The translations under genes and the position numbers were made by a program. Shown piece after piece: positions 1 through 58,585 of a stretch of 58,585 nucleotides of DNA (positions are counted from its first letter, which is position 1; every line of letters starts with the position of its first letter). Source of the stretch: an uncultured archaeon. GTDB lineage: Archaea; Halobacteriota; Methanosarcinia; Methanosarcinales; Methanoperedenaceae. Under the pieces are notes generated by a model. That model searched no databases. It worked only from the letters and a program-made list of their open reading frames with translations, and had not been told where the DNA came from. Where the stretch lies: assembly GCA_902386205.1 (NCBI GenBank), contig CABMIH010000056.1, positions 1 through 58,585 of the forward strand, read 5' to 3'.

Positions 1-3
1 GTG

Positions 4-21
4 TCTGGACATTCGTCCAGA
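4..21. other. Short perfect hairpin at window edge
   Basis: A 7-bp perfect inverted repeat (TCTGGAC / GTCCAGA) with a 4-nt loop. It could be the end of a gene or transcript lying outside the window. There is no U-run after it, so a terminator is not demonstrated. Nothing else was recognised in bases 22-106. Confidence 0.3.
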
Positions 22-106
22 GTCAGGAATTGTGCTGACGCCAGAATATAAATTGAAAAATGCTATCCAAACTTACTTTGTATAATTCCACAGTCCCGGC
101 GCTCTT

Positions 107-258
107 ATACGAACCCCATGCAACCACAACGCGCAAAATTCCCAATGTAATTCTTAAGTACATTTCAAGGCTTAATAAAATCCGCCTAAATGCAAAAAAA
201 ACTAATATCTCTCTACACCGACCCCTTATACCGCAACTCCCTGGCGCTGACGCCATAA
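107..258 (+). pseudogene. Decayed copy of the flippase promoter and first codons
   Basis: This stretch aligns with the region upstream of and including the start of the flippase gene at 1188 (about 1,110-1,255). Shared blocks include GAACCC-ATGCAACCAC, ACGCGCAAAA, TACATTTCA and ACCGACCCCTTATACCGCAA. An ATG at 190 opens a 22-codon frame whose SLYTDPLYRNSLAL segment is identical to the flippase N-terminus. It then stops at 256-258, where the real gene continues. The TATA-like core seen in the intact copy (TTTAAATA) is degraded here. The simplest reading is a partial duplication that now lies on the other side of the 301-870 gene from the intact flippase. It is not expected to make a functional product. 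Confidence 0.8.
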
Positions 259-300
259 CATAATCAATTTAAACATTCATAATTAACTATATTAATATCT

Positions 301-870
301 ATGATTATCATAATAATGATGTTATTAGAACATTGGATATACTCTTTATCTGTTGCAATTATCGCAGGAATGGTTCATTTCAAACACACAGGCCGAGATT
401 ATTCCTGGATTATCATTGCAAGTGCATATGCTCCAGATTTAGATTTTATCCAGAATATCATACCAAACAAAATTAATTTGTCAGGACTGTATTATACATT
501 GCCCATAAAGCACGGAGATTTTCACAATATCACATTTTTGCTTATATATGGATTTATAATTGCGGGCTTATTAAAGTTATTCAAATACAAATTCATGGAT
601 TCAATTATTTTTGCCTGTATCGGTTTTGGAGCTCACTTGATCGAGGATGCACTGGTTTATAATCCGGCATATGCTTTTTTTTGGCCTATATCGATGCAGA
701 AGTTTGATATTGAAATGATAAAATATACAAAAGATTGGCTGGGTATTGCAAATACAAAGATTCTGTTTATTGGCATTATTACATTGGTACTATGTATTAT
801 GCTTAGAACAGTTATTGATGGTGTTGATCGGATAAAAGTAATGAAAAAATCCCATATCAGGATCCAGTGA
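301..870 (+). CDS. YdjM-like membrane-bound putative metal-dependent hydrolase
   Basis: A 189-residue, largely hydrophobic protein with about four membrane segments. It has the layout of the YdjM / DUF457 family: an early His (VHFKHTG), an APDLDF acidic motif, a second His/Asp pair (KHGDFHN) and the closing HLIEDAL...FFWPIS signature. Conserved His and Asp residues in this family are taken to bind a metal, and the substrate is unknown. A second, more divergent family member is at 48553-49068. The gene is AT-rich like the cassette genes to its right. It sits between a broken and an intact copy of the flippase 5' end, which suggests it was inserted or captured there. The first ATG is used, but ATGs at codons 6 and 7 are equally possible. 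Confidence 0.75.
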   Translation: MIIIIMMLLEHWIYSLSVAIIAGMVHFKHTGRDYSWIIIASAYAPDLDFIQNIIPNKINLSGLYYTLPIKHGDFHNITFLLIYGFIIAGLLKLFKYKFMDSIIFACIGFGAHLIEDALVYNPAYAFFWPISMQKFDIEMIKYTKDWLGIANTKILFIGIITLVLCIMLRTVIDGVDRIKVMKKSHIRIQ

Positions 871-1111
871 CATCCGGGATAATATTATTCCTTATTTTTT
901 TTTAGACAAATCCAAAATGCACGTAAAAGCATATAGCACCAGCACTGAAACTTATCCAATAATTTCCAAAACTCCAGTGCGCGCCATTCCTGCGAATGGA
1001 GATTGGGATCCCAACGAGGTGCGGAAACGGGAATCAGTACTTGGAGGAGAGACTGGACAAAATGCATCTCATACCTACACTGTCCGGCGCGCCGACATAA
1101 AAACATTTACA
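871..1111. other. Intergenic stretch, no gene seen
   Basis: About 240 bases between the YdjM-like gene and the flippase promoter. The middle is GC-richer (around 975-1095) and contains short open frames on both strands, none with a credible start or a recognisable protein. It may contain degraded sequence from earlier rearrangements, but I cannot identify a source. Confidence 0.4.
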
Positions 1112-1148
1112 CGAACCCATGCAACCACCACGCGCAAAAGAACGCACG

Positions 1149-1160
1149 CCTTTAAATACA
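1149..1160 (+). promoter_or_regulatory. TATA box of the flippase operon
   Basis: CCTTTAAATACA is a good archaeal TATA element. It lies about 30-37 bases before the ATG at 1188. At normal archaeal TATA-to-start spacing, transcription would begin within a few bases of the ATG. No Shine-Dalgarno is visible before that ATG, so a leaderless message is likely. Confidence 0.6.
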
Positions 1161-1187
1161 TTTCAGGAGTTAGTAAAGCCCACTTAA

Positions 1188-2417
1188 ATGCTAACAAAAC
1201 TCAAATCCTTATACACCGACCCCTTATACCGCAACTCCCTGGCGCTGATGCTCAACTCTGCGTTCGGTGCGTTCTTCGGCCTCCTGTTCTGGATAGTGGC
1301 AGCAAGAACTATGCCCTCAAAAGACATCGGGCTTGCAACAGCGGCAATATCGGCGGCGGCGCTGATCGTGGGTCTATCGAGGCTGGGACTTGACGCAGGA
1401 CTCGTAAGATATCTTCCTGAGTCAAAAAATAGGAACGGGCTGTATAGCACGATCGTAATGATAACACTGGTTCTTGCCCTTGCCCTTACCGCAGTTTTCA
1501 TGCTGGGCATCAATATCTTCTCTCCCGCCCTTTCATTCATTCGTGATGGCTGGTTCCTGCCTGCTTTCTTTGCCTATATCGCTGTGACCTCCATCTATTC
1601 TGTCCAGAATATAGCATTCATATCCATCAGGCGCGCGGATTTGAGTTTGGTCCAGAACCTGCTGCTTGGAGCGAGGATACCTATCCTGCTCCTGATCGCA
1701 GGTCTGGGCGTGTTCGGGGTCTTTTCGTCTCTGGGAGTGGCATATCTATTGACGTTTGGATTCGGCGCTTTTGTGCTGAAAAGATACGGCCTTTCTTTTA
1801 CAAGAAGTTTTGACATTGCTTCTATAAGGAAAACGCTGAAGTTCTCGCTGGGGAATTATTCAGCAGGCATATTCATGATGGCTCCTGTAACGATAATTCC
1901 AATTATGATCGTAAATACGATAGGCGCGGAAGAAGGGGCGTATTTTTATGTGGCTTATTCGGTTGCTTCACTTCTTTTCACGATCCCGAACGCAGTTTCT
2001 ACATCCCTTTTCGTGGAAGGTTCGCACAACCTTCCTTTGAAAGAGAATGTTCTCAAATCAGTGAAATTGATTTTATTACTCCTGGTTCCTGCACTGATTA
2101 TGATCTTTCTTTTCGGGGATAAGGTTCTCCTGTTGTTCAGTAAGGAATACTCAGAGCAGTCATTTGAGATGCTTCAGTTGCTTGCTGTTTCGAGTATTTT
2201 CTTTTCTGTGACATCTGTTTTTATTTCTATTAAAAAGATACAGAAGGAGATCAGGATGATAAATTATGTGAATTTTGCGCTGTCGGTGCTGATAATTGGG
2301 TTTGGGTATGTGGCTCTTTTGAAGTACGGACTATTGGGGCTTGGGTATGCGTGGGTGGGGGCGAATGCTTTATTGAGTATGTCGGTTATAGGCCTAACAT
2401 TAAGGAAGGGATTTTGA
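1188..2417 (+). CDS. Oligosaccharide flippase (MATE/MVF polysaccharide transporter family)
   Basis: A 409-residue polytopic membrane protein with roughly twelve hydrophobic segments. The N-terminal pattern is NSLALMLNSAFGAFFGLLFW, then AARTMPSKDIGLATAAIS, typical of Wzx/RfbX-type repeat-unit flippases. It would move lipid-linked glycan units across the membrane for surface polysaccharide or S-layer glycan assembly. It is slightly short for the family but shows no internal break. The message is probably leaderless (TATA at 1149). Its stop codon overlaps the TTG start of the glycosyltransferase that follows. A decayed copy of its first 20 codons and upstream region lies at 107-258. Confidence 0.9.
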   Translation: MLTKLKSLYTDPLYRNSLALMLNSAFGAFFGLLFWIVAARTMPSKDIGLATAAISAAALIVGLSRLGLDAGLVRYLPESKNRNGLYSTIVMITLVLALALTAVFMLGINIFSPALSFIRDGWFLPAFFAYIAVTSIYSVQNIAFISIRRADLSLVQNLLLGARIPILLLIAGLGVFGVFSSLGVAYLLTFGFGAFVLKRYGLSFTRSFDIASIRKTLKFSLGNYSAGIFMMAPVTIIPIMIVNTIGAEEGAYFYVAYSVASLLFTIPNAVSTSLFVEGSHNLPLKENVLKSVKLILLLLVPALIMIFLFGDKVLLLFSKEYSEQSFEMLQLLAVSSIFFSVTSVFISIKKIQKEIRMINYVNFALSVLIIGFGYVALLKYGLLGLGYAWVGANALLSMSVIGLTLRKGF

Positions 2418-3502
2418 TCTATCCAAAAGTCGTCATCATCATCCTGAACTGGAACGGCAGGGAAGATACTATCGAATGCCTCGATTCTTTGAAGCATATA
2501 ACATACCCCAATTATGAGATTCTGTTGGTGGACAATGGCTCTACTGACGGGTCGGTGGAGTGCTTCAGGGAGCGGCATCCGGGGATGGAGATTATTGAGA
2601 ATGAGGAGAATCTGGGGTTTGCTGAGGGGAATAATGTGGGGATCAGAAGGGCAATGGATGAGGGAACTGATTATGTGTTGCTGCTGAATAATGATACTGT
2701 TGTAGATAAAAATTTTTTAGAAGAATTGGTTACGGTTGCAGAAAGTGATGAATTAATCGGATTGGTGCAACCTAAAATATTATATTATGATGACTTATCT
2801 ATAAATAGTACTGGCTTTATTTGTGACATTTTTATTTCCACAAAGCATAGGGGTAGATATGAAAAAGATGAAAAACAATATGACAATTCAATAGAGGAAG
2901 GCTTTTTTTATGCTAGTGGATGTAGCCTTCTTATTAAAAGGAATTTGTTACTAGAATTAGGAAACGAATGTTTTGACAGATATCTTTTCGCATATTACGA
3001 AGATGTGGATTTATCTTGGATTGCAAGATTACTTAATTTTAAAATAGTTTATTGTCCAACGTCGACGTGCTATCATAAAGAGGGAAAAACTTCTGGTGGT
3101 TTTAATCCAGAGACAACATATTGGAAAAACAGAAATAGGATTAGAATAATAATAAAAAATTATTCCATGAGAAATATTATTTGGATTCTTCCAATTGTTA
3201 TTTTATTGGAATTCTTTGTATCTATTATTATTTCCTTTCATCGAAAGGACATCAAGTATTTCTATAGCTTTCTGAAAGGTTTTGTATGGAATCTCAATAA
3301 TCTCGGAAATACTTTGGAAAAGCGGGCTCTCGTTCAATCCAATAAAAAGGTAGATGATGAATACGTTATAAAATATATGAAGAAACAATCTCTTGAGATT
3401 ATATTTCTAATAAACAAATTCGAAAATTTCATACCTCACAGCTCTGTTGCGGTTGGGTGTGCAGTCGCAGCGTTTGATTATATTTCTAAGATTTTTTCAT
3501 AA
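2414..3502 (+). CDS. Family 2 glycosyltransferase with a base-composition break inside
   Basis: A GT-A fold glycosyltransferase of the rhamnosyltransferase-like (WbbL) branch. It opens with VVIIILNWNG, followed by VDNGSTDGS, the LLNNDT metal-site region and YYEDVDLSW. One hydrophobic segment lies near residues 255-275. The chosen start is TTG at 2414, overlapping the flippase TGA and preceded by AAGGAAGGG. Upstream codons in the same frame overlap the flippase and look like a shadow. The first ~90 codons have the GC-rich codon use of the flippase. From about 2,690 the gene turns AT-rich like the minus-strand cassette. The gene may be a recombination product made at a conserved 5' half. Its 3' end overlaps the convergent gene at 3478 by 25 bases. 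Confidence 0.88.
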   Translation: MIYPKVVIIILNWNGREDTIECLDSLKHITYPNYEILLVDNGSTDGSVECFRERHPGMEIIENEENLGFAEGNNVGIRRAMDEGTDYVLLLNNDTVVDKNFLEELVTVAESDELIGLVQPKILYYDDLSINSTGFICDIFISTKHRGRYEKDEKQYDNSIEEGFFYASGCSLLIKRNLLLELGNECFDRYLFAYYEDVDLSWIARLLNFKIVYCPTSTCYHKEGKTSGGFNPETTYWKNRNRIRIIIKNYSMRNIIWILPIVILLEFFVSIIISFHRKDIKYFYSFLKGFVWNLNNLGNTLEKRALVQSNKKVDDEYVIKYMKKQSLEIIFLINKFENFIPHSSVAVGCAVAAFDYISKIFS

Positions 3503-4512
3503 ATTTTCAAAGTTTTTCCTACGGTTTTTTCCCATGTAAATAGCCTACTATATTTTTCACCAATACTAATAATATTTCTTCTTAATTCTGGATTTATAAG
3601 TAATTCGTAAATTTTATTAGCCATATCCTTCTCAGATTTTGCTCTTACACAACATTTTGTGACCTCTCTTGGTATATTTGCATTATCTCTAATAATGACA
3701 GGAACACCACATCTCTGGGCTTCCAAAATTGGAAGCCCAAAACCTTCACTATCACTTGGCAAAACAAAGATATCAAAAGAATTGTAAACATCTACCAACG
3801 AATCATCTGTCACTGAACCTTTGAATTCAACATTCTTATCAATTTTTAATTCTTTAACCAGCCTATAAAGTTTAGAATAGTTTTGGGATTTATTCCCATA
3901 AATATTCAATTTTACATTAATTTTAGAAAATTTCAAATAATAAAAACTTTTAATCAAATAATCTATTCTCTTTCTTTCAATTAATGATCCTAAGTATCCA
4001 ATGACAAAATAATCTTTTTCGTCCCTTTTAATAGGTTTAAATTTTTCATCCACCCCTAAATTTACTACTTCAATTTTCTCGTCTGGAAAATTCAAATATT
4101 TTACCAATTCTTCTTTTGTCTGTGTAGAATTTGCTATCACTTTATTGCAATATTTTCCCACCCTATAGAAGAAAGGGACAGTAAGTCTTACATGAAATTT
4201 ACTACCTTTTTTATATAACATTGAAGTGAGGTCATGATAAGTTATAACTGTAGGTTTTCCCAATAATGGGAAAGATAAAGCATTTACAGGAGCTACTGCA
4301 TGAAATAAATCAAAATCATTTTTCAGCCATAAAATTTTCAGAGGTGATATAATGGTGTGATTAGTAATCTCTGTAAATTGTGAGGAAGTACTAGTACCCA
4401 TAAATTCTATTTCCACTTTTTTGCCTAAACCGTTCAAAAGTTCTTCAGTATATCTTTCAATACCAGTTCCTTTACTGATTTCTCGTTTATCTCCAATCAT
4501 TGCTACATTCAT
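3478..4512 (-). CDS. Family 4 glycosyltransferase
   Basis: A 344-residue GT-B protein. It has the N-terminal TGIERYTEELL loop, a TYHDLTS segment, an FVIGYLGSLIERKRIDYLI donor-domain start and the EX7E-type motif SDSEGFGLPILEA followed by CGVPVI. It should transfer a sugar from a nucleotide-activated donor at the cytoplasmic face. It is the last gene of the AT-rich minus-strand cassette and ends inside the tail of the convergent GT2 gene. The specific sugar cannot be deduced. Confidence 0.9.
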   Translation of the reverse strand: MNVAMIGDKREISKGTGIERYTEELLNGLGKKVEIEFMGTSTSSQFTEITNHTIISPLKILWLKNDFDLFHAVAPVNALSFPLLGKPTVITYHDLTSMLYKKGSKFHVRLTVPFFYRVGKYCNKVIANSTQTKEELVKYLNFPDEKIEVVNLGVDEKFKPIKRDEKDYFVIGYLGSLIERKRIDYLIKSFYYLKFSKINVKLNIYGNKSQNYSKLYRLVKELKIDKNVEFKGSVTDDSLVDVYNSFDIFVLPSDSEGFGLPILEAQRCGVPVIIRDNANIPREVTKCCVRAKSEKDMANKIYELLINPELRRNIISIGEKYSRLFTWEKTVGKTLKIYEKILEI

Positions 4513-4551
4513 GATTAATCACCAAATCTTACAAAATTTATTTAAATTAAG

Positions 4552-6129
4552 TTAACCTTTATAAATATATATTGAACCATCATTATAAACTTTATTTAAA
4601 TTAATATTAAAATCTATTTTTTGAATATGTTTATTTATCGGTTCAAAATTTCTCCATCCTCCTGCACTTGTTTCCTTATCGGCCAGTTTGAAATTTATAA
4701 TGACATATTCTCCTCTAAAATATGAGTTTGGAACCTTACTAATATTGGCGTCAACTAAATTTTTATATGACTCTGGCGTATATAAATTTTGAGGATTGAA
4801 AAATAGCCTTGATTTAGCAGCAATAATTGCATATTGTCCTTGAGTATGATGGTCTGAAAAGATATAATTTTTTTCAGTATGATTGAAAAACCAATTTGCA
4901 CTAGGATGAATTTCAGTATATTTTGATGGAGATGTAATATAAAACCCTTGGGACAAAGTTAGAATAAAAATTAATATTGACAGAATAAAAATTATAGATA
5001 CATATACAAATAGAACACGAGATATTTTTGTTTTTATTACTTCAATATTCGTTTTTTCCAAAATATACTTTAAAGAAATTGTTGCAAAAAGAGGCCCAAT
5101 AAATGTAAAATATCTCGTAAACGCTACTGTAATTGCTCCAATTGGAACATAAACAAATATGTCGACAAGCCAAACTAAAAAAATTGATATATATATTATC
5201 AAATCAAATGATATGGAATGATTTAGATTTTTAAAAAACTTGTGTCTTAATGAATTGATTAAAATATAAATTATAAGAACAATTATAGGCAAAGATATAA
5301 AAATAAACCAAGTAGTATTCAAGAAAAGTAGATGTGGTGGAGACGGAGGGCGCATATATAAATAGTCCCCAGGTGGAACTGTTCTAAATATTAATGACAA
5401 GTAATAAGTACCAGTCAAAGAAATTTCATCACTCATATTAATTAATTTGGGAAAATAAGTTGAATATATAATTTGGTTGAAACCAAAAAATATTACTATG
5501 AAAGAAAGAAAAAACGAAATTATAGTTTGCTGTTTTTTTTTCGTTGTGGCTTGATTTATTATCATTAATAAATTTGCAAATAGCACGAAGAAGATTATCC
5601 AGATTTCTGCATTATAAGAAAAAAGGTGAACTCCTATAAAAATTATCCATAAAACTATCAATATTTCAAATTTTTTATTTTTACCTAAATTTATAAAAGT
5701 TGAAATAAATAACAAATATAATGCATAACCAAAACTGTGTGGCCAAACACTATAAATAATTGGAGAAACCCATTTGAAAATCAAAATGCCTGTTAACATA
5801 AGAGCTAATAATGTATTAGTGGTAATTTTTTTTGCAAAATTATAAGAAATAATCAAAAATAATATTCCCGCGATTGGAAAATATTCAATAAATTCTGGGG
5901 ACATTGCACTGATTTTGGAAAGTATAATTATTAAAAATCCAAATGCAGGAGTAGCTTCAAATTGTGTTGATGAGATGTCTATATATTTTTCATTTGATAC
6001 TAATATAATAGAAGCAATTTTTTGATGAATAAACGGGTCGTTAATCCCAAGATTAGACGAAATAATTAAAGGGCTAACAGAAAAAATAACTAACAAAAAA
6101 ATAAATATCTTGTAGTTATGATTTTTCAA
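4552..6129 (-). CDS. Polytopic membrane protein, GT-C glycosyltransferase-like
   Basis: A 525-residue protein with ten or more hydrophobic segments over residues 1-390 and a soluble tail of about 130 residues. An acidic pair follows the first membrane segment (LGINDPFIHQKIA). Together with the multi-membrane plus soluble-tail plan, this resembles lipid-linked-sugar-dependent GT-C enzymes or O-antigen polymerase-like proteins. No family signature is strong enough to choose. Its start overlaps the end of the phosphodiesterase gene by 14 bases, so the two are probably translated together. Base composition is strongly AT-rich. A role in glycan polymerisation or transfer is inferred from context only. 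Confidence 0.6.
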   Translation of the reverse strand: MKNHNYKIFIFLLVIFSVSPLIISSNLGINDPFIHQKIASIILVSNEKYIDISSTQFEATPAFGFLIIILSKISAMSPEFIEYFPIAGILFLIISYNFAKKITTNTLLALMLTGILIFKWVSPIIYSVWPHSFGYALYLLFISTFINLGKNKKFEILIVLWIIFIGVHLFSYNAEIWIIFFVLFANLLMIINQATTKKKQQTIISFFLSFIVIFFGFNQIIYSTYFPKLINMSDEISLTGTYYLSLIFRTVPPGDYLYMRPPSPPHLLFLNTTWFIFISLPIIVLIIYILINSLRHKFFKNLNHSISFDLIIYISIFLVWLVDIFVYVPIGAITVAFTRYFTFIGPLFATISLKYILEKTNIEVIKTKISRVLFVYVSIIFILSILIFILTLSQGFYITSPSKYTEIHPSANWFFNHTEKNYIFSDHHTQGQYAIIAAKSRLFFNPQNLYTPESYKNLVDANISKVPNSYFRGEYVIINFKLADKETSAGGWRNFEPINKHIQKIDFNINLNKVYNDGSIYIYKG

Positions 6130-7609
6130 ATATACTTCTCCCTTTAAAAACTGAATCTTTTAAGTTAATTTCTAACAAGTCTAAGATTGTTGGTGCAATA
6201 TCCATTAAACTTATATAATCATGTCCTATCCTCTTATTCATCTTATTGATTAAAAATACAGCAGCCTGTTTATGTCCACCTGGAGCAAGATTATGTTCAT
6301 AAGCAGTTCCAATTAATGGGGTATGGATGGACCAAAATACACCAAATCCATCTTTCAATTCAAAAACGATATCAGGATATTTGGAGATATATTTACCAGA
6401 ATACAATTCCTCCCTTTTACAAACCCATTTTACTAATTCTTCTTCAGTATCTGGGTCTTTTAAATTGGAGATTTCTTTAATTAACAGATTTCGCATTTCT
6501 TCATATTTCAAGTTTCTCAGATTTCTTTGATTTATCTCAATGCCACCATGAGGGTAAGATTTTGGCCCTGCAAATGAAGATAAAAATGCACTAGTTTCAC
6601 TCATATTGATGGTCGAAGTAGACATATATATTTCTTTGCTCATTTTTGGAGCTAATCGAGATATTCTTACGGCCCAGTAATCCAATTCATATTTATGAAT
6701 AATATCTAATATTAATCTTTTAAATCTTTCAAGTACAAATGACCTATGATTCAATCTACTATAATTGGACTTTAGAAAACCTCTCTTTCTTAAAAATTCA
6801 TTTATATTTACGGTTTTGGGTGGTCGCATACCATGACCATGGTCGCTTAAGATTATTGTAGTAACATCTGGATTGATTTCAGTATATTCACCAATTATCT
6901 TGTCTATAATTTTATAATAATCTCGTATCACATTCTTATATGGATTATCACCCGGATAAGTGGGGTCGTTTTCATCATAATATCGCCAAAAAAAGTGTTC
7001 TAATTCATCCAATGCCACAAAATAAATAAAAAACAAATCCTCATCTTTATGATTTCTTAAGATCTCCATTCCAAAATTAGCTTCATCTAGAGTAACTGTC
7101 TTTGCATGATCAAAGATTCGCTCAAGACGATTTGAACCTGGATGTTCTTCTGTCATTCCTCTAAGATGAGAGACTTTATATTTTTCATGCAAATTAGGTG
7201 GAAATGTTAACACTTCACCTTGATTTAAAGGATGTCTACTTACCATGATTCCATTAACTTCCCATGGTGGATATGCAAATACAGGAAAAAGGACACATAC
7301 TTTTTTTCCAGCAGATCCCGCTATATCCCAGAAGGTTTTTCCCTTTAAAATTTCATTGCTGATATTCATCTTGGCGCGATCTTTATTTTTCTCAAATACG
7401 TCAGGGGTATACAAAATACCGTGTTCAGCAGGATTTAATCCAGTAAATATACTGGTCCAAGCTGAGAAAGAATCTGGGGGGATAACAGATTCAGATTTGA
7501 ATGTAGGACTTTGTTTCATAAATGCATTAAAATTCGGCAATTCGTTTTTAAATTTTGACAGTAAAATTGGATCTAACCCATCAATGCCAATCATCATAAC
7601 TTTGCTCAT
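6116..7609 (-). CDS. Type I phosphodiesterase / alkaline phosphatase superfamily protein
   Basis: A 497-residue protein with the metal-binding and nucleophile pattern of the nucleotide pyrophosphatase/phosphodiesterase branch. This comprises MMIGIDGLDP (first Asp), SFSAWTSIFTG (Thr nucleophile region), DELEHFFWRY, ILSDHGHGM and a late HNLAPGGHKQ His. The start at 7609 is supported by AAGGAGGA six bases upstream and an ATGA overlap with the kinase-like gene. Upstream in-frame codons are not needed. There is no clear signal peptide, so it may act in the cytoplasm. Related genes occur in archaeal glycan clusters. The substrate, perhaps a nucleotide sugar or phospho-glycan, is unknown. Confidence 0.85.
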   Translation of the reverse strand: MSKVMMIGIDGLDPILLSKFKNELPNFNAFMKQSPTFKSESVIPPDSFSAWTSIFTGLNPAEHGILYTPDVFEKNKDRAKMNISNEILKGKTFWDIAGSAGKKVCVLFPVFAYPPWEVNGIMVSRHPLNQGEVLTFPPNLHEKYKVSHLRGMTEEHPGSNRLERIFDHAKTVTLDEANFGMEILRNHKDEDLFFIYFVALDELEHFFWRYYDENDPTYPGDNPYKNVIRDYYKIIDKIIGEYTEINPDVTTIILSDHGHGMRPPKTVNINEFLRKRGFLKSNYSRLNHRSFVLERFKRLILDIIHKYELDYWAVRISRLAPKMSKEIYMSTSTINMSETSAFLSSFAGPKSYPHGGIEINQRNLRNLKYEEMRNLLIKEISNLKDPDTEEELVKWVCKREELYSGKYISKYPDIVFELKDGFGVFWSIHTPLIGTAYEHNLAPGGHKQAAVFLINKMNKRIGHDYISLMDIAPTILDLLEINLKDSVFKGRSIFEKS

Positions 7610-8301
7610 AAAATAATCCTCCTTATACATTCATTTATGACAGATTTTAATTTATCAAGAGATTCAGAACCATCAAGAACTGTCATTTCATATTCTTTAC
7701 CGATGTTTAAGTAATTCTTCCGACGGTCCCGCAAATAATCTATAGAAGGGATATCATTTTTTCTCTGAAAAGCGATTTCCTCCGGCAAATCTATAAGAAA
7801 CGTGACATCTGGAGTTGGAAATAAGAATAATATTTTAGCTAATAATCTCCTGACATCTTCACTTGAATAATTAAAATCTACAGATAAATCAGTGACAATT
7901 GTATCATAAATATAACGATCACAGATGACGTTACGATTAAGGATCAATGGGAGTTTGATCTTAATAAGGATTTGGATAAAATAATCCAGCAACAGAATGC
8001 TTTGATATCCTTTTGCCAAGAAGTGATGTTTTTGTGATATACTTCGTTTAGTATTTGAATAATTTACATAATCATTATAAAAATTCTTGTTCCTGAGAAA
8101 AAAGATTCTCCCGATTTTCATCACGGGCCTTACAAGATAAGGTATATAACGGTTATATACATATCTTGATTTTATCCCATTGCTCTGTAAATGTTCAACT
8201 AATGACTTAGCAAGTGTTGTTTTGCCAGCACCATCCATACCTGTAAAGCATATGAACAAATTTTTCTGCTTCAAATCATTCACCTGAGAGCAAATTATCA
8301 T
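7606..8301 (-). CDS. Thymidylate kinase-like P-loop kinase
   Basis: A 231-residue P-loop protein. It has the Walker A motif FTGMDGAGKTTLAKSL near residues 18-33, the DR-Y motif (CDRYIYDT) and a lid-like segment LIDLPEEIAFQRKND. This is the nucleoside monophosphate kinase fold, closest to dTMP kinase. It sits inside a glycan cassette, so it may phosphorylate a sugar nucleotide precursor or a lipid rather than serve DNA synthesis. The start at 8301 has GGAGAT five bases upstream. A GTG a few codons later, overlapping the previous stop, is an alternative. Its stop overlaps the next ATG as ATGA. Confidence 0.75.
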   Translation of the reverse strand: MIICSQVNDLKQKNLFICFTGMDGAGKTTLAKSLVEHLQSNGIKSRYVYNRYIPYLVRPVMKIGRIFFLRNKNFYNDYVNYSNTKRSISQKHHFLAKGYQSILLLDYFIQILIKIKLPLILNRNVICDRYIYDTIVTDLSVDFNYSSEDVRRLLAKILFLFPTPDVTFLIDLPEEIAFQRKNDIPSIDYLRDRRKNYLNIGKEYEMTVLDGSESLDKLKSVINECIRRIIL

Positions 8302-9286
8302 AAATATCTCCTAACCTTTTGCCGATATGTTCCCAAGAATATGCCATAATTTTGTCTCTTGTATCAGGTCTGAAAAAACCACGATTAAATTCAGTCCATT
8401 TCTTAAGTAAATCCTCTTCATTTTCAAAGAAAACCAGACCATTCCCCTCCTCGAAATTTTCGATTAATCCTTCATACTTTGTTGCAAAAACAGGAAGATT
8501 GGATGACATTGCCTCAAGAACTGAAAGTGGCATAAATATACTTCCTCCTTTTGATGCAGGAAATATATAACAATCAGATAATGCAAATATCTCTTCGATA
8601 TTCTCAAAATATTTATTCCATACAATACATCCACTATTCAATAAATCTCGGTAAAGATTTTTATCAATTTCAAAATATGAGCTGCTTACTATTACTACCT
8701 GAATATTTTCATTTTTCTTCTGAATTCGGTTGAAGATTTTAAGACCTCTTATATCCCTGATATGTCCCACATGTAAAATCACGAACTTTTCTTTATCAAT
8801 CCCATATTGTTGTCTGAGTTCTTCTTTGATTTTTATTGAAACTGGGTGAAAACGATATGTATCTACTCCATTAGATAAAAAGTTTGTTCTGCAGCCAATT
8901 TCTTTAAGGATTGTTTCAACCTCAATTGATTGTGTCAAGATAATATCTGGTTTTAATAAAGAAACAAATCTTTTTAAAACGGAATTATTCAATAATTTCA
9001 GTGAGTATGGGTGAAGTGAAGAGATCACAAGCTTAACATCTCTTTTAATGAATATTTTGGCAAGTTTCAAAATGATAAAACTGGATAAAGTGGGAGCAGT
9101 TAAATAATGGATCACATTGGGATTGAAATCTTTGATTTGTTTCCAAAAATCAATTGAGAACACATCTTTTACATCGAGATTGCACACATCGTGATTTTTC
9201 GATAATTGCTTAGAAAGATTGAAGGCAATATTTTTATAACCTTCATTTAAATCATTTGAAAAAACTCCTAACAGACAAATCTTCAT
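8276..9286 (-). CDS. Family 4 glycosyltransferase
   Basis: A 336-residue GT-B type enzyme. Features are the N-terminal NEGYKNIAFNLSKQLS, VILHVGHIRDIRGL at the start of the nucleotide-sugar domain, and FPASKGGSIFMPLSVLEAMSS in place of the usual EGFG...E motif. The acidic residue that normally opens the EX7E motif is replaced by Lys-Gly, while the downstream Glu is kept. It overlaps the stop of the preceding gene by one base (TAATG), so translation is probably coupled. The acceptor and sugar are unknown. Confidence 0.85.
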   Translation of the reverse strand: MKICLLGVFSNDLNEGYKNIAFNLSKQLSKNHDVCNLDVKDVFSIDFWKQIKDFNPNVIHYLTAPTLSSFIILKLAKIFIKRDVKLVISSLHPYSLKLLNNSVLKRFVSLLKPDIILTQSIEVETILKEIGCRTNFLSNGVDTYRFHPVSIKIKEELRQQYGIDKEKFVILHVGHIRDIRGLKIFNRIQKKNENIQVVIVSSSYFEIDKNLYRDLLNSGCIVWNKYFENIEEIFALSDCYIFPASKGGSIFMPLSVLEAMSSNLPVFATKYEGLIENFEEGNGLVFFENEEDLLKKWTEFNRGFFRPDTRDKIMAYSWEHIGKRLGDIYDNLLSGE

Positions 9287-10407
9287 TAATTTACTCCATT
9301 TTCAAGAATTTGGATAATATTCTCTGTGCTGGATGTAAAATATTCCTTAACTCTCTTGTAGCCCGCATGTCCCATTCTTGCCGCTAAATCGGGCTCATTT
9401 ATTATTTTAATCAGTGCTTGGGCAAAAGCTTCACAATCACTTTTATCTACCAAGAAACCTGTATCCAAGTTAATGATTTCTTCATGTGGTCCGATATTGA
9501 AGGCTACAACAGGTTTGGAATGTGCCATAGCTTCTACCATCGGCAAATTGAAACCCTCCCAGAGACTTGCAGATGCGTAAACATCACTTGCCGCATAATA
9601 ACTTGGCAATTCTTCATCAGTAATGAAACCAGTAAAAATTATAGAAGAATTTGATTTTTTTTTCAAATTTCTAAAATAACCTTTTAATGGAGGTTTTCCG
9701 ACTATCAACAATTTGGCATCAGGTATCGTTTCTTTAACAATATTAAATGCTTCTATAAGCAAATGTAAACCTTTATGTGGGTGTATTTGGCCTATAAATA
9801 AAATGATCGGACTGTTTTCCAAAGAATATTTCATTCTGATTTCTTGCCTATTAATCGAATTGTTGAATCTCGTCATGTCTATCTTATTATAAACCACAAT
9901 ACTATCCATTCCTGTACATTTTTTGAATTCTTCTCTGGCAAAATTACTTATGGAAAGTACTAAATCAGCATTCTTGACAGTAACTTTATTCATAAAGTAA
10001 AAAATATTTAAATAAATTCTTTGTATATATCCAAGAGAAAATGTAGGCATCAAAGGATGATGGTGATAGATGTACCTAACACCATACAATTTTTTAGTCA
10101 TATAAGCCAGCCAATTCATAGGGTAATGGTGGCTTATAATTACATCGTAATTTTTCAATTTTTTAATATATTTTATTGATTTTATAAAATCCAAAGGAAA
10201 TAACAATCTATAAATCCTCTGAAAAAAAGTGTTTCTCGACATTCCAATAATTTCCATATTTATTGCGTTGTCCAATTTGATTTCTGACTGTAATGCAAAT
10301 ACAGTAACCTTGCATCCTTTATGAATCAAATCTTCTGATTGCTTTTTAGCCACTCTATCAATGCCACTATATTCGAAAAGTGTAGGTGTTAGAATCGCTA
10401 CTTTCAT
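9286..10407 (-). CDS. Family 4 glycosyltransferase
   Basis: A 373-residue GT-B glycosyltransferase. Features are YSGIDRVAKKQSEDLI near the N-terminus, the HHYP and HHHPL histidine loop, ILFIGQIHPHKGLHLLIEAF and the canonical donor motif SASLWEGFNLPMVEAMA then KPVVAF. The start at 10407 (MKVAILTP) fits the family and lies 12 bases after the stop of the radical SAM gene. A longer frame upstream overlaps that gene and has no family similarity. It belongs to the AT-rich minus-strand cassette. Confidence 0.9.
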   Translation of the reverse strand: MKVAILTPTLFEYSGIDRVAKKQSEDLIHKGCKVTVFALQSEIKLDNAINMEIIGMSRNTFFQRIYRLLFPLDFIKSIKYIKKLKNYDVIISHHYPMNWLAYMTKKLYGVRYIYHHHPLMPTFSLGYIQRIYLNIFYFMNKVTVKNADLVLSISNFAREEFKKCTGMDSIVVYNKIDMTRFNNSINRQEIRMKYSLENSPIILFIGQIHPHKGLHLLIEAFNIVKETIPDAKLLIVGKPPLKGYFRNLKKKSNSSIIFTGFITDEELPSYYAASDVYASASLWEGFNLPMVEAMAHSKPVVAFNIGPHEEIINLDTGFLVDKSDCEAFAQALIKIINEPDLAARMGHAGYKRVKEYFTSSTENIIQILENGVN

Positions 10408-10418
10408 TGATTTAAACC

Positions 10419-11861
10419 CTAAAAATTCCCTTTTTTCATTTTCTTTCCCCACCAATATCCAACCAGACTTTTTGCACCAATAGCTTTCCGCTTGAAGTCA
10501 TCAAATCCTTTGATAGTTAATAAATGATGCAACCATACGCTGGGTCTGAAATAAAAATTTTCATATAATCCCTTATTCACCAAATTTATAATATCCTCCT
10601 TTGATAAATTTGGGTATGAAACGACCGTGCTCTGCTCTCCAGCATCAACCCAATCAGTCCAATCCTTTGCTATGATGTGTCCATTCTCTTTGCACCAATT
10701 ATAGAATTCTGTACCAGGATATGGTGTTAGACCAGAAAACTGCAGTGTGTCAGGTTTAATCTCACTGGCAAGCTTTATAGTTCTCATAGCAGTTTCTTTG
10801 GTTTCTCCAGGTCCTCCAATCATAAAACAACCATGAACTTTTATCCCTGCATTTTTTGTCAAACGTCCAAAGTTCTTCATTTGTTCCAATTTTAGTTTTT
10901 TCTTTACATTATTTAATATCTCTTGATCTCCAAATTCAAACCCAGTAACCAGCATTCGGCAGCCTGACTTTTTCATTAATTTCATTAACTCTAAATCGTC
11001 CAAATCCGCTCTTGCATTTCCAGACCATGAAATCTTTTTGTTCAATCCCCTATTTATTATTTCACTGCAGATTTCTCTGGTTCTTTTTCTATTAGCAGTC
11101 AATGTATCATCCTCGAACATAATTTCCTTTAAGTCTGGGAATAATTCAAGGTCATATTCAATCTCATCGACAACTTTCTTTGCAGATCTTAATCGGTATT
11201 TTTTTCCATAAAATACCTGTGGCAGCACGCAGAAACTGCAATTGTTTGGACACCCTCTGCCGCTAATTAAAGTAATAAAAGGATAAAGTTTTCCCGCATC
11301 AAAATAATCATGAACGTCTATTTGATGCCATGCGGGAAAAGGTAAATCATCTAAGTTTTCGATTAATGGCCTATCTTCATTAGTAATTATTTCATTTTCA
11401 TCTCTATAGGTTATGCCTAGAATCGATGCAGAATCCTTTTCATTTGCTATGTCCCTCAGCGTATAGTCGTATTCCCCTCTCGCAATATAGTCTATCTTTT
11501 TACTCATCAGCATAGTTTCTGTTGTTAGTGCTGATGCATGCTGACCAATCAAAACAGTAGTCGAGCCCAGATCTTTCAGCATTTCTGCATGTTTTACATC
11601 GCTGTAAATTGAAGGAGTTGTCGTATGGACAATAGATAATTCTGGTTTGAATTTTTTTGAAAGCTCTTTTGTCTCATCAAATTCTATATTTAAAGCCGCA
11701 GCGTCTAGCAATTTAACTTCATGCCCCTCATTCTCCAGAACTGCCGCTGTAATTGCCAAATAATCAGGATGTCGCTGAACCCTGCCTCTTGATCTGGCAG
11801 CCCACCTCGCGCTTCTGACAAAGTTCTTCCCAAAGGAAGGGTTTAACATTAAAATCCTCAT
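10419..11861 (-). CDS. B12-binding domain radical SAM enzyme
   Basis: A 480-residue protein. The N-terminal ~150 residues match the cobalamin-binding half of the BchE/P-methylase class of radical SAM enzymes. The cluster motif GRGCPNNCSFC (CxxxCxxC) binds the [4Fe-4S] that cleaves SAM, followed by MFEDDTLTAN and a GGPGET segment. Members methylate or rearrange unactivated carbons. Placed within a glycosyltransferase cassette, it may modify a lipid carrier or sugar, which is inference. Its ATG overlaps the previous stop (ATGA), indicating co-translation with the GT2 gene upstream. Confidence 0.88.
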   Translation of the reverse strand: MRILMLNPSFGKNFVRSARWAARSRGRVQRHPDYLAITAAVLENEGHEVKLLDAAALNIEFDETKELSKKFKPELSIVHTTTPSIYSDVKHAEMLKDLGSTTVLIGQHASALTTETMLMSKKIDYIARGEYDYTLRDIANEKDSASILGITYRDENEIITNEDRPLIENLDDLPFPAWHQIDVHDYFDAGKLYPFITLISGRGCPNNCSFCVLPQVFYGKKYRLRSAKKVVDEIEYDLELFPDLKEIMFEDDTLTANRKRTREICSEIINRGLNKKISWSGNARADLDDLELMKLMKKSGCRMLVTGFEFGDQEILNNVKKKLKLEQMKNFGRLTKNAGIKVHGCFMIGGPGETKETAMRTIKLASEIKPDTLQFSGLTPYPGTEFYNWCKENGHIIAKDWTDWVDAGEQSTVVSYPNLSKEDIINLVNKGLYENFYFRPSVWLHHLLTIKGFDDFKRKAIGAKSLVGYWWGKKMKKGNF

Positions 11862-12853
11862 TTAAACACCTTTTCAACAAAATACATACCTACACCAAAC
11901 GTTCCAGCCAATGATCTCATAGTTGCCAATAGGGGAGCAATAATTATAAACTTTCTTTCCTTCCTAAAAGTCCATAACCCTAGTGGTATATTGGATATTA
12001 CTAAAATCCCCAATCCAAAGAACGTTATTATTGGATAAAAGAAGATCATCAAAATGGATAATAACGCAAAGCAAGATAAAATAAATTGAATCTGTGCCTC
12101 ATATCCCGTATAGCTATCCCCTTTGACTATTTTGTCTTTATTCCTAAGATACATTCGAACTCTCCAGTATCCTCTGTAGAATTGCTGTTTAAGATACTTT
12201 CTTAAAGAATCAGGATGATAATGGTAAACAAACGTCTTATCTGTAAAAACTAATTCGTATCCTATTTTTTTGATATTAAATGCAAGATCAAAATCTTCAC
12301 CACTTGCTTTTCTGTAGTTAATATCAAACCCTCCAGCTTCAATAAATACTCTTTTTGTAAAACCTGCTGAGTAAGTACCAATTGTATCTATGTACTTGCC
12401 GACCAATTTCTCATGCCTCTTTGCAATTTCATAACCGATATACCTCGCAATAAGACTCTCTTTATTTTGCACTATGTACCCACAGTTACTTCCAACAATT
12501 TTTCCATCCAATGGTCTTACCATCTCCTCCACCCAGTTTATATAAGGAATGCAATCTGAATCTAAGAAAAGAATTATATTACCTTCTGATTGTTCAACAC
12601 CAAGATTTCTTGCTTTTGCAGGACCTGAGTTTTTTTGTTTTATCAACTTTATTGGAAATCTACTCTTAGTTTTATACGATTTTACTAATTCAAATGAGGA
12701 ATCGGTGCTCCCATCATCAATCACGATAACTTCAAAATCTTTATTGGTTTGATTTTCAAGTCCTTTCAGTGTTTGAATGATTGTTTTTTCAGCATTATAA
12801 GTTGGGATTATAATACTAATATTTATAATAATATTTTTTATAATTTCGTACAT
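11858..12853 (-). CDS. Family 2 glycosyltransferase with C-terminal membrane segments
   Basis: A 331-residue GT-A enzyme. Features are ISIIIPTYNAEKTI, VIDDGSTDSS, the DxD-like FLDSDCIP and GEDFDLAFNIKK, followed by QQFYRGYWR, a QxxRW-like motif seen in processive or membrane-associated GT2 enzymes. Two hydrophobic stretches near residues 250-300 anchor it. It is the first gene of the AT-rich cassette on the minus strand. Its upstream region runs straight into the broken wecB reading frame 50 bases away. Confidence 0.88.
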   Translation of the reverse strand: MYEIIKNIIINISIIIPTYNAEKTIIQTLKGLENQTNKDFEVIVIDDGSTDSSFELVKSYKTKSRFPIKLIKQKNSGPAKARNLGVEQSEGNIILFLDSDCIPYINWVEEMVRPLDGKIVGSNCGYIVQNKESLIARYIGYEIAKRHEKLVGKYIDTIGTYSAGFTKRVFIEAGGFDINYRKASGEDFDLAFNIKKIGYELVFTDKTFVYHYHPDSLRKYLKQQFYRGYWRVRMYLRNKDKIVKGDSYTGYEAQIQFILSCFALLSILMIFFYPIITFFGLGILVISNIPLGLWTFRKERKFIIIAPLLATMRSLAGTFGVGMYFVEKVFK

Positions 12854-12902
12854 AGATAATTGTTAGTAGCATCTTAATCACAAACATGTTAAATAATCGA
12901 AT

Positions 12903-13262
12903 TCACACCCCACAACTTAAAAATATTTCGTTTTTGGTAACCTGATCGCTCTTATTGAAATACATATCGCCCTGCACCAGCACCGCCTCAGGCTTCTCAT
13001 CCATAAGCACCTTCTCTATCCCCGCAATCATCCTCCCCGTCTGCTCACCGTGCGCCCCGGAGCCGACTTCAAGATTGTATTTCGCCTCAGGCAGCCTCAA
13101 CTGCTCGAAAAATACCCTGTCCATATTATAGGAATAATGCTGTCCCGTATGCAGGATAAAAAAATTAAAGCTTCTGCGCTCGCACTCTCTTATAACTGGG
13201 GACATTTTAATGATCTCAGGACGCGTCCCGAGAATTATCGCAATATTCACTTTCCACCTCAT
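12903..13262 (-). pseudogene. wecB: Truncated UDP-N-acetylglucosamine 2-epimerase (wecB, N-terminal fragment)
   Basis: The frame opens with IAIILGTRPEIIKMSPVIRE, then LHTGQHYSYNMDRVFFEQL, GSGAHGEQTGRMI and EAVLVQGD. These are exact hallmarks of the first ~100 residues of the WecB/MnaA epimerase that makes ManNAc precursors. The family is about 350-370 residues long. Here it ends 20 residues after VLVQGD in an unrelated AT-rich tail, with the break at about 12,962. The catalytic C-terminal half is absent, so the product cannot be an active epimerase. The break coincides with the right edge of the AT-rich cassette, as expected if the cassette replaced the rest of the gene. Confidence 0.88.
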
Positions 13263-13387
13263 GAATACCTTTGTTGCTTACCTGGTATCCATTTCTTATT
13301 CTCCAACCGCTTTCTATTATTGAAGTAGCTGCTCCGCCGGAAAGATCGTTCCATATCTCTCATAGCATCTACAATATGCTTCTGCAT
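13259..13387 (-). CDS. Possible 42-residue ORF coupled to the wecB fragment
   Basis: An ATG at 13387 opens a 42-codon basic frame (MQKHIVDAMRDMERSFRR...) whose TGA overlaps the wecB ATG as ATGA. I recognise no family. The last ~45 bases are also alignable to the 3' end of the GT2 gene at 14260, read in a different frame. The ORF may therefore be an accident of a duplicated GT2 tail rather than a gene. Confidence 0.3.
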   Translation of the reverse strand: MQKHIVDAMRDMERSFRRSSYFNNRKRLENKKWIPGKQQRYS

Positions 13388-13496
13388 TGTCAACCCTATA
13401 TATGAATCTTTTCGCTTTTATTAAATTATGGAAAATATAATCATGATAATCATAAGTTTTGAGGATATGGCATATTGATGAAATGCTCCTGCCATC

Positions 13497-13550
13497 TTAT
13501 CGGGGGAGACATTTTGGTGATTTCGTGTGCGGGGATTATTGACCATCGAA
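13497..13550 (-). pseudogene. wecB: Third relic of the wecB N-terminus
   Basis: Read on the minus strand this gives LRWS-IIPAHEITKMSPPIR. It aligns with MRWK...GTRPEIIKMSPVIR of the wecB fragment, with a deletion of several codons. At the DNA level CACCAAAATGTCTCCC matches CATTAAAATGTCCCC. It is too short and too damaged to be functional. It lies directly downstream of the toxin gene. Confidence 0.55.
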
Positions 13551-13572
13551 GGAAAACTGCGTTCGTGTCATC

Positions 13573-13983
13573 TTAAGAGAGATTTTTCTCCCAGTTAATA
13601 ACCTCTAAGTCAGGGATATTTTCAAAGTGACCATCTTTGCTAAGAAGGAGAACATCGAGATCCAGACACGTTGCAGCAACCCACATATCGTTTTCAGGAA
13701 TAGGACGGCCTGCCTTTTTAAGCTTTAAACGCACTTTAGCATAGCGGATAGCAATTGCCTTATCTATAGGCACGAGAACAGAATTATCTATCAAAATATT
13801 TATCGCATACTCATTCTCTTTTTGTTTAGCGCTATTTTTCGCTCCATAAAGTAATTCTCCCAGAACAATAACAGGTAAAAAAAGTATATCCGATTCGTCA
13901 ATCAGTTTGCAAACCGGTTTAATGCCTTCGCGATATGCAATTACTGCATTGGTATCTACAGCCAGCTTACCATTCGCCTTCAA
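13573..13983 (-). CDS. PIN-domain toxin (VapC-like ribonuclease)
   Basis: A PIN domain with the acidic residues in place: LAVDTN (first Asp), LGELLYG (Glu) and IPENDMWVAATCLDLDV (Asp cluster), ending with the family's VINW tail. PIN toxins cleave RNA using Mg2+ held by these residues. The chosen start is TTG at 13983, placed ten bases after GAGGAG and overlapping the antitoxin stop by 17 bases. The longer upstream frame runs through the antitoxin and is unlikely. It forms a two-gene toxin-antitoxin unit with the gene just upstream. The pair stands between two wecB relics. Confidence 0.85.
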   Translation of the reverse strand: MKANGKLAVDTNAVIAYREGIKPVCKLIDESDILFLPVIVLGELLYGAKNSAKQKENEYAINILIDNSVLVPIDKAIAIRYAKVRLKLKKAGRPIPENDMWVAATCLDLDVLLLSKDGHFENIPDLEVINWEKNLS

Positions 13984-14185
13984 TCTTCTCGAACTCCTCA
14001 TCAATAAGTTTCTGCATTTCTTTAGCTTCGGCATGTGTTAGCTTTCCGGAAATTTCGCGCAGACCCTTCTTCACAGGATGAGACCGTATGATCACTGTCA
14101 CTTTCTCATGTTCCTTAAGTCCTTTTAATGGTCCAATAGGCTTCAATACATTATTTTCATATATGGCTTCAATTGTATCGGTCAT
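13967..14185 (-). CDS. DUF104 (AF2212-like) antitoxin
   Basis: A 72-residue protein starting MTDTIEAIYENNVLKPIGPL, the signature of the archaeal DUF104/AF2212 antitoxin family. It ends in a charged helical tail that should wrap the PIN toxin. It precedes the toxin gene and overlaps it. A TATA box (GTTATATATA, 14211-14220) lies about 30 bases before the ATG with no ribosome binding site, so the message is probably leaderless. Antitoxins of this type usually repress their own promoter. That is expected here but no operator was identified. Confidence 0.88.
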   Translation of the reverse strand: MTDTIEAIYENNVLKPIGPLKGLKEHEKVTVIIRSHPVKKGLREISGKLTHAEAKEMQKLIDEEFEKIEGEW

Positions 14186-14210
14186 GAATAGATATTATAT
14201 GTTTCAACGC

Positions 14211-14220
14211 TATATATAAC
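14211..14220 (-). promoter_or_regulatory. TATA box of the toxin-antitoxin operon
   Basis: On the minus strand the sequence is GTTATATATA, centred about 31 bases upstream of the antitoxin ATG. The spacing predicts transcription beginning at or next to the start codon. Confidence 0.6.
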
Positions 14221-14231
14221 CAATCTTTTTT

Positions 14232-14294
14232 CTAACCTTCGAGACTCTTCATGAACATCTCAGGACGGGTCCCGAGAATTACTGCAATATTCAC
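14232..14294 (-). pseudogene. wecB: Second wecB N-terminal relic overlapping the GT2 tail
   Basis: A GTG at 14294 opens VNIAVILGTRPEMFMKSLEG and then a stop. The first 13 residues match the wecB fragment at 13262 (VNIAIILGTRPEI), after which homology ends. The ATG upstream of the equivalent site is followed by a TAA (ATG AGA CGA TAA), so this copy is frameshifted as well as truncated. It overlaps the last codons of the GT2 gene in another frame. Confidence 0.75.
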
Positions 14295-15222
14295 GTTTTA
14301 TCGTCTCATGAATACCTTTGTCATTCACACGGTATTCCTTTTTTCTGGATTCGTTGATCATTCTCGACATTGAATGCAGTATGATCCCTGTAAACGCCAT
14401 GAAAGACCCGATAAGCGTCAGCACGATCATCAGCAGCGTCGGCCCGAACATCAAACTTCCCCCTAAATAAAAATCCCGGAGGAAAGTCAATCCCATTCCC
14501 AATCCCACTACTAAAAACACTAAGCCTGGCGCTGTAAAATAGAACAACGGCCTGTTCAGTTCCATATCCTCCAGTACTTTCACAAGGACCCGGAGGCCGT
14601 GGCTGACAGGATTCTCGCTTGAGCAATCAACATCATACCTTACTCCGATCTCTACCTCTTTTACCCGCAAACCGGCATTGGCGGCGTCAGCCAGCATCTC
14701 GCTCTCGATAGCAAGGCCTTTTGACCTGAACCTGAAAACAGGCAGCGTATGCCTGGCAAATGCCCGGAACCCGCTTTGCGTATCTGTGATCTTAAGACCG
14801 CTGTTAAGATTTGTGGCCTTATCAAGCATGGTCTGCCCTATGCGGCGGTAAAATGGGGTGTTCTTCCCATTGCCATTCAGGTACCTGCTCCCGTTGACCA
14901 TGTCGGCCTCACCATTAAGGATCGGGGCCACAAGCTTCGATATTTCCTCAGGGTCGTGCTGGCCGTCGCTGTCCATGGTCACAATGACCCTGGCACCGTT
15001 CTGTGACGCAGTCTCAAAACCCGTCTTAAGCGCTATACCCTTTCCTTTATTAGTTGGATGACGGATGACTTCTGCGCCTGCAAGACTCGCAACTTCAGAA
15101 GTGCGGTCAGTGCTGCCGTCATCTATGACGATTACCCTATCAGCGTGCTGCCTGGCATGGAGGACTATGCTCCCTATAGATACTTCTTCATTAAAAGCAG
15201 GAAGGATAGCTGTTATTGTCAT
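14260..15222 (-). CDS. DPM1-like family 2 glycosyltransferase with C-terminal membrane pair
   Basis: A 320-residue enzyme of the dolichol-phosphate sugar synthase type. Features are TAILPAFNEEVSIGSIVL, VIDDGSTDRTSEV, the metal-binding TMDSDGQHDPEEI, NGSRYL and DTQSGFRAF. Two hydrophobic segments follow at about residues 225-285. Such archaeal proteins charge a polyprenyl phosphate with a hexose or act in S-layer glycosylation (Agl-type pathways). The last ~19 codons overlap the start of a wecB relic in another frame. The same tail sequence is present beside the second wecB copy, so the GT2-wecB overlap is probably ancestral. Its GC content is like the chromosome, not the cassette. Confidence 0.9.
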   Translation of the reverse strand: MTITAILPAFNEEVSIGSIVLHARQHADRVIVIDDGSTDRTSEVASLAGAEVIRHPTNKGKGIALKTGFETASQNGARVIVTMDSDGQHDPEEISKLVAPILNGEADMVNGSRYLNGNGKNTPFYRRIGQTMLDKATNLNSGLKITDTQSGFRAFARHTLPVFRFRSKGLAIESEMLADAANAGLRVKEVEIGVRYDVDCSSENPVSHGLRVLVKVLEDMELNRPLFYFTAPGLVFLVVGLGMGLTFLRDFYLGGSLMFGPTLLMIVLTLIGSFMAFTGIILHSMSRMINESRKKEYRVNDKGIHETIKREYCSNSRDPS

Positions 15223-15357
15223 CTATGCCCTCCCTCTGGCCAATTTGAAGTTCCACCTGAGGTACTCATATTTCCAGATTCGATCATCAACCTTGAATAA
15301 TCTATTATTACCACCATTTTTTACCTGCCAGAAGGTTGCATACCAATATTCCGCCAA
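15223..15357 (-). CDS. Possible 44-residue protein or gene relic
   Basis: A frame from TTG (15357) to a TAG that directly abuts the ATG of the GT2 gene. It is rich in Trp and Tyr (AEYWYATFWQVKN, then RIWKYEYLRWNFKLARGR). That composition and the exact junction with the next gene look like the end of a real coding region. There is no good start or ribosome site, and an in-frame stop lies just upstream. It may be the 3' remnant of a larger lost gene. Confidence 0.35.
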   Translation of the reverse strand: MAEYWYATFWQVKNGGNNRLFKVDDRIWKYEYLRWNFKLARGRA

Positions 15358-15546
15358 CCAGACCAGGCGTCAGATGGTTTATGTATATATAAAGCTTTCG
15401 AAATTATTCATCATAGTAAATATTATTATTATGATTATGTTTAAGCGAAATCATCCTGGCACGTAGATCATCTGGATTTACATTAAAAAAAGATCATCTC
15501 TCCTTGGAGAGCATAAAATCACAAACCCCCTCAGTATATACCTGCA
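15358..15546 (-). promoter_or_regulatory. Upstream region with TATA box for the GT2 gene
   Basis: The minus-strand sequence GCTTTATATATACAT (15383-15396) is a strong TATA element that could drive the 44-codon frame and the GT2 gene. The remaining sequence up to the end of the next gene is AT-rich, with no gene seen. Confidence 0.5.
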
Positions 15547-16362
15547 TCACCAGAATTTGAACATATTCATTATCCGTCGCAGGAATGTCTCGTCATGCCT
15601 GGTTTCAACATCCTTATGGCCAGGTGTATCATCCGGGATTATTATCGGTGTTTCTCTTATTTCAGGGGTCTTTTCGGGTTTTTCTGTTATTTCGGGCTTC
15701 TCCGGTTTTTCCGGTTTCTCTGGCTTATCGGGTTTATCCGGTTTCTCAAGTTTTTCCGGTTTCTCTGGCTTTTCCCTTTCGGTTAACAGAGTTATCTTTC
15801 TTGTTATTGTTCCAACATTTAATACATATGTACCCGCTGGAAGTTTTGATGTAGAATATTCATATTCAAAGTTTCCCTTCTCATTAGCTTTTATTTCTGA
15901 TGAAGCCGTTATCGTCAGGGGTACGGATGACACATCTTCGGCGGCAGTGCCGTGGATTTTAATATGATACGTTCCTGAGGGGACATTGCCCTGGGCTATT
16001 GAAGCTTCCCCGGTATTTGATGCATCTTTGCTCAAGGTCCACCATATCAGTAATTTAACTCCCACATTAAGATTCTTCACATTTTTAGCTTTAACAACAA
16101 AATTATTCTTTCCATTTGGGATTTCGATACCATTTATCTGGTATTCATAATTACTGTTCCCCTTCGACACTTTTACTGTTTCCATGAAAGTGATCGAAGG
16201 CCGAAGTACTTCATTTGGAGATGCTGTCCCTTTCAAGGTTATCTCCTCACCCACTACAGGATTCTCAGGGCTTATTTTCAATTCCGAAACGCTACCTGAC
16301 ACTGAAGAGGTAACCAAAACCATTATGGCAAACAACAATATAATCTTAAAGGGAGTTCTCAT
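15547..16362 (-). CDS. Secreted protein with Ig-like part and Lys-Pro-Glu repeat tail
   Basis: A 271-residue protein with a signal peptide (KIILLFAIMVLVTSSVSGS). It has an Ig/CARDB-like first part (LKISPENPVVGEEITLKGTA), a second beta-rich part, and from about residue 200 a run of KPEKP/EKPDKP repeats before a basic, aromatic end (RRIMNMFKFW). The repeats probably form an extended charged linker. I recognise no enzyme. The start at 16362 is preferred because GGTGGAAG lies just before it. An ATG six codons upstream lacks a site. It is divergently transcribed from the small membrane protein at 16428. Confidence 0.7.
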   Translation of the reverse strand: MRTPFKIILLFAIMVLVTSSVSGSVSELKISPENPVVGEEITLKGTASPNEVLRPSITFMETVKVSKGNSNYEYQINGIEIPNGKNNFVVKAKNVKNLNVGVKLLIWWTLSKDASNTGEASIAQGNVPSGTYHIKIHGTAAEDVSSVPLTITASSEIKANEKGNFEYEYSTSKLPAGTYVLNVGTITRKITLLTEREKPEKPEKLEKPDKPDKPEKPEKPEKPEITEKPEKTPEIRETPIIIPDDTPGHKDVETRHDETFLRRIMNMFKFW

Positions 16363-16427
16363 TTTACTTCCACCGTTCATACACTACGAAAGGTATATGT
16401 ATATAGTTTTCTATTGTAGATTTAATT
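16363..16427. promoter_or_regulatory. Divergent promoter region
   Basis: The short gap between two divergent genes contains ATATGTATATAG (about 16396-16408), which can serve as a TATA element. On the + strand it is roughly 25-30 bases from the ATG at 16428, consistent with a short or absent leader. Confidence 0.4.
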
Positions 16428-16688
16428 ATGTCAATAAGTGCGGTGGTCTCAAGTGCAAGTGCAAGCAGCGCAGTATCAAGCGCGATTTCCATGAATTCCG
16501 TTACCGGCCTCGCCATTGGCGGTGTGCTTGCAACGATCCTTTTGATATTTTTGCTTTCTTCCCAGGAAATATTCTCTGCGAGCAGTTACTGGAACAAAAA
16601 AATCTCTGCTTCCTTCACGATAGTAATACTGCCGTTGCTTTTTGTGTTTGCAGCTATTGTGATCTTCAAGGTTTCAGAAATATTATAG
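16428..16688 (+). CDS. Small two-helix membrane protein, unknown
   Basis: An 86-residue protein. It has a Ser/Ala-rich N-terminus (SSASASSAVSSAIS) and two membrane helices (about residues 26-43 and 62-82) separated by a short polar loop. No family was recognised. It has an ATG and a plausible promoter, and its stop overlaps the convergent CPBP gene by 6 bases. It is probably real because the hydrophobic pattern is regular and the opposite strand carries no gene here. Confidence 0.6.
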   Translation: MSISAVVSSASASSAVSSAISMNSVTGLAIGGVLATILLIFLLSSQEIFSASSYWNKKISASFTIVILPLLFVFAAIVIFKVSEIL

Positions 16689-17423
16689 ATTTTTTAAAAA
16701 AGGCAGTACTCCGAACAAGATTATGTTGTTGGCAGCGTGCGCTATAACAACGAAAGGAAGACTTCTTGTTCTCTGGAAACAGAACCCGAGTACAAGTCCT
16801 GCAAAAGATGCGAACAGGATTTCATAATAATTTGAATACCCTGAATGCATAAGACCAAATATCAGGCTTGCAACCAGCAATCCATTTGTCAGGCCGATTT
16901 TTTCTTCAAGCCCCTGCTGGACCATTGATCTGAATATAAGCTCCTCAACAAGACCAACAAAAAAAAACATAATAAGACCAAGTTTAAGTATTTCGATCGC
17001 CGTAAAACCTGGAATGAGGGCTCCAGGCATTAAAACACGATACTCGATCAATGCTAATCCGGCTCCTAAAAGAACCGCAAACGGCCAGAGCCAGCTCCCT
17101 TTTAAAGTCAGTCCGAGATCCGCGGGACGTAAACCCTGGTCTTTAATTATTAAAGCAATGGAAAAAAACATTATCCCGTACAAAGAAGCGAACCAGTAAA
17201 TCGTAAAAGAGAAAAAAACCGGCATGGATGTGTTGATTATACGGAAAAGTGATACAAGGGAAAGTGCCTGGACCAGTTTAATGTCTTTTTTTAATATGAC
17301 AATTGCTATTATGAAAAGGATGTTCAACGAATGAACTGCGACGGAACCTGTCTTGTAGCCAGAGAATAATAAGACCTCAGCTATAAAGATCAATATTATT
17401 GGTATTGACTCGTATTTTTTCAT
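16683..17423 (-). CDS. CPBP family intramembrane metalloprotease
   Basis: A 246-residue protein with about eight membrane segments and the three CPBP/Abi motifs. These are EELIFRSMVQQGLEE (EExxxR), the FGLMHSGY histidine and VIAHAANN (HxxxN). The family includes CAAX prenyl proteases and bacterial immunity or processing proteins. The substrate is unknown. The ATG at 17423 overlaps the TGA of the DUF1616 gene as ATGA, so both are translated from one message. Five extra N-terminal codons in the open frame are not needed. Confidence 0.85.
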   Translation of the reverse strand: MKKYESIPIILIFIAEVLLFSGYKTGSVAVHSLNILFIIAIVILKKDIKLVQALSLVSLFRIINTSMPVFFSFTIYWFASLYGIMFFSIALIIKDQGLRPADLGLTLKGSWLWPFAVLLGAGLALIEYRVLMPGALIPGFTAIEILKLGLIMFFFVGLVEELIFRSMVQQGLEEKIGLTNGLLVASLIFGLMHSGYSNYYEILFASFAGLVLGFCFQRTRSLPFVVIAHAANNIILFGVLPFLKNL

Positions 17424-18286
17424 GTTACATTCACCCACAGATGAAGATCCCTGTAAGGCGCAGTAAAGTTCCCTTCCCTGAAAAGTAAGAATTGAAGCAT
17501 GAGAGCATCACCTGTCTCTCTGGGAGTGAAAAAAACCCTCTCCTCCCATGTTGAATTATGCATCAACCGGACCGGCAATGTGTTCAGGGTATCGTTTTTC
17601 AGCACCAGTTTAAGCGTGTAATTTGTTGTATCATACTCATGGTTTATAATTCCCACAATTACGCTGCTGTTCTCACCGGATACCATCCGGGTTGGATAAC
17701 CTTCTGCCTTTCCATTATCTCCCAGTATATAAAATTCCGTGAACTTTTCACCCTGTTTGGGAGTAACAATCACGTAGATAAGCATGAATATCGAGACTAT
17801 AATTGACAAAATCAAAATTATCGTGAGAACTTTATCTACCCTGGATTTTGTATCCATAAATCCTTTAGTTGAAGAATAGAATTCTGAAAAAGGAACGGTG
17901 AACCTTTCGCTTTCAGGTAACTTCAGCCTTCGAAAATACGCTGCCAGACACATCAATAAAGTGAAAAGCGAGAGGCTCAAAAGCACCGGCACCAGCCTTA
18001 TCCCAAATGGCGTAAAGTTCAGGCCAAGTCCGATGAGCGGCACGACTGCAATACTGAGACCGAAGCTCAACGCAAGCCTCTCAATACCATCAATATCATT
18101 TTTCTTCGGGAAAAGGGCCGCGATCAGGGCATAGCCTGGAATGAATAACACCATCAGGATGCCAAGAATAGTCCTGACAGGAGTGGCGTTTAATGGATAG
18201 AAAACCACAGATATAAATGTCAGGATTATAAAAAATACGATAATTTGGATATCCTTACTGTTAGACACGATGTCTAATATCCTCAC
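17420..18286 (-). CDS. DUF1616 membrane protein
   Basis: A 288-residue protein with four helices in the first ~120 residues (FIPGYALIAALFPKKND marks the family), a fifth near residue 155-180, and a C-terminal extracytoplasmic beta domain. DUF1616 proteins are common in Euryarchaeota near envelope and glycosylation genes. Their function is unknown. It forms an operon with the CPBP protease through an ATGA overlap, and the RimI-like gene ends about ten bases upstream. Confidence 0.85.
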   Translation of the reverse strand: MRILDIVSNSKDIQIIVFFIILTFISVVFYPLNATPVRTILGILMVLFIPGYALIAALFPKKNDIDGIERLALSFGLSIAVVPLIGLGLNFTPFGIRLVPVLLSLSLFTLLMCLAAYFRRLKLPESERFTVPFSEFYSSTKGFMDTKSRVDKVLTIILILSIIVSIFMLIYVIVTPKQGEKFTEFYILGDNGKAEGYPTRMVSGENSSVIVGIINHEYDTTNYTLKLVLKNDTLNTLPVRLMHNSTWEERVFFTPRETGDALMLQFLLFREGNFTAPYRDLHLWVNVT

Positions 18287-18296
18287 AAACCTTTTT

Positions 18297-18737
18297 CTAT
18301 CTTTCCACCCTGAATTTCATCAAAACAGCGTTTTCACCATCATTATAGTAATTTTCAGTGATACCGGTCATGTAAAACCCATGTCTTTCATAGAATTTTT
18401 TCGCCCTGGTATTTCCCTGGCGAACTTCAAGGATAATTTCAGAAACACCTGTTTTTGAAAAAACATTAATAATCTCTTTTAGAAGAGCGCTCCCTGCGCC
18501 CCGGTTCCGGTATGCCGGATGTACCGCAAAAGAAAAAATCCGCCCCGTTTCTTCAGACATCAGGAATCCCACAATATAACCTACCACAAACCCATTGATC
18601 TCGGCCACAATGAAACCATCGGAGCAGGTTTCGTAGAACTGCATATAGAAATAAGGGTCATGTTCATCAAAAACTTTCTTTTCTATATCGATGACCCAGG
18701 AAAAATCATGAGGCTGGAATTTTCTAATTATGATCAA
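18297..18737 (-). CDS. rimI: RimI-like GNAT N-acetyltransferase
   Basis: A GNAT-fold protein of about 146 residues. It has the RimI/Ard1 layout: WVIDIEKKVF, FIVAEINGFVVGYIVG, the acetyl-CoA loop VHPAYRNRGAGSALL, and LEVRQGNTRAKKFYERHGF. Archaeal RimI acetylates protein N-termini. The start was placed at TTG 18737. The GGTGA there is better used as a ribosome site than as a GTG start three codons upstream, with five bases of spacing. It leads a run ending in the DUF1616 and CPBP genes. Confidence 0.85.
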   Translation of the reverse strand: MIIIRKFQPHDFSWVIDIEKKVFDEHDPYFYMQFYETCSDGFIVAEINGFVVGYIVGFLMSEETGRIFSFAVHPAYRNRGAGSALLKEIINVFSKTGVSEIILEVRQGNTRAKKFYERHGFYMTGITENYYNDGENAVLMKFRVER

Positions 18738-18765
18738 TAATTTCACCGGATAAACATCAGGCAGT

Positions 18766-20208
18766 TTACTTTTTGCGTTTGATAGATAACATACGGTATA
18801 AAAGTATTCCCACGAGGATCAAAACGAATGGTACATATCCCCACTGGGGGTACCTGGCTTCATCAGTTTTCTGTGCCCGGGTTTCATTCACCTGAGGGGT
18901 CGCAGTGGGTTTTCCGGGAAAGACATTTATCGGGTATATGGGGACGGCTTTATAAACAGGATCGATACTTACCGCAAAATGCTCAAAGCCGTCGGTTATT
19001 GATTCATAATACGTAAAATTCTCATCACGTCCCTTAAGCTCTGTCGGGAGGGAAACCCATTTATTGACATTCCATCTTAAGAGCTTTATCTTGCTGTTAT
19101 AGAGATTATTATCTGCAAGCCATTTGTTATCTATCCTGAATTTCACAATTGCACTCTTAATGATGCCGGGGTTCTGCAATTCCCTCGCAAAAACCCATAT
19201 GTTGGAATGAACATAGATTATGCCCGGGGGCATGGTCACATTCATCGTTGACAGGCCCTTGAGCTGTTCGATTTTTATTGATACCAGGCCTATGCTTTTT
19301 GTCGGGGTTATCACTACCTCATATATTACAAGATTCGATGTTCTGTATAAATACGATGCAGAAAAATTGGCGCGCAGGTATTCCTCCTGGATCTCCCAGA
19401 ACTGTATATTGGAATAATTCTCACCAGATGGCCCGCCACCGCCCCCACCACCGCCTCCTCCCCCGCCGCCGCCAGGGATCACAGGTCCGCCGCCCGGGGG
19501 CAGGTCAGAAGGCAGATAGAACATATAATATGTCAGCGGGTTTGAGTTATTATTCGGGAGCATGAACTGGAAATAATAGCTTGAACCATCATAACCCGGT
19601 ACCGGGGAACTGCTTATAGGGACAGCGAACACTATCGTGCCGTTCTCATCCTGAAGCAGCCCTTCCTTGAAATAATTGAACTGCGGCAAACTGTTCATGA
19701 ACGTATAGAGAGTAGGTACGTCGGTAAGGATAGTACCGCCTGTATATGGAATGCGGTATGAGGATCGGCTGGTGAATGTATTCGTTCCTGATTCATCACC
19801 CTGGCCTGTGATCACATCTATGGATGATATGTTCCCTGATGTCAGGTTCGTCAATACCGGAGGTATGGGAGATGTTGTAATTAAAAGATAATCACCTTCC
19901 CTGATATTTGCCGCGAGCTGGACTTCACTGATAGTGTTTATGCCTATACCTGACTGGTTAAAGGTATAATTAGTAAAATTTGAACTGTAATTATAACTTG
20001 AATTTAATACAGGCGAAGTCCCTGATATTATGACGCTGTAATATCCCTGCCAGAACCTGGTGTAGTTATAAAAAATGCCCGGGAAATCGGCGCGGGTAAT
20101 ATGCCCCCCACTGCCCTCTACACCCGCGGCGAATCCGGAAAATATATGGACTGAGGCTGCGATCAACAATGCCGCCACCAGGATCGTTGTGGCTGTATTG
20201 TTTTTCAT
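18766..20208 (-). CDS. Secreted PGF-pre-PGF protein with N-terminal WQGYY domain and poly-Gly linker
   Basis: A 480-residue surface protein. The signal peptide spans residues 1-28. An N-terminal domain (about 35-240) begins GGHITRADF...RFWQGYYSV and recurs in the next secreted genes. A run of about 14 glycines sits near residue 250. A PGF-pre-PGF type domain follows (NIQFWEIQEEY, VKFRIDNKWLADN, LLRWNVNKW, TDGFEHFAVS), then a Pro/Thr spacer, a membrane helix and RKK. The architecture fits a cell-surface-anchored protein. Its function is unknown. Confidence 0.75.
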   Translation of the reverse strand: MKNNTATTILVAALLIAASVHIFSGFAAGVEGSGGHITRADFPGIFYNYTRFWQGYYSVIISGTSPVLNSSYNYSSNFTNYTFNQSGIGINTISEVQLAANIREGDYLLITTSPIPPVLTNLTSGNISSIDVITGQGDESGTNTFTSRSSYRIPYTGGTILTDVPTLYTFMNSLPQFNYFKEGLLQDENGTIVFAVPISSSPVPGYDGSSYYFQFMLPNNNSNPLTYYMFYLPSDLPPGGGPVIPGGGGGGGGGGGGGGPSGENYSNIQFWEIQEEYLRANFSASYLYRTSNLVIYEVVITPTKSIGLVSIKIEQLKGLSTMNVTMPPGIIYVHSNIWVFARELQNPGIIKSAIVKFRIDNKWLADNNLYNSKIKLLRWNVNKWVSLPTELKGRDENFTYYESITDGFEHFAVSIDPVYKAVPIYPINVFPGKPTATPQVNETRAQKTDEARYPQWGYVPFVLILVGILLYRMLSIKRKK

Positions 20209-20242
20209 CTACGACCTGTATTCACCAGACCATGTTTCTTAT

Positions 20243-22015
20243 TTATTTTTGCTCCTGTACGACTTCTTTCCCGCACCTGGGGCAGAACTTTGCACCATCA
20301 GGAACGGCCTCGCTGCAATTGACACATGGGGTTGTCTTTACCCTGCTCTTGCTTCTTTGCCGTATCACTATTCCAAGAAGCACGATCACAGAGGCTACAG
20401 CCACGACAATTGGGACGGTCTTGTCTCCCGATAATTTCAATGGGTACTCCCCGTCAAGACTTTTTATCAGGAGTCTTGGACGCTCACCATATGCAACATG
20501 AACCTTAGCCTGCGGATTATCGGCAAGATCGGCCTGGGTGAGTTCCACCCTTAAAGAAGGTTCGCTATTTTCACCTGCTGCAAGCGGGATAGCATTCCCA
20601 AGACGCAACGTCTCTTCTTTTCCATTGATGAGAAGCTTTACATCCGGGCTGGCATAAACCTGCACTTTACCCGTGTTCTCAAGAAGAAGCCTGATCCGCT
20701 GTGTACCGGTATCATATGCAAGGTCTGATATTTTTATCACGGAGTTATCCTGTACGGAAACCACACTCACCGGAAGTTCTTTTTTCAGGAGCAGGTTAAG
20801 CGATCCCGGCGCTTCCCCAAACTCTGTGGATACCTGTGCCGATATATTACCCGCTCTTGCATAATCAGTCAGGTCAACACTGTACGCAACTCCCGATTCG
20901 CTTCCAGCATATATGTACTGGACTGTCTCATCGCCAATGGTCGTTATTCTTTTTCCGTCTGCGAAAATGGCTACCGAGGTCTTGAAGAATTCACCGATCT
21001 TTGCATCGTTCTGGTATATCATCTCCAATTGCTTTGAGCCTTCATTATATTGCACCTGGGAAATATCAAGCGTAAGTTCATACTTTGGCAGGTAGAATTT
21101 ATCCAGGTCTTCAACAAGCGTCGTTCCTCCCGTATTTTTTCTGCCCTGCCCGAATTTTATGATCACGTTTATCCCTGTAGAATCCTTAAGCACTTTTGCA
21201 GAACCGATAAGGTCGTTGCCGATTACCATTCCTAATTGGATCTGTGTGCCCTTAAGAAATTCAATAACATTAGGCGGGACCGTGTCGACGCCTATGAACA
21301 TGACAGGGCTTTCACCCGACATTATTGTGGCTTCTATGAAATCGCCATTGGTCAATATCAAATCTTTGGACTGGACGATCCCCAGATATTTCTTAATAAT
21401 CGCAATATTATCATCAAACCTGTTACCATTATCTATTTTTTCAGGATTGAATTCACCCAGCCTTTCGTTCACCGCCCTGTCAACATGACCATATATCAAT
21501 ATGCTCTCTACATTCCTTTCGCTTAAAAACCCATAAACATCATCAATATTATTGCGATTAGCAAATAGAACCCATGACTTTGACCTGGCAGCATACGAAG
21601 CAACAGAAATGGCATTGTAGCCGTATTCATCATCTAAAACGATGAACTTCCTGATGTCAAGTTTCCTCGCCAGTTCAAGGTTCAATTTCCTGCCGCCGGG
21701 TGACCGCGTCTCGTTCACGACTTTATAACCGCTATCAGTAAGTGTGTTTTTATAATTGGGAAGGTACGGGACGGTATCAGATTCCACAAGATGCACTTCG
21801 ATTTCTTTGTTCATATATAACGGAAGAGCACGTGCATGGGGTTCGTCCACAACAAAATAATAAGGCATACCTTCCAGGTTTGCATACATTATGGATGAAT
21901 AGACATCCACCCAGTCGGCCGAATTCACAACTACCTGGCCTTCCCGTGCATATGCTGTTCCTGCCCCTGTTGTTAGTAATGCTATTAATAATAATAAAAT
22001 GAAATATTTTGCCAT
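20243..22015 (-). CDS. Secreted surface protein with C-terminal membrane anchor and cytoplasmic zinc ribbon
   Basis: A 590-residue protein with a signal peptide (1-23). An alpha/beta N-terminal half has repeated segments such as VVNSADWVDVYSSIMYANLE and FIVLDDEYGYNAISVASYAA, resembling cell-wall-binding-repeat-2-like folds. Two Ig-like parts follow, then a membrane helix (about 540-558) and a C-terminal zinc ribbon (PCVNCSEAVPDGAKFCPRCG). The zinc ribbon must be inside the cell, so the protein spans the membrane with an exposed N-terminal part. GGAGTGA precedes the ATG. It lies between genes that share the WQGYY domain and probably belongs to the same surface assembly. Confidence 0.65.
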   Translation of the reverse strand: MAKYFILLLLIALLTTGAGTAYAREGQVVVNSADWVDVYSSIMYANLEGMPYYFVVDEPHARALPLYMNKEIEVHLVESDTVPYLPNYKNTLTDSGYKVVNETRSPGGRKLNLELARKLDIRKFIVLDDEYGYNAISVASYAARSKSWVLFANRNNIDDVYGFLSERNVESILIYGHVDRAVNERLGEFNPEKIDNGNRFDDNIAIIKKYLGIVQSKDLILTNGDFIEATIMSGESPVMFIGVDTVPPNVIEFLKGTQIQLGMVIGNDLIGSAKVLKDSTGINVIIKFGQGRKNTGGTTLVEDLDKFYLPKYELTLDISQVQYNEGSKQLEMIYQNDAKIGEFFKTSVAIFADGKRITTIGDETVQYIYAGSESGVAYSVDLTDYARAGNISAQVSTEFGEAPGSLNLLLKKELPVSVVSVQDNSVIKISDLAYDTGTQRIRLLLENTGKVQVYASPDVKLLINGKEETLRLGNAIPLAAGENSEPSLRVELTQADLADNPQAKVHVAYGERPRLLIKSLDGEYPLKLSGDKTVPIVVAVASVIVLLGIVIRQRSKSRVKTTPCVNCSEAVPDGAKFCPRCGKEVVQEQK

Positions 22016-22085
22016 CTACGCTCACTCCTTTAAAATGGAATAAGAAGGAAAAACTTCTTATTCCGGATCATTCCAGACCCATGGC

Positions 22086-22787
22086 TCATGTCAGCTCAAC
22101 ATAGAAGTAATATGTATCTACTCCTGCGTTCTCATTTTCCGGGACGATCATCTGGAAATCCTTGGTCGTGCCATCGAATGCCTGTCCGTCATTGCTGATC
22201 ACGCCCGCGAACACATAGTTGGACTCAGCTGCTGAAGTCCGTGCTAACGCAATTGTCCACCATGTTGGCGTGCCGGCTGCGTTGAATGTTCTTGCGGCTG
22301 TATTCGCACCGCCGTTGATCTGTCTTCCGCTCACATTGATCATAGGTGGATCACTCGTGAACGTTTCACTGGCATTATCAGAATCGTCTCCGGTAAAACC
22401 GAAATCCGTATCTATCTCGGCGCCGGTCCTGGCATTAAGATCTTCCCATGCGGTAAAATTCATGGTGCTTGCCTGTGTTGCATACACTTCTCCGGCTATG
22501 GTGTTTATGGTCCAGTTGTACATTTTTTCAGTGCTTGATGTGCCCAGCATGATCTCTCCGGTCACATTACCGTAATACCCCTGCCATTTGCTTGTCTCGG
22601 TAATGACATTCGTGAAATCCACGTTTGTAATGTTGCCGCCTCTTGCAGCCATACTACCAGATGTATTGGTGAATGTTTCATTTGAGACATTCGCAGGTGT
22701 CCAGCCAGTTGGCACTGCACCAGCCTGGATCACTACAAGGATTGATAGTAGCATCAATGATGCAAACAAACTTATTAATTTTTTCAT
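22086..22787 (-). CDS. Secreted protein consisting of a single WQGYYGN-type domain
   Basis: A 233-residue secreted protein with signal peptide 1-24. The remainder is one copy of the domain seen in the neighbouring genes: GGNITNVDFTNVITETSKWQGYYGNVTGEIMLG, here split as GGNITNVDF and SKWQGYYGNVTG, ending with FQMIVPENENAGVDTYYFYVELT. There is no membrane anchor. It is Asn/Thr-rich with many N-glycosylation sequons. GGAGGAG precedes the ATG. It is a likely secreted or S-layer-associated subunit of unknown function. Confidence 0.7.
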   Translation of the reverse strand: MKKLISLFASLMLLSILVVIQAGAVPTGWTPANVSNETFTNTSGSMAARGGNITNVDFTNVITETSKWQGYYGNVTGEIMLGTSSTEKMYNWTINTIAGEVYATQASTMNFTAWEDLNARTGAEIDTDFGFTGDDSDNASETFTSDPPMINVSGRQINGGANTAARTFNAAGTPTWWTIALARTSAAESNYVFAGVISNDGQAFDGTTKDFQMIVPENENAGVDTYYFYVELT

Positions 22788-22851
22788 GTTATCTCCTCCG
22801 ATATATAATGTCGTAAAGCTCTTTGAGCCGTGACCTTGATTTAAGTTCCAT

Positions 22852-25164
22852 TTACCTCAACTCCTCGTAGAAATCAACGTCGCCGCTTACCGCTGCGCGC
22901 ATGGCATTGGGAATGGCGATCTCGTAATCATGAGAAATATTCACAAGACCTGTGCTGCCATGATTTATTTTTGCAATAAATACAAGTTCTTCCACACCGG
23001 TATATTCAACCCCGGCAGCATCGCTTGTATCCCACAAAATCCCTGTTATATAGTCCGCGCCGGCTGCATTCGTTGAGTTTGTCAGATTCGTGCTATTCAC
23101 AACTGCAACTTTTTCTATTATTTTCCCGCGAATTGTAACATTTAGCGTTGATGTTGCATTTGTCCCGTCGCTGCTGAATAGAGAAGATATATTATTATTA
23201 GCAAAACCTGTGGCATTATTTACACCAAGTGCCATACCCAGCGCAGTATCAGCATCAAGAAAATCCGCAGTTCCTTTTGTTGAGCTGTCTTTCATGTAGC
23301 CAAGAGCCCATAAGCTGCTCCAGTTTATTGTCGCGCCTTTTTTCACAAGATAGATATATCCGGAAGAAGTATTGCTCCAGTCCCATCTTGTAACGTTAAC
23401 TGTTTCACTTGATGCTAATGCGATATTCCCTGAAATATTGCCGTAATATTTCTGCCATGATGAGACGTTGATATATTTTGAAGCATTGTTATTACTCAGG
23501 TCAGAATCCAGTGTGCTATTGTAGGGGTCGGCCCTGACAGTGATGTTATGGGTTCCTGCAAGGGTATTCCAGTACGCAGTGGCATTTGCGCTACCTCCAG
23601 ATGAGACGCTTCCTATTGATGAATTGTAGAATTCAATATTGCCGTCATAGAATAGTACTGAAAATGGACCGGACTCCGACACACCCTGGTTGTAGATTGT
23701 AGCATTAATCGTCAGGTTAATCCCTTCCTTTGCCTCCCCTGTCTCGGTAACATCGGATAGTTGCCCTGCAGAATAAACAAAGGTTATGTTTTCAGGTGTA
23801 AGGTTAAGGTTGGAATCTACCAGGTTGTAGGCATATTCGACACTGCTGCCGAAAATGAACTCAAGAGTATGTTTGCCTGATGTGATGGGCCTGTTCACTA
23901 TTTTTCCTTCATCAGTACAATTCCAGCCGGGATAGGTAACTGATGTGCCATTATATGTTGCGTTTAATTCTGTGGCCCCGCACCATAAACCAGAGAACTC
24001 AAGGTCCTTACCGAAAAGCGTGCCGTTCACGGGAGTGATACTGAGGTTTGAAGTGCCGCTGGTGTTAAAGCGCACGGTCCAATTACCACCCAGGGTTGGA
24101 TAAGATTGCACATTTATTATGGTAATTGTTTCTATCTCAAAAGTCTGGGAGGACAATTTGGGCACTGTCCATTGCACATTATTGATCAATCCATTCCCGT
24201 CAGTGTCAAAGAATGTGAGATTATATGCGGGGTCACGAGTGACATCCACCCGTGTACCATTATCGAACCAGAAAAGCCTTATGTACTCCTTTCCTGTTTC
24301 CTTGATATTCGTGAATGATGTAACATTGTAATAATGAACCGAGGCTGTACTTTCCACTATGACCCTTTTTATGGTCTCGTTGCTGTTTTCTTCGACAAGC
24401 CGTGCTGGAGGGGTCCTGTATTTGACTATGCTGCTTCCGTTTGAAAGCACCCATTTCACGGGCTGGTTAATGACCGCAGTTTCCTGCATTAGCTCTACTT
24501 TTCTTACATCGGCTTTATCCTGCAGGTCATGCTGCAAACCTGAGGCAGGCGGTTTTTCCTCCCCCAGTTCCATGAAAAATTCAACATTCATGGCATCTTC
24601 AGGTATCAATGCATCTATCTCGGGTGATACCTGCGATAGTGCCGGATTTGTGCGGTGGTTTGATACCGGGTCTGTAACTGTGAAAACTGTCTGCAATTCC
24701 CTGGTCTCATTTCCTGATACCAGGTTCGCTATTACCGTATAATTCCCTTCGGAATTGGCTATATATACGTAGTTATAACTTTCATTCCTGGATTGTTCTT
24801 CTAAAAACCTGTACACGATCCCGGAAGGGTCGTGAAGTGATAGGGTCGGTGTATTGTTGGGTGTGGTGTGGATGCTTATTAAAATATTTTCACCTTTTGT
24901 GTATGAGTCCTTATCTGTAGAAAGGATCGATCCGTTGGAATATGATGATACAGGGGTAGATGTTTTAGCCTGATGGAGTGTTGGATCCGGGTTCGAAGTA
25001 TTCTGGAGTATGATGGGAGCGTCATCTTCCTCTTTGGCTATCGCGAACAGGATCGATGTGATCGAAAAAATATGGACGATGAAAACAAAAATTGCCAGAT
25101 ACCACCAGGTATTTTTATATTTATATATACCAGGTAATATCCTGAATCCTGTTCGTATCTGCAT
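22852..25164 (-). CDS. Large surface protein: CARDB-like domain plus C-terminal WQKYYGN domain
   Basis: A 770-residue protein anchored by one N-terminal helix (about 22-42). Ig-like domains follow, for example TKGENILISIHTTPNNTPTLSL. A segment of 230-420 resembles archaeal extracellular beta domains. A CARDB-like domain (EGINLTINATIYNQGVSESG; SDLSNNNASKYINV) lies near 480-560. Last comes a WQKYYGNISGNIALASSE domain homologous to those of the two downstream secreted genes. The many NxS/T sequons fit a glycosylated surface protein. A TATA-like element (TTATATATT, 25205-25213) precedes it. It may organise the smaller WQxYYGN proteins through the shared domain, which is inference. Confidence 0.7.
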   Translation of the reverse strand: MQIRTGFRILPGIYKYKNTWWYLAIFVFIVHIFSITSILFAIAKEEDDAPIILQNTSNPDPTLHQAKTSTPVSSYSNGSILSTDKDSYTKGENILISIHTTPNNTPTLSLHDPSGIVYRFLEEQSRNESYNYVYIANSEGNYTVIANLVSGNETRELQTVFTVTDPVSNHRTNPALSQVSPEIDALIPEDAMNVEFFMELGEEKPPASGLQHDLQDKADVRKVELMQETAVINQPVKWVLSNGSSIVKYRTPPARLVEENSNETIKRVIVESTASVHYYNVTSFTNIKETGKEYIRLFWFDNGTRVDVTRDPAYNLTFFDTDGNGLINNVQWTVPKLSSQTFEIETITIINVQSYPTLGGNWTVRFNTSGTSNLSITPVNGTLFGKDLEFSGLWCGATELNATYNGTSVTYPGWNCTDEGKIVNRPITSGKHTLEFIFGSSVEYAYNLVDSNLNLTPENITFVYSAGQLSDVTETGEAKEGINLTINATIYNQGVSESGPFSVLFYDGNIEFYNSSIGSVSSGGSANATAYWNTLAGTHNITVRADPYNSTLDSDLSNNNASKYINVSSWQKYYGNISGNIALASSETVNVTRWDWSNTSSGYIYLVKKGATINWSSLWALGYMKDSSTKGTADFLDADTALGMALGVNNATGFANNNISSLFSSDGTNATSTLNVTIRGKIIEKVAVVNSTNLTNSTNAAGADYITGILWDTSDAAGVEYTGVEELVFIAKINHGSTGLVNISHDYEIAIPNAMRAAVSGDVDFYEELR

Positions 25165-25465
25165 ATTCTTATTTCTCCGGGTTTTTTTGGCTTTTTTTGT
25201 TGAATTATATATTACTTTTAAAATTAACTGCTACACACAGGTATAAGGTATGGTGAGAAAAACGTGTGAAATTATATATACTAAGGCCTTTTCCATACTG
25301 TTTTAGCTATAAAATATATAAATAAGTTGAGACGTGCTTTATATAGAAATGACGTGTTGTTTATAAGGAGAGCCAAAAAAAGAGGGTTCTGTAAATGAGG
25401 CGAATATACATCGACAGTTTATTGGGTTTTCAAGTTACGATGTCTATTGATCTCTTTCCTATCAG
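25165..25465. other. AT-rich intergenic region with TATA elements on both strands
   Basis: About 300 bases without a gene. A minus-strand TATA near 25205 serves the large surface protein. On the + strand, AAATATATAAATAAG (about 25313) and GCTTTATATAG (about 25337) look like promoters but no credible + gene follows within a normal distance. The + frame at 25395 is Ser/Leu/Phe-rich and reads as the shadow of the small minus-strand gene. Confidence 0.4.
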
Positions 25466-25603
25466 TTATTCCAAAAGTCGGCTGAAATCAAAAGGTTCAA
25501 CATCCTTTTTCAGGTTGGCTTTATCTACGGGTTTAAATTTTGGGTCCCTGCCTTTACCCAATACCTGGAATATCTTATCTTCTGTAACTTCAAGAATATC
25601 CAT
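25466..25603 (-). CDS. Small conserved-looking 45-residue protein
   Basis: A 45-residue frame on the minus strand (MDILEVTEDKIFQVLGKGRD..., ending DVEPFDFSRLLE). It has a balanced, soluble composition unlike a random shadow. GGTGGA lies five bases before the ATG at 25603, the same ribosome-site style as other genes here. An ATG four codons upstream is the alternative start. I recognise no family. It is divergent from the MBL-fold hydrolase. Confidence 0.6.
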   Translation of the reverse strand: MDILEVTEDKIFQVLGKGRDPKFKPVDKANLKKDVEPFDFSRLLE

Positions 25604-25683
25604 ATTTTCCACCATTTATCTCTATAACCTGCAGGTTGATAATACTATGTTTATTTAATTAAGCCGGCATTGTAGTGATATTA

Positions 25684-26652
25684 ATGGAACATCCAGCTAA
25701 AATCCCATCACTCCGCACTGGAAGCAAATTTAAGAATCCGGAAAGACAATCACATGGATTTGCGGATGTCCTTAAATGGATTATCAACAGGAAGAGAGCC
25801 GACTGGCCAACATGGATTGACTCAAAGCCCGGCCCTGCGCCGGTTTCCCGCGTTACCGGAGACGAGGTAAGGATAACGTTTGTCAATCATTCTACATTCC
25901 TGATCCAGGTGGATGAAATGAATATCCTCACCGACCCCATCTGGTCTGACCGGGCGGGGCCCTTCTCTTTTGTGGGGGCAAAACGCGTCCGCGCCCCGGG
26001 ACTTAAATTTGAGGAACTTCCCCCGGTTGATGCTGTTCTTTTGAGCCATAACCATTATGACCACATGGATATACCAACGCTGAAAGCATTGGATAAGAAA
26101 TCTTCACCGCTTTTTTTAACCGGGCTGGACAACAAAAAATTCCTTGAAAATAAAGGATTAAGCAGGGTGAACGAACTCGACTGGTGGGAGAAAAACTCCC
26201 TTTCCAATGGCAGGAGTGTCTTTTTTGTCCCGGCGCAGCATTTTTCAGGCCGCACCCCATGGAATATAGATAAGAGCCTCTGGGGAGGATTTGTGATCGA
26301 AAGTTCCCATGGGCAGATCTATTTTGCCGGAGATACAGGTTTTGGGAAATTCTTTGAACAGATTCATGAGAATTTTCCTGACATTAAGGTTGCGCTGCTG
26401 CCCATTGGCGCCTTCGAGCCGCGATGGTTCATGAGCCCGATCCATATGGATCCCGCTGATGCCGTAAGGGCGCATCAAATCTTAAAACCCGGGCTCAGCA
26501 TTGGCATCCATATCAAGACCTTTCACCTGGCGGACGAAAGTATTGATGCTCCAGGTGAGCAATTGGAGAAAAACCTCCGGGAGAATAGTGTGGAACCGGA
26601 GGAGTTCATAATCCTTGACCCTGGTGAAACAGTCACTGTATCCTCCTCCTGA
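25684..26652 (+). CDS. MBL-fold hydrolase, NAPE-PLD / UlaG-like
   Basis: A 322-residue metallo-beta-lactamase-fold protein. Motifs are the conserved VNHSTFLIQVD strand, the metal-binding SHNHYDHMDI (HxHxDH), VPAQHFSGRTPWN, and FAGDTGFGKFF carrying the bridging Asp. This is the pattern of the NAPE-phospholipase D/RomA group, which hydrolyses phosphodiester or lactone bonds. The natural substrate cannot be told. A GTG at 25675 could be used. The ATG at 25684 is preferred because GTGAT sits just before it as a partial ribosome site. Confidence 0.85.
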   Translation: MEHPAKIPSLRTGSKFKNPERQSHGFADVLKWIINRKRADWPTWIDSKPGPAPVSRVTGDEVRITFVNHSTFLIQVDEMNILTDPIWSDRAGPFSFVGAKRVRAPGLKFEELPPVDAVLLSHNHYDHMDIPTLKALDKKSSPLFLTGLDNKKFLENKGLSRVNELDWWEKNSLSNGRSVFFVPAQHFSGRTPWNIDKSLWGGFVIESSHGQIYFAGDTGFGKFFEQIHENFPDIKVALLPIGAFEPRWFMSPIHMDPADAVRAHQILKPGLSIGIHIKTFHLADESIDAPGEQLEKNLRENSVEPEEFIILDPGETVTVSSS

Positions 26653-26760
26653 AGGTACCTGACAAGTTGAACCAGTTGGTTTTTGGTTAGAAGGGTACTA
26701 TTAGATTCTATATCGGCCATACTATGTTAATAAATATCCTGATAAATAGTAATTTTTTAT

Positions 26761-28056
26761 GTGGTGATTGTCATTAGCGCTGAAGATGTAATAGGGATTA
26801 GCCTGTACTATTCAAAAACTCCCGGGACAGGAGGCATCATACGCCAGCAGATAGAGGATTTCGCTGTCGAAGAACTCACTAACAGGGTTGAAACCACAAA
26901 CGGCAACTACCTTATCGTAGAACTCACAAAACGCAACTGGGATACCCACCGCCTCATACGCGAGTTATCGCGTATATTGAGGGTAAGCCAGGACAGGTTC
27001 GGCTGGGCAGGCACCAAGGACAAACGTGCGCTCACGAAGCAGAAAATAAGCATATGGGACATGAAAGAAGAAGAACTGGCCCGGGTGCGGCTGAAAGATG
27101 TGGAATTAAAGATAATCGGGCGCTCGAACAAGAAAATAAGCCTTGGCGACCTCTGGGGGAACAGGTTTAAGATCACGGTGAGGAACATCGAACTGAACGT
27201 GGATGAAACAATGGAACGGGTAAAATCCATAAGCCACGAACTTGAAAGAGGAGCACCTAATTTTTTCGGGGTACAGAGGTTCGGGGACAACAGGCCCGTA
27301 ACGCATGTTGTAGGAGAACATATCCTTAAAGGGGATTTAAAAGAGGCTGCGCTTACGTATATAGCAAGGCCTTTCCCCGAAGAACCGGATGAGATAAAAA
27401 AGGCGCGGCAGTACGTACTGGATACAGGGGATTTCAAAGAGGGATTAAAAATATATCCCGTCCGCCTCATGTTCGAGAGGGCAATGATGAACCACCTTGC
27501 CGGGCATCCTGATGATCATGCAGGGGCCTTCAGGGTGTTATCCCCGAATTTACAGAAGATGTTCCTGCATGCCTGCCAGTCATATATTTTCAATATCATC
27601 CTGAGCCGCCGCATTGAGTCAGGAATGTCGATACACGAGGCTTACGATGGGGATATCGTATGTTTCAAGAACGAAGTGGGTATGCCCGATACTTCCCGCC
27701 TGCAGAAGGTCAATGCTGATAACCTGGACGGTATCAATAATCTCATTAACAGGGGAAGGGCGTTTGTCACCGCACCGCTTGTAGGGTATGATACAGCTTT
27801 CGGGGAAGGAAAAACCGGAGAGTTAGAACGGGCCGTAGTCAATGAACTGAATATCGATACCGAGGGCTTCAAAGTCCCGGCCATGCCCGAGTTAGCTTCA
27901 AAAGGGTTGCGAAGGGAGATAGTACTTCCATTTAAGCCAGAGTTCAGTGCCGCAGAGGATGAGATCAATGCCGGGAGAACAAAACTTACAATGGTTTTCT
28001 CTTTGCAAAAAGGGAGTTATGCAACCACTGTTTTGAGGGAATATATGAAAGTTTAA
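26761..28056 (+). CDS. truD: tRNA pseudouridine(13) synthase TruD
   Basis: A 431-residue protein of the archaeal TruD length. Motifs are IRQQIEDFAVEEL, FGWAGTKDKRALTKQ with the catalytic Asp in GTKDKRA, GDLWGNRFKITVRN and NFFGVQRFGDNRPVTHVVG. It converts U13 of tRNA to pseudouridine. The start is uncertain: a GTG at 26761 is given, with no ribosome site before it. It is single-copy housekeeping and marks chromosomal rather than mobile DNA. It converges with the ABC ATPase gene ten bases downstream. Confidence 0.93.
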   Translation: MVIVISAEDVIGISLYYSKTPGTGGIIRQQIEDFAVEELTNRVETTNGNYLIVELTKRNWDTHRLIRELSRILRVSQDRFGWAGTKDKRALTKQKISIWDMKEEELARVRLKDVELKIIGRSNKKISLGDLWGNRFKITVRNIELNVDETMERVKSISHELERGAPNFFGVQRFGDNRPVTHVVGEHILKGDLKEAALTYIARPFPEEPDEIKKARQYVLDTGDFKEGLKIYPVRLMFERAMMNHLAGHPDDHAGAFRVLSPNLQKMFLHACQSYIFNIILSRRIESGMSIHEAYDGDIVCFKNEVGMPDTSRLQKVNADNLDGINNLINRGRAFVTAPLVGYDTAFGEGKTGELERAVVNELNIDTEGFKVPAMPELASKGLRREIVLPFKPEFSAAEDEINAGRTKLTMVFSLQKGSYATTVLREYMKV

Positions 28057-28065
28057 GAGTTGCTT

Positions 28066-28866
28066 CTATGCTTTGCCGGATTTCACAATAACAGGCCACA
28101 TACGGGCATCCCTGTGATGAACATCGATGAACAGATCAAAAACCTCACTCAGCACTTTGCCTGTAAGCACATCTTCCTTTGGGCCGCAGGCCACGATCCT
28201 TCCCTGCCGCAGCGCCAGTACGTGTGTTATCCCCGGCACGATCTCCTCTATATGATGTGTGATATATATCAGGGTCGGGCCACCCGGCGACCGGCTCATT
28301 TCCTGTATAACATCCAGGAGTTCCTCCCTTGCCCCAAGATCAAGCCCTGAGCACGGCTCATCCAGCACGAGCAACTTTGGCCGCGGCATCAGCGCCCTTG
28401 CAATGATGGTTTTTTGCTGTTCGCCTGTTGAAAGTTTGCTAAATGGTTTGCCTTCTATATCAGATAATCCAAAGAAATCCAGCAGTTCACCCGCACGTCT
28501 GTGATCTTCGGGAGAAGGTTTTTCATACAGGCCGATACTTGCGAATTTTCCTGAGAGCACGATATCCCTGACAGGTTCCCAGTCATGTATCATATTCCTT
28601 ATCTCGGAGCTGCATTCACCTATGGATAGCCTGAGTTCCCGCAGGTCGGTTGAACCGAACTTTTTTCCGAGTACTTCAGCGGCTCCTTCCGAGGGCCAGT
28701 GATAGCCGCTGATGATGCTTATCAGGCTCGTCTTCCCCGACCCGTTCGGCCCGATTATTGCCCAGTGTTCACCCGGATTGATGGTCAGGGATATGTTGTC
28801 GAGGATGGTTTTTTTGTTCCTGGTGAAAGAAATGTCTTTCAGTCGGACCACGGGATTTGAGGACAT
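28066..28866 (-). CDS. Stand-alone ABC ATPase (YlmA/ModF-like)
   Basis: A 266-residue nucleotide-binding domain with Walker A GPNGSGKTS, signature LSTGEQQKT, Walker B LLVLDEP and switch His (ITHHIEE). The stretch SEIRNMIHDWEPVRDIVLSG is typical of the YlmA/ModF branch, which often lacks its own permease nearby, as here. Its role (transport or regulation) is unknown. The start is ATG 28866. The frame extends upstream to a TTG but without homology. Confidence 0.85.
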   Translation of the reverse strand: MSSNPVVRLKDISFTRNKKTILDNISLTINPGEHWAIIGPNGSGKTSLISIISGYHWPSEGAAEVLGKKFGSTDLRELRLSIGECSSEIRNMIHDWEPVRDIVLSGKFASIGLYEKPSPEDHRRAGELLDFFGLSDIEGKPFSKLSTGEQQKTIIARALMPRPKLLVLDEPCSGLDLGAREELLDVIQEMSRSPGGPTLIYITHHIEEIVPGITHVLALRQGRIVACGPKEDVLTGKVLSEVFDLFIDVHHRDARMWPVIVKSGKA

Positions 28867-28988
28867 GGTGCTATCATCTGTGCGAAGAGCTATAATTTTT
28901 TGTATTGGCGGCAATTTAATAAAAATATATAAGGGTTATAGTACGTAAAATTGATCAGCAAATTCCGAAGGGAAAAAAGGAGTAAATA
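28867..28988. promoter_or_regulatory. Divergent promoter region
   Basis: About 120 bases between divergent genes. AAAAATATATAAGGG (about 28920-28935) can act as a TATA box for either strand. GGAG at about 28978 is the ribosome site of the + gene. Confidence 0.4.
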
Positions 28989-30494
28989 GTGACAAAGAAA
29001 TCCATTATTATCATCGGGGCCGGGCTCGCAGGCCTGTCCACCGGCTGCTATGCACAGATGAATGGTTACAACACCCGCATCTTTGAGCACCATACGACTC
29101 CGGGCGGGGTGGCTACAGGATGGAAACGCAAGGAATACATGATCGATGGCGGTATTCATTTCCTTATGTGCCACAGGCCGGGCGGGTCTATCTATGAAGT
29201 CTATCGGGAGCTGGGTACTACCCATGCCAACCGCTTCCTCGATATGGATATATACTCCCGCTTGATTGATGAAACCAGCGGGCGCAGTCTACAAATCACC
29301 AAAGATATGGACAAACTGGCAGGCGATTTAAAATCCATTTCACCTCCCGATGCCCGGGCTATTGACGATTTCATCGCAGGTATCCGCATCATGCAGGGTT
29401 TCGATATTGGTGAGATGGGCTTAAGCAAGCCACCCGAATTGATGGGACTTCTGGACATGCTGAGGCTGATGTGGAAGATGCGCCGGATTTTTAAATATTA
29501 TGCAGGTAAATACTCAAAGCCTGTAGCCAGTTACACAAAGGCATTTCATGACCCCTGGTTGCGCCAGATATTTGAGAATATCTTTTCACCAGAAGTTCCG
29601 GTCTGGTTCGTTCTGATGCTTCTTGGACTACTGGCTGACGGACAAATGGGGCTGCTTGAAAAGGGGTCTCTCGATTTCGTACTGGCCATTGAGAAGCGCT
29701 ACAGGGATCTGGGCGGGCAGGTGACTTACAATGCAACTGTCGAGAAAATCCTTGTAGAAAATGATAAAGCCGTGGGAGTTCTCCTTGCTGACGGCAGCGA
29801 GCACTGCGCCAACATCGTGGTTTCGGCAGCGGATGGATACAGCACTATTTACAAAATGCTGGAAGGTCGCTATGTGGATAAAAATATCCAGGAACGATAT
29901 AGGAACTGGGAGTTTTTCCGTCCCCTCTTTATGGCCAGTTTCGGGGTGGACCGGGAATTCAAAGGCGAGCCATGCCTTAACATTATCAAACTTGAGCATC
30001 CCATCACATTGGGTAACAGGGTTATTAAATGGATGACTGTACGAATCTTCAACTATAGCGACAGATTCGCTCCTGCGGGTAAGACGGTGGTCCAGGCCAT
30101 GTTCGAGACCGAGTGGGATTTGTGGAATGAACTGCAAACAGACCGACAGCGCTACGAAACAGAGAAAGGGCGGATTTCGGCTGAGATATTGAACAGGCTT
30201 GAGTCGCATTATCCCGGCATCTCGTCGCAAGTTGAAATGACCGACGTGGCGACGCCTTATACATGGTGGCGGTATACCCGTAATCACAGGGGAGCTTACG
30301 AGGGGTGGATCCCGACCCCGGAAGCGATCAATAGCCGGGTGAAAAAGACCCTGCCAGGCCTATCGAATTTTTATATGGCCGGACAGTGGGTAAGTCCGGG
30401 AGGAGGAGTCCCGACATGCCTGTATTCGGGCCGCCATGTGGTTCAGATACTTTGCCACAGAGAGGGGAGGCCATTTTTAACGAGTTTGCCTTGA
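28989..30494 (+). CDS. FAD-dependent oxidoreductase, CrtI/carotenoid isomerase-like
   Basis: A 501-residue flavoprotein. It has the N-terminal dinucleotide fold IIIIGAGLAGLSTGCYAQMNG, the FEHHTTPGGVATGWKRK substrate loop and a late FAD contact (LSNFYMAGQWVSPGGGVPT). This is the phytoene desaturase/carotenoid isomerase/retinol saturase group, suggesting action on an isoprenoid chain. In an archaeon it could reduce or isomerise polyprenyl lipids, which is inference. The start is GTG with AAGGAG nine bases upstream. No carotenoid synthesis genes lie nearby. Confidence 0.85.
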   Translation: MTKKSIIIIGAGLAGLSTGCYAQMNGYNTRIFEHHTTPGGVATGWKRKEYMIDGGIHFLMCHRPGGSIYEVYRELGTTHANRFLDMDIYSRLIDETSGRSLQITKDMDKLAGDLKSISPPDARAIDDFIAGIRIMQGFDIGEMGLSKPPELMGLLDMLRLMWKMRRIFKYYAGKYSKPVASYTKAFHDPWLRQIFENIFSPEVPVWFVLMLLGLLADGQMGLLEKGSLDFVLAIEKRYRDLGGQVTYNATVEKILVENDKAVGVLLADGSEHCANIVVSAADGYSTIYKMLEGRYVDKNIQERYRNWEFFRPLFMASFGVDREFKGEPCLNIIKLEHPITLGNRVIKWMTVRIFNYSDRFAPAGKTVVQAMFETEWDLWNELQTDRQRYETEKGRISAEILNRLESHYPGISSQVEMTDVATPYTWWRYTRNHRGAYEGWIPTPEAINSRVKKTLPGLSNFYMAGQWVSPGGGVPTCLYSGRHVVQILCHREGRPFLTSLP

Positions 30495-30610
30495 GGCTGG
30501 TCGATTACAAGCAATTCTATTCCATAGATGTTTTCAAAATTAAGAAAAATGCATTATATTTGGTTAATATTAAGTATGATCAAGGGAATATCATTTGGGA
30601 GGTAGCAAGA

Positions 30611-30682
30611 ATGGTAGATCAGTGGGATGATTTCAGAAAATTTAAAGAAATGATTTTTTCAAGATATTATGCAAGCAATTGA
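30611..30682 (+). CDS. Possible 23-codon leader ORF before the ABC exporter
   Basis: An ATG at 30611 follows a very strong ribosome site (GGGAGGT, seven bases upstream). It opens MVDQWDDFRKFKEMIFSRYY and ends inside the first codons of the ABC ATPase (ATG 30669), which has no ribosome site of its own. It may be a translational-coupling leader peptide. A TATA-like TTATATTTGG lies at about 30553. It could also be the end of a decayed gene, because the same frame stays open upstream to about 30,490. Confidence 0.4.
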   Translation: MVDQWDDFRKFKEMIFSRYYASN

Positions 30683-31625
30683 AGTATCTCATCTCATCAA
30701 AAAATTTGGCCCTCTCACCGCGCTCAATGATATAACTTTCTCCGTTGGTGAGGGTGAAACCTTTGGGTTTTTGGGTCCCAATGGTGCCGGCAAGACCACT
30801 ACTATTCGTATTTTGACCGGTATCTCAAGACCGACCTCCGGGACGGCAATCATTTTTGGCAATGATATTGAGCACGACACCATTGCCGCAAGGCAGACCA
30901 TGGGCATTGTATCCGAGAATTCCAACGTGTACGATGATCTTACTGCATGGCAGAACATGATATTTTCCGCTGAACTCTACCATGTGGGGCGGAAGGAGCG
31001 GGAAAAAAAGACAAACGAGCTGCTCATGACATTCGGGTTACACGAACGACGCAATGACAAAGTGCACGGTTTTTCAAAGGGAATGAAACGGCGTCTGACG
31101 CTTGCGATGGGGCTGGTCAACAGCCCGCGCCTGCTGTTCCTGGACGAACCCACCTCAGGGCTGGATGTACAGAGCAACCTCATCATCCGGGATGTGGTCA
31201 CGGAACTCGTCAGCGAGGGTGTCACTGTTTTTTTAACGACACATAATATTGAGGAGGCAAATGTCATGTGTGACCGGGTTGCGATCATCAATAAAGGAAA
31301 TATCGCAGCGATCGATGCGCCGGAATCCCTGAAAAAGACCATCCAGAGTGTGCAGTCGATCGAGTTATCGTTTAACCACAGTTCTATAGATCAGCTGGAA
31401 GAGCTCCGCCGCCTTCCCATGGTGAATGATGCACACAAGGCAGGTGACAAGTTTAAGCTCTACACTGAAGATCCATCTGAAGTTATCGATGCCGTGATGG
31501 CTTATGCCCACACGCACAACCTTAAAGTGATCAGTATCACGACGCTTGGCCCGAGCCTCGAGGATGTGTTCATACGGTTGACAGGTCTACGGCGGACAGG
31601 TGGTGCAGCCCATGCCATCGATTGA
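30669..31625 (+). CDS. ABC exporter ATPase, DrrA/ABC-2 type
   Basis: A 318-residue ATPase of the DrrA/CcmA-like class. Motifs are Walker A GPNGAGKTTTIRIL, signature GFSKGMKRRL, Walker B LLFLDEPTSGLD and switch His TTHNIEEA, with the extended C-terminal domain ending SLEDVFIRLTG. It pairs with the permease directly downstream. Such exporters move lipids, antibiotics or other amphiphiles out. It has no ribosome site of its own and probably depends on the short ORF that overlaps its start. Confidence 0.9.
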   Translation: MQAIEVSHLIKKFGPLTALNDITFSVGEGETFGFLGPNGAGKTTTIRILTGISRPTSGTAIIFGNDIEHDTIAARQTMGIVSENSNVYDDLTAWQNMIFSAELYHVGRKEREKKTNELLMTFGLHERRNDKVHGFSKGMKRRLTLAMGLVNSPRLLFLDEPTSGLDVQSNLIIRDVVTELVSEGVTVFLTTHNIEEANVMCDRVAIINKGNIAAIDAPESLKKTIQSVQSIELSFNHSSIDQLEELRRLPMVNDAHKAGDKFKLYTEDPSEVIDAVMAYAHTHNLKVISITTLGPSLEDVFIRLTGLRRTGGAAHAID

Positions 31626-32379
31626 TCATAAGGGGTGGACAAAACGTCTTTCCCGCGAGCTGTCCGCTGCATGGGCGATTGCCAGAAAGGACATGCGGAT
31701 CTACTACCTCAAACCCAATATCATCGTTTCCGGTATCCTCTTCCCGCTCTTCATGTTCCTGGCCTTTGCCATCGGGAAGAATGCCCCTGCCGGTACCCTG
31801 ATCCCCGGGCTGATCTCGATCACACTCCTGTTTTCGGCCTCATCAATAGAGCCAGTCTCGATACCCATTGAACGGCGGGTAAAAACCTTTGACCGCCTGC
31901 TCTCGGCACCGATCTCTCTGCATTCGCTGGTAGCCGGTGAGAGCCTGAGCGGATTTCTCTACAGTCTCGGCATCGCATGTCTCCCGCTTGCCGTAGGTGT
32001 CATCATCTTCAGTACGCCTATCGTACATGTACCGGTCCTTGTGATTGCGATGATACTCACTTCGTTCTGCTTCGCAACGCTTGGGACACTGTTTGCCGCG
32101 TACCCCACCGAGAACGTGGGAGAGGTTATGTCGATGCTCAATACGGTCAGGCTGCCGCTTATCTTTATCTCAGGTGTTTTTATCCCGATATCAACTATGC
32201 CCCAGATCGGTCAAAAGATCGCACTGATATCCCCCCTTACCTACGGAAATGACATGATCGAGTTTGCGTATACCGGTAAGTCGCTTTTTTCACCGCTGCT
32301 GGATATCGTGGTGCTGGTAATATTCATCATGATCTTCCAGATCGCGGCAAATCACCTTTACAAGAAATTTAACGAGTGA
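31612..32379 (+). CDS. ABC-2 type permease, DrrB-like
   Basis: A permease of about 255 residues with six membrane segments, including SGILFPLFMFLAFAIGK and the ABC-2 signature region MLNTVRLPLIFISGVFIPIS. It forms a two-component exporter with the ATPase. The ATG at 31612 is chosen because GGTGGTG lies seven bases upstream. A GTG at 31600 is part of that site. It overlaps the ATPase gene by 14 bases. Confidence 0.88.
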   Translation: MPSIDHKGWTKRLSRELSAAWAIARKDMRIYYLKPNIIVSGILFPLFMFLAFAIGKNAPAGTLIPGLISITLLFSASSIEPVSIPIERRVKTFDRLLSAPISLHSLVAGESLSGFLYSLGIACLPLAVGVIIFSTPIVHVPVLVIAMILTSFCFATLGTLFAAYPTENVGEVMSMLNTVRLPLIFISGVFIPISTMPQIGQKIALISPLTYGNDMIEFAYTGKSLFSPLLDIVVLVIFIMIFQIAANHLYKKFNE

Positions 32380-32407
32380 CACTGTGCCAAAATTTGAATA
32401 ATTTTGT

Positions 32408-32980
32408 TCATGCCTGTAATGGTTGTTGTGGCTTTTCGACTATTGAAAAGAATGCTACAGTCTGTAAGATTTCTGCTACATATATGACAACGAATCCCAC
32501 AAATATGATTGCAAGTATAGCGCCAATCAGATAGAGTAGAGCAACTGTGCCGAACATGCTTATATTGAGTTTGGATGCAACTGTAGTGTAGCTCTTTCGC
32601 AGGAATATCGCTGAACCTATACAGAAGACCCATACGATGACGAGCGCTATTATGAATGTTATAAAAAAAGGATACATCCTTGGCTCCATAAACATCGATG
32701 GACCGTATAGTGGCCTGAATTCTCCGAAAAACGGAAACATCTTGCCCGCAATTGCAACCGCAAATCCGGCAATCATTCCCACTATGACCAGAATAACTGC
32801 GATGAGCATGTTATTGAATATCGTTTTGTCTTCTACATTTTCTGAAATATACTTGACGGCTATAAGAACCATGATAAGCCCGACAATAAATAGAACACCG
32901 CCCGCAATGGGAATTATCGCCAGTAGAATAAGTATGGAACCTATTCCCCCTAATGTCCTGGCCTGAGCAAGAGAATTCAT
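32408..32980 (-). CDS. DUF996 membrane protein
   Basis: A 190-residue protein with five or six membrane helices. The opening ARTLGGIGSILILLAIIP and VGLIMVLIAVKYISE match the archaeal DUF996 family, function unknown. GGGGTGAAG precedes the ATG. It converges with the permease gene. 163 bases upstream are non-coding. Confidence 0.8.
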   Translation of the reverse strand: MNSLAQARTLGGIGSILILLAIIPIAGGVLFIVGLIMVLIAVKYISENVEDKTIFNNMLIAVILVIVGMIAGFAVAIAGKMFPFFGEFRPLYGPSMFMEPRMYPFFITFIIALVIVWVFCIGSAIFLRKSYTTVASKLNISMFGTVALLYLIGAILAIIFVGFVVIYVAEILQTVAFFSIVEKPQQPLQA

Positions 32981-33143
32981 TTAATACTTCACCCCTTACT
33001 AAATTATTGTTGCCTGACCTTCTTAATGATTTCGCTGATTTTCAGGCCGGTGCATCTTATGCTTGCATCTGGTTATGATGGTTGTGTTCTTTCATGTTCC
33101 CTGGGTATTTTTATTTGACAAATTTACCTCGCTGGTTGAAACT

Positions 33144-34205
33144 TCAGTCAAATACTATTTTCCCTCCATAATAGCCTAAAATCGTGACTACGGGTACCAG
33201 ACTCCATATTAACATTAAGTAAATATAGCTTAAGCCCGTTGCTGCTATGAGAATATCCGGATTCAACGTTCGCCACACAAAACATGTGGTTATAATGACA
33301 AGCAGCATTGCAGTAAAAATAATTTTCCGGACAATGATCCCTGTCATTTCCCCTTCGTAACTGACTCTCCACGTAAAAAGACCGGAGAGTGCAGCGACGG
33401 GAGCAGCTAAGAATCCAAAGACTAACATATAATATGATCCTGTTTCAAAAGAGCGCCTCCCAATATAAAAGTACAGAAGAGACAATAGAGAAACGGCAAT
33501 GGCGTATGCTATGGAAAAATGGACCAGTATTGGATGAGGGTGCAGCCCTTCTATTTTCAGGAAAAGTTTCTCCATGAAAGACTTTTCCCTGCCCAATACC
33601 CCTGTGACATGGAATTTCAGGAGGATATCTTCGCTGTGGGGCGCATTCACCATACTCCCCGTCAAATCATTTCCAGCAAGATGGGTGCCCCGATGAATCC
33701 CGTTTTTCCAGAGGACGCTGTTTGAAATATCGTATACCCTTCCCTTAAAAGCTACGTAAGCAGGTCGTCCCTCTTTTCCATCAAACTCTTTTAATTTCTG
33801 GATTGTGAAGCGTTTTTCCTCTCCCAGCCTGCGTGCGATGGAATAGCGGATGGCATGCACAAGGAGGGCACTATCCATCTGCCATTTTACAAGATAATCC
33901 TCCGCGCCTTTTCTCACTGCCCTGATCGCGAGATTTTCATCATCAAGACCTGTCATTATAACAATTGGTATTTGGGGGGCCTGTGCCTGCGTATTGGAGA
34001 AAGTATCAAAACCCCGACTGTCCGGAAGCATGAGGTCGAGCAAGATTACATCAATCCCTCCCGCGGCAAGGTGTTTTACCCCCTTTGAGAGATTTTCTTC
34101 CCATGCCACCTCAAATGTGATATTCTTTTCTTTTGCCAGTAATTCCTTTATAAATCTGGCATCTGCTGGGTTATCTTCTATTAGCAGGACTCTGATTTGT
34201 TCCAT
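33144..34205 (-). CDS. Receiver domain fused to cytochrome b5-like and DUF2231 membrane domains
   Basis: A 353-residue three-part protein. Residues 1-123 form a receiver domain: LLIEDNPADARF, phospho-acceptor VILLDLMLPD at about Asp57, and EDYLVKW with the Lys. Residues 132-205 form a cytochrome b5/MAPR-like heme- or steroid-binding domain (FTIQKLKEFDGKEGRPAYVA, FKGRVYDISNS, HRGTHLAGNDLT). Residues 213-353 form a four-helix DUF2231 membrane domain starting HPHPILVHFSIAYA. b5-DUF2231 pairs are known, but a receiver in front of them is unusual. The ATG at 34205 has GGTGAT just upstream and almost touches the stop of the preceding receiver gene, so kinase, receiver and fusion form one operon. 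Confidence 0.85.
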   Translation of the reverse strand: MEQIRVLLIEDNPADARFIKELLAKEKNITFEVAWEENLSKGVKHLAAGGIDVILLDLMLPDSRGFDTFSNTQAQAPQIPIVIMTGLDDENLAIRAVRKGAEDYLVKWQMDSALLVHAIRYSIARRLGEEKRFTIQKLKEFDGKEGRPAYVAFKGRVYDISNSVLWKNGIHRGTHLAGNDLTGSMVNAPHSEDILLKFHVTGVLGREKSFMEKLFLKIEGLHPHPILVHFSIAYAIAVSLLSLLYFYIGRRSFETGSYYMLVFGFLAAPVAALSGLFTWRVSYEGEMTGIIVRKIIFTAMLLVIITTCFVWRTLNPDILIAATGLSYIYLMLIWSLVPVVTILGYYGGKIVFD

Positions 34206-34207
34206 TT

Positions 34208-34639
34208 TCAATCACCTGGAGGAAGTTTTACAACCGTGAACCAGAAATTTTCAATCGACTCCATTACTGCTCTAAAACGATCCAGACCAACCGGTTTGAT
34301 AATGTAGCAATTAGCGTGGAGATTGTAGCTTTCGAGTAGATCCTTTTCGGCATCTGACGCTGTAACGATAACCACGGGGATTCTTTTCAGATCAGGATCA
34401 TTTTTAATTTCTGCCAGCACCTCTTTGCCATCCTTCTTTGGAATTTTCAGGTCTAGCAGGATAAGATCCGGTCGAGGCGCATTAATATACTTGCCTTCTC
34501 TTCGCAGGAAAGCTATTGCTTCCGTGCCATCCATCGCCACACTGAGATTATTGTGAACTTTACCTTTTTTAAAGGTTTCACTCATCATACGTACATCTCC
34601 CGGATTATCCTCTACCAGTAATATCTCGATTGCTTTCAT
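34208..34639 (-). CDS. Single-domain response regulator, Rcp1-like
   Basis: A 143-residue receiver with no output domain. Motifs are LLVEDNPGDVRMM, the Asp in LILLDLKIPKKDG, and YIIKPVGLDRF with the conserved Lys. This subgroup partners phytochrome-type kinases and usually relays phosphate or binds the kinase. It is preceded by GGGAGGAG and followed without a gap by the receiver-b5-DUF2231 fusion. The likely relay is kinase to this protein and/or the fusion. Confidence 0.9.
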   Translation of the reverse strand: MKAIEILLVEDNPGDVRMMSETFKKGKVHNNLSVAMDGTEAIAFLRREGKYINAPRPDLILLDLKIPKKDGKEVLAEIKNDPDLKRIPVVIVTASDAEKDLLESYNLHANCYIIKPVGLDRFRAVMESIENFWFTVVKLPPGD

Positions 34640-34653
34640 TTTCTCCTCCCTGT

Positions 34654-36828
34654 TCAGTACCGTCCAACACCTCTTCTTGCCGGAATTGAGAAGTAAAATA
34701 TTGAACCTTTTGCCGGTTCAGACTCAACCCAGATTCGCCCACCATGGCGTTCCACAATCTTCTTGCAGATCGCAAGGCCAATGCCCGTCCCCGGATATTC
34801 TTTAGCGCTGTGCAGGCGCTGGAATAACATGAATATGCGTTCAAAATATTCCGGGGCTATACCTATGCCGTTATCGCGGACTGAAAAAACCCATTGATTT
34901 TCATTCTGTTCAGCCGACACATGGACACGTGGCGGTTGTTCCCTTCGGAACTTGATAGCGTTGCTGATCAGGTTTTGTAATAGCTCGGCAATTTGAGATG
35001 CATCCGCCATCACAGTGGGCAGAGGGTCGCGGGTCACTATAGCACCACTCTCTTCAATAGCCATTTTCAGATTATCCAGAGCCTGGTTAAGAACAGTTTC
35101 ACAATCGGTGGGTGCAAAGGGCTTACCACGAGTGCTCACGCGTGAATACATAAGCAGATCATCGATCATCTTCTTCATACGGGTGGAAGCATCCACCGTA
35201 TATTCAATAAACTCATCAGCGTCCTTATCGAGTTTGCCTTTATAATTCTCTGCCAGAAGCTGTGTGAAGTTTATTACTGTACGCAGTGGTTCCTGAAGAT
35301 CATGGGATGCGATGTAGGCAAATTGTTCAAGTTCAGCATTCGAACGGGCCAATTCAGCAGCCCGCCGAGCCAGTTCTTCCTCTACCAGCTTGCGTTCAGT
35401 TATATCACGAAAAATGGCATGAAAAACTATCCGACCGGATAACTCCAGTGTCTGAACAGTCACCAGCACATTTCTAAGTTTGCCGTCTTTAGTGCGGTGC
35501 AATGTTTCAAAATCAGCCCTTCCTTCCTTCAATACTCTCTGTATATGTGCTTTTGTCTCCTCGGTTTTTTCCTTGGCTTCGTAATCAAAAATCCGAAGCC
35601 GTTTAAACTCTTCCTGTGTGTAACCAAGTTGATGATGGGCAATTTCATTGAACTCGATAGCAACTGTGGTTTCGGGATCTACAATCAGAATGCCATCTGG
35701 CGACTGTTCAAAGAGCGAACGGTAACGTATCTCTGACTCCCGAAGTCTCTCCTCAACTCCCTTTCGATCCGATATTTCCCGCTTAAGCTGTTCATTGATA
35801 ATTTTTATTTCACCGACTCGTTCCTCTACCAGTTCTTCCAGATGGTTTTCGTGTATTCTTAATTCTTCTAATGCCTGCTCACGCTCTAACTCGACACGGT
35901 CCATTTTGCCGCCGACGACCCGTGCAATATATGTGACAACAATGCTGGCGGGCAATACATATATCAAAGATGACAATGCCGACAGCAGCGCCACGTTTAC
36001 TTTTAAATGTAAAAGTATGTTATAAACAAGGCCATCCGTCAGAATCACAACAGATATCACGAGGAGAAAAGAGCGTCTTAAAAGCGCACTGACCGATGTA
36101 CCAACCAGTATTCTAAGTGGAAAGTGATCAGGGCCTACGGTCGCGATAATTGCCAGGCCAAGAACCACAAAAGCGGCTCCGACGGGAAGAGCCACAGGTC
36201 TGATTTCTCCCCCGAAGAGTTCCCGCGATCCGTATAAATACCCGAGCAAAATCACCAGATTCACTAAGATCACAACAAATGAGATGCCTGCTGATAATCC
36301 TGCCGCACGGCGACGAGTAGACGCCAACAACAGTAAAATCATGGCAGAGCATGCAAGAAAAAAGCTGGCAGCCACGATGGAAGGCATGGGGCCGGCACCA
36401 TATGTTTCCGGATTAACACCCATAATGCCAGCAAGGAATTCTTCGATGCCTATATGGACATCAGTGAGAAATTGAATGAGATTCAGAAGGGCTATTAGCA
36501 AAACAAAAAACGCGGAAGCCAGAGCGCACACCCTGCCGAACCTGTATTCAGGTGTGTGGACGTAAAGAAACCATGTCCCTCCCAGCAGGATTAACGCCAG
36601 CGCAACAACCGGCGACATCGGAATATAATTCGAGCCGAAACTGGCAAGATTTTGCAGACCGCTTGACCAGCCTATCATACCAAGGACACCCAGCCCTGCT
36701 GTTATTACACAGCATACCTGCACCATGCGTCTGAAAAAAGCCCCTGTGGCGAGGTGTGCAGGCGGCTTTTCAAAAATACCATGCTGGGAAAATATTTCAG
36801 ACTCTGTCATTCCATCGGGACCGCTCAT
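34654..36828 (-). CDS. Membrane sensor histidine kinase (multi-helix sensor, PAS, HisKA, HATPase)
   Basis: A 724-residue kinase. About eight N-terminal membrane helices (to about residue 310) form an uncharacterised sensor. A coiled-coil and a PAS domain (RYRSLFEQSPDGILIVDP, FHAIFRDITERK) follow. The phytochrome-like HisKA box AYIASHDLQEPLRT has its phospho-His near residue 509. The ATPase has N box LLQNLISNAIKFR, G1 VRDNGIGIAPEYF and G2 GTGIGLAICKKI. It heads a three-gene phosphorelay. The signal is unknown, but the heme-type output partner suggests redox or respiratory state. Confidence 0.9.
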   Translation of the reverse strand: MSGPDGMTESEIFSQHGIFEKPPAHLATGAFFRRMVQVCCVITAGLGVLGMIGWSSGLQNLASFGSNYIPMSPVVALALILLGGTWFLYVHTPEYRFGRVCALASAFFVLLIALLNLIQFLTDVHIGIEEFLAGIMGVNPETYGAGPMPSIVAASFFLACSAMILLLLASTRRRAAGLSAGISFVVILVNLVILLGYLYGSRELFGGEIRPVALPVGAAFVVLGLAIIATVGPDHFPLRILVGTSVSALLRRSFLLVISVVILTDGLVYNILLHLKVNVALLSALSSLIYVLPASIVVTYIARVVGGKMDRVELEREQALEELRIHENHLEELVEERVGEIKIINEQLKREISDRKGVEERLRESEIRYRSLFEQSPDGILIVDPETTVAIEFNEIAHHQLGYTQEEFKRLRIFDYEAKEKTEETKAHIQRVLKEGRADFETLHRTKDGKLRNVLVTVQTLELSGRIVFHAIFRDITERKLVEEELARRAAELARSNAELEQFAYIASHDLQEPLRTVINFTQLLAENYKGKLDKDADEFIEYTVDASTRMKKMIDDLLMYSRVSTRGKPFAPTDCETVLNQALDNLKMAIEESGAIVTRDPLPTVMADASQIAELLQNLISNAIKFRREQPPRVHVSAEQNENQWVFSVRDNGIGIAPEYFERIFMLFQRLHSAKEYPGTGIGLAICKKIVERHGGRIWVESEPAKGSIFYFSIPARRGVGRY

Positions 36829-36893
36829 AATGCTCCCTTAGTAAAAATGGCATGAAGAAAAATGATACATCCATCTGATTGTAGATTTTTTGA

Positions 36894-37373
36894 TCAATAT
36901 TCGCCACCTGTTGCAGGCGGGACAATTATTGTCTGATATTCATCCGAGTAAATATCAATGCCATCAACTGCAGCATATGCTCTGAAATATATAGTGACGT
37001 TAGTGGAGGGGACATTTAATGTAACATTGAATTGCTGCGGGGTTTTTCCTGTCCAAACTGTGCTTATTTCCGGATAATCTGAAACGTTTGCGGTGCTACT
37101 ATTTAACCCCCAGATAATCGCTGTTCTGCTGATGTTTCCCGGCATCCCGCCTGATACTTCCCAATCTATGGCAAGATCTGTATCTGGGTCCACACTTGCC
37201 GGATAGGATGTCACAATAATTGTCGGAGCTATGGATGTGACGGTGGCAACAACTGGCGGCGCAGTTGCCGTCGGCGTCACCTGCGAAGAAGGCGCGTTCA
37301 CACAACCCGAAATGAATAAGGAAAAAAGGATGGCTACAAATATAATATGGTCAGATTTCTTTCTATTTCTCAT
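36894..37373 (-). CDS. Small lipoprotein with an Ig-like domain
   Basis: A 159-residue protein with a lipobox (SLFISGC, Cys near residue 24), a Thr/Pro/Ala spacer and one beta-sandwich domain (VDPDTDLAIDWEVSGG...). The start is ATG 37373, with GGAGGT four bases upstream. An ATG four codons earlier is part of the site. It follows the large S-layer gene with a 20-base gap on the same strand. It is probably an envelope lipoprotein of unknown role. Confidence 0.65.
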   Translation of the reverse strand: MRNRKKSDHIIFVAILFSLFISGCVNAPSSQVTPTATAPPVVATVTSIAPTIIVTSYPASVDPDTDLAIDWEVSGGMPGNISRTAIIWGLNSSTANVSDYPEISTVWTGKTPQQFNVTLNVPSTNVTIYFRAYAAVDGIDIYSDEYQTIIVPPATGGEY

Positions 37374-37405
37374 ACTAACCTCCATATAATGTTTTCTTTC
37401 AGGCT

Positions 37406-40400
37406 CTATTTAAAACCATCTATCCAACGGCCAGTCCAAATGATTCCTAATTTCAATTTTTTCCGTATTACTTCGAAGCTTATCTTATTTTTTGCAGTCA
37501 GCAGATAAACGGCAATTGCCCCCAAACCTGTTACTATTATCACTATCAGGATCAAGCTCCAGGTAAAAGGTTTTTCTTTAACTTCCAATAACTCTTTCTG
37601 CCCGAGGATCTCAACAGTATAGTTCCCTGTCTTCGATTCTTTTCTGGTGAAATTAACCTCCTTAATCTCACCCGGAGCAAGTGTAACGGACCTGTTGTCC
37701 ACGGCAGTGCCGTTAATTATAAGCTCTACAGGGAGCGTATCTTTTTTCGTGCCTGCATTTGTGACATTAGATTTTATTGCGGCCTCTTCGTCTGTAAGAA
37801 CCACATCTGGAGTGATGTTGATATCAAGAGCCTTATATTCAGAATAAGGCGCCCTGACGTCGATTTCCTTTGCCACAGTGATATAACCGTTTTTTAATGC
37901 AGATATCGAGTGCGTGCCGCTTGCATTCAGTGTGTAGTGCAGGGTGCCGTTGGCATCAGTCGAGCCGACAGTCGTATTATCGTATGCCACAGTAGCACCG
38001 CCGATAGCGGTGCCGTTGGACGTGACCCTTATTGTTATTGTCTCAAACTGGTTGGCCGTCGTGGGGGCTTCCATGCTCAGTCTGCGCTCAATGTATTCCA
38101 GCACTTCCATGCTTTTGATCGCATCCTGATAGCCGAGCTTGGTTGCAGTCATGTTGTAAATCCCTTTCAGATTCCTCGGGAGAGTATAGTTAAGGATGCC
38201 GACACCGCCTGTCTGACCGATCCCGGAAGAATTAATTGCCAGGGATGCCCCGTCAACCGGATCACCCCCGGCTGTGACTTTTATTGCGATGGTATCACCG
38301 GCAGTTGCCTGGGCTGGGGCGTCTATCACAAGCTGATTCGCCACCATCTCAGGAGTTACGTCCACAGCAAAGTAAAACCGCAGAGAATTGTCAGTGGTAT
38401 CACCTACTTTAAGTTTGACATTGCCCATAAGTTCTTCAATATTGCCATTCTCCAGGCTGATGCTCCCATCGTTGCTCATCTCTATTTCATCACCGGTCAC
38501 ACTCCCTACTTTCATCATGCCAAAACTATTCCCACTATTGACCGCAGCGTAGTTTTCAGATATCTGGAATACCCCTCTCAGGAATGCTGCCTGCACTTCT
38601 ACCCCTGAGAATACGCTGTCAAACCTCACCATTAATATCGGAAGGTCTGACACAGCTCCCACTTTCTTTGTATATACGTAGGTCTGACCTGCTGAGAGAG
38701 GGGTTGAATCTACCTCGTTCCCATCTTTTAACAGGGAGATGAGCATAGTCCTTGCATTCATATCTATATCTATTGCCTTCAGTACATAACCTTCCTGCAG
38801 GGTAAGAGTACCTCCCAGCGAGATGGTGCGCCTGGTATCGTCGTCAATCAGCACTTTGTGGAGCTGACCCTGGGCAAGCACGCTCTTTGCAACGATACTT
38901 GCTGTCGGGTTCGGGGGGTTGCTGTTGGCTGTGTAGCCGGCAAAATATTTGTCTGCCATGAAGCCGATTACTTCATAGCTGCCAAAACCGGAATAACCAA
39001 AGTCCACCTCCTGAGGCGCTGTCGTGTACAGGAGGTTTCCATCTTTAATAGTTCTTCCACCATCCAGTGGAGCAGCAAGTTTCAATCTTTCATTACCTAT
39101 CCCTTCATCCAGGTCATAATAAAATCCTAAACTTGTCTTACCGATGTTCATTCCGAAGTTGTAAGGAGTCCATTCATCGATAGGGTCATCCTCTCTATAG
39201 ACACTGCTCCTCACCTCAAAACTTCCTGTTTTTTCAACAGAGAGGGCAAAGCGGACAACGCTGCTATTATCCGCTACTATTATTTTCACATCTCCCATCA
39301 AATCATCAGTGCTTCCCGCGCCAAGACTTATATCAGCATTATTGCTCATCTCGATTTTAGTATCACTTACACTTCTCACTTCCATGATGCCAAAATCATT
39401 CCCGCTATTGACTGTATCATAATTCTCGGATATCTGGAACACCCCTCTCAGGAACCCTGACTGTACTTCCACCCCTGAGAATACGCTGTCAAACCTCACC
39501 ATTAATATCGGAAGATCTGATACGGCCCCCACTTTCTTTGTATATACATACGTCTGGCCTGCCGAAAGCGGGGTTGAATCTACCTCGTTCCCATCTTTTA
39601 ACAGGGAGATGAGCATGGTTCTTGCACCCGGGTCTATGTCTTTCGCCTTCAGGACATAGCCTTCCTGCAGGGTAAGAGTGCCTCCCAGCGAGATGGTGCG
39701 CCTGGTATCGTCGTCGATCAGCACCCTGTGGAGCTGACCCTGGGACAACACGCTCTTTGCACCGATACTTGTGGTCGGGCTTGGGGGGTTGCTGCTGGCA
39801 GTGTAGCCGGCAAAGTATTTCTCTGCCATGAAACCTATTACTTCGAAACTTCCGAAACCTGAATAGCCAAAGCTTACCTCCTGGGGTGTGGTTGTGTACA
39901 CGAGTTTGCCCTTGTTTATAGTTCTATCGCTGTAGCTATCCAGTGTCATGGTAATACTCTCATCCCCGACATCATCATTAATGTCATAATAGAAACCTGA
40001 AAAGCTCATGGGGTCCCAGGTGTAGGTAAGAGAAAATTCATCCGGTTTACTGCCGTCCCAGATGCGATTGCCCTTAAAGAAGGTTCTGGGATGTACGGTT
40101 ATATTCCATAGCATCGTGCTTGTTCCGTTTGTATTGTTTGCCTCCACAGATAATGAATAATTTCCTTTTGCGGTCGAATTGAAAGTGAAATTGGAATTCC
40201 CTTCTGCCGGAACCAATTCGGGGCCTTCGGAGATATCGTTCACCGCCCATGTCACATTTGCTGCCTGATCAACACTTATATCGAAAAATAGCGTGTCTCT
40301 TACAGTGATTTCCAGGGTCGGAGGCTCTTGGATCACTCTAATAGCAGGCGGCGGATACACCCCGGCAGCAAAAAGAGAAAGATTTGTAACTTTCCCTGTC

Positions 40401-41896
40401 ACGATTTTGTCGGCCATATTGAGGTTTGTGGTTACGTCCAACCATACATTATTGTTCAGGCTGTACAGGCGGACATTGCTCTCATTAAATCCAGGTCGGT
40501 TCAGTGTATAATTCAGGGAAATTGTTACATTACCTGTGAAATTTGCCGATGTTGTTATGTCCACGTAGTTCCCGATAGGCTCAAAACCAGGGGCCAATGG
40601 GGACGTTTGCATAAACGATACCAGTGTGTTCCCTTCTTCTGTAACTTTGCTAAAGGTAACAGCGACTCCGGAGGGCAATCCGGCCGGTGTGACGTCATTC
40701 CCTTTGGGAGTATTCAATGTGGTACTTGTATTTGTGGGCCAGGGCTGCATTGCATTAATATCCGAAGTATCAAAAGCAATCACAGTAATGCTATGAGATG
40801 TGCCCAAATCAAATCCCGATGCACTGTAATTATTTGATGTTTTTGGAAGATTTTTTTGAAACTTACCATCTATTGAAATCCTGGTTCCATTAAAATCTCC
40901 ATCAGTGGGATTTTTCCATGTCCAGTTTATGTAGGTTTGGCCTCTGTCTGCAACTGTTAAATCAGTAACATTCCCTGGAGGTTTTTCCACATTCCATGTC
41001 CAATTTTTTGAATCAGTACCGTATGTATTGTTGGCAACCGCTGTCACGGTCCGTACCCCTGGGGCCACGCTCGTGTTGGAGTATCTTGCGGTCGTCACGT
41101 TCTTTTCAGTATCCTGAACTACCGTACCATTGATCAGCCATGTTACATCTACAGACTGGTTTATGCCTATACTGAAAATCTGAGCTATTCCTGTTCCTGT
41201 TGTAACAGGTGATGCTGGTGTGGCGCCGGTGATATTGGGCGCTCCTACCTTCTCTGGTGTCACAATCCATGTCCATATCTGCGGGAGAGCAGCACCGTTA
41301 GCATTACTTGCAACTGCTTTCACATTCCATGTTCCAGCCGCACTGGTGTTAGAATAGCTTGCGGTCGTCACGTTCTTTTCAGTATCCTGGACAACCGTAT
41401 CATTGATCAGCCATGTCACATTCACGCTCTGATTTACATTGATGCTAAAGCTACTCAAATCACCCACAAAATTATTGACAACAGACTCTTTTGGGCTGAA
41501 GCTGGTTATCTTCGGTGCACCAGTTGGGGCGGGAGTTGGTGTCGGTGTTGAAGTCGCCGTGACTGTAGGTGTTACATTGGCTGTTGAAGTCACTGTGACT
41601 GTAGGTGTTGCATTGGCTGTTGAAGTCACCGTAGCTGTCGGTGTTGCATTGGCTGTTGAAGTGACCGTAGCTGTGGGTGTTGGGCTGGTTGTTGATGTTG
41701 CTGTGTCTGTTGGTGTTGGTTTTGTTGTTGATGTCACCGTGGCTGTTGGTGTTGCGTTGGTTGTTGCTGCGGATGCTGTCACTACGGCTTTGAGATCATT
41801 GAAATCAGTCTGAACTATGAGTCCGGCAGTAGCATATGCCACACCTAAAAGCATCAATAAGGAAATGATTCTCTTAACATTCCTTTTAATGATCAT
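37406..41896 (-). CDS. Giant S-layer protein with two tandem DUF1608 domains
   Basis: A 1,496-residue surface protein. In order it has a signal helix (1-25), a Thr/Pro-rich stalk of six 12-residue repeats, two Ig-like repeats, a fibronectin-like domain and a domain near 400-530. Two tandem S-layer domains (about 603-900 and 900-1185) follow, with FGYSGFGSFEVIGFMAEKYFAGYT-type cores, quoted in parts as FGYSGFGS and EKYFAGY. Then come two Ig-like repeats, a CARDB-like domain, a membrane helix (near 1445-1467) and a basic tail. The tandem DUF1608 pair is the lattice-forming unit of Methanosarcina S-layers. The start at 41896 has GGAG six bases upstream. Confidence 0.88.
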   Translation of the reverse strand: MIIKRNVKRIISLLMLLGVAYATAGLIVQTDFNDLKAVVTASAATTNATPTATVTSTTKPTPTDTATSTTSPTPTATVTSTANATPTATVTSTANATPTVTVTSTANVTPTVTATSTPTPTPAPTGAPKITSFSPKESVVNNFVGDLSSFSINVNQSVNVTWLINDTVVQDTEKNVTTASYSNTSAAGTWNVKAVASNANGAALPQIWTWIVTPEKVGAPNITGATPASPVTTGTGIAQIFSIGINQSVDVTWLINGTVVQDTEKNVTTARYSNTSVAPGVRTVTAVANNTYGTDSKNWTWNVEKPPGNVTDLTVADRGQTYINWTWKNPTDGDFNGTRISIDGKFQKNLPKTSNNYSASGFDLGTSHSITVIAFDTSDINAMQPWPTNTSTTLNTPKGNDVTPAGLPSGVAVTFSKVTEEGNTLVSFMQTSPLAPGFEPIGNYVDITTSANFTGNVTISLNYTLNRPGFNESNVRLYSLNNNVWLDVTTNLNMADKIVTGKVTNLSLFAAGVYPPPAIRVIQEPPTLEITVRDTLFFDISVDQAANVTWAVNDISEGPELVPAEGNSNFTFNSTAKGNYSLSVEANNTNGTSTMLWNITVHPRTFFKGNRIWDGSKPDEFSLTYTWDPMSFSGFYYDINDDVGDESITMTLDSYSDRTINKGKLVYTTTPQEVSFGYSGFGSFEVIGFMAEKYFAGYTASSNPPSPTTSIGAKSVLSQGQLHRVLIDDDTRRTISLGGTLTLQEGYVLKAKDIDPGARTMLISLLKDGNEVDSTPLSAGQTYVYTKKVGAVSDLPILMVRFDSVFSGVEVQSGFLRGVFQISENYDTVNSGNDFGIMEVRSVSDTKIEMSNNADISLGAGSTDDLMGDVKIIVADNSSVVRFALSVEKTGSFEVRSSVYREDDPIDEWTPYNFGMNIGKTSLGFYYDLDEGIGNERLKLAAPLDGGRTIKDGNLLYTTAPQEVDFGYSGFGSYEVIGFMADKYFAGYTANSNPPNPTASIVAKSVLAQGQLHKVLIDDDTRRTISLGGTLTLQEGYVLKAIDIDMNARTMLISLLKDGNEVDSTPLSAGQTYVYTKKVGAVSDLPILMVRFDSVFSGVEVQAAFLRGVFQISENYAAVNSGNSFGMMKVGSVTGDEIEMSNDGSISLENGNIEELMGNVKLKVGDTTDNSLRFYFAVDVTPEMVANQLVIDAPAQATAGDTIAIKVTAGGDPVDGASLAINSSGIGQTGGVGILNYTLPRNLKGIYNMTATKLGYQDAIKSMEVLEYIERRLSMEAPTTANQFETITIRVTSNGTAIGGATVAYDNTTVGSTDANGTLHYTLNASGTHSISALKNGYITVAKEIDVRAPYSEYKALDINITPDVVLTDEEAAIKSNVTNAGTKKDTLPVELIINGTAVDNRSVTLAPGEIKEVNFTRKESKTGNYTVEILGQKELLEVKEKPFTWSLILIVIIVTGLGAIAVYLLTAKNKISFEVIRKKLKLGIIWTGRWIDGFK
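38561..39700 (-). repeat. Near-identical DNA repeats encoding the two S-layer domains
   Basis: Bases from about 38,561 to 38,830 and from about 39,431 to 39,700 (spacing 870) are nearly identical. They include long shared runs such as GAGAATACGCTGTCAAACCT and TACCTCGTTCCCATCTTTTA. The flanking parts of the two domains are more diverged. This suggests recent exchange between the copies or strong selection. Confidence 0.75.
41540..41770 (-). repeat. 36-bp tandem repeats encoding the Thr/Pro stalk
   Basis: Six imperfect 36-base units, each coding for a 12-residue TPTATVTSTANA-like element. This is a protein stalk likely to be glycosylated and variable in copy number between strains. Confidence 0.8.
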
Positions 41897-41981
41897 ATTT
41901 CTCCGCAACATATTTTAGCTATCTTCAACCCCGAATTGTTTCGTTCGGCACTTTCTATCTATTAATTATGTCATCAACAGA

Positions 41982-43235
41982 TTATTGTTCAAACCGCAAA
42001 GCATCCACCGGATTCATTTTGGCTGCCGTCCGTGCTGGCACGACGCCTGAGATTATTCCCACGAATACGGAAAATACAAGTGCAAAGATAAGAAGTTGCG
42101 GCGTGACAACCGCGTTCATTTCCCCGCCGGGCCCTATAGCCCGCAGGCCCACTGCGGATATCAGGACTGATACAAGTATACCAAAAATTATCCCAAGCAC
42201 TCCTCCCACAAACCCGAATAACCCGGATTCCATAAGGAAAAGTTTCATCACTTCGTTATCCGTAGCTCCAAGAGCTTTGAGTAATCCTATCTGCCTCGTT
42301 CGTTCCATGACAGACATGAACATTGTATTAGCTATGCCCACGGCGCCAACAAGAAGCGAGACTGCTGCTATAGCAGCCAGGAAAAGCGAAATGGTCTGGA
42401 CAACGCCTGTTATCTGCTGCTGTATTACTGCGAATTCAGTGACCGTAAAATCCCTGGTTCTTGGATTGACATGCCTGGCAGGCATAAGTTTTGTCACAAT
42501 ATCTGAAGCCACCTGGTTTGCCAGCTCAGGGTTCGCTACCTTTACCATGATCGAAGTAAATGTGTTCCTGGGTACATTTGACGTTATCACATCCCGTGCA
42601 TAATCTGCCGGCATGAATACCGCATTATCACCGCCTCCTCCTCCAAAACCGCCTCCTGATTGCACGAAGATTCCCACGACCTTGAAAGTCTTGTTCCCGA
42701 TCGTAATTGGTCTGTTCAGGGTTATCGGCTGCAAAAAAGTCTCATGAGCTAAGGAATATCCGATGACCACAGCATTGGAATCACCCGATTGAAGGTATCT
42801 GCCAGATTCAAGTTGAGTTGTGACCATGGACCGCCAGACTACAGGATCAATGCCGCTTATGGATACCGAAGTCTTTTCTGTACCAAGTATCATATCCGAT
42901 CTTCCAGAAACCATGCCGTTCACATAGAGCACTCCAGGTACCTGTTTGATCACGTTCAGGTCCTTGTCAGTGAGGTTGATACTGGCACTGCCTGCCGACC
43001 CCCCACCAAAGCCGCCGCCACCGCTTGCCCGTGAAAAACCCGGCGTGACTGTTATCAGGTCTGCACCGAGACTTCCAAGGCGTGACTGCACGCTTTCCTG
43101 CATCCCCTGTCCTATGGAAATTATAGCTACAACTGCAGCCACTCCAATTACGATACCAATGATGGTGAGCCAGCTTCTCATCTTGCTTTTCTTGACATGG
43201 CTCAGGGATAACCTGAAGATATCAAAAGCCTTCAT
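41982..43235 (-). CDS. MacB-type ABC permease (module copy 1)
   Basis: A 417-residue permease with one N-terminal helix (SWLTIIGIVIGVAAVVAII), a large extracytoplasmic domain (about 50-280) rich in Gly, and three C-terminal helices. It carries MERTRQIGLLKALGAT, the MacB/FtsX mechanotransmission signature. It works with the ATPase at 44491 and the secreted adapter at 43286, which are adjacent on the same strand. MacB proteins move substrate outside the membrane rather than across it. A paralogue is at 49104. Confidence 0.9.
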   Translation of the reverse strand: MKAFDIFRLSLSHVKKSKMRSWLTIIGIVIGVAAVVAIISIGQGMQESVQSRLGSLGADLITVTPGFSRASGGGGFGGGSAGSASINLTDKDLNVIKQVPGVLYVNGMVSGRSDMILGTEKTSVSISGIDPVVWRSMVTTQLESGRYLQSGDSNAVVIGYSLAHETFLQPITLNRPITIGNKTFKVVGIFVQSGGGFGGGGGDNAVFMPADYARDVITSNVPRNTFTSIMVKVANPELANQVASDIVTKLMPARHVNPRTRDFTVTEFAVIQQQITGVVQTISLFLAAIAAVSLLVGAVGIANTMFMSVMERTRQIGLLKALGATDNEVMKLFLMESGLFGFVGGVLGIIFGILVSVLISAVGLRAIGPGGEMNAVVTPQLLIFALVFSVFVGIISGVVPARTAAKMNPVDALRFEQ

Positions 43236-43285
43236 ATATCAGTCCCATAGTCCCCATTTTTAAATACATGATCTCAATACGGTTT

Positions 43286-44494
43286 TTACCCCCCTTTTCG
43301 TTTCTGGAAATAGGTAGTTATTTTCTTTCGCTGCCAGTATATCACGAGTATAACAGCGATCGCAAGAATCCAGATAGTATAATTCGTGCTGCCTCCTCCT
43401 CTCCCTGCTCCTGCCTGCGCTCCTGTCGATGATAAAGTCACGACGAGAGATTTTGTAATCTTGTTTCTCATTCCACTGGTGTCGGTATATTGTATCTCCA
43501 CATCAAGGTCATTGCCGCCGCCAGGTATTTTTGCAATCTGGAATATTGCGGATGTATAATCGCCCGCGTTTAAATTCCCGAGCACGGAAGAACTGCTCCC
43601 GGTAGATGAGAAATTCTTCTGGCGTGGAATACTGACCGTCACGGCGCTGGCCGGATTTACCCCGACATTTGCAACATTTAGCGAAAAAGAGCCCAGAGTC
43701 TCCTGATAGCTTATCTCAAAATCAGTTGTTCCTGCTACAACCAGTCCTACGTAATTCGCAGATGAATAATTGTTCTGGCCTGTAATTTTCAAAGGCAGAT
43801 TGTATACACCGGGGCGGGCTGCGATGTCTACAGCTAGATCAAACGTGATATCGGCTTCATCGCCTGATTTCAGATTGCCGAGGGAAAATTGAGTCCCTCC
43901 GCCCAGGATCGAAAACACCGAATTCACATTCGTATCAGCGAGGTTTATTTCAGCTATCGCGTTCTGTACAGTGCCTGTGCCTGTATTTTTAAATTTCAGC
44001 GTTTCCTTGTTAATGCTCATCGGTGCAACGATACCAAGACTTGAATTGAGTAGCACTATAATGGGCTTGCCTTTGATAGTCAATATCTGGTCTTTGAGTT
44101 CGGTAGTTACCGGGGTTGGCGGAGTGCTGCTACTTATTTCTTGACCAGTATAGGTGATATATACATTGAAATAATAATCACCTTCTACTGCATCAGGATT
44201 TACATGGATCCTGAATTTTGCGGTTCTCTGATCGCCCCAGTCGTTTATAGTTCCAAGTGAATCAACATCATTAAGGATTGTCACGGCCTTGGCTGAAGCA
44301 TTATCTTTAGGTTCAAGTCGGACTGACACATCATTCATGAATATGCCAAATCCCATATTCTGTATCGGTACATAGACATAAACCGTATCTCCTGGATATA
44401 CCGGCGCGCTTTCGGTCACAAGATAATCAGATGCTGCAACCTGCGCCAGCAGCAACGCCAATACGACTGCAAAAATCACATTTAGTCGCTTCAT
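43286..44494 (-). CDS. Secreted CARDB/NEW3-like exporter adapter (module copy 1)
   Basis: A 402-residue protein with a signal peptide, three or four repeated CARDB/COG1361-like beta domains and a C-terminal membrane helix followed by RKK. Repeat examples are YLVTESAPVYPGDTVYVYVP, LKFKNTGTGTVQNAIAEI and SLNVANVGVNPASAVTVSIP. Located between the ATPase and permease genes, it is likely the extracellular partner of the exporter, taking the place of MacA. Its ATG overlaps the ATPase stop (ATGA). A diverged paralogue is at 50355. Confidence 0.8.
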   Translation of the reverse strand: MKRLNVIFAVVLALLLAQVAASDYLVTESAPVYPGDTVYVYVPIQNMGFGIFMNDVSVRLEPKDNASAKAVTILNDVDSLGTINDWGDQRTAKFRIHVNPDAVEGDYYFNVYITYTGQEISSSTPPTPVTTELKDQILTIKGKPIIVLLNSSLGIVAPMSINKETLKFKNTGTGTVQNAIAEINLADTNVNSVFSILGGGTQFSLGNLKSGDEADITFDLAVDIAARPGVYNLPLKITGQNNYSSANYVGLVVAGTTDFEISYQETLGSFSLNVANVGVNPASAVTVSIPRQKNFSSTGSSSSVLGNLNAGDYTSAIFQIAKIPGGGNDLDVEIQYTDTSGMRNKITKSLVVTLSSTGAQAGAGRGGGSTNYTIWILAIAVILVIYWQRKKITTYFQKRKGG

Positions 44495-45168
44495 GTTTCA
44501 CCTACTATTTTTCCATCAAGCATTTTCACAACTCTACCTGCATATCCTGCAATTTTCTGGTCATGCGTTATCATGACGATGGTCAATCCCTCACTGTTCA
44601 AATGTTTAAAAACATCCATTACTTCGCCTCCTGATTTTGTGTCCAGGTTCCCTGTCGGCTCATCTGCAAGGAGAATAGAAGGGCCGGTGGATAGCGCCCT
44701 GGCTACCGCCACTCTCTGCTGCTGCCCCCCTGATAACTGGGCCGGGAAATGAGCCCCCCGTTCAGCCAGCCCGACAGTAGCCAGAAGTTTTTTTGAGGTA
44801 TCTTCTACCTCTTTTTCAGGGATTTCATGGATTCTCATCGGCAGCTGGATATTCTCAAGAGCTGTCAGGGTAGGATACAGGTTAAAAGTCTGGAATATGA
44901 CCCCGATCTTTTTACCTCTTATGCGCGCCAGTTCATTACTTTTGAATTCCGATATATCTTTACCTTCAAGCAAAACCTTTCCCCGGGTGGGCATGTCAAG
45001 ACAGCCTATCATATTTAACATTGTTGATTTTCCGCATCCACTGGGTCCTGTTATGGCTACGAACTCATTTGCCCTGATTTTCAGGTCTATTCCTGAAAGT
45101 GCAGGTACATCAAACTCACCCATTCGATAAACTTTCCAGACATCCTGAAGCTCCATTATCGTTTCCAT
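44491..45168 (-). CDS. MacB/LolD-type ABC ATPase (module copy 1)
   Basis: A 225-residue ATPase with Walker A GPSGCGKSTMLNMIG, signature [15 protein letters not shown], Walker B ILLADEPTGNLD and switch ITHDQKIA. It is the canonical LolD/MacB type. Its first 20 residues are almost the same as those of the ATPase at 51719 (METIMEL-DVWK-YRMGE). It energises the permease at 41982. It follows the Lon-like gene by 82 bases on the same strand and may share its regulated promoter at 46187. Confidence 0.92.
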   Translation of the reverse strand: METIMELQDVWKVYRMGEFDVPALSGIDLKIRANEFVAITGPSGCGKSTMLNMIGCLDMPTRGKVLLEGKDISEFKSNELARIRGKKIGVIFQTFNLYPTLTALENIQLPMRIHEIPEKEVEDTSKKLLATVGLAERGAHFPAQLSGGQQQRVAVARALSTGPSILLADEPTGNLDTKSGGEVMDVFKHLNSEGLTIVMITHDQKIAGYAGRVVKMLDGKIVGET

Positions 45169-45250
45169 ATCTCACTCAATTGAAGTTAAAGCAGATGCCC
45201 CCACATTTTAAATTTGATTCTTATACATTATATACTCTTTCCTAATAACT

Positions 45251-46162
45251 TTAAGTGGCATACTTCAAGACTTCATCGATATTGTCAACATATTCGATTT
45301 TTATACCTACATTTGTCTCTACATACTGCCTGGCATCAAATGTTTCCGGCACCTGCTGTATTATAGTCATACCGGCTATATTTCTCCTGGTCTCGTTGTA
45401 CTGCACAAGTTCACTATTCTCTTTAGGCAGAAGAAACAGGGTCTTCCCGCCCTCCTTTGCGGCCTTTGCTTTTTCTATGACCCCTCCGATTGCGCCCACG
45501 TGACCGTACTGGTCTACTGTGCCTGTCAATGTCACATCATTTTTTATTTCCTTCTTTTCAAGTGCTGATATTACAAGTAAGGTCATCAGTGCTCCGGCAC
45601 TCGGGCCATCTACCGAAGGCATCTCCTTCTCAGACTCTATACTGAAAATCACATCGCTGCCTGAAAGTTGCATTCCGGTCTTATTCTGGGCCACATAGAC
45701 AGCCGTGTTTGCAGCATCCTGGAACACCGTACCCATGAGCGGCCTGGTCTGTACAAGTACCCTGCCCTCTCCCGGCCTTATCTCAGCAGATATATTAATC
45801 AGGGAACCTTCTTCAACGGCCTGCTGCCTCACAAATGGATAATCCTGAATATATTCAATTTTCTGCATGACAGCAGGTGCCTGGAGTGCTGCGAATCCCT
45901 GAATATTTGTTGGAGTACTGTTCAGATTGCTCTCAAGATATGCTACCCTTTGCCTGTAGACTTCAAGCTGGGAGATGTAGTTTCGTTCAGAAATATTATC
46001 CTGATTCACCTGCTTACTCAGATCCGCATTCGCTTTTTCAAGATAATTTGTTCTGTTCTCAAGTTCCTGAAGATCCTTTTGCGTGGGCTGGGCTATGAAA
46101 AAGAGGTAAATGTTACCTAAGATCGATATTATGAGTAAAACTGCCAGGACCTTACTTTTCAT
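45251..46162 (-). CDS. Membrane-anchored Lon-like (S16) serine protease, short form
   Basis: A 303-residue protein. A helix (5-23) is followed by a coiled coil (about 28-80), then a Lon proteolytic domain facing outside. The catalytic Ser is near residue 188 (VDGPSAGALMT) and the Lys near 231 (GAIGGVIEKAKAAKEGGK). There is no ATPase domain, so it is an ATP-independent, extracytoplasmic S16 protease. It stands directly before the ABC exporter operon. Its promoter carries the 30-bp element shared with two other operons. A longer relative is at 54664. Confidence 0.88.
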   Translation of the reverse strand: MKSKVLAVLLIISILGNIYLFFIAQPTQKDLQELENRTNYLEKANADLSKQVNQDNISERNYISQLEVYRQRVAYLESNLNSTPTNIQGFAALQAPAVMQKIEYIQDYPFVRQQAVEEGSLINISAEIRPGEGRVLVQTRPLMGTVFQDAANTAVYVAQNKTGMQLSGSDVIFSIESEKEMPSVDGPSAGALMTLLVISALEKKEIKNDVTLTGTVDQYGHVGAIGGVIEKAKAAKEGGKTLFLLPKENSELVQYNETRRNIAGMTIIQQVPETFDARQYVETNVGIKIEYVDNIDEVLKYAT

Positions 46163-46186
46163 AACAAACCTCTTACATCAATCCTG

Positions 46187-46216
46187 ATTGAACGATATTT
46201 AATCCCTATGCAGAAC
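46187..46216 (-). promoter_or_regulatory. Shared 30-bp promoter element, copy 1
   Basis: Begins ATTGAACGATA and ends ATGCAGAAC on the + strand, and lies 25 bases before the Lon-like ATG. A TATA-like CATATAAAGC is just upstream in the transcription sense (about 46230-46241). The same 30-mer, with few changes, precedes the genes at 47704 and 53638. Confidence 0.7.
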
Positions 46217-46233
46217 TCCGATAGAATTAAGCT

Positions 46234-46294
46234 TTATATGGGTTCTTTTTTCGATGAGAACCATTCTGAAAGTTCAATAAGGTTCATTCTTTCG
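46234..46294 (-). pseudogene. Relic of the 3' end of the membrane HTH regulator gene
   Basis: The minus-strand frame reads ERMNLIELSEWFSSKKEPI then stop. It matches the last residues of the regulator at 53712 (GRTNIIELSEWFLSEKELK, stop). Upstream the frame is closed and the rest of the gene is gone. It lies directly between the G1 peptidase stop and the shared promoter element. This is the same position the intact regulator occupies at the third site. Confidence 0.75.
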
Positions 46295-46295
46295 T

Positions 46296-47183
46296 TTAGG
46301 TTATTCTATAATTTTCCGGAAGCTTATTGAAGCCGCTGCTAAATCTTCCTCTGCCTTGCCTGTGGAAAGGCTGGTGACCATGGATACCTGTTACGGCTCT
46401 GCGCCAGCCGGCTTGTGATGACGTTGAATCGGTGCGACTGACGGTGAAACTTGCTCCATCGCTTCCCAGGGCTGAAGGTTGGGCTAAGGCCTGACCAAGA
46501 TAATTATCCATTACTATGGTGTGCGCATTGGCCTGGGCCGGTGTTAGTGCTTTGCCGTCTTTGACCGTAGATAAGGCGCTGAATTGTACGGAGCCGAAAT
46601 TATCAAGCGGAATGAAAGATCTGCCGAGAACCGGCATTTCCTCTATCCATTCTGCAGAGGATAAAGAAGAGGCGTAGGTAACGGTAGTCTGGTAATTCTG
46701 GCCCGTTGTATCGTCACGCAGAGATATTGTCCATTGGTTTGTCGACTGCTGGACGATTGAAGCAGTGATAGAATCACCCGGGTTGATCGAAAGCGGAATT
46801 TTACGGGAGTTTCCCGGCAGCATCTCATACCAGGCCTGGTAACTGATCCGGCCGTTATTATTAACGATAGCCTGCGTTCCGGTCTGGATCAAATCGTTAT
46901 GTGTCGTTCCGCCAATGCCAACCCATGTGGCATCAGCAGATGTTTGTGTCGCATTTACCTCTGGGACGATCCATGATCCGGTGACAGAAGTGAAGGAACC
47001 ACCTGTAGCGACATACCCTGCCCAGTTGTTAGACACATTCGTAACTCTATCGACATCAGGGAGCCGGGCGGTCACCTGATGCGCCGTTATTTGCGCCAGA
47101 GCCGGCGTTACCTGCACCAATAGACCGAAGAAGGCAATCACGAGGATTTTGTGGAATAATTTTTGCATATATGTGTTTTTCAT
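46296..47183 (-). CDS. Secreted G1 (eqolisin) glutamic peptidase
   Basis: A 295-residue secreted protein with signal peptide 1-30. It matches family G1: NNWAGYVATGGSFTSVTGSW, ATWVGIGG, LIQTGTQ with the catalytic Gln near residue 100, YQAWYEMLPG, AEWIEEMP with the catalytic Glu near 178, and the closing LGSDGASFTV. Family members are acid-active endopeptidases best known from fungi. The last ~45 residues (basic, His-rich) have no family match and may be extra coding sequence gained by rearrangement at the regulator relic. The ATG overlaps the HILDV gene stop (ATGA), so both are co-translated. Confidence 0.85.
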   Translation of the reverse strand: MKNTYMQKLFHKILVIAFFGLLVQVTPALAQITAHQVTARLPDVDRVTNVSNNWAGYVATGGSFTSVTGSWIVPEVNATQTSADATWVGIGGTTHNDLIQTGTQAIVNNNGRISYQAWYEMLPGNSRKIPLSINPGDSITASIVQQSTNQWTISLRDDTTGQNYQTTVTYASSLSSAEWIEEMPVLGRSFIPLDNFGSVQFSALSTVKDGKALTPAQANAHTIVMDNYLGQALAQPSALGSDGASFTVSRTDSTSSQAGWRRAVTGIHGHQPFHRQGRGRFSSGFNKLPENYRIT

Positions 47184-47704
47184 CCCTTAGAGTTGTGCGA
47201 TTTGAAGGTTCCCTTGAAGTCGTGCTGTCCTGAAGACGACAGCAGCACATTGTAATCCGTATTATTCATTGTTAGAGTACCCTTTGAGAGCAATACCCCT
47301 TCATATTTTGATATTGACAACGACATGTGTCCTACTGTTGCCGGTGTGAAGCCTGTCCGGTTCGTCCCGCGCGGAGGCAGTGTCAGCACATCTCCATTAA
47401 GAGACTGGTTGTCGTAGCCTGTTACTTTAAGAGCATATGCCTGGCCTGCAAATCTGAGATGCCCCGCAGTTGCCATCTGGCTGTTATTTCGTTTCTCATT
47501 TACGACCGCAACGTCCAGTATATGATATTCATCCCCATTCAGTGCAAATCCCTGCCCTACAAGTAAAGATCTGGAATCCAGTTTTGCATGTTCCCTTTCT
47601 TTACCGATGCCCATAGGATAGGCAAACACTGTTACTGCCATTACTGCTGAAACCAGCAAGACTGCAGCAAATAATATTGTTGTTGTTTTTTTCGTTATTT
47701 TCAT
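47180..47704 (-). CDS. Secreted HILDV protein, paralogue 1, unknown function
   Basis: A 174-residue secreted protein with signal peptide 1-27. The core is LLVGQGFALNGDEYHILDVAV, then HLRFAGQAYALKVTGYDNQS, DVLTLPPRG and MSLSISKYEGVLLSKGTL. A clear paralogue of similar length is at 53066. I recognise no family. AGGTGAAC lies just before the ATG. The shared promoter element is 30-60 bases upstream. In both loci it is the first gene after that element, followed here by the G1 peptidase and there by a cytochrome. It may be a folding, inhibitory or binding partner of the downstream protein. Confidence 0.7.
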   Translation of the reverse strand: MKITKKTTTILFAAVLLVSAVMAVTVFAYPMGIGKEREHAKLDSRSLLVGQGFALNGDEYHILDVAVVNEKRNNSQMATAGHLRFAGQAYALKVTGYDNQSLNGDVLTLPPRGTNRTGFTPATVGHMSLSISKYEGVLLSKGTLTMNNTDYNVLLSSSGQHDFKGTFKSHNSKG

Positions 47705-47731
47705 TTTTGTTCACCTTAAATTCCCCCTCGT

Positions 47732-47761
47732 ATTGAACGATATTTAAGTTCGATGCTGAAC
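47732..47761 (-). promoter_or_regulatory. Shared 30-bp promoter element, copy 2
   Basis: Begins ATTGAACGATA and ends ATGCTGAAC on the + strand, between the HILDV ATG (47704) and an AT-rich TATA-like region (about 47765-47780). It differs from copies 1 and 3 at only a few positions. Confidence 0.7.
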
Positions 47762-47781
47762 ATTGATACGAAATAAGCTTT

Positions 47782-47841
47782 CTATGTCTTATTTTTCTGA
47801 TAAAAACATTCAGAGCGTTCGATAACGTTCGGCCTCGTATA
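47782..47841 (-). pseudogene. Second relic of the HTH regulator 3' end
   Basis: The minus-strand frame YTRPNVIERSECFYQKNKT then stop corresponds to the regulator end GRTNIIELSEWFLSEKELK. It is more decayed than the relic at 46234 but is in the same place relative to the promoter element. The rest of 47,842-47,918 shows no gene. Confidence 0.65.
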
Positions 47842-47918
47842 TTATCTTTTATTCTATGGCAAAAGGGTTGAAAATAACCCTGTATTCAGACAGGGAAAAT
47901 TTTTTCATTCTTTTTACA

Positions 47919-48437
47919 TTATTTATTGTGCTGCTTCAACAATACGTAGCCTGCCAATAATCCGATTATGAAAAACACCTGTTCGAATCCCGGAGTTGTT
48001 TGGGTTGCAGTAGGCATTGTGGTTGGCGGGACTTCTGTAGGTGTCTCAACTATAGTTGTTGGCATTTCCGTGGGTATCTCGGTCGCGATTGGTGTTGGAG
48101 TCACGGCAGGTGTTGGAGTCACCATTGTTGTTGCTGTGGGAGTCACCATTGTTGTTACTGTGGGAGTCACCGGTGTTGTTGCTGCTGTGGTGGGCCCAAT
48201 ATTGGATATGGCCGAAGCCGGGTCGGTGGCGTGATCAGGCTGGGCCTGAAATTGCTTCCCATAAGAATTAAGCGATCCCCCGCCTGCTGGATTAACATGA
48301 CAGACGTCGCAGGTAGTATTCGTGTTAAAAGTTGTATTGTACGCATCCAGATATGCCGGAAGTGATGTAGTCTGCTGCACACCTGCAACTGCTATCACTG
48401 ATAACAGGAATAGAACGAACAATAATTTCCCTTTCAT
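47919..48437 (-). CDS. Secreted monoheme c-type cytochrome with PGF-CTERM-like anchor (copy 1)
   Basis: A 172-residue protein. It has a signal peptide (1-20) and one heme-attachment motif CDVCH (residues 43-47) inside NTTCDVCHVNPAGGGSLNSYG. A long Thr/Pro/Val stalk follows, then a C-terminal TPGFEQVFFIIGLLAGYVLL plus basic end, matching the PGF-CTERM archaeosortase pattern. It is predicted to be exported, loaded with heme outside, and attached to the membrane lipid or S-layer. A shorter relative is at 52581. It could carry electrons across the envelope, which is inference from a single heme. Confidence 0.8.
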   Translation of the reverse strand: MKGKLLFVLFLLSVIAVAGVQQTTSLPAYLDAYNTTFNTNTTCDVCHVNPAGGGSLNSYGKQFQAQPDHATDPASAISNIGPTTAATTPVTPTVTTMVTPTATTMVTPTPAVTPTPIATEIPTEMPTTIVETPTEVPPTTMPTATQTTPGFEQVFFIIGLLAGYVLLKQHNK

Positions 48438-48552
48438 AAATTTTCATCCCATTTATATCTTCTAAAACCATATGTTGCTCATTTCTGAGCTTATACGCAC
48501 CTGAAACACTCCTTATAAAGGGAATGGCGTTTTTCATTGATAAATTTTGCGG

Positions 48553-49068
48553 TTAGTGGCCGGAGGATTTCCCTTTAAAATAAAACCATACAAATGTAAA
48601 TACAGCCATTAATATGATAAAACCTGCCACAATTGCATAACTCTTTTCATCCAGGGTTATAGAGAACTTCTCACTATTGAGCGGATAGAATAGCATGATT
48701 CCATCGGCTGCAGTATATCTCATTATATTATCCTCGACATGTTGAGCCACGCTTTCATTCGATACGACCTGATTTGTCAGAATTTGAATTGTATGATGTG
48801 AGTTATCGAATAGAAATATGTCCAGTGCAGAATGCGACCAGAAGCCTATTAATAGCGGAGCGAAAAAAGCGCGATTTCGAATCACAAACAATATCGCCAA
48901 TACAAGCAGGACCAGCGGCGAATGTAATCCGCTGCGATGATGCCAGAATATGTCCAGATCAGGAAATAAACTGGCAATCGCTACAAGTGCCATCTTTTTC
49001 CTATTTGCATCTTTCAATAAAATTGCACCAAGTACAAAACTAAATAGTAAATGCGAGATCCAGTCCAT
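48553..49068 (-). CDS. YdjM-like membrane-bound hydrolase
   Basis: A 171-residue protein with four membrane helices. Features are an early WISHLLFSFVLGAI His, LFPDLDIFWHHRSGLHSP, SHSALDIF and MLFYPLNSEKF, the YdjM/DUF457 order of His and Asp motifs. It lies between the two copies of the exporter module, close to the cytochrome. Its function is unknown. It is distant from the family member at 301. Confidence 0.8.
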   Translation of the reverse strand: MDWISHLLFSFVLGAILLKDANRKKMALVAIASLFPDLDIFWHHRSGLHSPLVLLVLAILFVIRNRAFFAPLLIGFWSHSALDIFLFDNSHHTIQILTNQVVSNESVAQHVEDNIMRYTAADGIMLFYPLNSEKFSITLDEKSYAIVAGFIILMAVFTFVWFYFKGKSSGH

Positions 49069-49103
49069 ATTTTATAATATACAGTCACAGCTTTAGCAGG
49101 AGT

Positions 49104-50339
49104 TCACTCATATCTCAACGCATCAACAGGCTTCAATTTTGATGCCTGGTACGCGGGAATTATTCCTGCAAGTATCCCCACTGTAACAGATACAGACAAT
49201 GCCATAAATATTGAGTTCAGTGTAACTATTGCAGTACCTCTTGCCATAGGAAGACCCCCCATTAGCGCAGGCATGAAGCCAGAAAGAAGTGTTCCGAGCA
49301 TTATGCCTATTATCCCTCCGACGAGCCCGATAAATGCCGCATTGAACAAGAATATCAGCAAAATATCATGATTTCGCGCGCCGATAGCTTTCATTATTCC
49401 AATTTCTTTAGTTTTTTCAAGGACTGAAGTGAACATGGTATTTGCTATCCCGATAGAACCTACGATCAGTGAAACCGCTGCAATTGCAAGAAGGAATGTA
49501 TTCATCGAATTCATAGTATCTGCTCTTGCCTGCTGCATTTCCTTCCTTGAAGAGACTGAAAAATCCTTGCTTTTTGTAGTGACGTGTCTTGCAGTCATAA
49601 GTTTGTTCTCGATTTTAGTGATCACTTCATCCAATTGATTTTCATCCCTGATCTTCACTACAAGTGTATAATAAATATCGTTCGTCTTGTCCGGGATCAT
49701 CTGGTATGCCATTTGAATAGGCATGTAAACGCTGTTGCTCTGGTCATCAAGAATTCCCACGACCCGGAAGGCGCTGCCGTTTATCGTTATCATCTTATTT
49801 ATCCCGACAGGCTGGTCAAAATAAGAGGATGCAAGCCTTCCTCCGATAACTATTACATTCTGATCGGCGGAATCAAGCATCCGGCCTGTTTTTATTTTAC
49901 TTGTTGTAATCTGGGACCAGACTCCCTGGTCAACGCCTGTTACGGAGACTTTTCCTGTTTTGCCAAGATAGGATATATCCACGCTCCCCCTGATATTAGT
50001 GTCGATGAGCGCAATATCAGGAAGTCCCTTCAATGCCTGAAGATCGCTCCTGCCCAGTACTATTTCTTTGGTCGTTGCCTGGGGTCCGGAAGAACCTCCG
50101 CCACCGCCTCTCATACCAAACATCCCCCCACCCCGTTCAAAGCCCGGAGAAATTGTAACAATATCTCCGCCAAGTGCGTTCAACTGCGCATTGAGCGATT
50201 GCTGCATACCGTCCCCTATTGAGACGATAGCGATCACCGCTGCAACGCCGATAACAATTCCTGTTATAGTAAGCCAGCTCCGGAGCTTGCTGTGCAGTAC
50301 CATATTGAACGCATGCTTGAAACATTTGTTAAGTTTCAT
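49104..50339 (-). CDS. MacB-type ABC permease (module copy 2)
   Basis: A 411-residue permease with the same plan as the one at 41982. It has an N-terminal helix (LRSWLTITGIVIGVAAVIAIV), a Gly-rich extracellular domain with MFGMRGGGGGSSG, and three C-terminal helices with LEKTKEIGIMKAIGAR. It is the last gene of copy 2, after ATPase and adapter. The two permeases are clearly homologous but diverged across the extracellular domain, so they probably handle different substrates. Confidence 0.9.
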   Translation of the reverse strand: MKLNKCFKHAFNMVLHSKLRSWLTITGIVIGVAAVIAIVSIGDGMQQSLNAQLNALGGDIVTISPGFERGGGMFGMRGGGGGSSGPQATTKEIVLGRSDLQALKGLPDIALIDTNIRGSVDISYLGKTGKVSVTGVDQGVWSQITTSKIKTGRMLDSADQNVIVIGGRLASSYFDQPVGINKMITINGSAFRVVGILDDQSNSVYMPIQMAYQMIPDKTNDIYYTLVVKIRDENQLDEVITKIENKLMTARHVTTKSKDFSVSSRKEMQQARADTMNSMNTFLLAIAAVSLIVGSIGIANTMFTSVLEKTKEIGIMKAIGARNHDILLIFLFNAAFIGLVGGIIGIMLGTLLSGFMPALMGGLPMARGTAIVTLNSIFMALSVSVTVGILAGIIPAYQASKLKPVDALRYE

Positions 50340-50354
50340 TTTAACCTGCAGGCA

Positions 50355-51722
50355 TCATTTATTCCTGCTTTTGAATAGGTCAATTATTTTAAAATCCGGA
50401 TCAAGCAATTTGCGGCTCCTGTATTTTCTATGGCCTACAACTATTCCCACAAGCACTGCTATTCCGATAAAATACAATGCGTAATTGGAAAAGATACTTT
50501 CCTGCTGAACCCCCCCTCTTCGTCCCTGAAAAGCTGTTTGCCCGTCCGCGGATCCCATATTTTGAATTCCGAGTTTGACCTGTTTTTCAACAACTGATCT
50601 TTCTCCCCTGGTATCGGTGTAAGCTATTTGCATGAGCAATGTATCGGATGAGCTATTTCTTTGCATAGACCTTCCCTGGAAGTTGGTATTGTTTCTGCCG
50701 GCTCTATTCTGGGATGTCATATTATTTATTGAGGACTGTAATTTGAAGCTTGCAACAGTGTAGTCCCCTTTGTTCAGATTGCCTATGATAACAGAATTCG
50801 AGCCGCTTACACTCCAGCCTGGCTGATCGGGAATAACCACTGATACCGAGTTTGCAGGATTGCTTCCAATATTGGCAACGCTGAAAGACATCTGGCCATT
50901 TGCATTATCCGAGAATGCAACATCGAAATCCGTTCCTCCGCCAACATACACTCCGGCAAACGTGTTTATTGTTTTCGTTTTATTTGAAGTCGAGTCTTCA
51001 TAAGTCAGGTGCAGGTTCAGTTTGTATAATCCCGGTACTGCATTAGTATCTGCCATCACCTGGTATTCCAGGTCAGTGCCATTACCAATATCAATGTACT
51101 TGATATATTTGGTATTGTCACTCCCGACTGGAAGAATTACCTTCTCATCATTATCCCAGTTGAACGTCAAATCTCTCAATGGGGCATTCCCGACGTTATT
51201 GATTGTGAATTTTAAGCTGCTTTGCTTTCCCGGAACAAGCATCGTCTGGTCAATGTGGATCACCTCAGCACTTTCCTTGCTCTTCACATCAAGGTACAGG
51301 CTTTTCTGGACCACATCAGTTGAACCCTGCTCATAATACTTGACTTTGAGTTCATAACTTCCTGCCGGAGCATCCTTGTTTATTTGCATCGTGTACTTTA
51401 CGACTTTTATATTTTGAGTAGAATCTGCCTGATACTCTTGAACTATTCCTACATCCTGGATGGCGTTTTCACCGGGTACAAGCTCAAAAGGATACCCTGG
51501 TACAACTTCTAGCATAAGATCGTTAGTAGTCGTGCCGCCGATATTCTGGATGCCTATACGTACATCCACGGTATTTCCTGCAATTGCAGGATTAGGGTCA
51601 TAATTTGCAAGGCTTATTGATAGAACTGTTGAGCCTGCTAAACCCGCATTGACCGCAGGGATGTAAGTCATTAAAACCAGGATTGCTAAAATTTGTAACA
51701 TTGTATTTTTCATTTCTTTCAT
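50355..51722 (-). CDS. Secreted CARDB/NEW3-like exporter adapter (module copy 2)
   Basis: A 455-residue protein with a signal peptide (about 1-26), CARDB-like domains and a C-terminal helix with a basic end. Domain examples are ISLANYDPNPAIAGNTVDVR, LKFTINNVGNAPLRDLTF and MSFSVANIGSNPANSVSVVI. It overlaps the ATPase stop (ATGA). It is the paralogue of 43286 and is placed identically. An Asn/Gln/Arg-rich insert near residue 340-365 is specific to this copy. Confidence 0.8.
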   Translation of the reverse strand: MKEMKNTMLQILAILVLMTYIPAVNAGLAGSTVLSISLANYDPNPAIAGNTVDVRIGIQNIGGTTTNDLMLEVVPGYPFELVPGENAIQDVGIVQEYQADSTQNIKVVKYTMQINKDAPAGSYELKVKYYEQGSTDVVQKSLYLDVKSKESAEVIHIDQTMLVPGKQSSLKFTINNVGNAPLRDLTFNWDNDEKVILPVGSDNTKYIKYIDIGNGTDLEYQVMADTNAVPGLYKLNLHLTYEDSTSNKTKTINTFAGVYVGGGTDFDVAFSDNANGQMSFSVANIGSNPANSVSVVIPDQPGWSVSGSNSVIIGNLNKGDYTVASFKLQSSINNMTSQNRAGRNNTNFQGRSMQRNSSSDTLLMQIAYTDTRGERSVVEKQVKLGIQNMGSADGQTAFQGRRGGVQQESIFSNYALYFIGIAVLVGIVVGHRKYRSRKLLDPDFKIIDLFKSRNK

Positions 51723-52423
51723 TCTCCTATTCCCCGAATTTTAGATATTTTCAAAATTTCCCCATCTTTCAGTTCAATTGTCGTGCTGGCATATTTGGCC
51801 AGGTTAAGGTCGTGAGTGACCATGATTATAGTTTTTCCATGCTTTTTCCACAAACTGTGAAGCATCTCCAGAACTTCCCTGCCTGTAACACTGTCAAGGG
51901 CCCCCGTCGGCTCGTCCGCAAGGATTATCTCGGGGTCACTCACCAGGCTTCTTGCAATGGATACTCTCTGCTGCTGGCCTCCGGAAAGCTGTGTTGGGCG
52001 ATGGTGCATCTTGTCGCTCAATCCTACGAGTGCCAATATTTCTCTTGTCCTGTTTGCCGCTTTTCTGTCTTCATATTCCAAAAATTCCAGTGGAAGCATC
52101 ACGTTCTCAAAAGCAGACATCGATTGGATCAGGTTATATTGCTGGAAGATAAAACCGATAGTCTTCCCTCTTAATGATGCCAGGTCTGATTCGCCTAATC
52201 TGCTGATGTCCTGCGATTTGAGGTATAAGCTTCCCCTGGAAGGGATGTCCAGGCATCCTATAAGGTTCATCATTGTCGATTTGCCGCTTCCCGAAGCGCC
52301 TATGATAGCGACAAAGTCCCCTTTCTTTATTTTTACGCTTACTCCCCTCAGTGCTGGCACCTCCACTTCGCCCATCCTGTAGATTTTCCAGACATCCTTC
52401 AATTCCATTATGGTTTCCATCAT
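51719..52423 (-). CDS. MacB/LolD-type ABC ATPase (module copy 2)
   Basis: A 234-residue ATPase with Walker [16 protein letters not shown], signature [15 protein letters not shown], Walker [13 protein letters not shown] and switch VTHDLNLA. It forms an exporter with the downstream adapter and permease. Its ATG overlaps the stop codon of the deleted cytochrome copy (52420-52531), showing that a cytochrome gene once ran directly into it. Transcription probably starts at the shared promoter before 53638. Confidence 0.92.
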
Positions 52424-52531
52424 TTGTTACGCCGCCTGGCCATGAGAGCCCATGAAAATAATCCGGCCATTGAGACCTGCAAGAATTGCTGATAATACCA
52501 AAAGTAAGATAACCACTGGTTTCCCATTCAT
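52420..52531 (-). pseudogene. Internally deleted copy of the PGF-CTERM cytochrome gene
   Basis: The first ~20 codons (MNGKPVVILLLVLSAILAG, after GGAGAT) match the signal peptide of the cytochrome at 52581 (MNGKTFVVLILAISVILAG). In the next frame the remaining DNA encodes [17 protein letters not shown] then stop. This matches that protein's anchor tail SLIGLFAWALLAKRHNK. The heme-binding part is missing and the two ends are out of frame. Its upstream DNA repeats the cytochrome promoter-proximal sequence. This is a deletion remnant of a tandem duplicate. Confidence 0.8.
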
Positions 52532-52580
52532 ATATCGTATCTCCTTCTTTTTGTTTCTTAATTGGAAAAACAAAGCCAGA

Positions 52581-52982
52581 TCATTTATTATGCCTCTTTG
52601 CCAGGAGTGCCCATGCAAATAATCCTATCAAGGAGATAGCGAATCCAAATCCGGGAGACGCTTGAGGTTCTGTTGACGTCGATATGGAAACTGGATTAAG
52701 GGATGGGGTCGCCGTTGTTGTAGATGGTGGCCCTATAGCCATCAGGGCGGCGCTGGCATTGGCATCGTAATCAGGCTGTTTCTCAAATAGCATTCCATAG
52801 GAGTTGAGCGGTCCGCCGCCTGAAGTCTTATAATGGCAGGTACCACATGAACCATCACCATACACAGTGTTAAGACTTGCAAGATATTGGGGGTATGCAA
52901 AGGAACCGGGCGCTCCTGCAAGAATTACTGATATGGCCAAAATTAATACAACAAATGTCTTCCCATTCATATATCGCATCAT
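52581..52982 (-). CDS. Secreted monoheme c-type cytochrome with PGF-CTERM-like anchor (copy 2)
   Basis: A 133-residue protein. It has a signal peptide, one CGTCH heme motif (residues 46-50) in the context DGSCGTCHYKTSGGGPLNSYG, a short Ser/Thr/Pro stalk and the anchor SPGFGFAISLIGLFAWALLA with KRHNK, a PGF-CTERM-type signal. It shares the heme-site surroundings and anchor with the 48437 protein but has a much shorter stalk. AAGGAGAG precedes the ATG. It lies between the HILDV paralogue and the ABC ATPase and is probably co-transcribed with both. Confidence 0.82.
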   Translation of the reverse strand: MMRYMNGKTFVVLILAISVILAGAPGSFAYPQYLASLNTVYGDGSCGTCHYKTSGGGPLNSYGMLFEKQPDYDANASAALMAIGPPSTTTATPSLNPVSISTSTEPQASPGFGFAISLIGLFAWALLAKRHNK

Positions 52983-53065
52983 CTTATTCTCTCCTTTTTG
53001 TTTAATAAAATTACAATTTGCGAGGGAATAAATTAATCCTTACCTGAGATAAACACTTTCTTTTC

Positions 53066-53638
53066 CTACCATCTTCCAAGTCTCGCCGGGGATGTCATCA
53101 ACACTTTGTAATCAGTCCCGTTCATGTTCAGGGTACCAGTTGATATCATTTCGCCTTCATATTTCGATATTGACAGGGAGACATTTCCCACTGAAGCCGG
53201 AGTGAAGCTCGTCTGGTCCGCACCATGAGGGGGTACTGTCAGAACATCCCCTGCAAGAGACTGATTGTCATAGCTTGTTATGTTGAGAGCATATGCCTGG
53301 CCTGCGAACCGCAGATGTGCTCTCATCCTTGTTGATGTTTGCGCATCATTTATTTCTTTTGCTATTTCTTCAGGGCTTTTTTTCTGCATAAGCAGGGAGC
53401 GGATAAGAGCCGGTGACGCATCGCTTGTTTTTATTGCAGTCACATCCAGGATGTGATACTCATCTCCTTTCATCGCGAAACCATGTCCCAGGAGTAAAGG
53501 CTCAACGAAATATCTTGCAAACCCTCTTTCTTTACCAAAACCCGGACCTGAGGGCTGGGCGAAAACAGTTACTGCCGTTGGTGCCAAAATCATCATAATA
53601 GCAGCAAACATTATTATTGCTTTTATTCTTATTTTCAT
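53066..53638 (-). CDS. Secreted HILDV protein, paralogue 2, unknown function
   Basis: A 190-residue secreted protein. The core LLLGHGFAMKGDEYHILDVT, HLRFAGQAYALNITSYDNQS, DVLTVPPHGADQ and VSLSISKYEGEMISTGTLNM aligns along the whole length with the 47704 protein. It differs in a charged insert of about 25 residues (LIRSLLMQKKSPEEIAKEIN). AGGTGA precedes the ATG. The shared 30-bp element is just upstream, and beyond it the intact HTH regulator gene. The conserved pairing with this promoter suggests a central role in the system. Confidence 0.72.
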   Translation of the reverse strand: MKIRIKAIIMFAAIMMILAPTAVTVFAQPSGPGFGKERGFARYFVEPLLLGHGFAMKGDEYHILDVTAIKTSDASPALIRSLLMQKKSPEEIAKEINDAQTSTRMRAHLRFAGQAYALNITSYDNQSLAGDVLTVPPHGADQTSFTPASVGNVSLSISKYEGEMISTGTLNMNGTDYKVLMTSPARLGRW

Positions 53639-53664
53639 TTAATTCACCTTGCATGCCTGTTAGG

Positions 53665-53694
53665 ATTGAACGATACATAATTTCGATGCAGAAC
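53665..53694 (-). promoter_or_regulatory. Shared 30-bp promoter element, copy 3
   Basis: Begins ATTGAACGATA and ends ATGCAGAAC on the + strand. A TATA-like GTTTATTTAA (53701-53710) lies directly upstream in the sense of transcription, so the element covers the expected start site. The regulator gene ends two bases beyond the TATA. Confidence 0.75.
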
Positions 53695-53711
53695 TTAAAA
53701 TTAAATAAACT

Positions 53712-54617
53712 TTATTTGAGTTCTTTTTCTGATAAAAACCATTCTGAAAGTTCGATTATATTTGTTCTTCCTTTTTCAACCTTTTTTATTATATTTTTCC
53801 TCTTTAGGGCGTTTATTATGCCAGTAAGGGAAGATTTCGGTATCCCGGTTTCGTACCGGATGTCAGCCTGTGTTGAAGAACCACCATTTTTTATAATTAT
53901 ACCTATTATCGTCTTCTCTTTTTCTGAGAGAGTATCTATGACCTTTTGCATCTCTCCTGTGATTTGGATCTCGTTAGTTCCAGGTGTAGTCTTTGACACA
54001 TTGCCCACAATTTCATTCGTTTCAGGAGTGACTGCCGGTTTCAGATTTCTATGTCTATAATATGCGAAAGTAACTCCTACAATCAATACAATTGTCAACA
54101 ATATTGGAAGCATTGAAAGGCCGTCTGCCTGGCCCGGCACACCCGCAGGCAGTTTGTAGTCCAATTTTATCCAGGGTGATACTACCCTGTATCCCTGTAT
54201 TGATAAAGTAAGCGAGTCCTCCTTGACCTGTACCTGGTAATTGAGTTCATGCTGTGTTTCAAATTTTGTGATCTCAGAGCCGGGTGGAAGAAAAAATGTT
54301 ACAGAATAGTCAGAATAATACCCATCTAGAGATAAGTTAAGCGACCACGTATCTCCACTCTTTGATGTCAGCATATCTGTAACAGCGTAAAGCTGGTTGG
54401 TATTGTTATCAAAAGTGTATTTTATCCCGTCCAGGAAAGGCATGTAAGAAAGAGATTCCGGTGAGGCATAGCCTGTTATGAGCACTTTCCCGGAAGGATC
54501 TACATACCCGTTAAGCGATATCTGCCCCTCGCTTATGGTCTCCTGCCCATGCGCCGGGGTTAGTAGTATTACCAGCAGGAATAAGAATATCCGATAATCA
54601 GCCATTGTATATAACAT
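53712..54617 (-). CDS. Membrane-anchored helix-turn-helix regulator with an extracellular sensor domain
   Basis: A 301-residue protein. It has a signal/anchor helix, an extracytoplasmic beta domain (about 28-165, e.g. ISLNGYVDPSGKVLITGYAS), a membrane helix near 170-190 and a cytoplasmic winged HTH at about 230-295 (SEKEKTIIGIIIKNGGSSTQ, GIPKSSLTGIINALKRKNII). This topology is known in archaeal membrane-bound regulators that sense the envelope. Its gene ends immediately before the shared promoter element. Truncated 3' ends of related genes are found before the other two copies. It is therefore the best candidate to control all three operons. Start codon: ATG 54617 or 54605. Confidence 0.8.
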   Translation of the reverse strand: MLYTMADYRIFLFLLVILLTPAHGQETISEGQISLNGYVDPSGKVLITGYASPESLSYMPFLDGIKYTFDNNTNQLYAVTDMLTSKSGDTWSLNLSLDGYYSDYSVTFFLPPGSEITKFETQHELNYQVQVKEDSLTLSIQGYRVVSPWIKLDYKLPAGVPGQADGLSMLPILLTIVLIVGVTFAYYRHRNLKPAVTPETNEIVGNVSKTTPGTNEIQITGEMQKVIDTLSEKEKTIIGIIIKNGGSSTQADIRYETGIPKSSLTGIINALKRKNIIKKVEKGRTNIIELSEWFLSEKELK

Positions 54618-54663
54618 AGCTTTTAAGTATTTATCTTATAATGTATATTTGTGAGTGATTTAG
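54618..54663. promoter_or_regulatory. Divergent promoter region, regulator / Lon-like protease
   Basis: A 46-base gap holding AT-rich TATA-like sequence usable in both directions (CTTTTAAGTATTTATC and TTATAATGTATATTTG). GTGAGTGAT lies before the + ATG. The two genes are therefore likely to be co-regulated or mutually sensitive. Confidence 0.5.
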
Positions 54664-56511
54664 ATGATTAACAAAATTCTTCTTGTGATAATAGTCGTTT
54701 TGATGAGTGCCAGCAGTATCCACGCCCTGGAGGGCGGAGTGACGGTTCCGCTCGTGGCTGATAGAAGCACGACGGATGGTGGCGATGAGGGTGTTCTCCT
54801 TGGCGCCACGGTGATAGTTCAGAACGGCACGGGCCATGTTTTCGTGGATACAAGCCCCTATACGCAGGTTGATCTCCAGGGTTCTGCAAGACTTGCGGCC
54901 ATGGTGGCATCGGATGAGATGGGGGTGGACCAGAAAGCTTATGATTTTTATTATATCATCGATATAAGCTCTCCCATAATTGGCGGGCCTTCAGCAGGCG
55001 GGGCTTTAACAGTTGCCACTATCGCCGCAATGAACAAATGGACATTAAAACCAGGCGTGGTGATGACAGGCATGATAAACCCTGACGGGTCAATAGGCCC
55101 TGTCGGTGGTATTCCTTTCAAGCTTGAAGCTGCGGCAGCCAAAAATACTTCGCTTTTCCTTATCCCGGAGGGACAGAGTACAGTCACAGTACAAAAAACT
55201 ATCACTACGAAAAAGGGAGCGTTCGAGTATTTTAATGTAAAGGAAGAAACCGTTGATGTAATAGAACTTGGAAAAAAATTAAATGTTGAAGTGAAAGAAG
55301 TAGGCACAATCCAGGATGTTGTTCTTGCTTTTACAGGGAATACGATTACAAAGCCCGAAATCAATGGCACGGTTCTTACTTCAAATTACCTGGATCTGCT
55401 CGAACCCCTTGCTACAAGCATGAAACAGGAGGCAAACGGTATCTATGAAGGGGCAGCCGCCTCAAACCCGCAGGGCCCCCTGATCGTGCAGTCAAAGGAT
55501 ATCCTGGATAGGGCTGAAACGATGTATAAGGACCAGAAATATTATGCAGCTACTTCTTTGTATTTCCAGGCAATGTTCAACATGCGAACTTCAAACTGGA
55601 ATGATGGATATGCAAGAGCGGCTGATAAAGAACAATATCTTATGGAACTTGTCAATAAAGTTGATACACAAATAAATTCTTCGGAGACAGCTCTTGAAAG
55701 CTTTAAATCCTATGGTGTTAGCGATGTTTCAGCCATCGGTGCAGCGGAATCAAGGATAATGGCTGCAAGGGTAAAACTCGACGAGGCAAGAAAGACCAAT
55801 AATTCGGATGAAAAAATCGCATCTCTTGCTTTTGCCAATGAGAGGGCACGCACGGCACAATGGTGGTTAACGCTTGCAATCCCGACTGATAAAGTAATAC
55901 CTGAAAATATTTTAAAGGACCGGGCAGGCTGGTACCTGAGCCAGGCCAAATCGATCAATACTTACATGATTGAACTGGTTACTGAAAGCGGGGGGCATCC
56001 CGGCGGGATCTCAGGCTCATCCGAGGACATCGATAATGCTGAAAGAGAGATGCAGCGCGGGTATTATGCAGGCGCAATATTCGATTCGCTCCAGGCCACC
56101 GTAAAATCCAGCACTACTATCGGGTTATTCGGGAAAGTGGATACGGCAAAGAAAAGTGAACAGAGCAGGGATGCAGCAAAAGCCGCAATAAATGATGCCA
56201 GGCTTGCCGGTATCGAACCGACGCTTGCGGTCAGCGCATATGAATGGGCAGAAACTATGACAGCCCCCTACGACCAGATATTCCAGTACTCATATGCAAA
56301 AATGGTCGCGGAGACTTCGACGGTGCTAAATTCCCACTCTGTAACAACAAATAAGACCCCTATCAAACCCGTACTTCCGCCTTACGTACCCGAAGCCCTG
56401 CCATCCCCGGCTGCTACTGCAACCGAGACAAAATCACAAGTCCCGGCGTTTGAAGCGGTCACTGCTGCCCTGGCGATAATCCTTGTGGCAAGCAGGCTTA
56501 AGAGAAATTAA
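54664..56511 (+). CDS. Secreted Lon-like (S16) serine protease, long form
   Basis: A 615-residue protein. It has signal peptide 1-21 and an S16 domain (about 25-230) with the catalytic Ser near 110 (IGGPSAGGALTVATI) and Lys near 153 (GPVGGIPFKLEAAAAK). A long helical, TPR-like region follows (about 260-560). A Pro-rich stalk then leads to a C-terminal PAFEAVTAALAIILVASRLK, a sorting-signal-like or membrane anchor end. It has no ATPase domain. It is divergent from the HTH regulator. A shorter relative serves module copy 1 at 45251, so each module has a Lon-like protease. Confidence 0.87.
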   Translation: MINKILLVIIVVLMSASSIHALEGGVTVPLVADRSTTDGGDEGVLLGATVIVQNGTGHVFVDTSPYTQVDLQGSARLAAMVASDEMGVDQKAYDFYYIIDISSPIIGGPSAGGALTVATIAAMNKWTLKPGVVMTGMINPDGSIGPVGGIPFKLEAAAAKNTSLFLIPEGQSTVTVQKTITTKKGAFEYFNVKEETVDVIELGKKLNVEVKEVGTIQDVVLAFTGNTITKPEINGTVLTSNYLDLLEPLATSMKQEANGIYEGAAASNPQGPLIVQSKDILDRAETMYKDQKYYAATSLYFQAMFNMRTSNWNDGYARAADKEQYLMELVNKVDTQINSSETALESFKSYGVSDVSAIGAAESRIMAARVKLDEARKTNNSDEKIASLAFANERARTAQWWLTLAIPTDKVIPENILKDRAGWYLSQAKSINTYMIELVTESGGHPGGISGSSEDIDNAEREMQRGYYAGAIFDSLQATVKSSTTIGLFGKVDTAKKSEQSRDAAKAAINDARLAGIEPTLAVSAYEWAETMTAPYDQIFQYSYAKMVAETSTVLNSHSVTTNKTPIKPVLPPYVPEALPSPAATATETKSQVPAFEAVTAALAIILVASRLKRN

Positions 56512-56518
56512 TCCACCT

Positions 56519-57061
56519 ATGGATACAGCAGGAATTATTAATTCCCTGGATTATTCTCTTTTCCAGGATATAAATCACGGTATCATAAATCCTTTTTTTG
56601 ATGCGGTTTTCCCGAGTTTGAGGGAACTTACCTATGTTTTCTGGTTCCTTCTTATCATTTATTTCTGGGTGAGGAAAGAGAAGAAACTGGCACTGCTCCT
56701 GGCAGTCGGTATTGTGGTCGGTGCTATGTTCACGTATCCTTTGAAGTTCATAATCGACAGGGCAAGACCGTGTCTTCTTGAATCATCAAGGGTTTTGACG
56801 CCATGCGAATCTGACCCGTCGTTCCCTTCAGGTCATACAGAGATGAGTTTCCTTGCGGCCACGGTAGTATCAAGATTCCATCCTGAATACGCCAAATATC
56901 TTTATGCTTTTTCATTTATCGTGGCTTTAAGCAGGATATATGTGGGCGTGCATTTCCCGACAGATGCGATCGCAGGCGTGATCGTCGGACTGATAATTGG
57001 AAAGCTGATGATAATGCTTGCACAGCGGAAAAAGGATATTTTCTGGGAAAGAGATATATAG
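56519..57061 (+). CDS. PAP2 family phosphatase
   Basis: A 180-residue membrane phosphatase with about six helices and all three PAP2 motifs: KFIIDRARP, PSFPSGH and SRIYVGVHFPTD. Archaeal members dephosphorylate polyprenyl diphosphates or other lipid phosphates and could recycle the glycan carrier. The ATG at 56519 is seven bases after the protease stop. The frame upstream overlaps the protease and is disregarded. It is followed with no gap by the GNAT gene. Confidence 0.92.
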   Translation: MDTAGIINSLDYSLFQDINHGIINPFFDAVFPSLRELTYVFWFLLIIYFWVRKEKKLALLLAVGIVVGAMFTYPLKFIIDRARPCLLESSRVLTPCESDPSFPSGHTEMSFLAATVVSRFHPEYAKYLYAFSFIVALSRIYVGVHFPTDAIAGVIVGLIIGKLMIMLAQRKKDIFWERDI

Positions 57062-57490
57062 ATGGGAATTGAAATCCGAAAAGCCACCTGGGAAGATGTG
57101 CAGGATATAAAAAAACTCCTTTCATATTATATTCTCGATACCGAAAACGTAGAAAAAAACCTTCCAGAGTTCATAATAGCGGTTTCAGGCGGAAAGGTTG
57201 CGGGATGCGCATGCCTTGACATAGGCAAAATTGTAGAACTGCGGTCTATAGCTGTACTTCCGGGTTACCGCAAAAAAGGCATCGGGTCTAAACTTGTGGA
57301 GGCAATTCTTGACCGTGCTGCAAATTTGAAAAGTACGGTTTATCTCAGGACGACATCGCCTGGTTTTTTTGAGAAAAAAGGATTCAAAAGACTGAAGAAT
57401 GAAGAGAAAAAGATTTTATGGGAGGATTGTGCCGATTGTGATAAATTTGATATTTGCAGGCAGGCAGTTATGAAGATCGATATAGCTTAA
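57062..57490 (+). CDS. GNAT acetyltransferase with a C-terminal cysteine motif (ArgA-like)
   Basis: A 142-residue GNAT protein. Motifs are IEIRKATWEDVQDIKKLL, ELRSIAVLPGYRKKGIGSKL (acetyl-CoA loop), SPGFFEKKGF and the Cys-rich end EDCADCDKFDICRQAVMKI. That combination is typical of archaeal short N-acetylglutamate-synthase-like proteins in arginine biosynthesis. The exact substrate is uncertain. The start abuts the PAP2 stop, so both are co-translated. Confidence 0.82.
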   Translation: MGIEIRKATWEDVQDIKKLLSYYILDTENVEKNLPEFIIAVSGGKVAGCACLDIGKIVELRSIAVLPGYRKKGIGSKLVEAILDRAANLKSTVYLRTTSPGFFEKKGFKRLKNEEKKILWEDCADCDKFDICRQAVMKIDIA

Positions 57491-57546
57491 AACTAAAAAA
57501 TTGTAAAATTTAGCATAAAGGATAAAGCAGAGAATCTTAAGTAAAT

Positions 57547-58050
57547 TTAACTCAACATATCCCTTTTCCAAAAGAACTGTTTTCTAGGGTCGCGCTCGTA
57601 TTTCTCATAAATGCTCGGATAAAGCTCTGGATATTTTGCCGCTTCCAGAGGGATACAAAACATCCTATCTGGTTCATCTGGATATCCCCCAAGACCGATT
57701 GCAATAAAAGTGGGAATATTGTTCTCCCGTGCGTACTGGCGGTAATCCTCTATCTTCTGTCCGTATGTCCATCTCAATTTCCCATCATAAAGGTTTGACC
57801 TAAACTTGCATTCAACACTGAATTTCTCATTAGTCGGTAGATAACGAACCGTTAAATCGGGATTGGAGTCTGATTCAACCCTTATATCATGTTTACCGGA
57901 TGAGTCTCTTGTCCAGTCAGCGATGCTGAAATACTTTGGATTAAAAAGATTAATCACGTACTTCTCGAATTCAACCCCTTTATCATAGTTCTCGTTCTCT
58001 TCTTCCATTAATGCGTCGATAGCTTTTCCGATTTTGTCTAATATGCCCAT
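57547..58050 (-). CDS. Restriction-endonuclease-like protein
   Basis: A 167-residue protein with a probable PD-(D/E)XK core: KHDIRVESDSNPDLTVRYLP followed by KFSVECKFRSN (the E-x-K part). Before it, GVEFEKYVINLF is a helix that opens many such folds. It ends with a basic segment (DPRKQFFWKRDML). No partner methylase or helicase is adjacent, so its role (DNA repair, defence or a decayed system) is open. The start is ATG 58050 with GGTGG five bases upstream. Confidence 0.65.
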   Translation of the reverse strand: MGILDKIGKAIDALMEEENENYDKGVEFEKYVINLFNPKYFSIADWTRDSSGKHDIRVESDSNPDLTVRYLPTNEKFSVECKFRSNLYDGKLRWTYGQKIEDYRQYARENNIPTFIAIGLGGYPDEPDRMFCIPLEAAKYPELYPSIYEKYERDPRKQFFWKRDMLS

Positions 58051-58161
58051 AAGTACCACCGTTTTAAAATATTATCTATATTATGAATTTGAAAGCAATA
58101 AATCTTTTGTAGTATTTATCTTTTTCAATAGTATTATAAATCCCTTGACTGTATCTATGCC

Positions 58162-58260
58162 TTAATGTGCCAATAAAACTATCAAATGAGATTTTTCTTT
58201 TGGCTCTTCGGTTTTCAAAACTACGTCTTTGATTTCCGCGATTTCGTTTTTTCCTTTCAT
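58162..58260 (-). CDS. Possible 32-residue protein
   Basis: An ATG at 58260 preceded by GGTGT opens MKGKNEIAEIKDVVLKTEEP and runs to IVLLAH then TAA. The composition is charged and protein-like. The ribosome site is in the local style. It is too short to be sure, and I recognise no family. It may be the N-terminal remnant of a longer gene. Confidence 0.4.
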   Translation of the reverse strand: MKGKNEIAEIKDVVLKTEEPKEKSHLIVLLAH

Positions 58261-58331
58261 TTTTACACCGTTAATATCTTTAAACATTCATATACCATAA
58301 ACTATTAATCTTATGGTTCATACTATTGATA

Positions 58332-58352
58332 GGTGAATGATTAAGATTCACC
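58332..58352. repeat. Perfect 7-bp inverted repeat near the insertion sequence
   Basis: GGTGAAT, a 7-base spacer, then ATTCACC. It lies about 110 bases before the IS end. It could be a regulator site or chance. No gene is seen in 58,261-58,459. Confidence 0.3.
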
Positions 58353-58459
58353 GCGATATCTGGAAAAAAGTCCGTTGTCCCATAATCGATATATCCAGAC
58401 ACATTATCGTTTTTTGTCTAAATATTTTGGGTCTCTGGATTATGATACAACTAACCGAC

Positions 58460-58585
58460 TGGACTGCACCCCAAAAAGTGGACAGGTAGTTAAGAAACAT
58501 TCTTAACAAACATCTACAGAAAGGGTGCAAATATGAAAACAAGAAAAAAATTCACACGAGAATTCAAGATATCGATTCTTCGTGA
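58460..58585 (+). mobile_element. Left end of an IS3-family insertion sequence
   Basis: TGGACTGCACCCCAAAAAGT and the following GGACAGG form a typical IS3-family terminal repeat. A transposase frame opens 50 bases later. The element continues past the window edge, so its right end and target duplication cannot be seen. Confidence 0.75.
58533..58585 (+). CDS. IS3-family transposase OrfA (partial, N-terminus)
   Basis: An ATG at 58533 preceded by AAGGGTGC opens MKTRKKFTREFKISILR, the standard N-terminus of IS3 OrfA (HTH_Tnp_1). It would bind the terminal repeats and be joined to OrfB by frameshifting. It runs off the window. Confidence 0.8.
   Translation, partial: MKTRKKFTREFKISILR

Follow-up and report, generated by a model that had tools for sequence, protein, structure and literature searches.

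How did a glutamic (G1) peptidase come to lie among export genes of an anaerobic methanotrophic archaeon, and what might it do there? The gene was found in a window of 58,585 nucleotides, the whole stretch of DNA analysed here (contig CABMIH010000056.1 of assembly GCA_902386205.1), from an uncultured member of the Methanoperedenaceae. A preliminary description had placed it in a redox/export locus, coupled to a small protein termed HILDV, and had treated G1 peptidases as chiefly fungal. The reading that we favour, with a probability of roughly 0.6, is that of a laterally acquired surface endopeptidase of Patescibacteria origin that was recruited into the envelope-response regulon of a HILDV/MacB island (features in Table 1).

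By class, the window gene is an ordinary and functional-looking member of the G1 family, while its history and placement are unusual. A Pfam profile search matched residues 52-241 to Peptidase_A4 (PF01828; E 8.4e-40, 136.9 bits, family cut-off 22.3), the single match in this 2.79 Mb genome, and phmmer retrieved aspergillopepsin II (1.2e-13) and scytalidopepsin B (1.4e-12) from the PDB. The AlphaFold2 model (14 sequences, mean pLDDT 74, beta core mostly confident, tail unstructured) has the two-sheet beta-sandwich of the G1 family, and its closest PDB entries are fungal G1 enzymes. A different fold, the outcome against which the early reading had been set, was not seen: the top matches were scytalidoglutamic peptidase (SGP; 2ifw, Foldseek E 1.5e-13) and aspergilloglutamic peptidase. 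The sequence contexts reported as catalytic, LIQTGT (Gln100) and SAEWIEE (Glu178), are both intact in the ORF, and this Gln/Glu dyad, given for G1 enzymes in PMC6154417, is conserved in 72/72 rows of our core alignment. The core is under purifying selection (dN/dS of about 0.15 against the orthologue of congener G015, and about 0.44 for the tail; Nei-Gojobori). By homology with SGP and in line with the literature on that enzyme, Glu178 would act as general base, activating the water that attacks the peptide bond, and Gln100 would stabilise the intermediate.

The G1 domain is preceded by 51 residues with a modelled hydrophobic helix at residues 5-23, and the product is probably secreted or surface-held; preprosegments of fungal G1 enzymes comprise about 55 residues according to PMC6154417. 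The ATGA overlap with the 174-aa HILDV ORF is present, but Met6 at 47168 may be the better start since a broken copy in genome G003 aligns from that residue, and the overlap thus need not mark the G1 start.

In the active-site region, Trp39 and Glu69 of SGP are retained, while Asp43, Asp57 and Asp65 of SGP, which lie close to its catalytic residues along the chain, are replaced by Gly, Gln and Gln. Activity in acid can therefore not be assumed, and the window enzyme may not need strong acid. In one half of the tree, Gly43 was found in all 24 Patescibacteria and CPR-like Methanoperedens rows and in 15/16 of the remaining rows; in the opposite half it was found in 10/32 rows. The fungal eqolisins of MEROPS family G1 (scytalidoglutamic and aspergilloglutamic peptidases) resemble the window protein in the predicted beta-sandwich, the dyad and the equivalents of Trp39 and Glu69, but they are only 24-29% identical to it, and the window protein lacks cysteine and carries an added basic tail. 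Prokaryotic members such as the Alicyclobacillus sp. DSM 15716 enzyme pepG1 and archaeal homologues from Acidilobus, Caldivirga and Picrophilus possess the dyad and, like the window protein, no conserved disulphide. However, as reported in PMC3009609, these originate from acidophiles or thermophiles, with a pH optimum of 3-4 for pepG1, whereas the host here belongs to a genus of anaerobic methanotrophs.

The notion of a chiefly fungal family did not withstand a survey of genomes: PF01828 was detected in 26/151 genomes of Chloroflexota, 12/379 of Patescibacteria and 8/100 of a third phylum, that of G111 (the positive centre genome counted in each case). Among 99 relatives it occurred in five, all within the genus (31 genomes) and one of them, G003, with only a broken fragment; of 294 genomes drawn from the phylum, the window's own was the only one with a G1 above the cut-off, and three weaker matches fell below it. 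G1 genes are therefore frequent in certain bacterial groups but scattered in this genus of archaea, and since archaeal members were already published in 2010 (PMC3009609), the bare occurrence of the gene in an archaeon is not new. A role of lateral transfer in the history of the family has likewise been proposed (PMC6154417), and six Methanoperedens MAGs were described from the Little Forest Legacy Site (PMC8561730). In the open-access literature we found no paper joining Methanoperedens with G1, or glutamic peptidases with Patescibacteria, and the main text of PMC7327174, which deals with lateral transfer in Methanoperedenaceae, contains no mention of peptidase, protease, CPR or Patescibacteria. 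What appears to be new is the standing of the gene as the sole above-cut-off G1 among those 294 genomes, its kinship with and probable transfer from Patescibacteria, the tail as a trait of a clade, and the gain of a HILDV-type upstream region and signal peptide in two congeners.

Two further G1 genes of Methanoperedens are of other origin, one in G023 (L090, 7564-8472; about 3 kb from another NEW3/MacB/ATPase set) and one in G005 (L088, 4955-5875). A G1 remnant in G028 (locus L024, to which the L142 stretch of the same genome is identical) may be an assembly artefact because its last 94 bases nearly repeat a stretch further upstream (3745-3838 and 4920-5013); this near-repeat at the contig end is likely an assembly join, and the locus was counted as a remnant only. 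L002 and L009 are one contig. Mobile carriers were rejected as a close source, with plasmid relatives (five records) all at about 31% identity and G1-like proteins of four viral contigs (L155-L158) at 30-34%.

A peptide scan with the window protein across one genome per species (84,980 species) returned 16 relatives, comprising 11 Patescibacteria, two of Methanoperedens type and, more weakly, one each from Chloroflexi, Acidobacteria and Kutzneria. The closest kin outside the genus are Patescibacteria with 46-53% identity (best five). In a 72-row tree, the window protein and that of G015 are sisters (100/99) within a set of seven Patescibacteria and three Methanoperedens rows (95/85), and the G023 row and the second G005 row (G005b) fall elsewhere. 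A single origin of all five Methanoperedens G1 rows was rejected (p-AU 0.0007), and one clade of the three CPR-like rows (window, G015 and G005a) was not rejected (p 0.75). With 37 rows, hand-picked from the 72 with the longest branches left out, the AU test rejected Patescibacteria without the three archaeal rows (p 0.018) and did not reject Patescibacteria together with them (p 0.35). A phylogeny including bacterial G1 proteins, as called for in the preliminary description, groups the three CPR-like archaeal rows with Patescibacteria, but the acidophile archaeal sequences are absent from it. In the 37-row tree most inner branches are weak and those of the Patescibacteria part are short, with the three archaeal rows lacking a firm place among them; the Chloroflexota rows, taken from among the matches listed and not from every match, form a clade within the same half. 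Twenty-two loci were omitted as duplicates, fragments or very divergent (L005, L007, L008, L009, L050, L051, L053-L062, L066, L068, L082, L122, L124 and L125), and rows with at most 60% of the core filled were set for removal. We regard acquisition of the window gene from Patescibacteria as most likely and statistically supported. Foreign base composition was discarded as a sign of transfer, as the gene ranks 11 of 54 ORFs in GC3 and is no outlier.

The Patescibacteria proteins (L010-L020) share Gly43 with the window protein and, in the nearest ones, the tail motif; they have their own signal peptides, and several terminate in a hydrophobic segment, missing from the archaeal tails, whose last residue is Arg or aromatic. 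No conserved operon is common to all 11 of these loci. A kinase-like neighbour, presumably a sensor kinase, recurs in five of them (L013-L016 and L019).

The C-terminal tail had been viewed as foreign to the family. It does lie outside the Pfam domain, but it is common to the nearest relatives and hence a trait of its own clade. Residues 268-295 have pLDDT values below 50, and the tail resembles that of G015 as well as those of Patescibacteria, where an RRGWxRTGxGxRG-like tail was found in the nearest G1 proteins. Outside the archaea, each of the three archaeal tails is matched best by Patescibacteria L010 or L012: the G005a tail FGRRGWQRTGIGIRG and the Doudnabacteria tail YGRRGWSRTGVGVRG align with a whole-tail score of 85 that none of 300 shuffles reached, and the best non-archaeal rows for the window tail are L012 (reached by 2/300 shuffles) and L010 (0/300). 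As tails were excluded from the tree, this evidence is independent of the core phylogeny. A frameshift behind the odd tail was rejected because neither of the other two frames holds a family-like continuation and because the tail can be aligned with those of G015 and Patescibacteria; only its terminal decapeptide, NKLPENYRIT, is without a clear counterpart in G015. With its net charge the basic tail could hold the enzyme to an acidic surface.

Table 1. Coordinates of the G1 gene, the surrounding island genes and the shared upstream regions in the window
Feature	Position	Strand	Basis
G1 (glutamic) peptidase gene, 295 aa	46296..47183	-	PF01828 match and predicted fold
G1 catalytic domain (residues 52-251), which includes Gln100 and Glu178	46431..47030	-	Pfam stretch 52-241, invariant columns
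Hydrophobic signal-peptide-like N-terminus, about residues 1-30	47094..47183	-	Alignments, model helix 5-23
Basic tail of 44 residues, rich in Arg/His/Gly, net charge +5, predicted disordered	46299..46430	-	pLDDT, charge
HILDV family protein copy 1 (HILDV1), small, probably secreted, 174 aa	47180..47704	-	13/31 genus genomes
HILDV family protein copy 2 (HILDV2)	53066..53638	-	
S16 (Lon C-terminal domain) protease, hydrophobic N-terminus	45251..46162	-	PF05362, E 2.4e-16
Exporter unit 2	41982..45168	-	ORFs, similarity to congener units
Unit 2 ATPase	44491..45168	-	
Unit 2 NEW3/CARDB-like protein	43286..44494	-	Weak CARDB/NEW3 matches
Unit 2 MacB-type permease	41982..43235	-	
CxxCH-motif protein copy 1	47919..48437	-	Sequence, synteny
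Unit 1	49104..52982	-	Pfam, synteny
Unit 1 CxxCH protein 2 with PGF-CTERM	52581..52982	-	
Unit 1 ATPase	51719..52423	-	
Unit 1 NEW3 protein	50355..51722	-	
Unit 1 MacB permease	49104..50339	-	
Winged-helix regulator, first island gene	53712..54617	-	PF24034, E 2.4e-14; same place in congeners
Shared upstream region copy 1, before HILDV1, G1 downstream in same direction	47696..47831	-	78% identical to G015 G1 module
Shared upstream region copy 2, from G1 stop codon, before S16-like gene	46189..46297	-	80% identity, query 41-150
Shared upstream region copy 3, before HILDV2, takes in regulator gene end	53630..53815	-	84% identity

Across the genus, the island follows the order regulator, HILDV, CxxCH protein, in some genomes an S16-like gene, ATPase, NEW3-like protein and MacB-type permease. 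In the window it consists of two tandem units, one running from 54617 to 49104 and the other from 48437 to 41982, and has a single regulator at the upstream end, and the G1 gene is placed in the second unit between HILDV1 and S16. Among the genus regions compared, a G1 gene inside the island was seen only in the window genome (G000) and in G015. The placement of a G1 peptidase beside HILDV in an archaeal export locus was borne out by the ORF, the PF01828 match and the nearby ABC exporter genes; the redox part of the original label, on the other hand, goes back only to single motifs of the two CxxCH proteins. The regulator has a C-terminal DUF7343/MarR-like domain and an N-terminal part with signal- or membrane-like stretches, and it looks membrane-bound from this hydrophobic part and by analogy with other regulators. 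A scan for bacterial sigma-70 promoters and terminators (46100-47900) gave numbers near the shuffled expectation. Following the exporter unit, a 1501-aa protein (37406-41911) carries S-layer domains in two stretches, besides a weak carboxypeptidase-regulatory/PEGA-like region.

Signs of recruitment lie upstream of the genes. About 200 nt upstream of HILDV genes are 73-92% identical to the upstream sequences of G1 genes in G015 and G005, and the same region, within this range of identity, precedes the window S16 gene and the L024 remnant. It comprises the last codons of the regulator, some 70-130 nt and then the start of a signal peptide. Genus-wide, 17 copies were counted in 12/31 genomes and assigned by their position: 12 at HILDV genes (two of them in the window, and a partial one in G011 about 460 nt off), three at G1 genes (G015, G005 and the G028 remnant), one at the window S16 gene and one at a contig end in G030. 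It is absent before the G1 genes of G005b and G023, and the genus-wide search found none at the G003 fragment. The regulator's last codons seem to be retained before G005a and in two window copies without a regulator gene, which suggests duplication of the region. Besides, the signal peptides of the G015 and G005 G1 proteins are HILDV-like, so that in these two genomes the G1 gene has gained both an upstream region and a signal peptide of HILDV type.

The window gene differs in this respect. Its product is 72% and 57% identical to the G1 proteins of G015 and G005a, with which it shares the core clade and the kind of tail, and its mature part is homologous to that of G015. However, the HILDV-type region and signal peptide are fused directly to those two genes, whereas no separate module stands immediately before the window gene, which begins with a different start in common with the G003 fragment (MxxLFxKIL) and whose stop codon directly abuts the copy that follows. 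Each of the three intact CPR-type G1 genes is nevertheless situated behind the module or within a gene run begun by it, and the window gene may be co-regulated with the island through this putative promoter module.

The sister genome G008, with flanks 86-89% identical in DNA to the window, retains the permease, NEW3, ATPase and S16 genes, but lacks most of 46169-52478 together with the regulator and the G1 gene, and its HILDV is a relic with stop codons. This joint absence of regulator, intact HILDV and G1 is one case and carries no statistic. Where the window has its G1 region, G008 encodes, on the opposite strand and flanked by its CxxCH and S16 genes, an M6 (immune inhibitor A) metallopeptidase (contig C30, L159 9425-11452; PF05547, E 6.9e-24), hinting at an exchangeable protease slot.

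Several other explanations deserve consideration. An ordinary secreted G1 peptidase that serves nutrition from extracellular protein, with an accidental position in the island, would agree with the secreted, degradative fungal members described in PMC3009609, with the CPR-type G1 gene of G005 lying outside the island and with the G1 genes that have no module; the association of every intact CPR-type gene with the module and the joint loss in G008 make it unlikely. Much less credit is due to HILDV as a dedicated partner of the peptidase, be it as chaperone, inhibitor or propeptide in trans. The two window genes adjoin and overlap, and both N-termini are signal-like, yet HILDV occurs in 13/31 genomes of the genus, mostly without G1, which is present in 5/31, and the G1 genes of G005 are unlinked to HILDV, so that HILDV is no obligate partner. 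HILDV matched no Pfam or NCBIfam family, and its low-confidence, all-beta model (mean pLDDT 60, three sequences) had no PDB match below E 0.05. The adjacency is still meaningful because the G1 genes of two other species have the HILDV-type upstream region.

Scarcely more probable is a catalytically weak or dead relative retained for binding. Gly at the position of Asp43 could be taken in its favour, given that the D43A variant of SGP keeps about 20% of its activity, but PMC6154417 judges Gly43 an acceptable substitution known from fungi, bacteria and archaea, and the conserved dyad and the purifying selection on the core argue against a dead enzyme. As to the direction of transfer, passage from archaea to Patescibacteria, or acquisition by both from Chloroflexota or an unsampled donor, could be accommodated by the weak 37-row tree with its Chloroflexota clade among Patescibacteria. 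It is nonetheless improbable considering that above-cut-off G1 was confined to the window's genome among the 294 drawn from the archaeal phylum, the thin spread of the gene over several Patescibacteria groups and the Arg/His-rich tails that match Patescibacteria best.

Under the favoured reading of a laterally acquired surface endopeptidase, a Methanoperedens ancestor would have gained the G1 gene together with its basic tail from a donor among the Patescibacteria that resembled Doudnabacteria; known parasites of methanogenic archaea belong to the Patescibacteria. The acquired gene would then have been recruited to the HILDV/MacB island headed by the winged-helix regulator, in the window as the gene that immediately follows HILDV1, with the same orientation, downstream of the HILDV1 copy of the region. 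The regulator might sense changes in the cell envelope and switch on export and surface proteolysis together, with the proteases (S16, G1 and in the sister species perhaps M6) clearing damaged or hostile proteins or peptides. A more detailed version is tentative: a G1 gene from Patescibacteria, fused in some species to an envelope-response promoter and signal peptide, occupying an interchangeable slot for G1, S16 or M6, and tuned off strong acid, the last because the active-site region has lost three acidic residues that the fungal enzyme possesses.

A G1 peptidase with Patescibacteria kin in an anaerobic methanotroph would represent a gift between domains that can still be traced, made by tiny bacteria that are probably host-bound to an archaeon of larger size, and the acquired upstream region and signal peptide make its recruitment visible at the level of bases. 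For the family, it raises the question whether a glutamic peptidase might work nearer neutral pH after the loss of the neighbouring aspartates.
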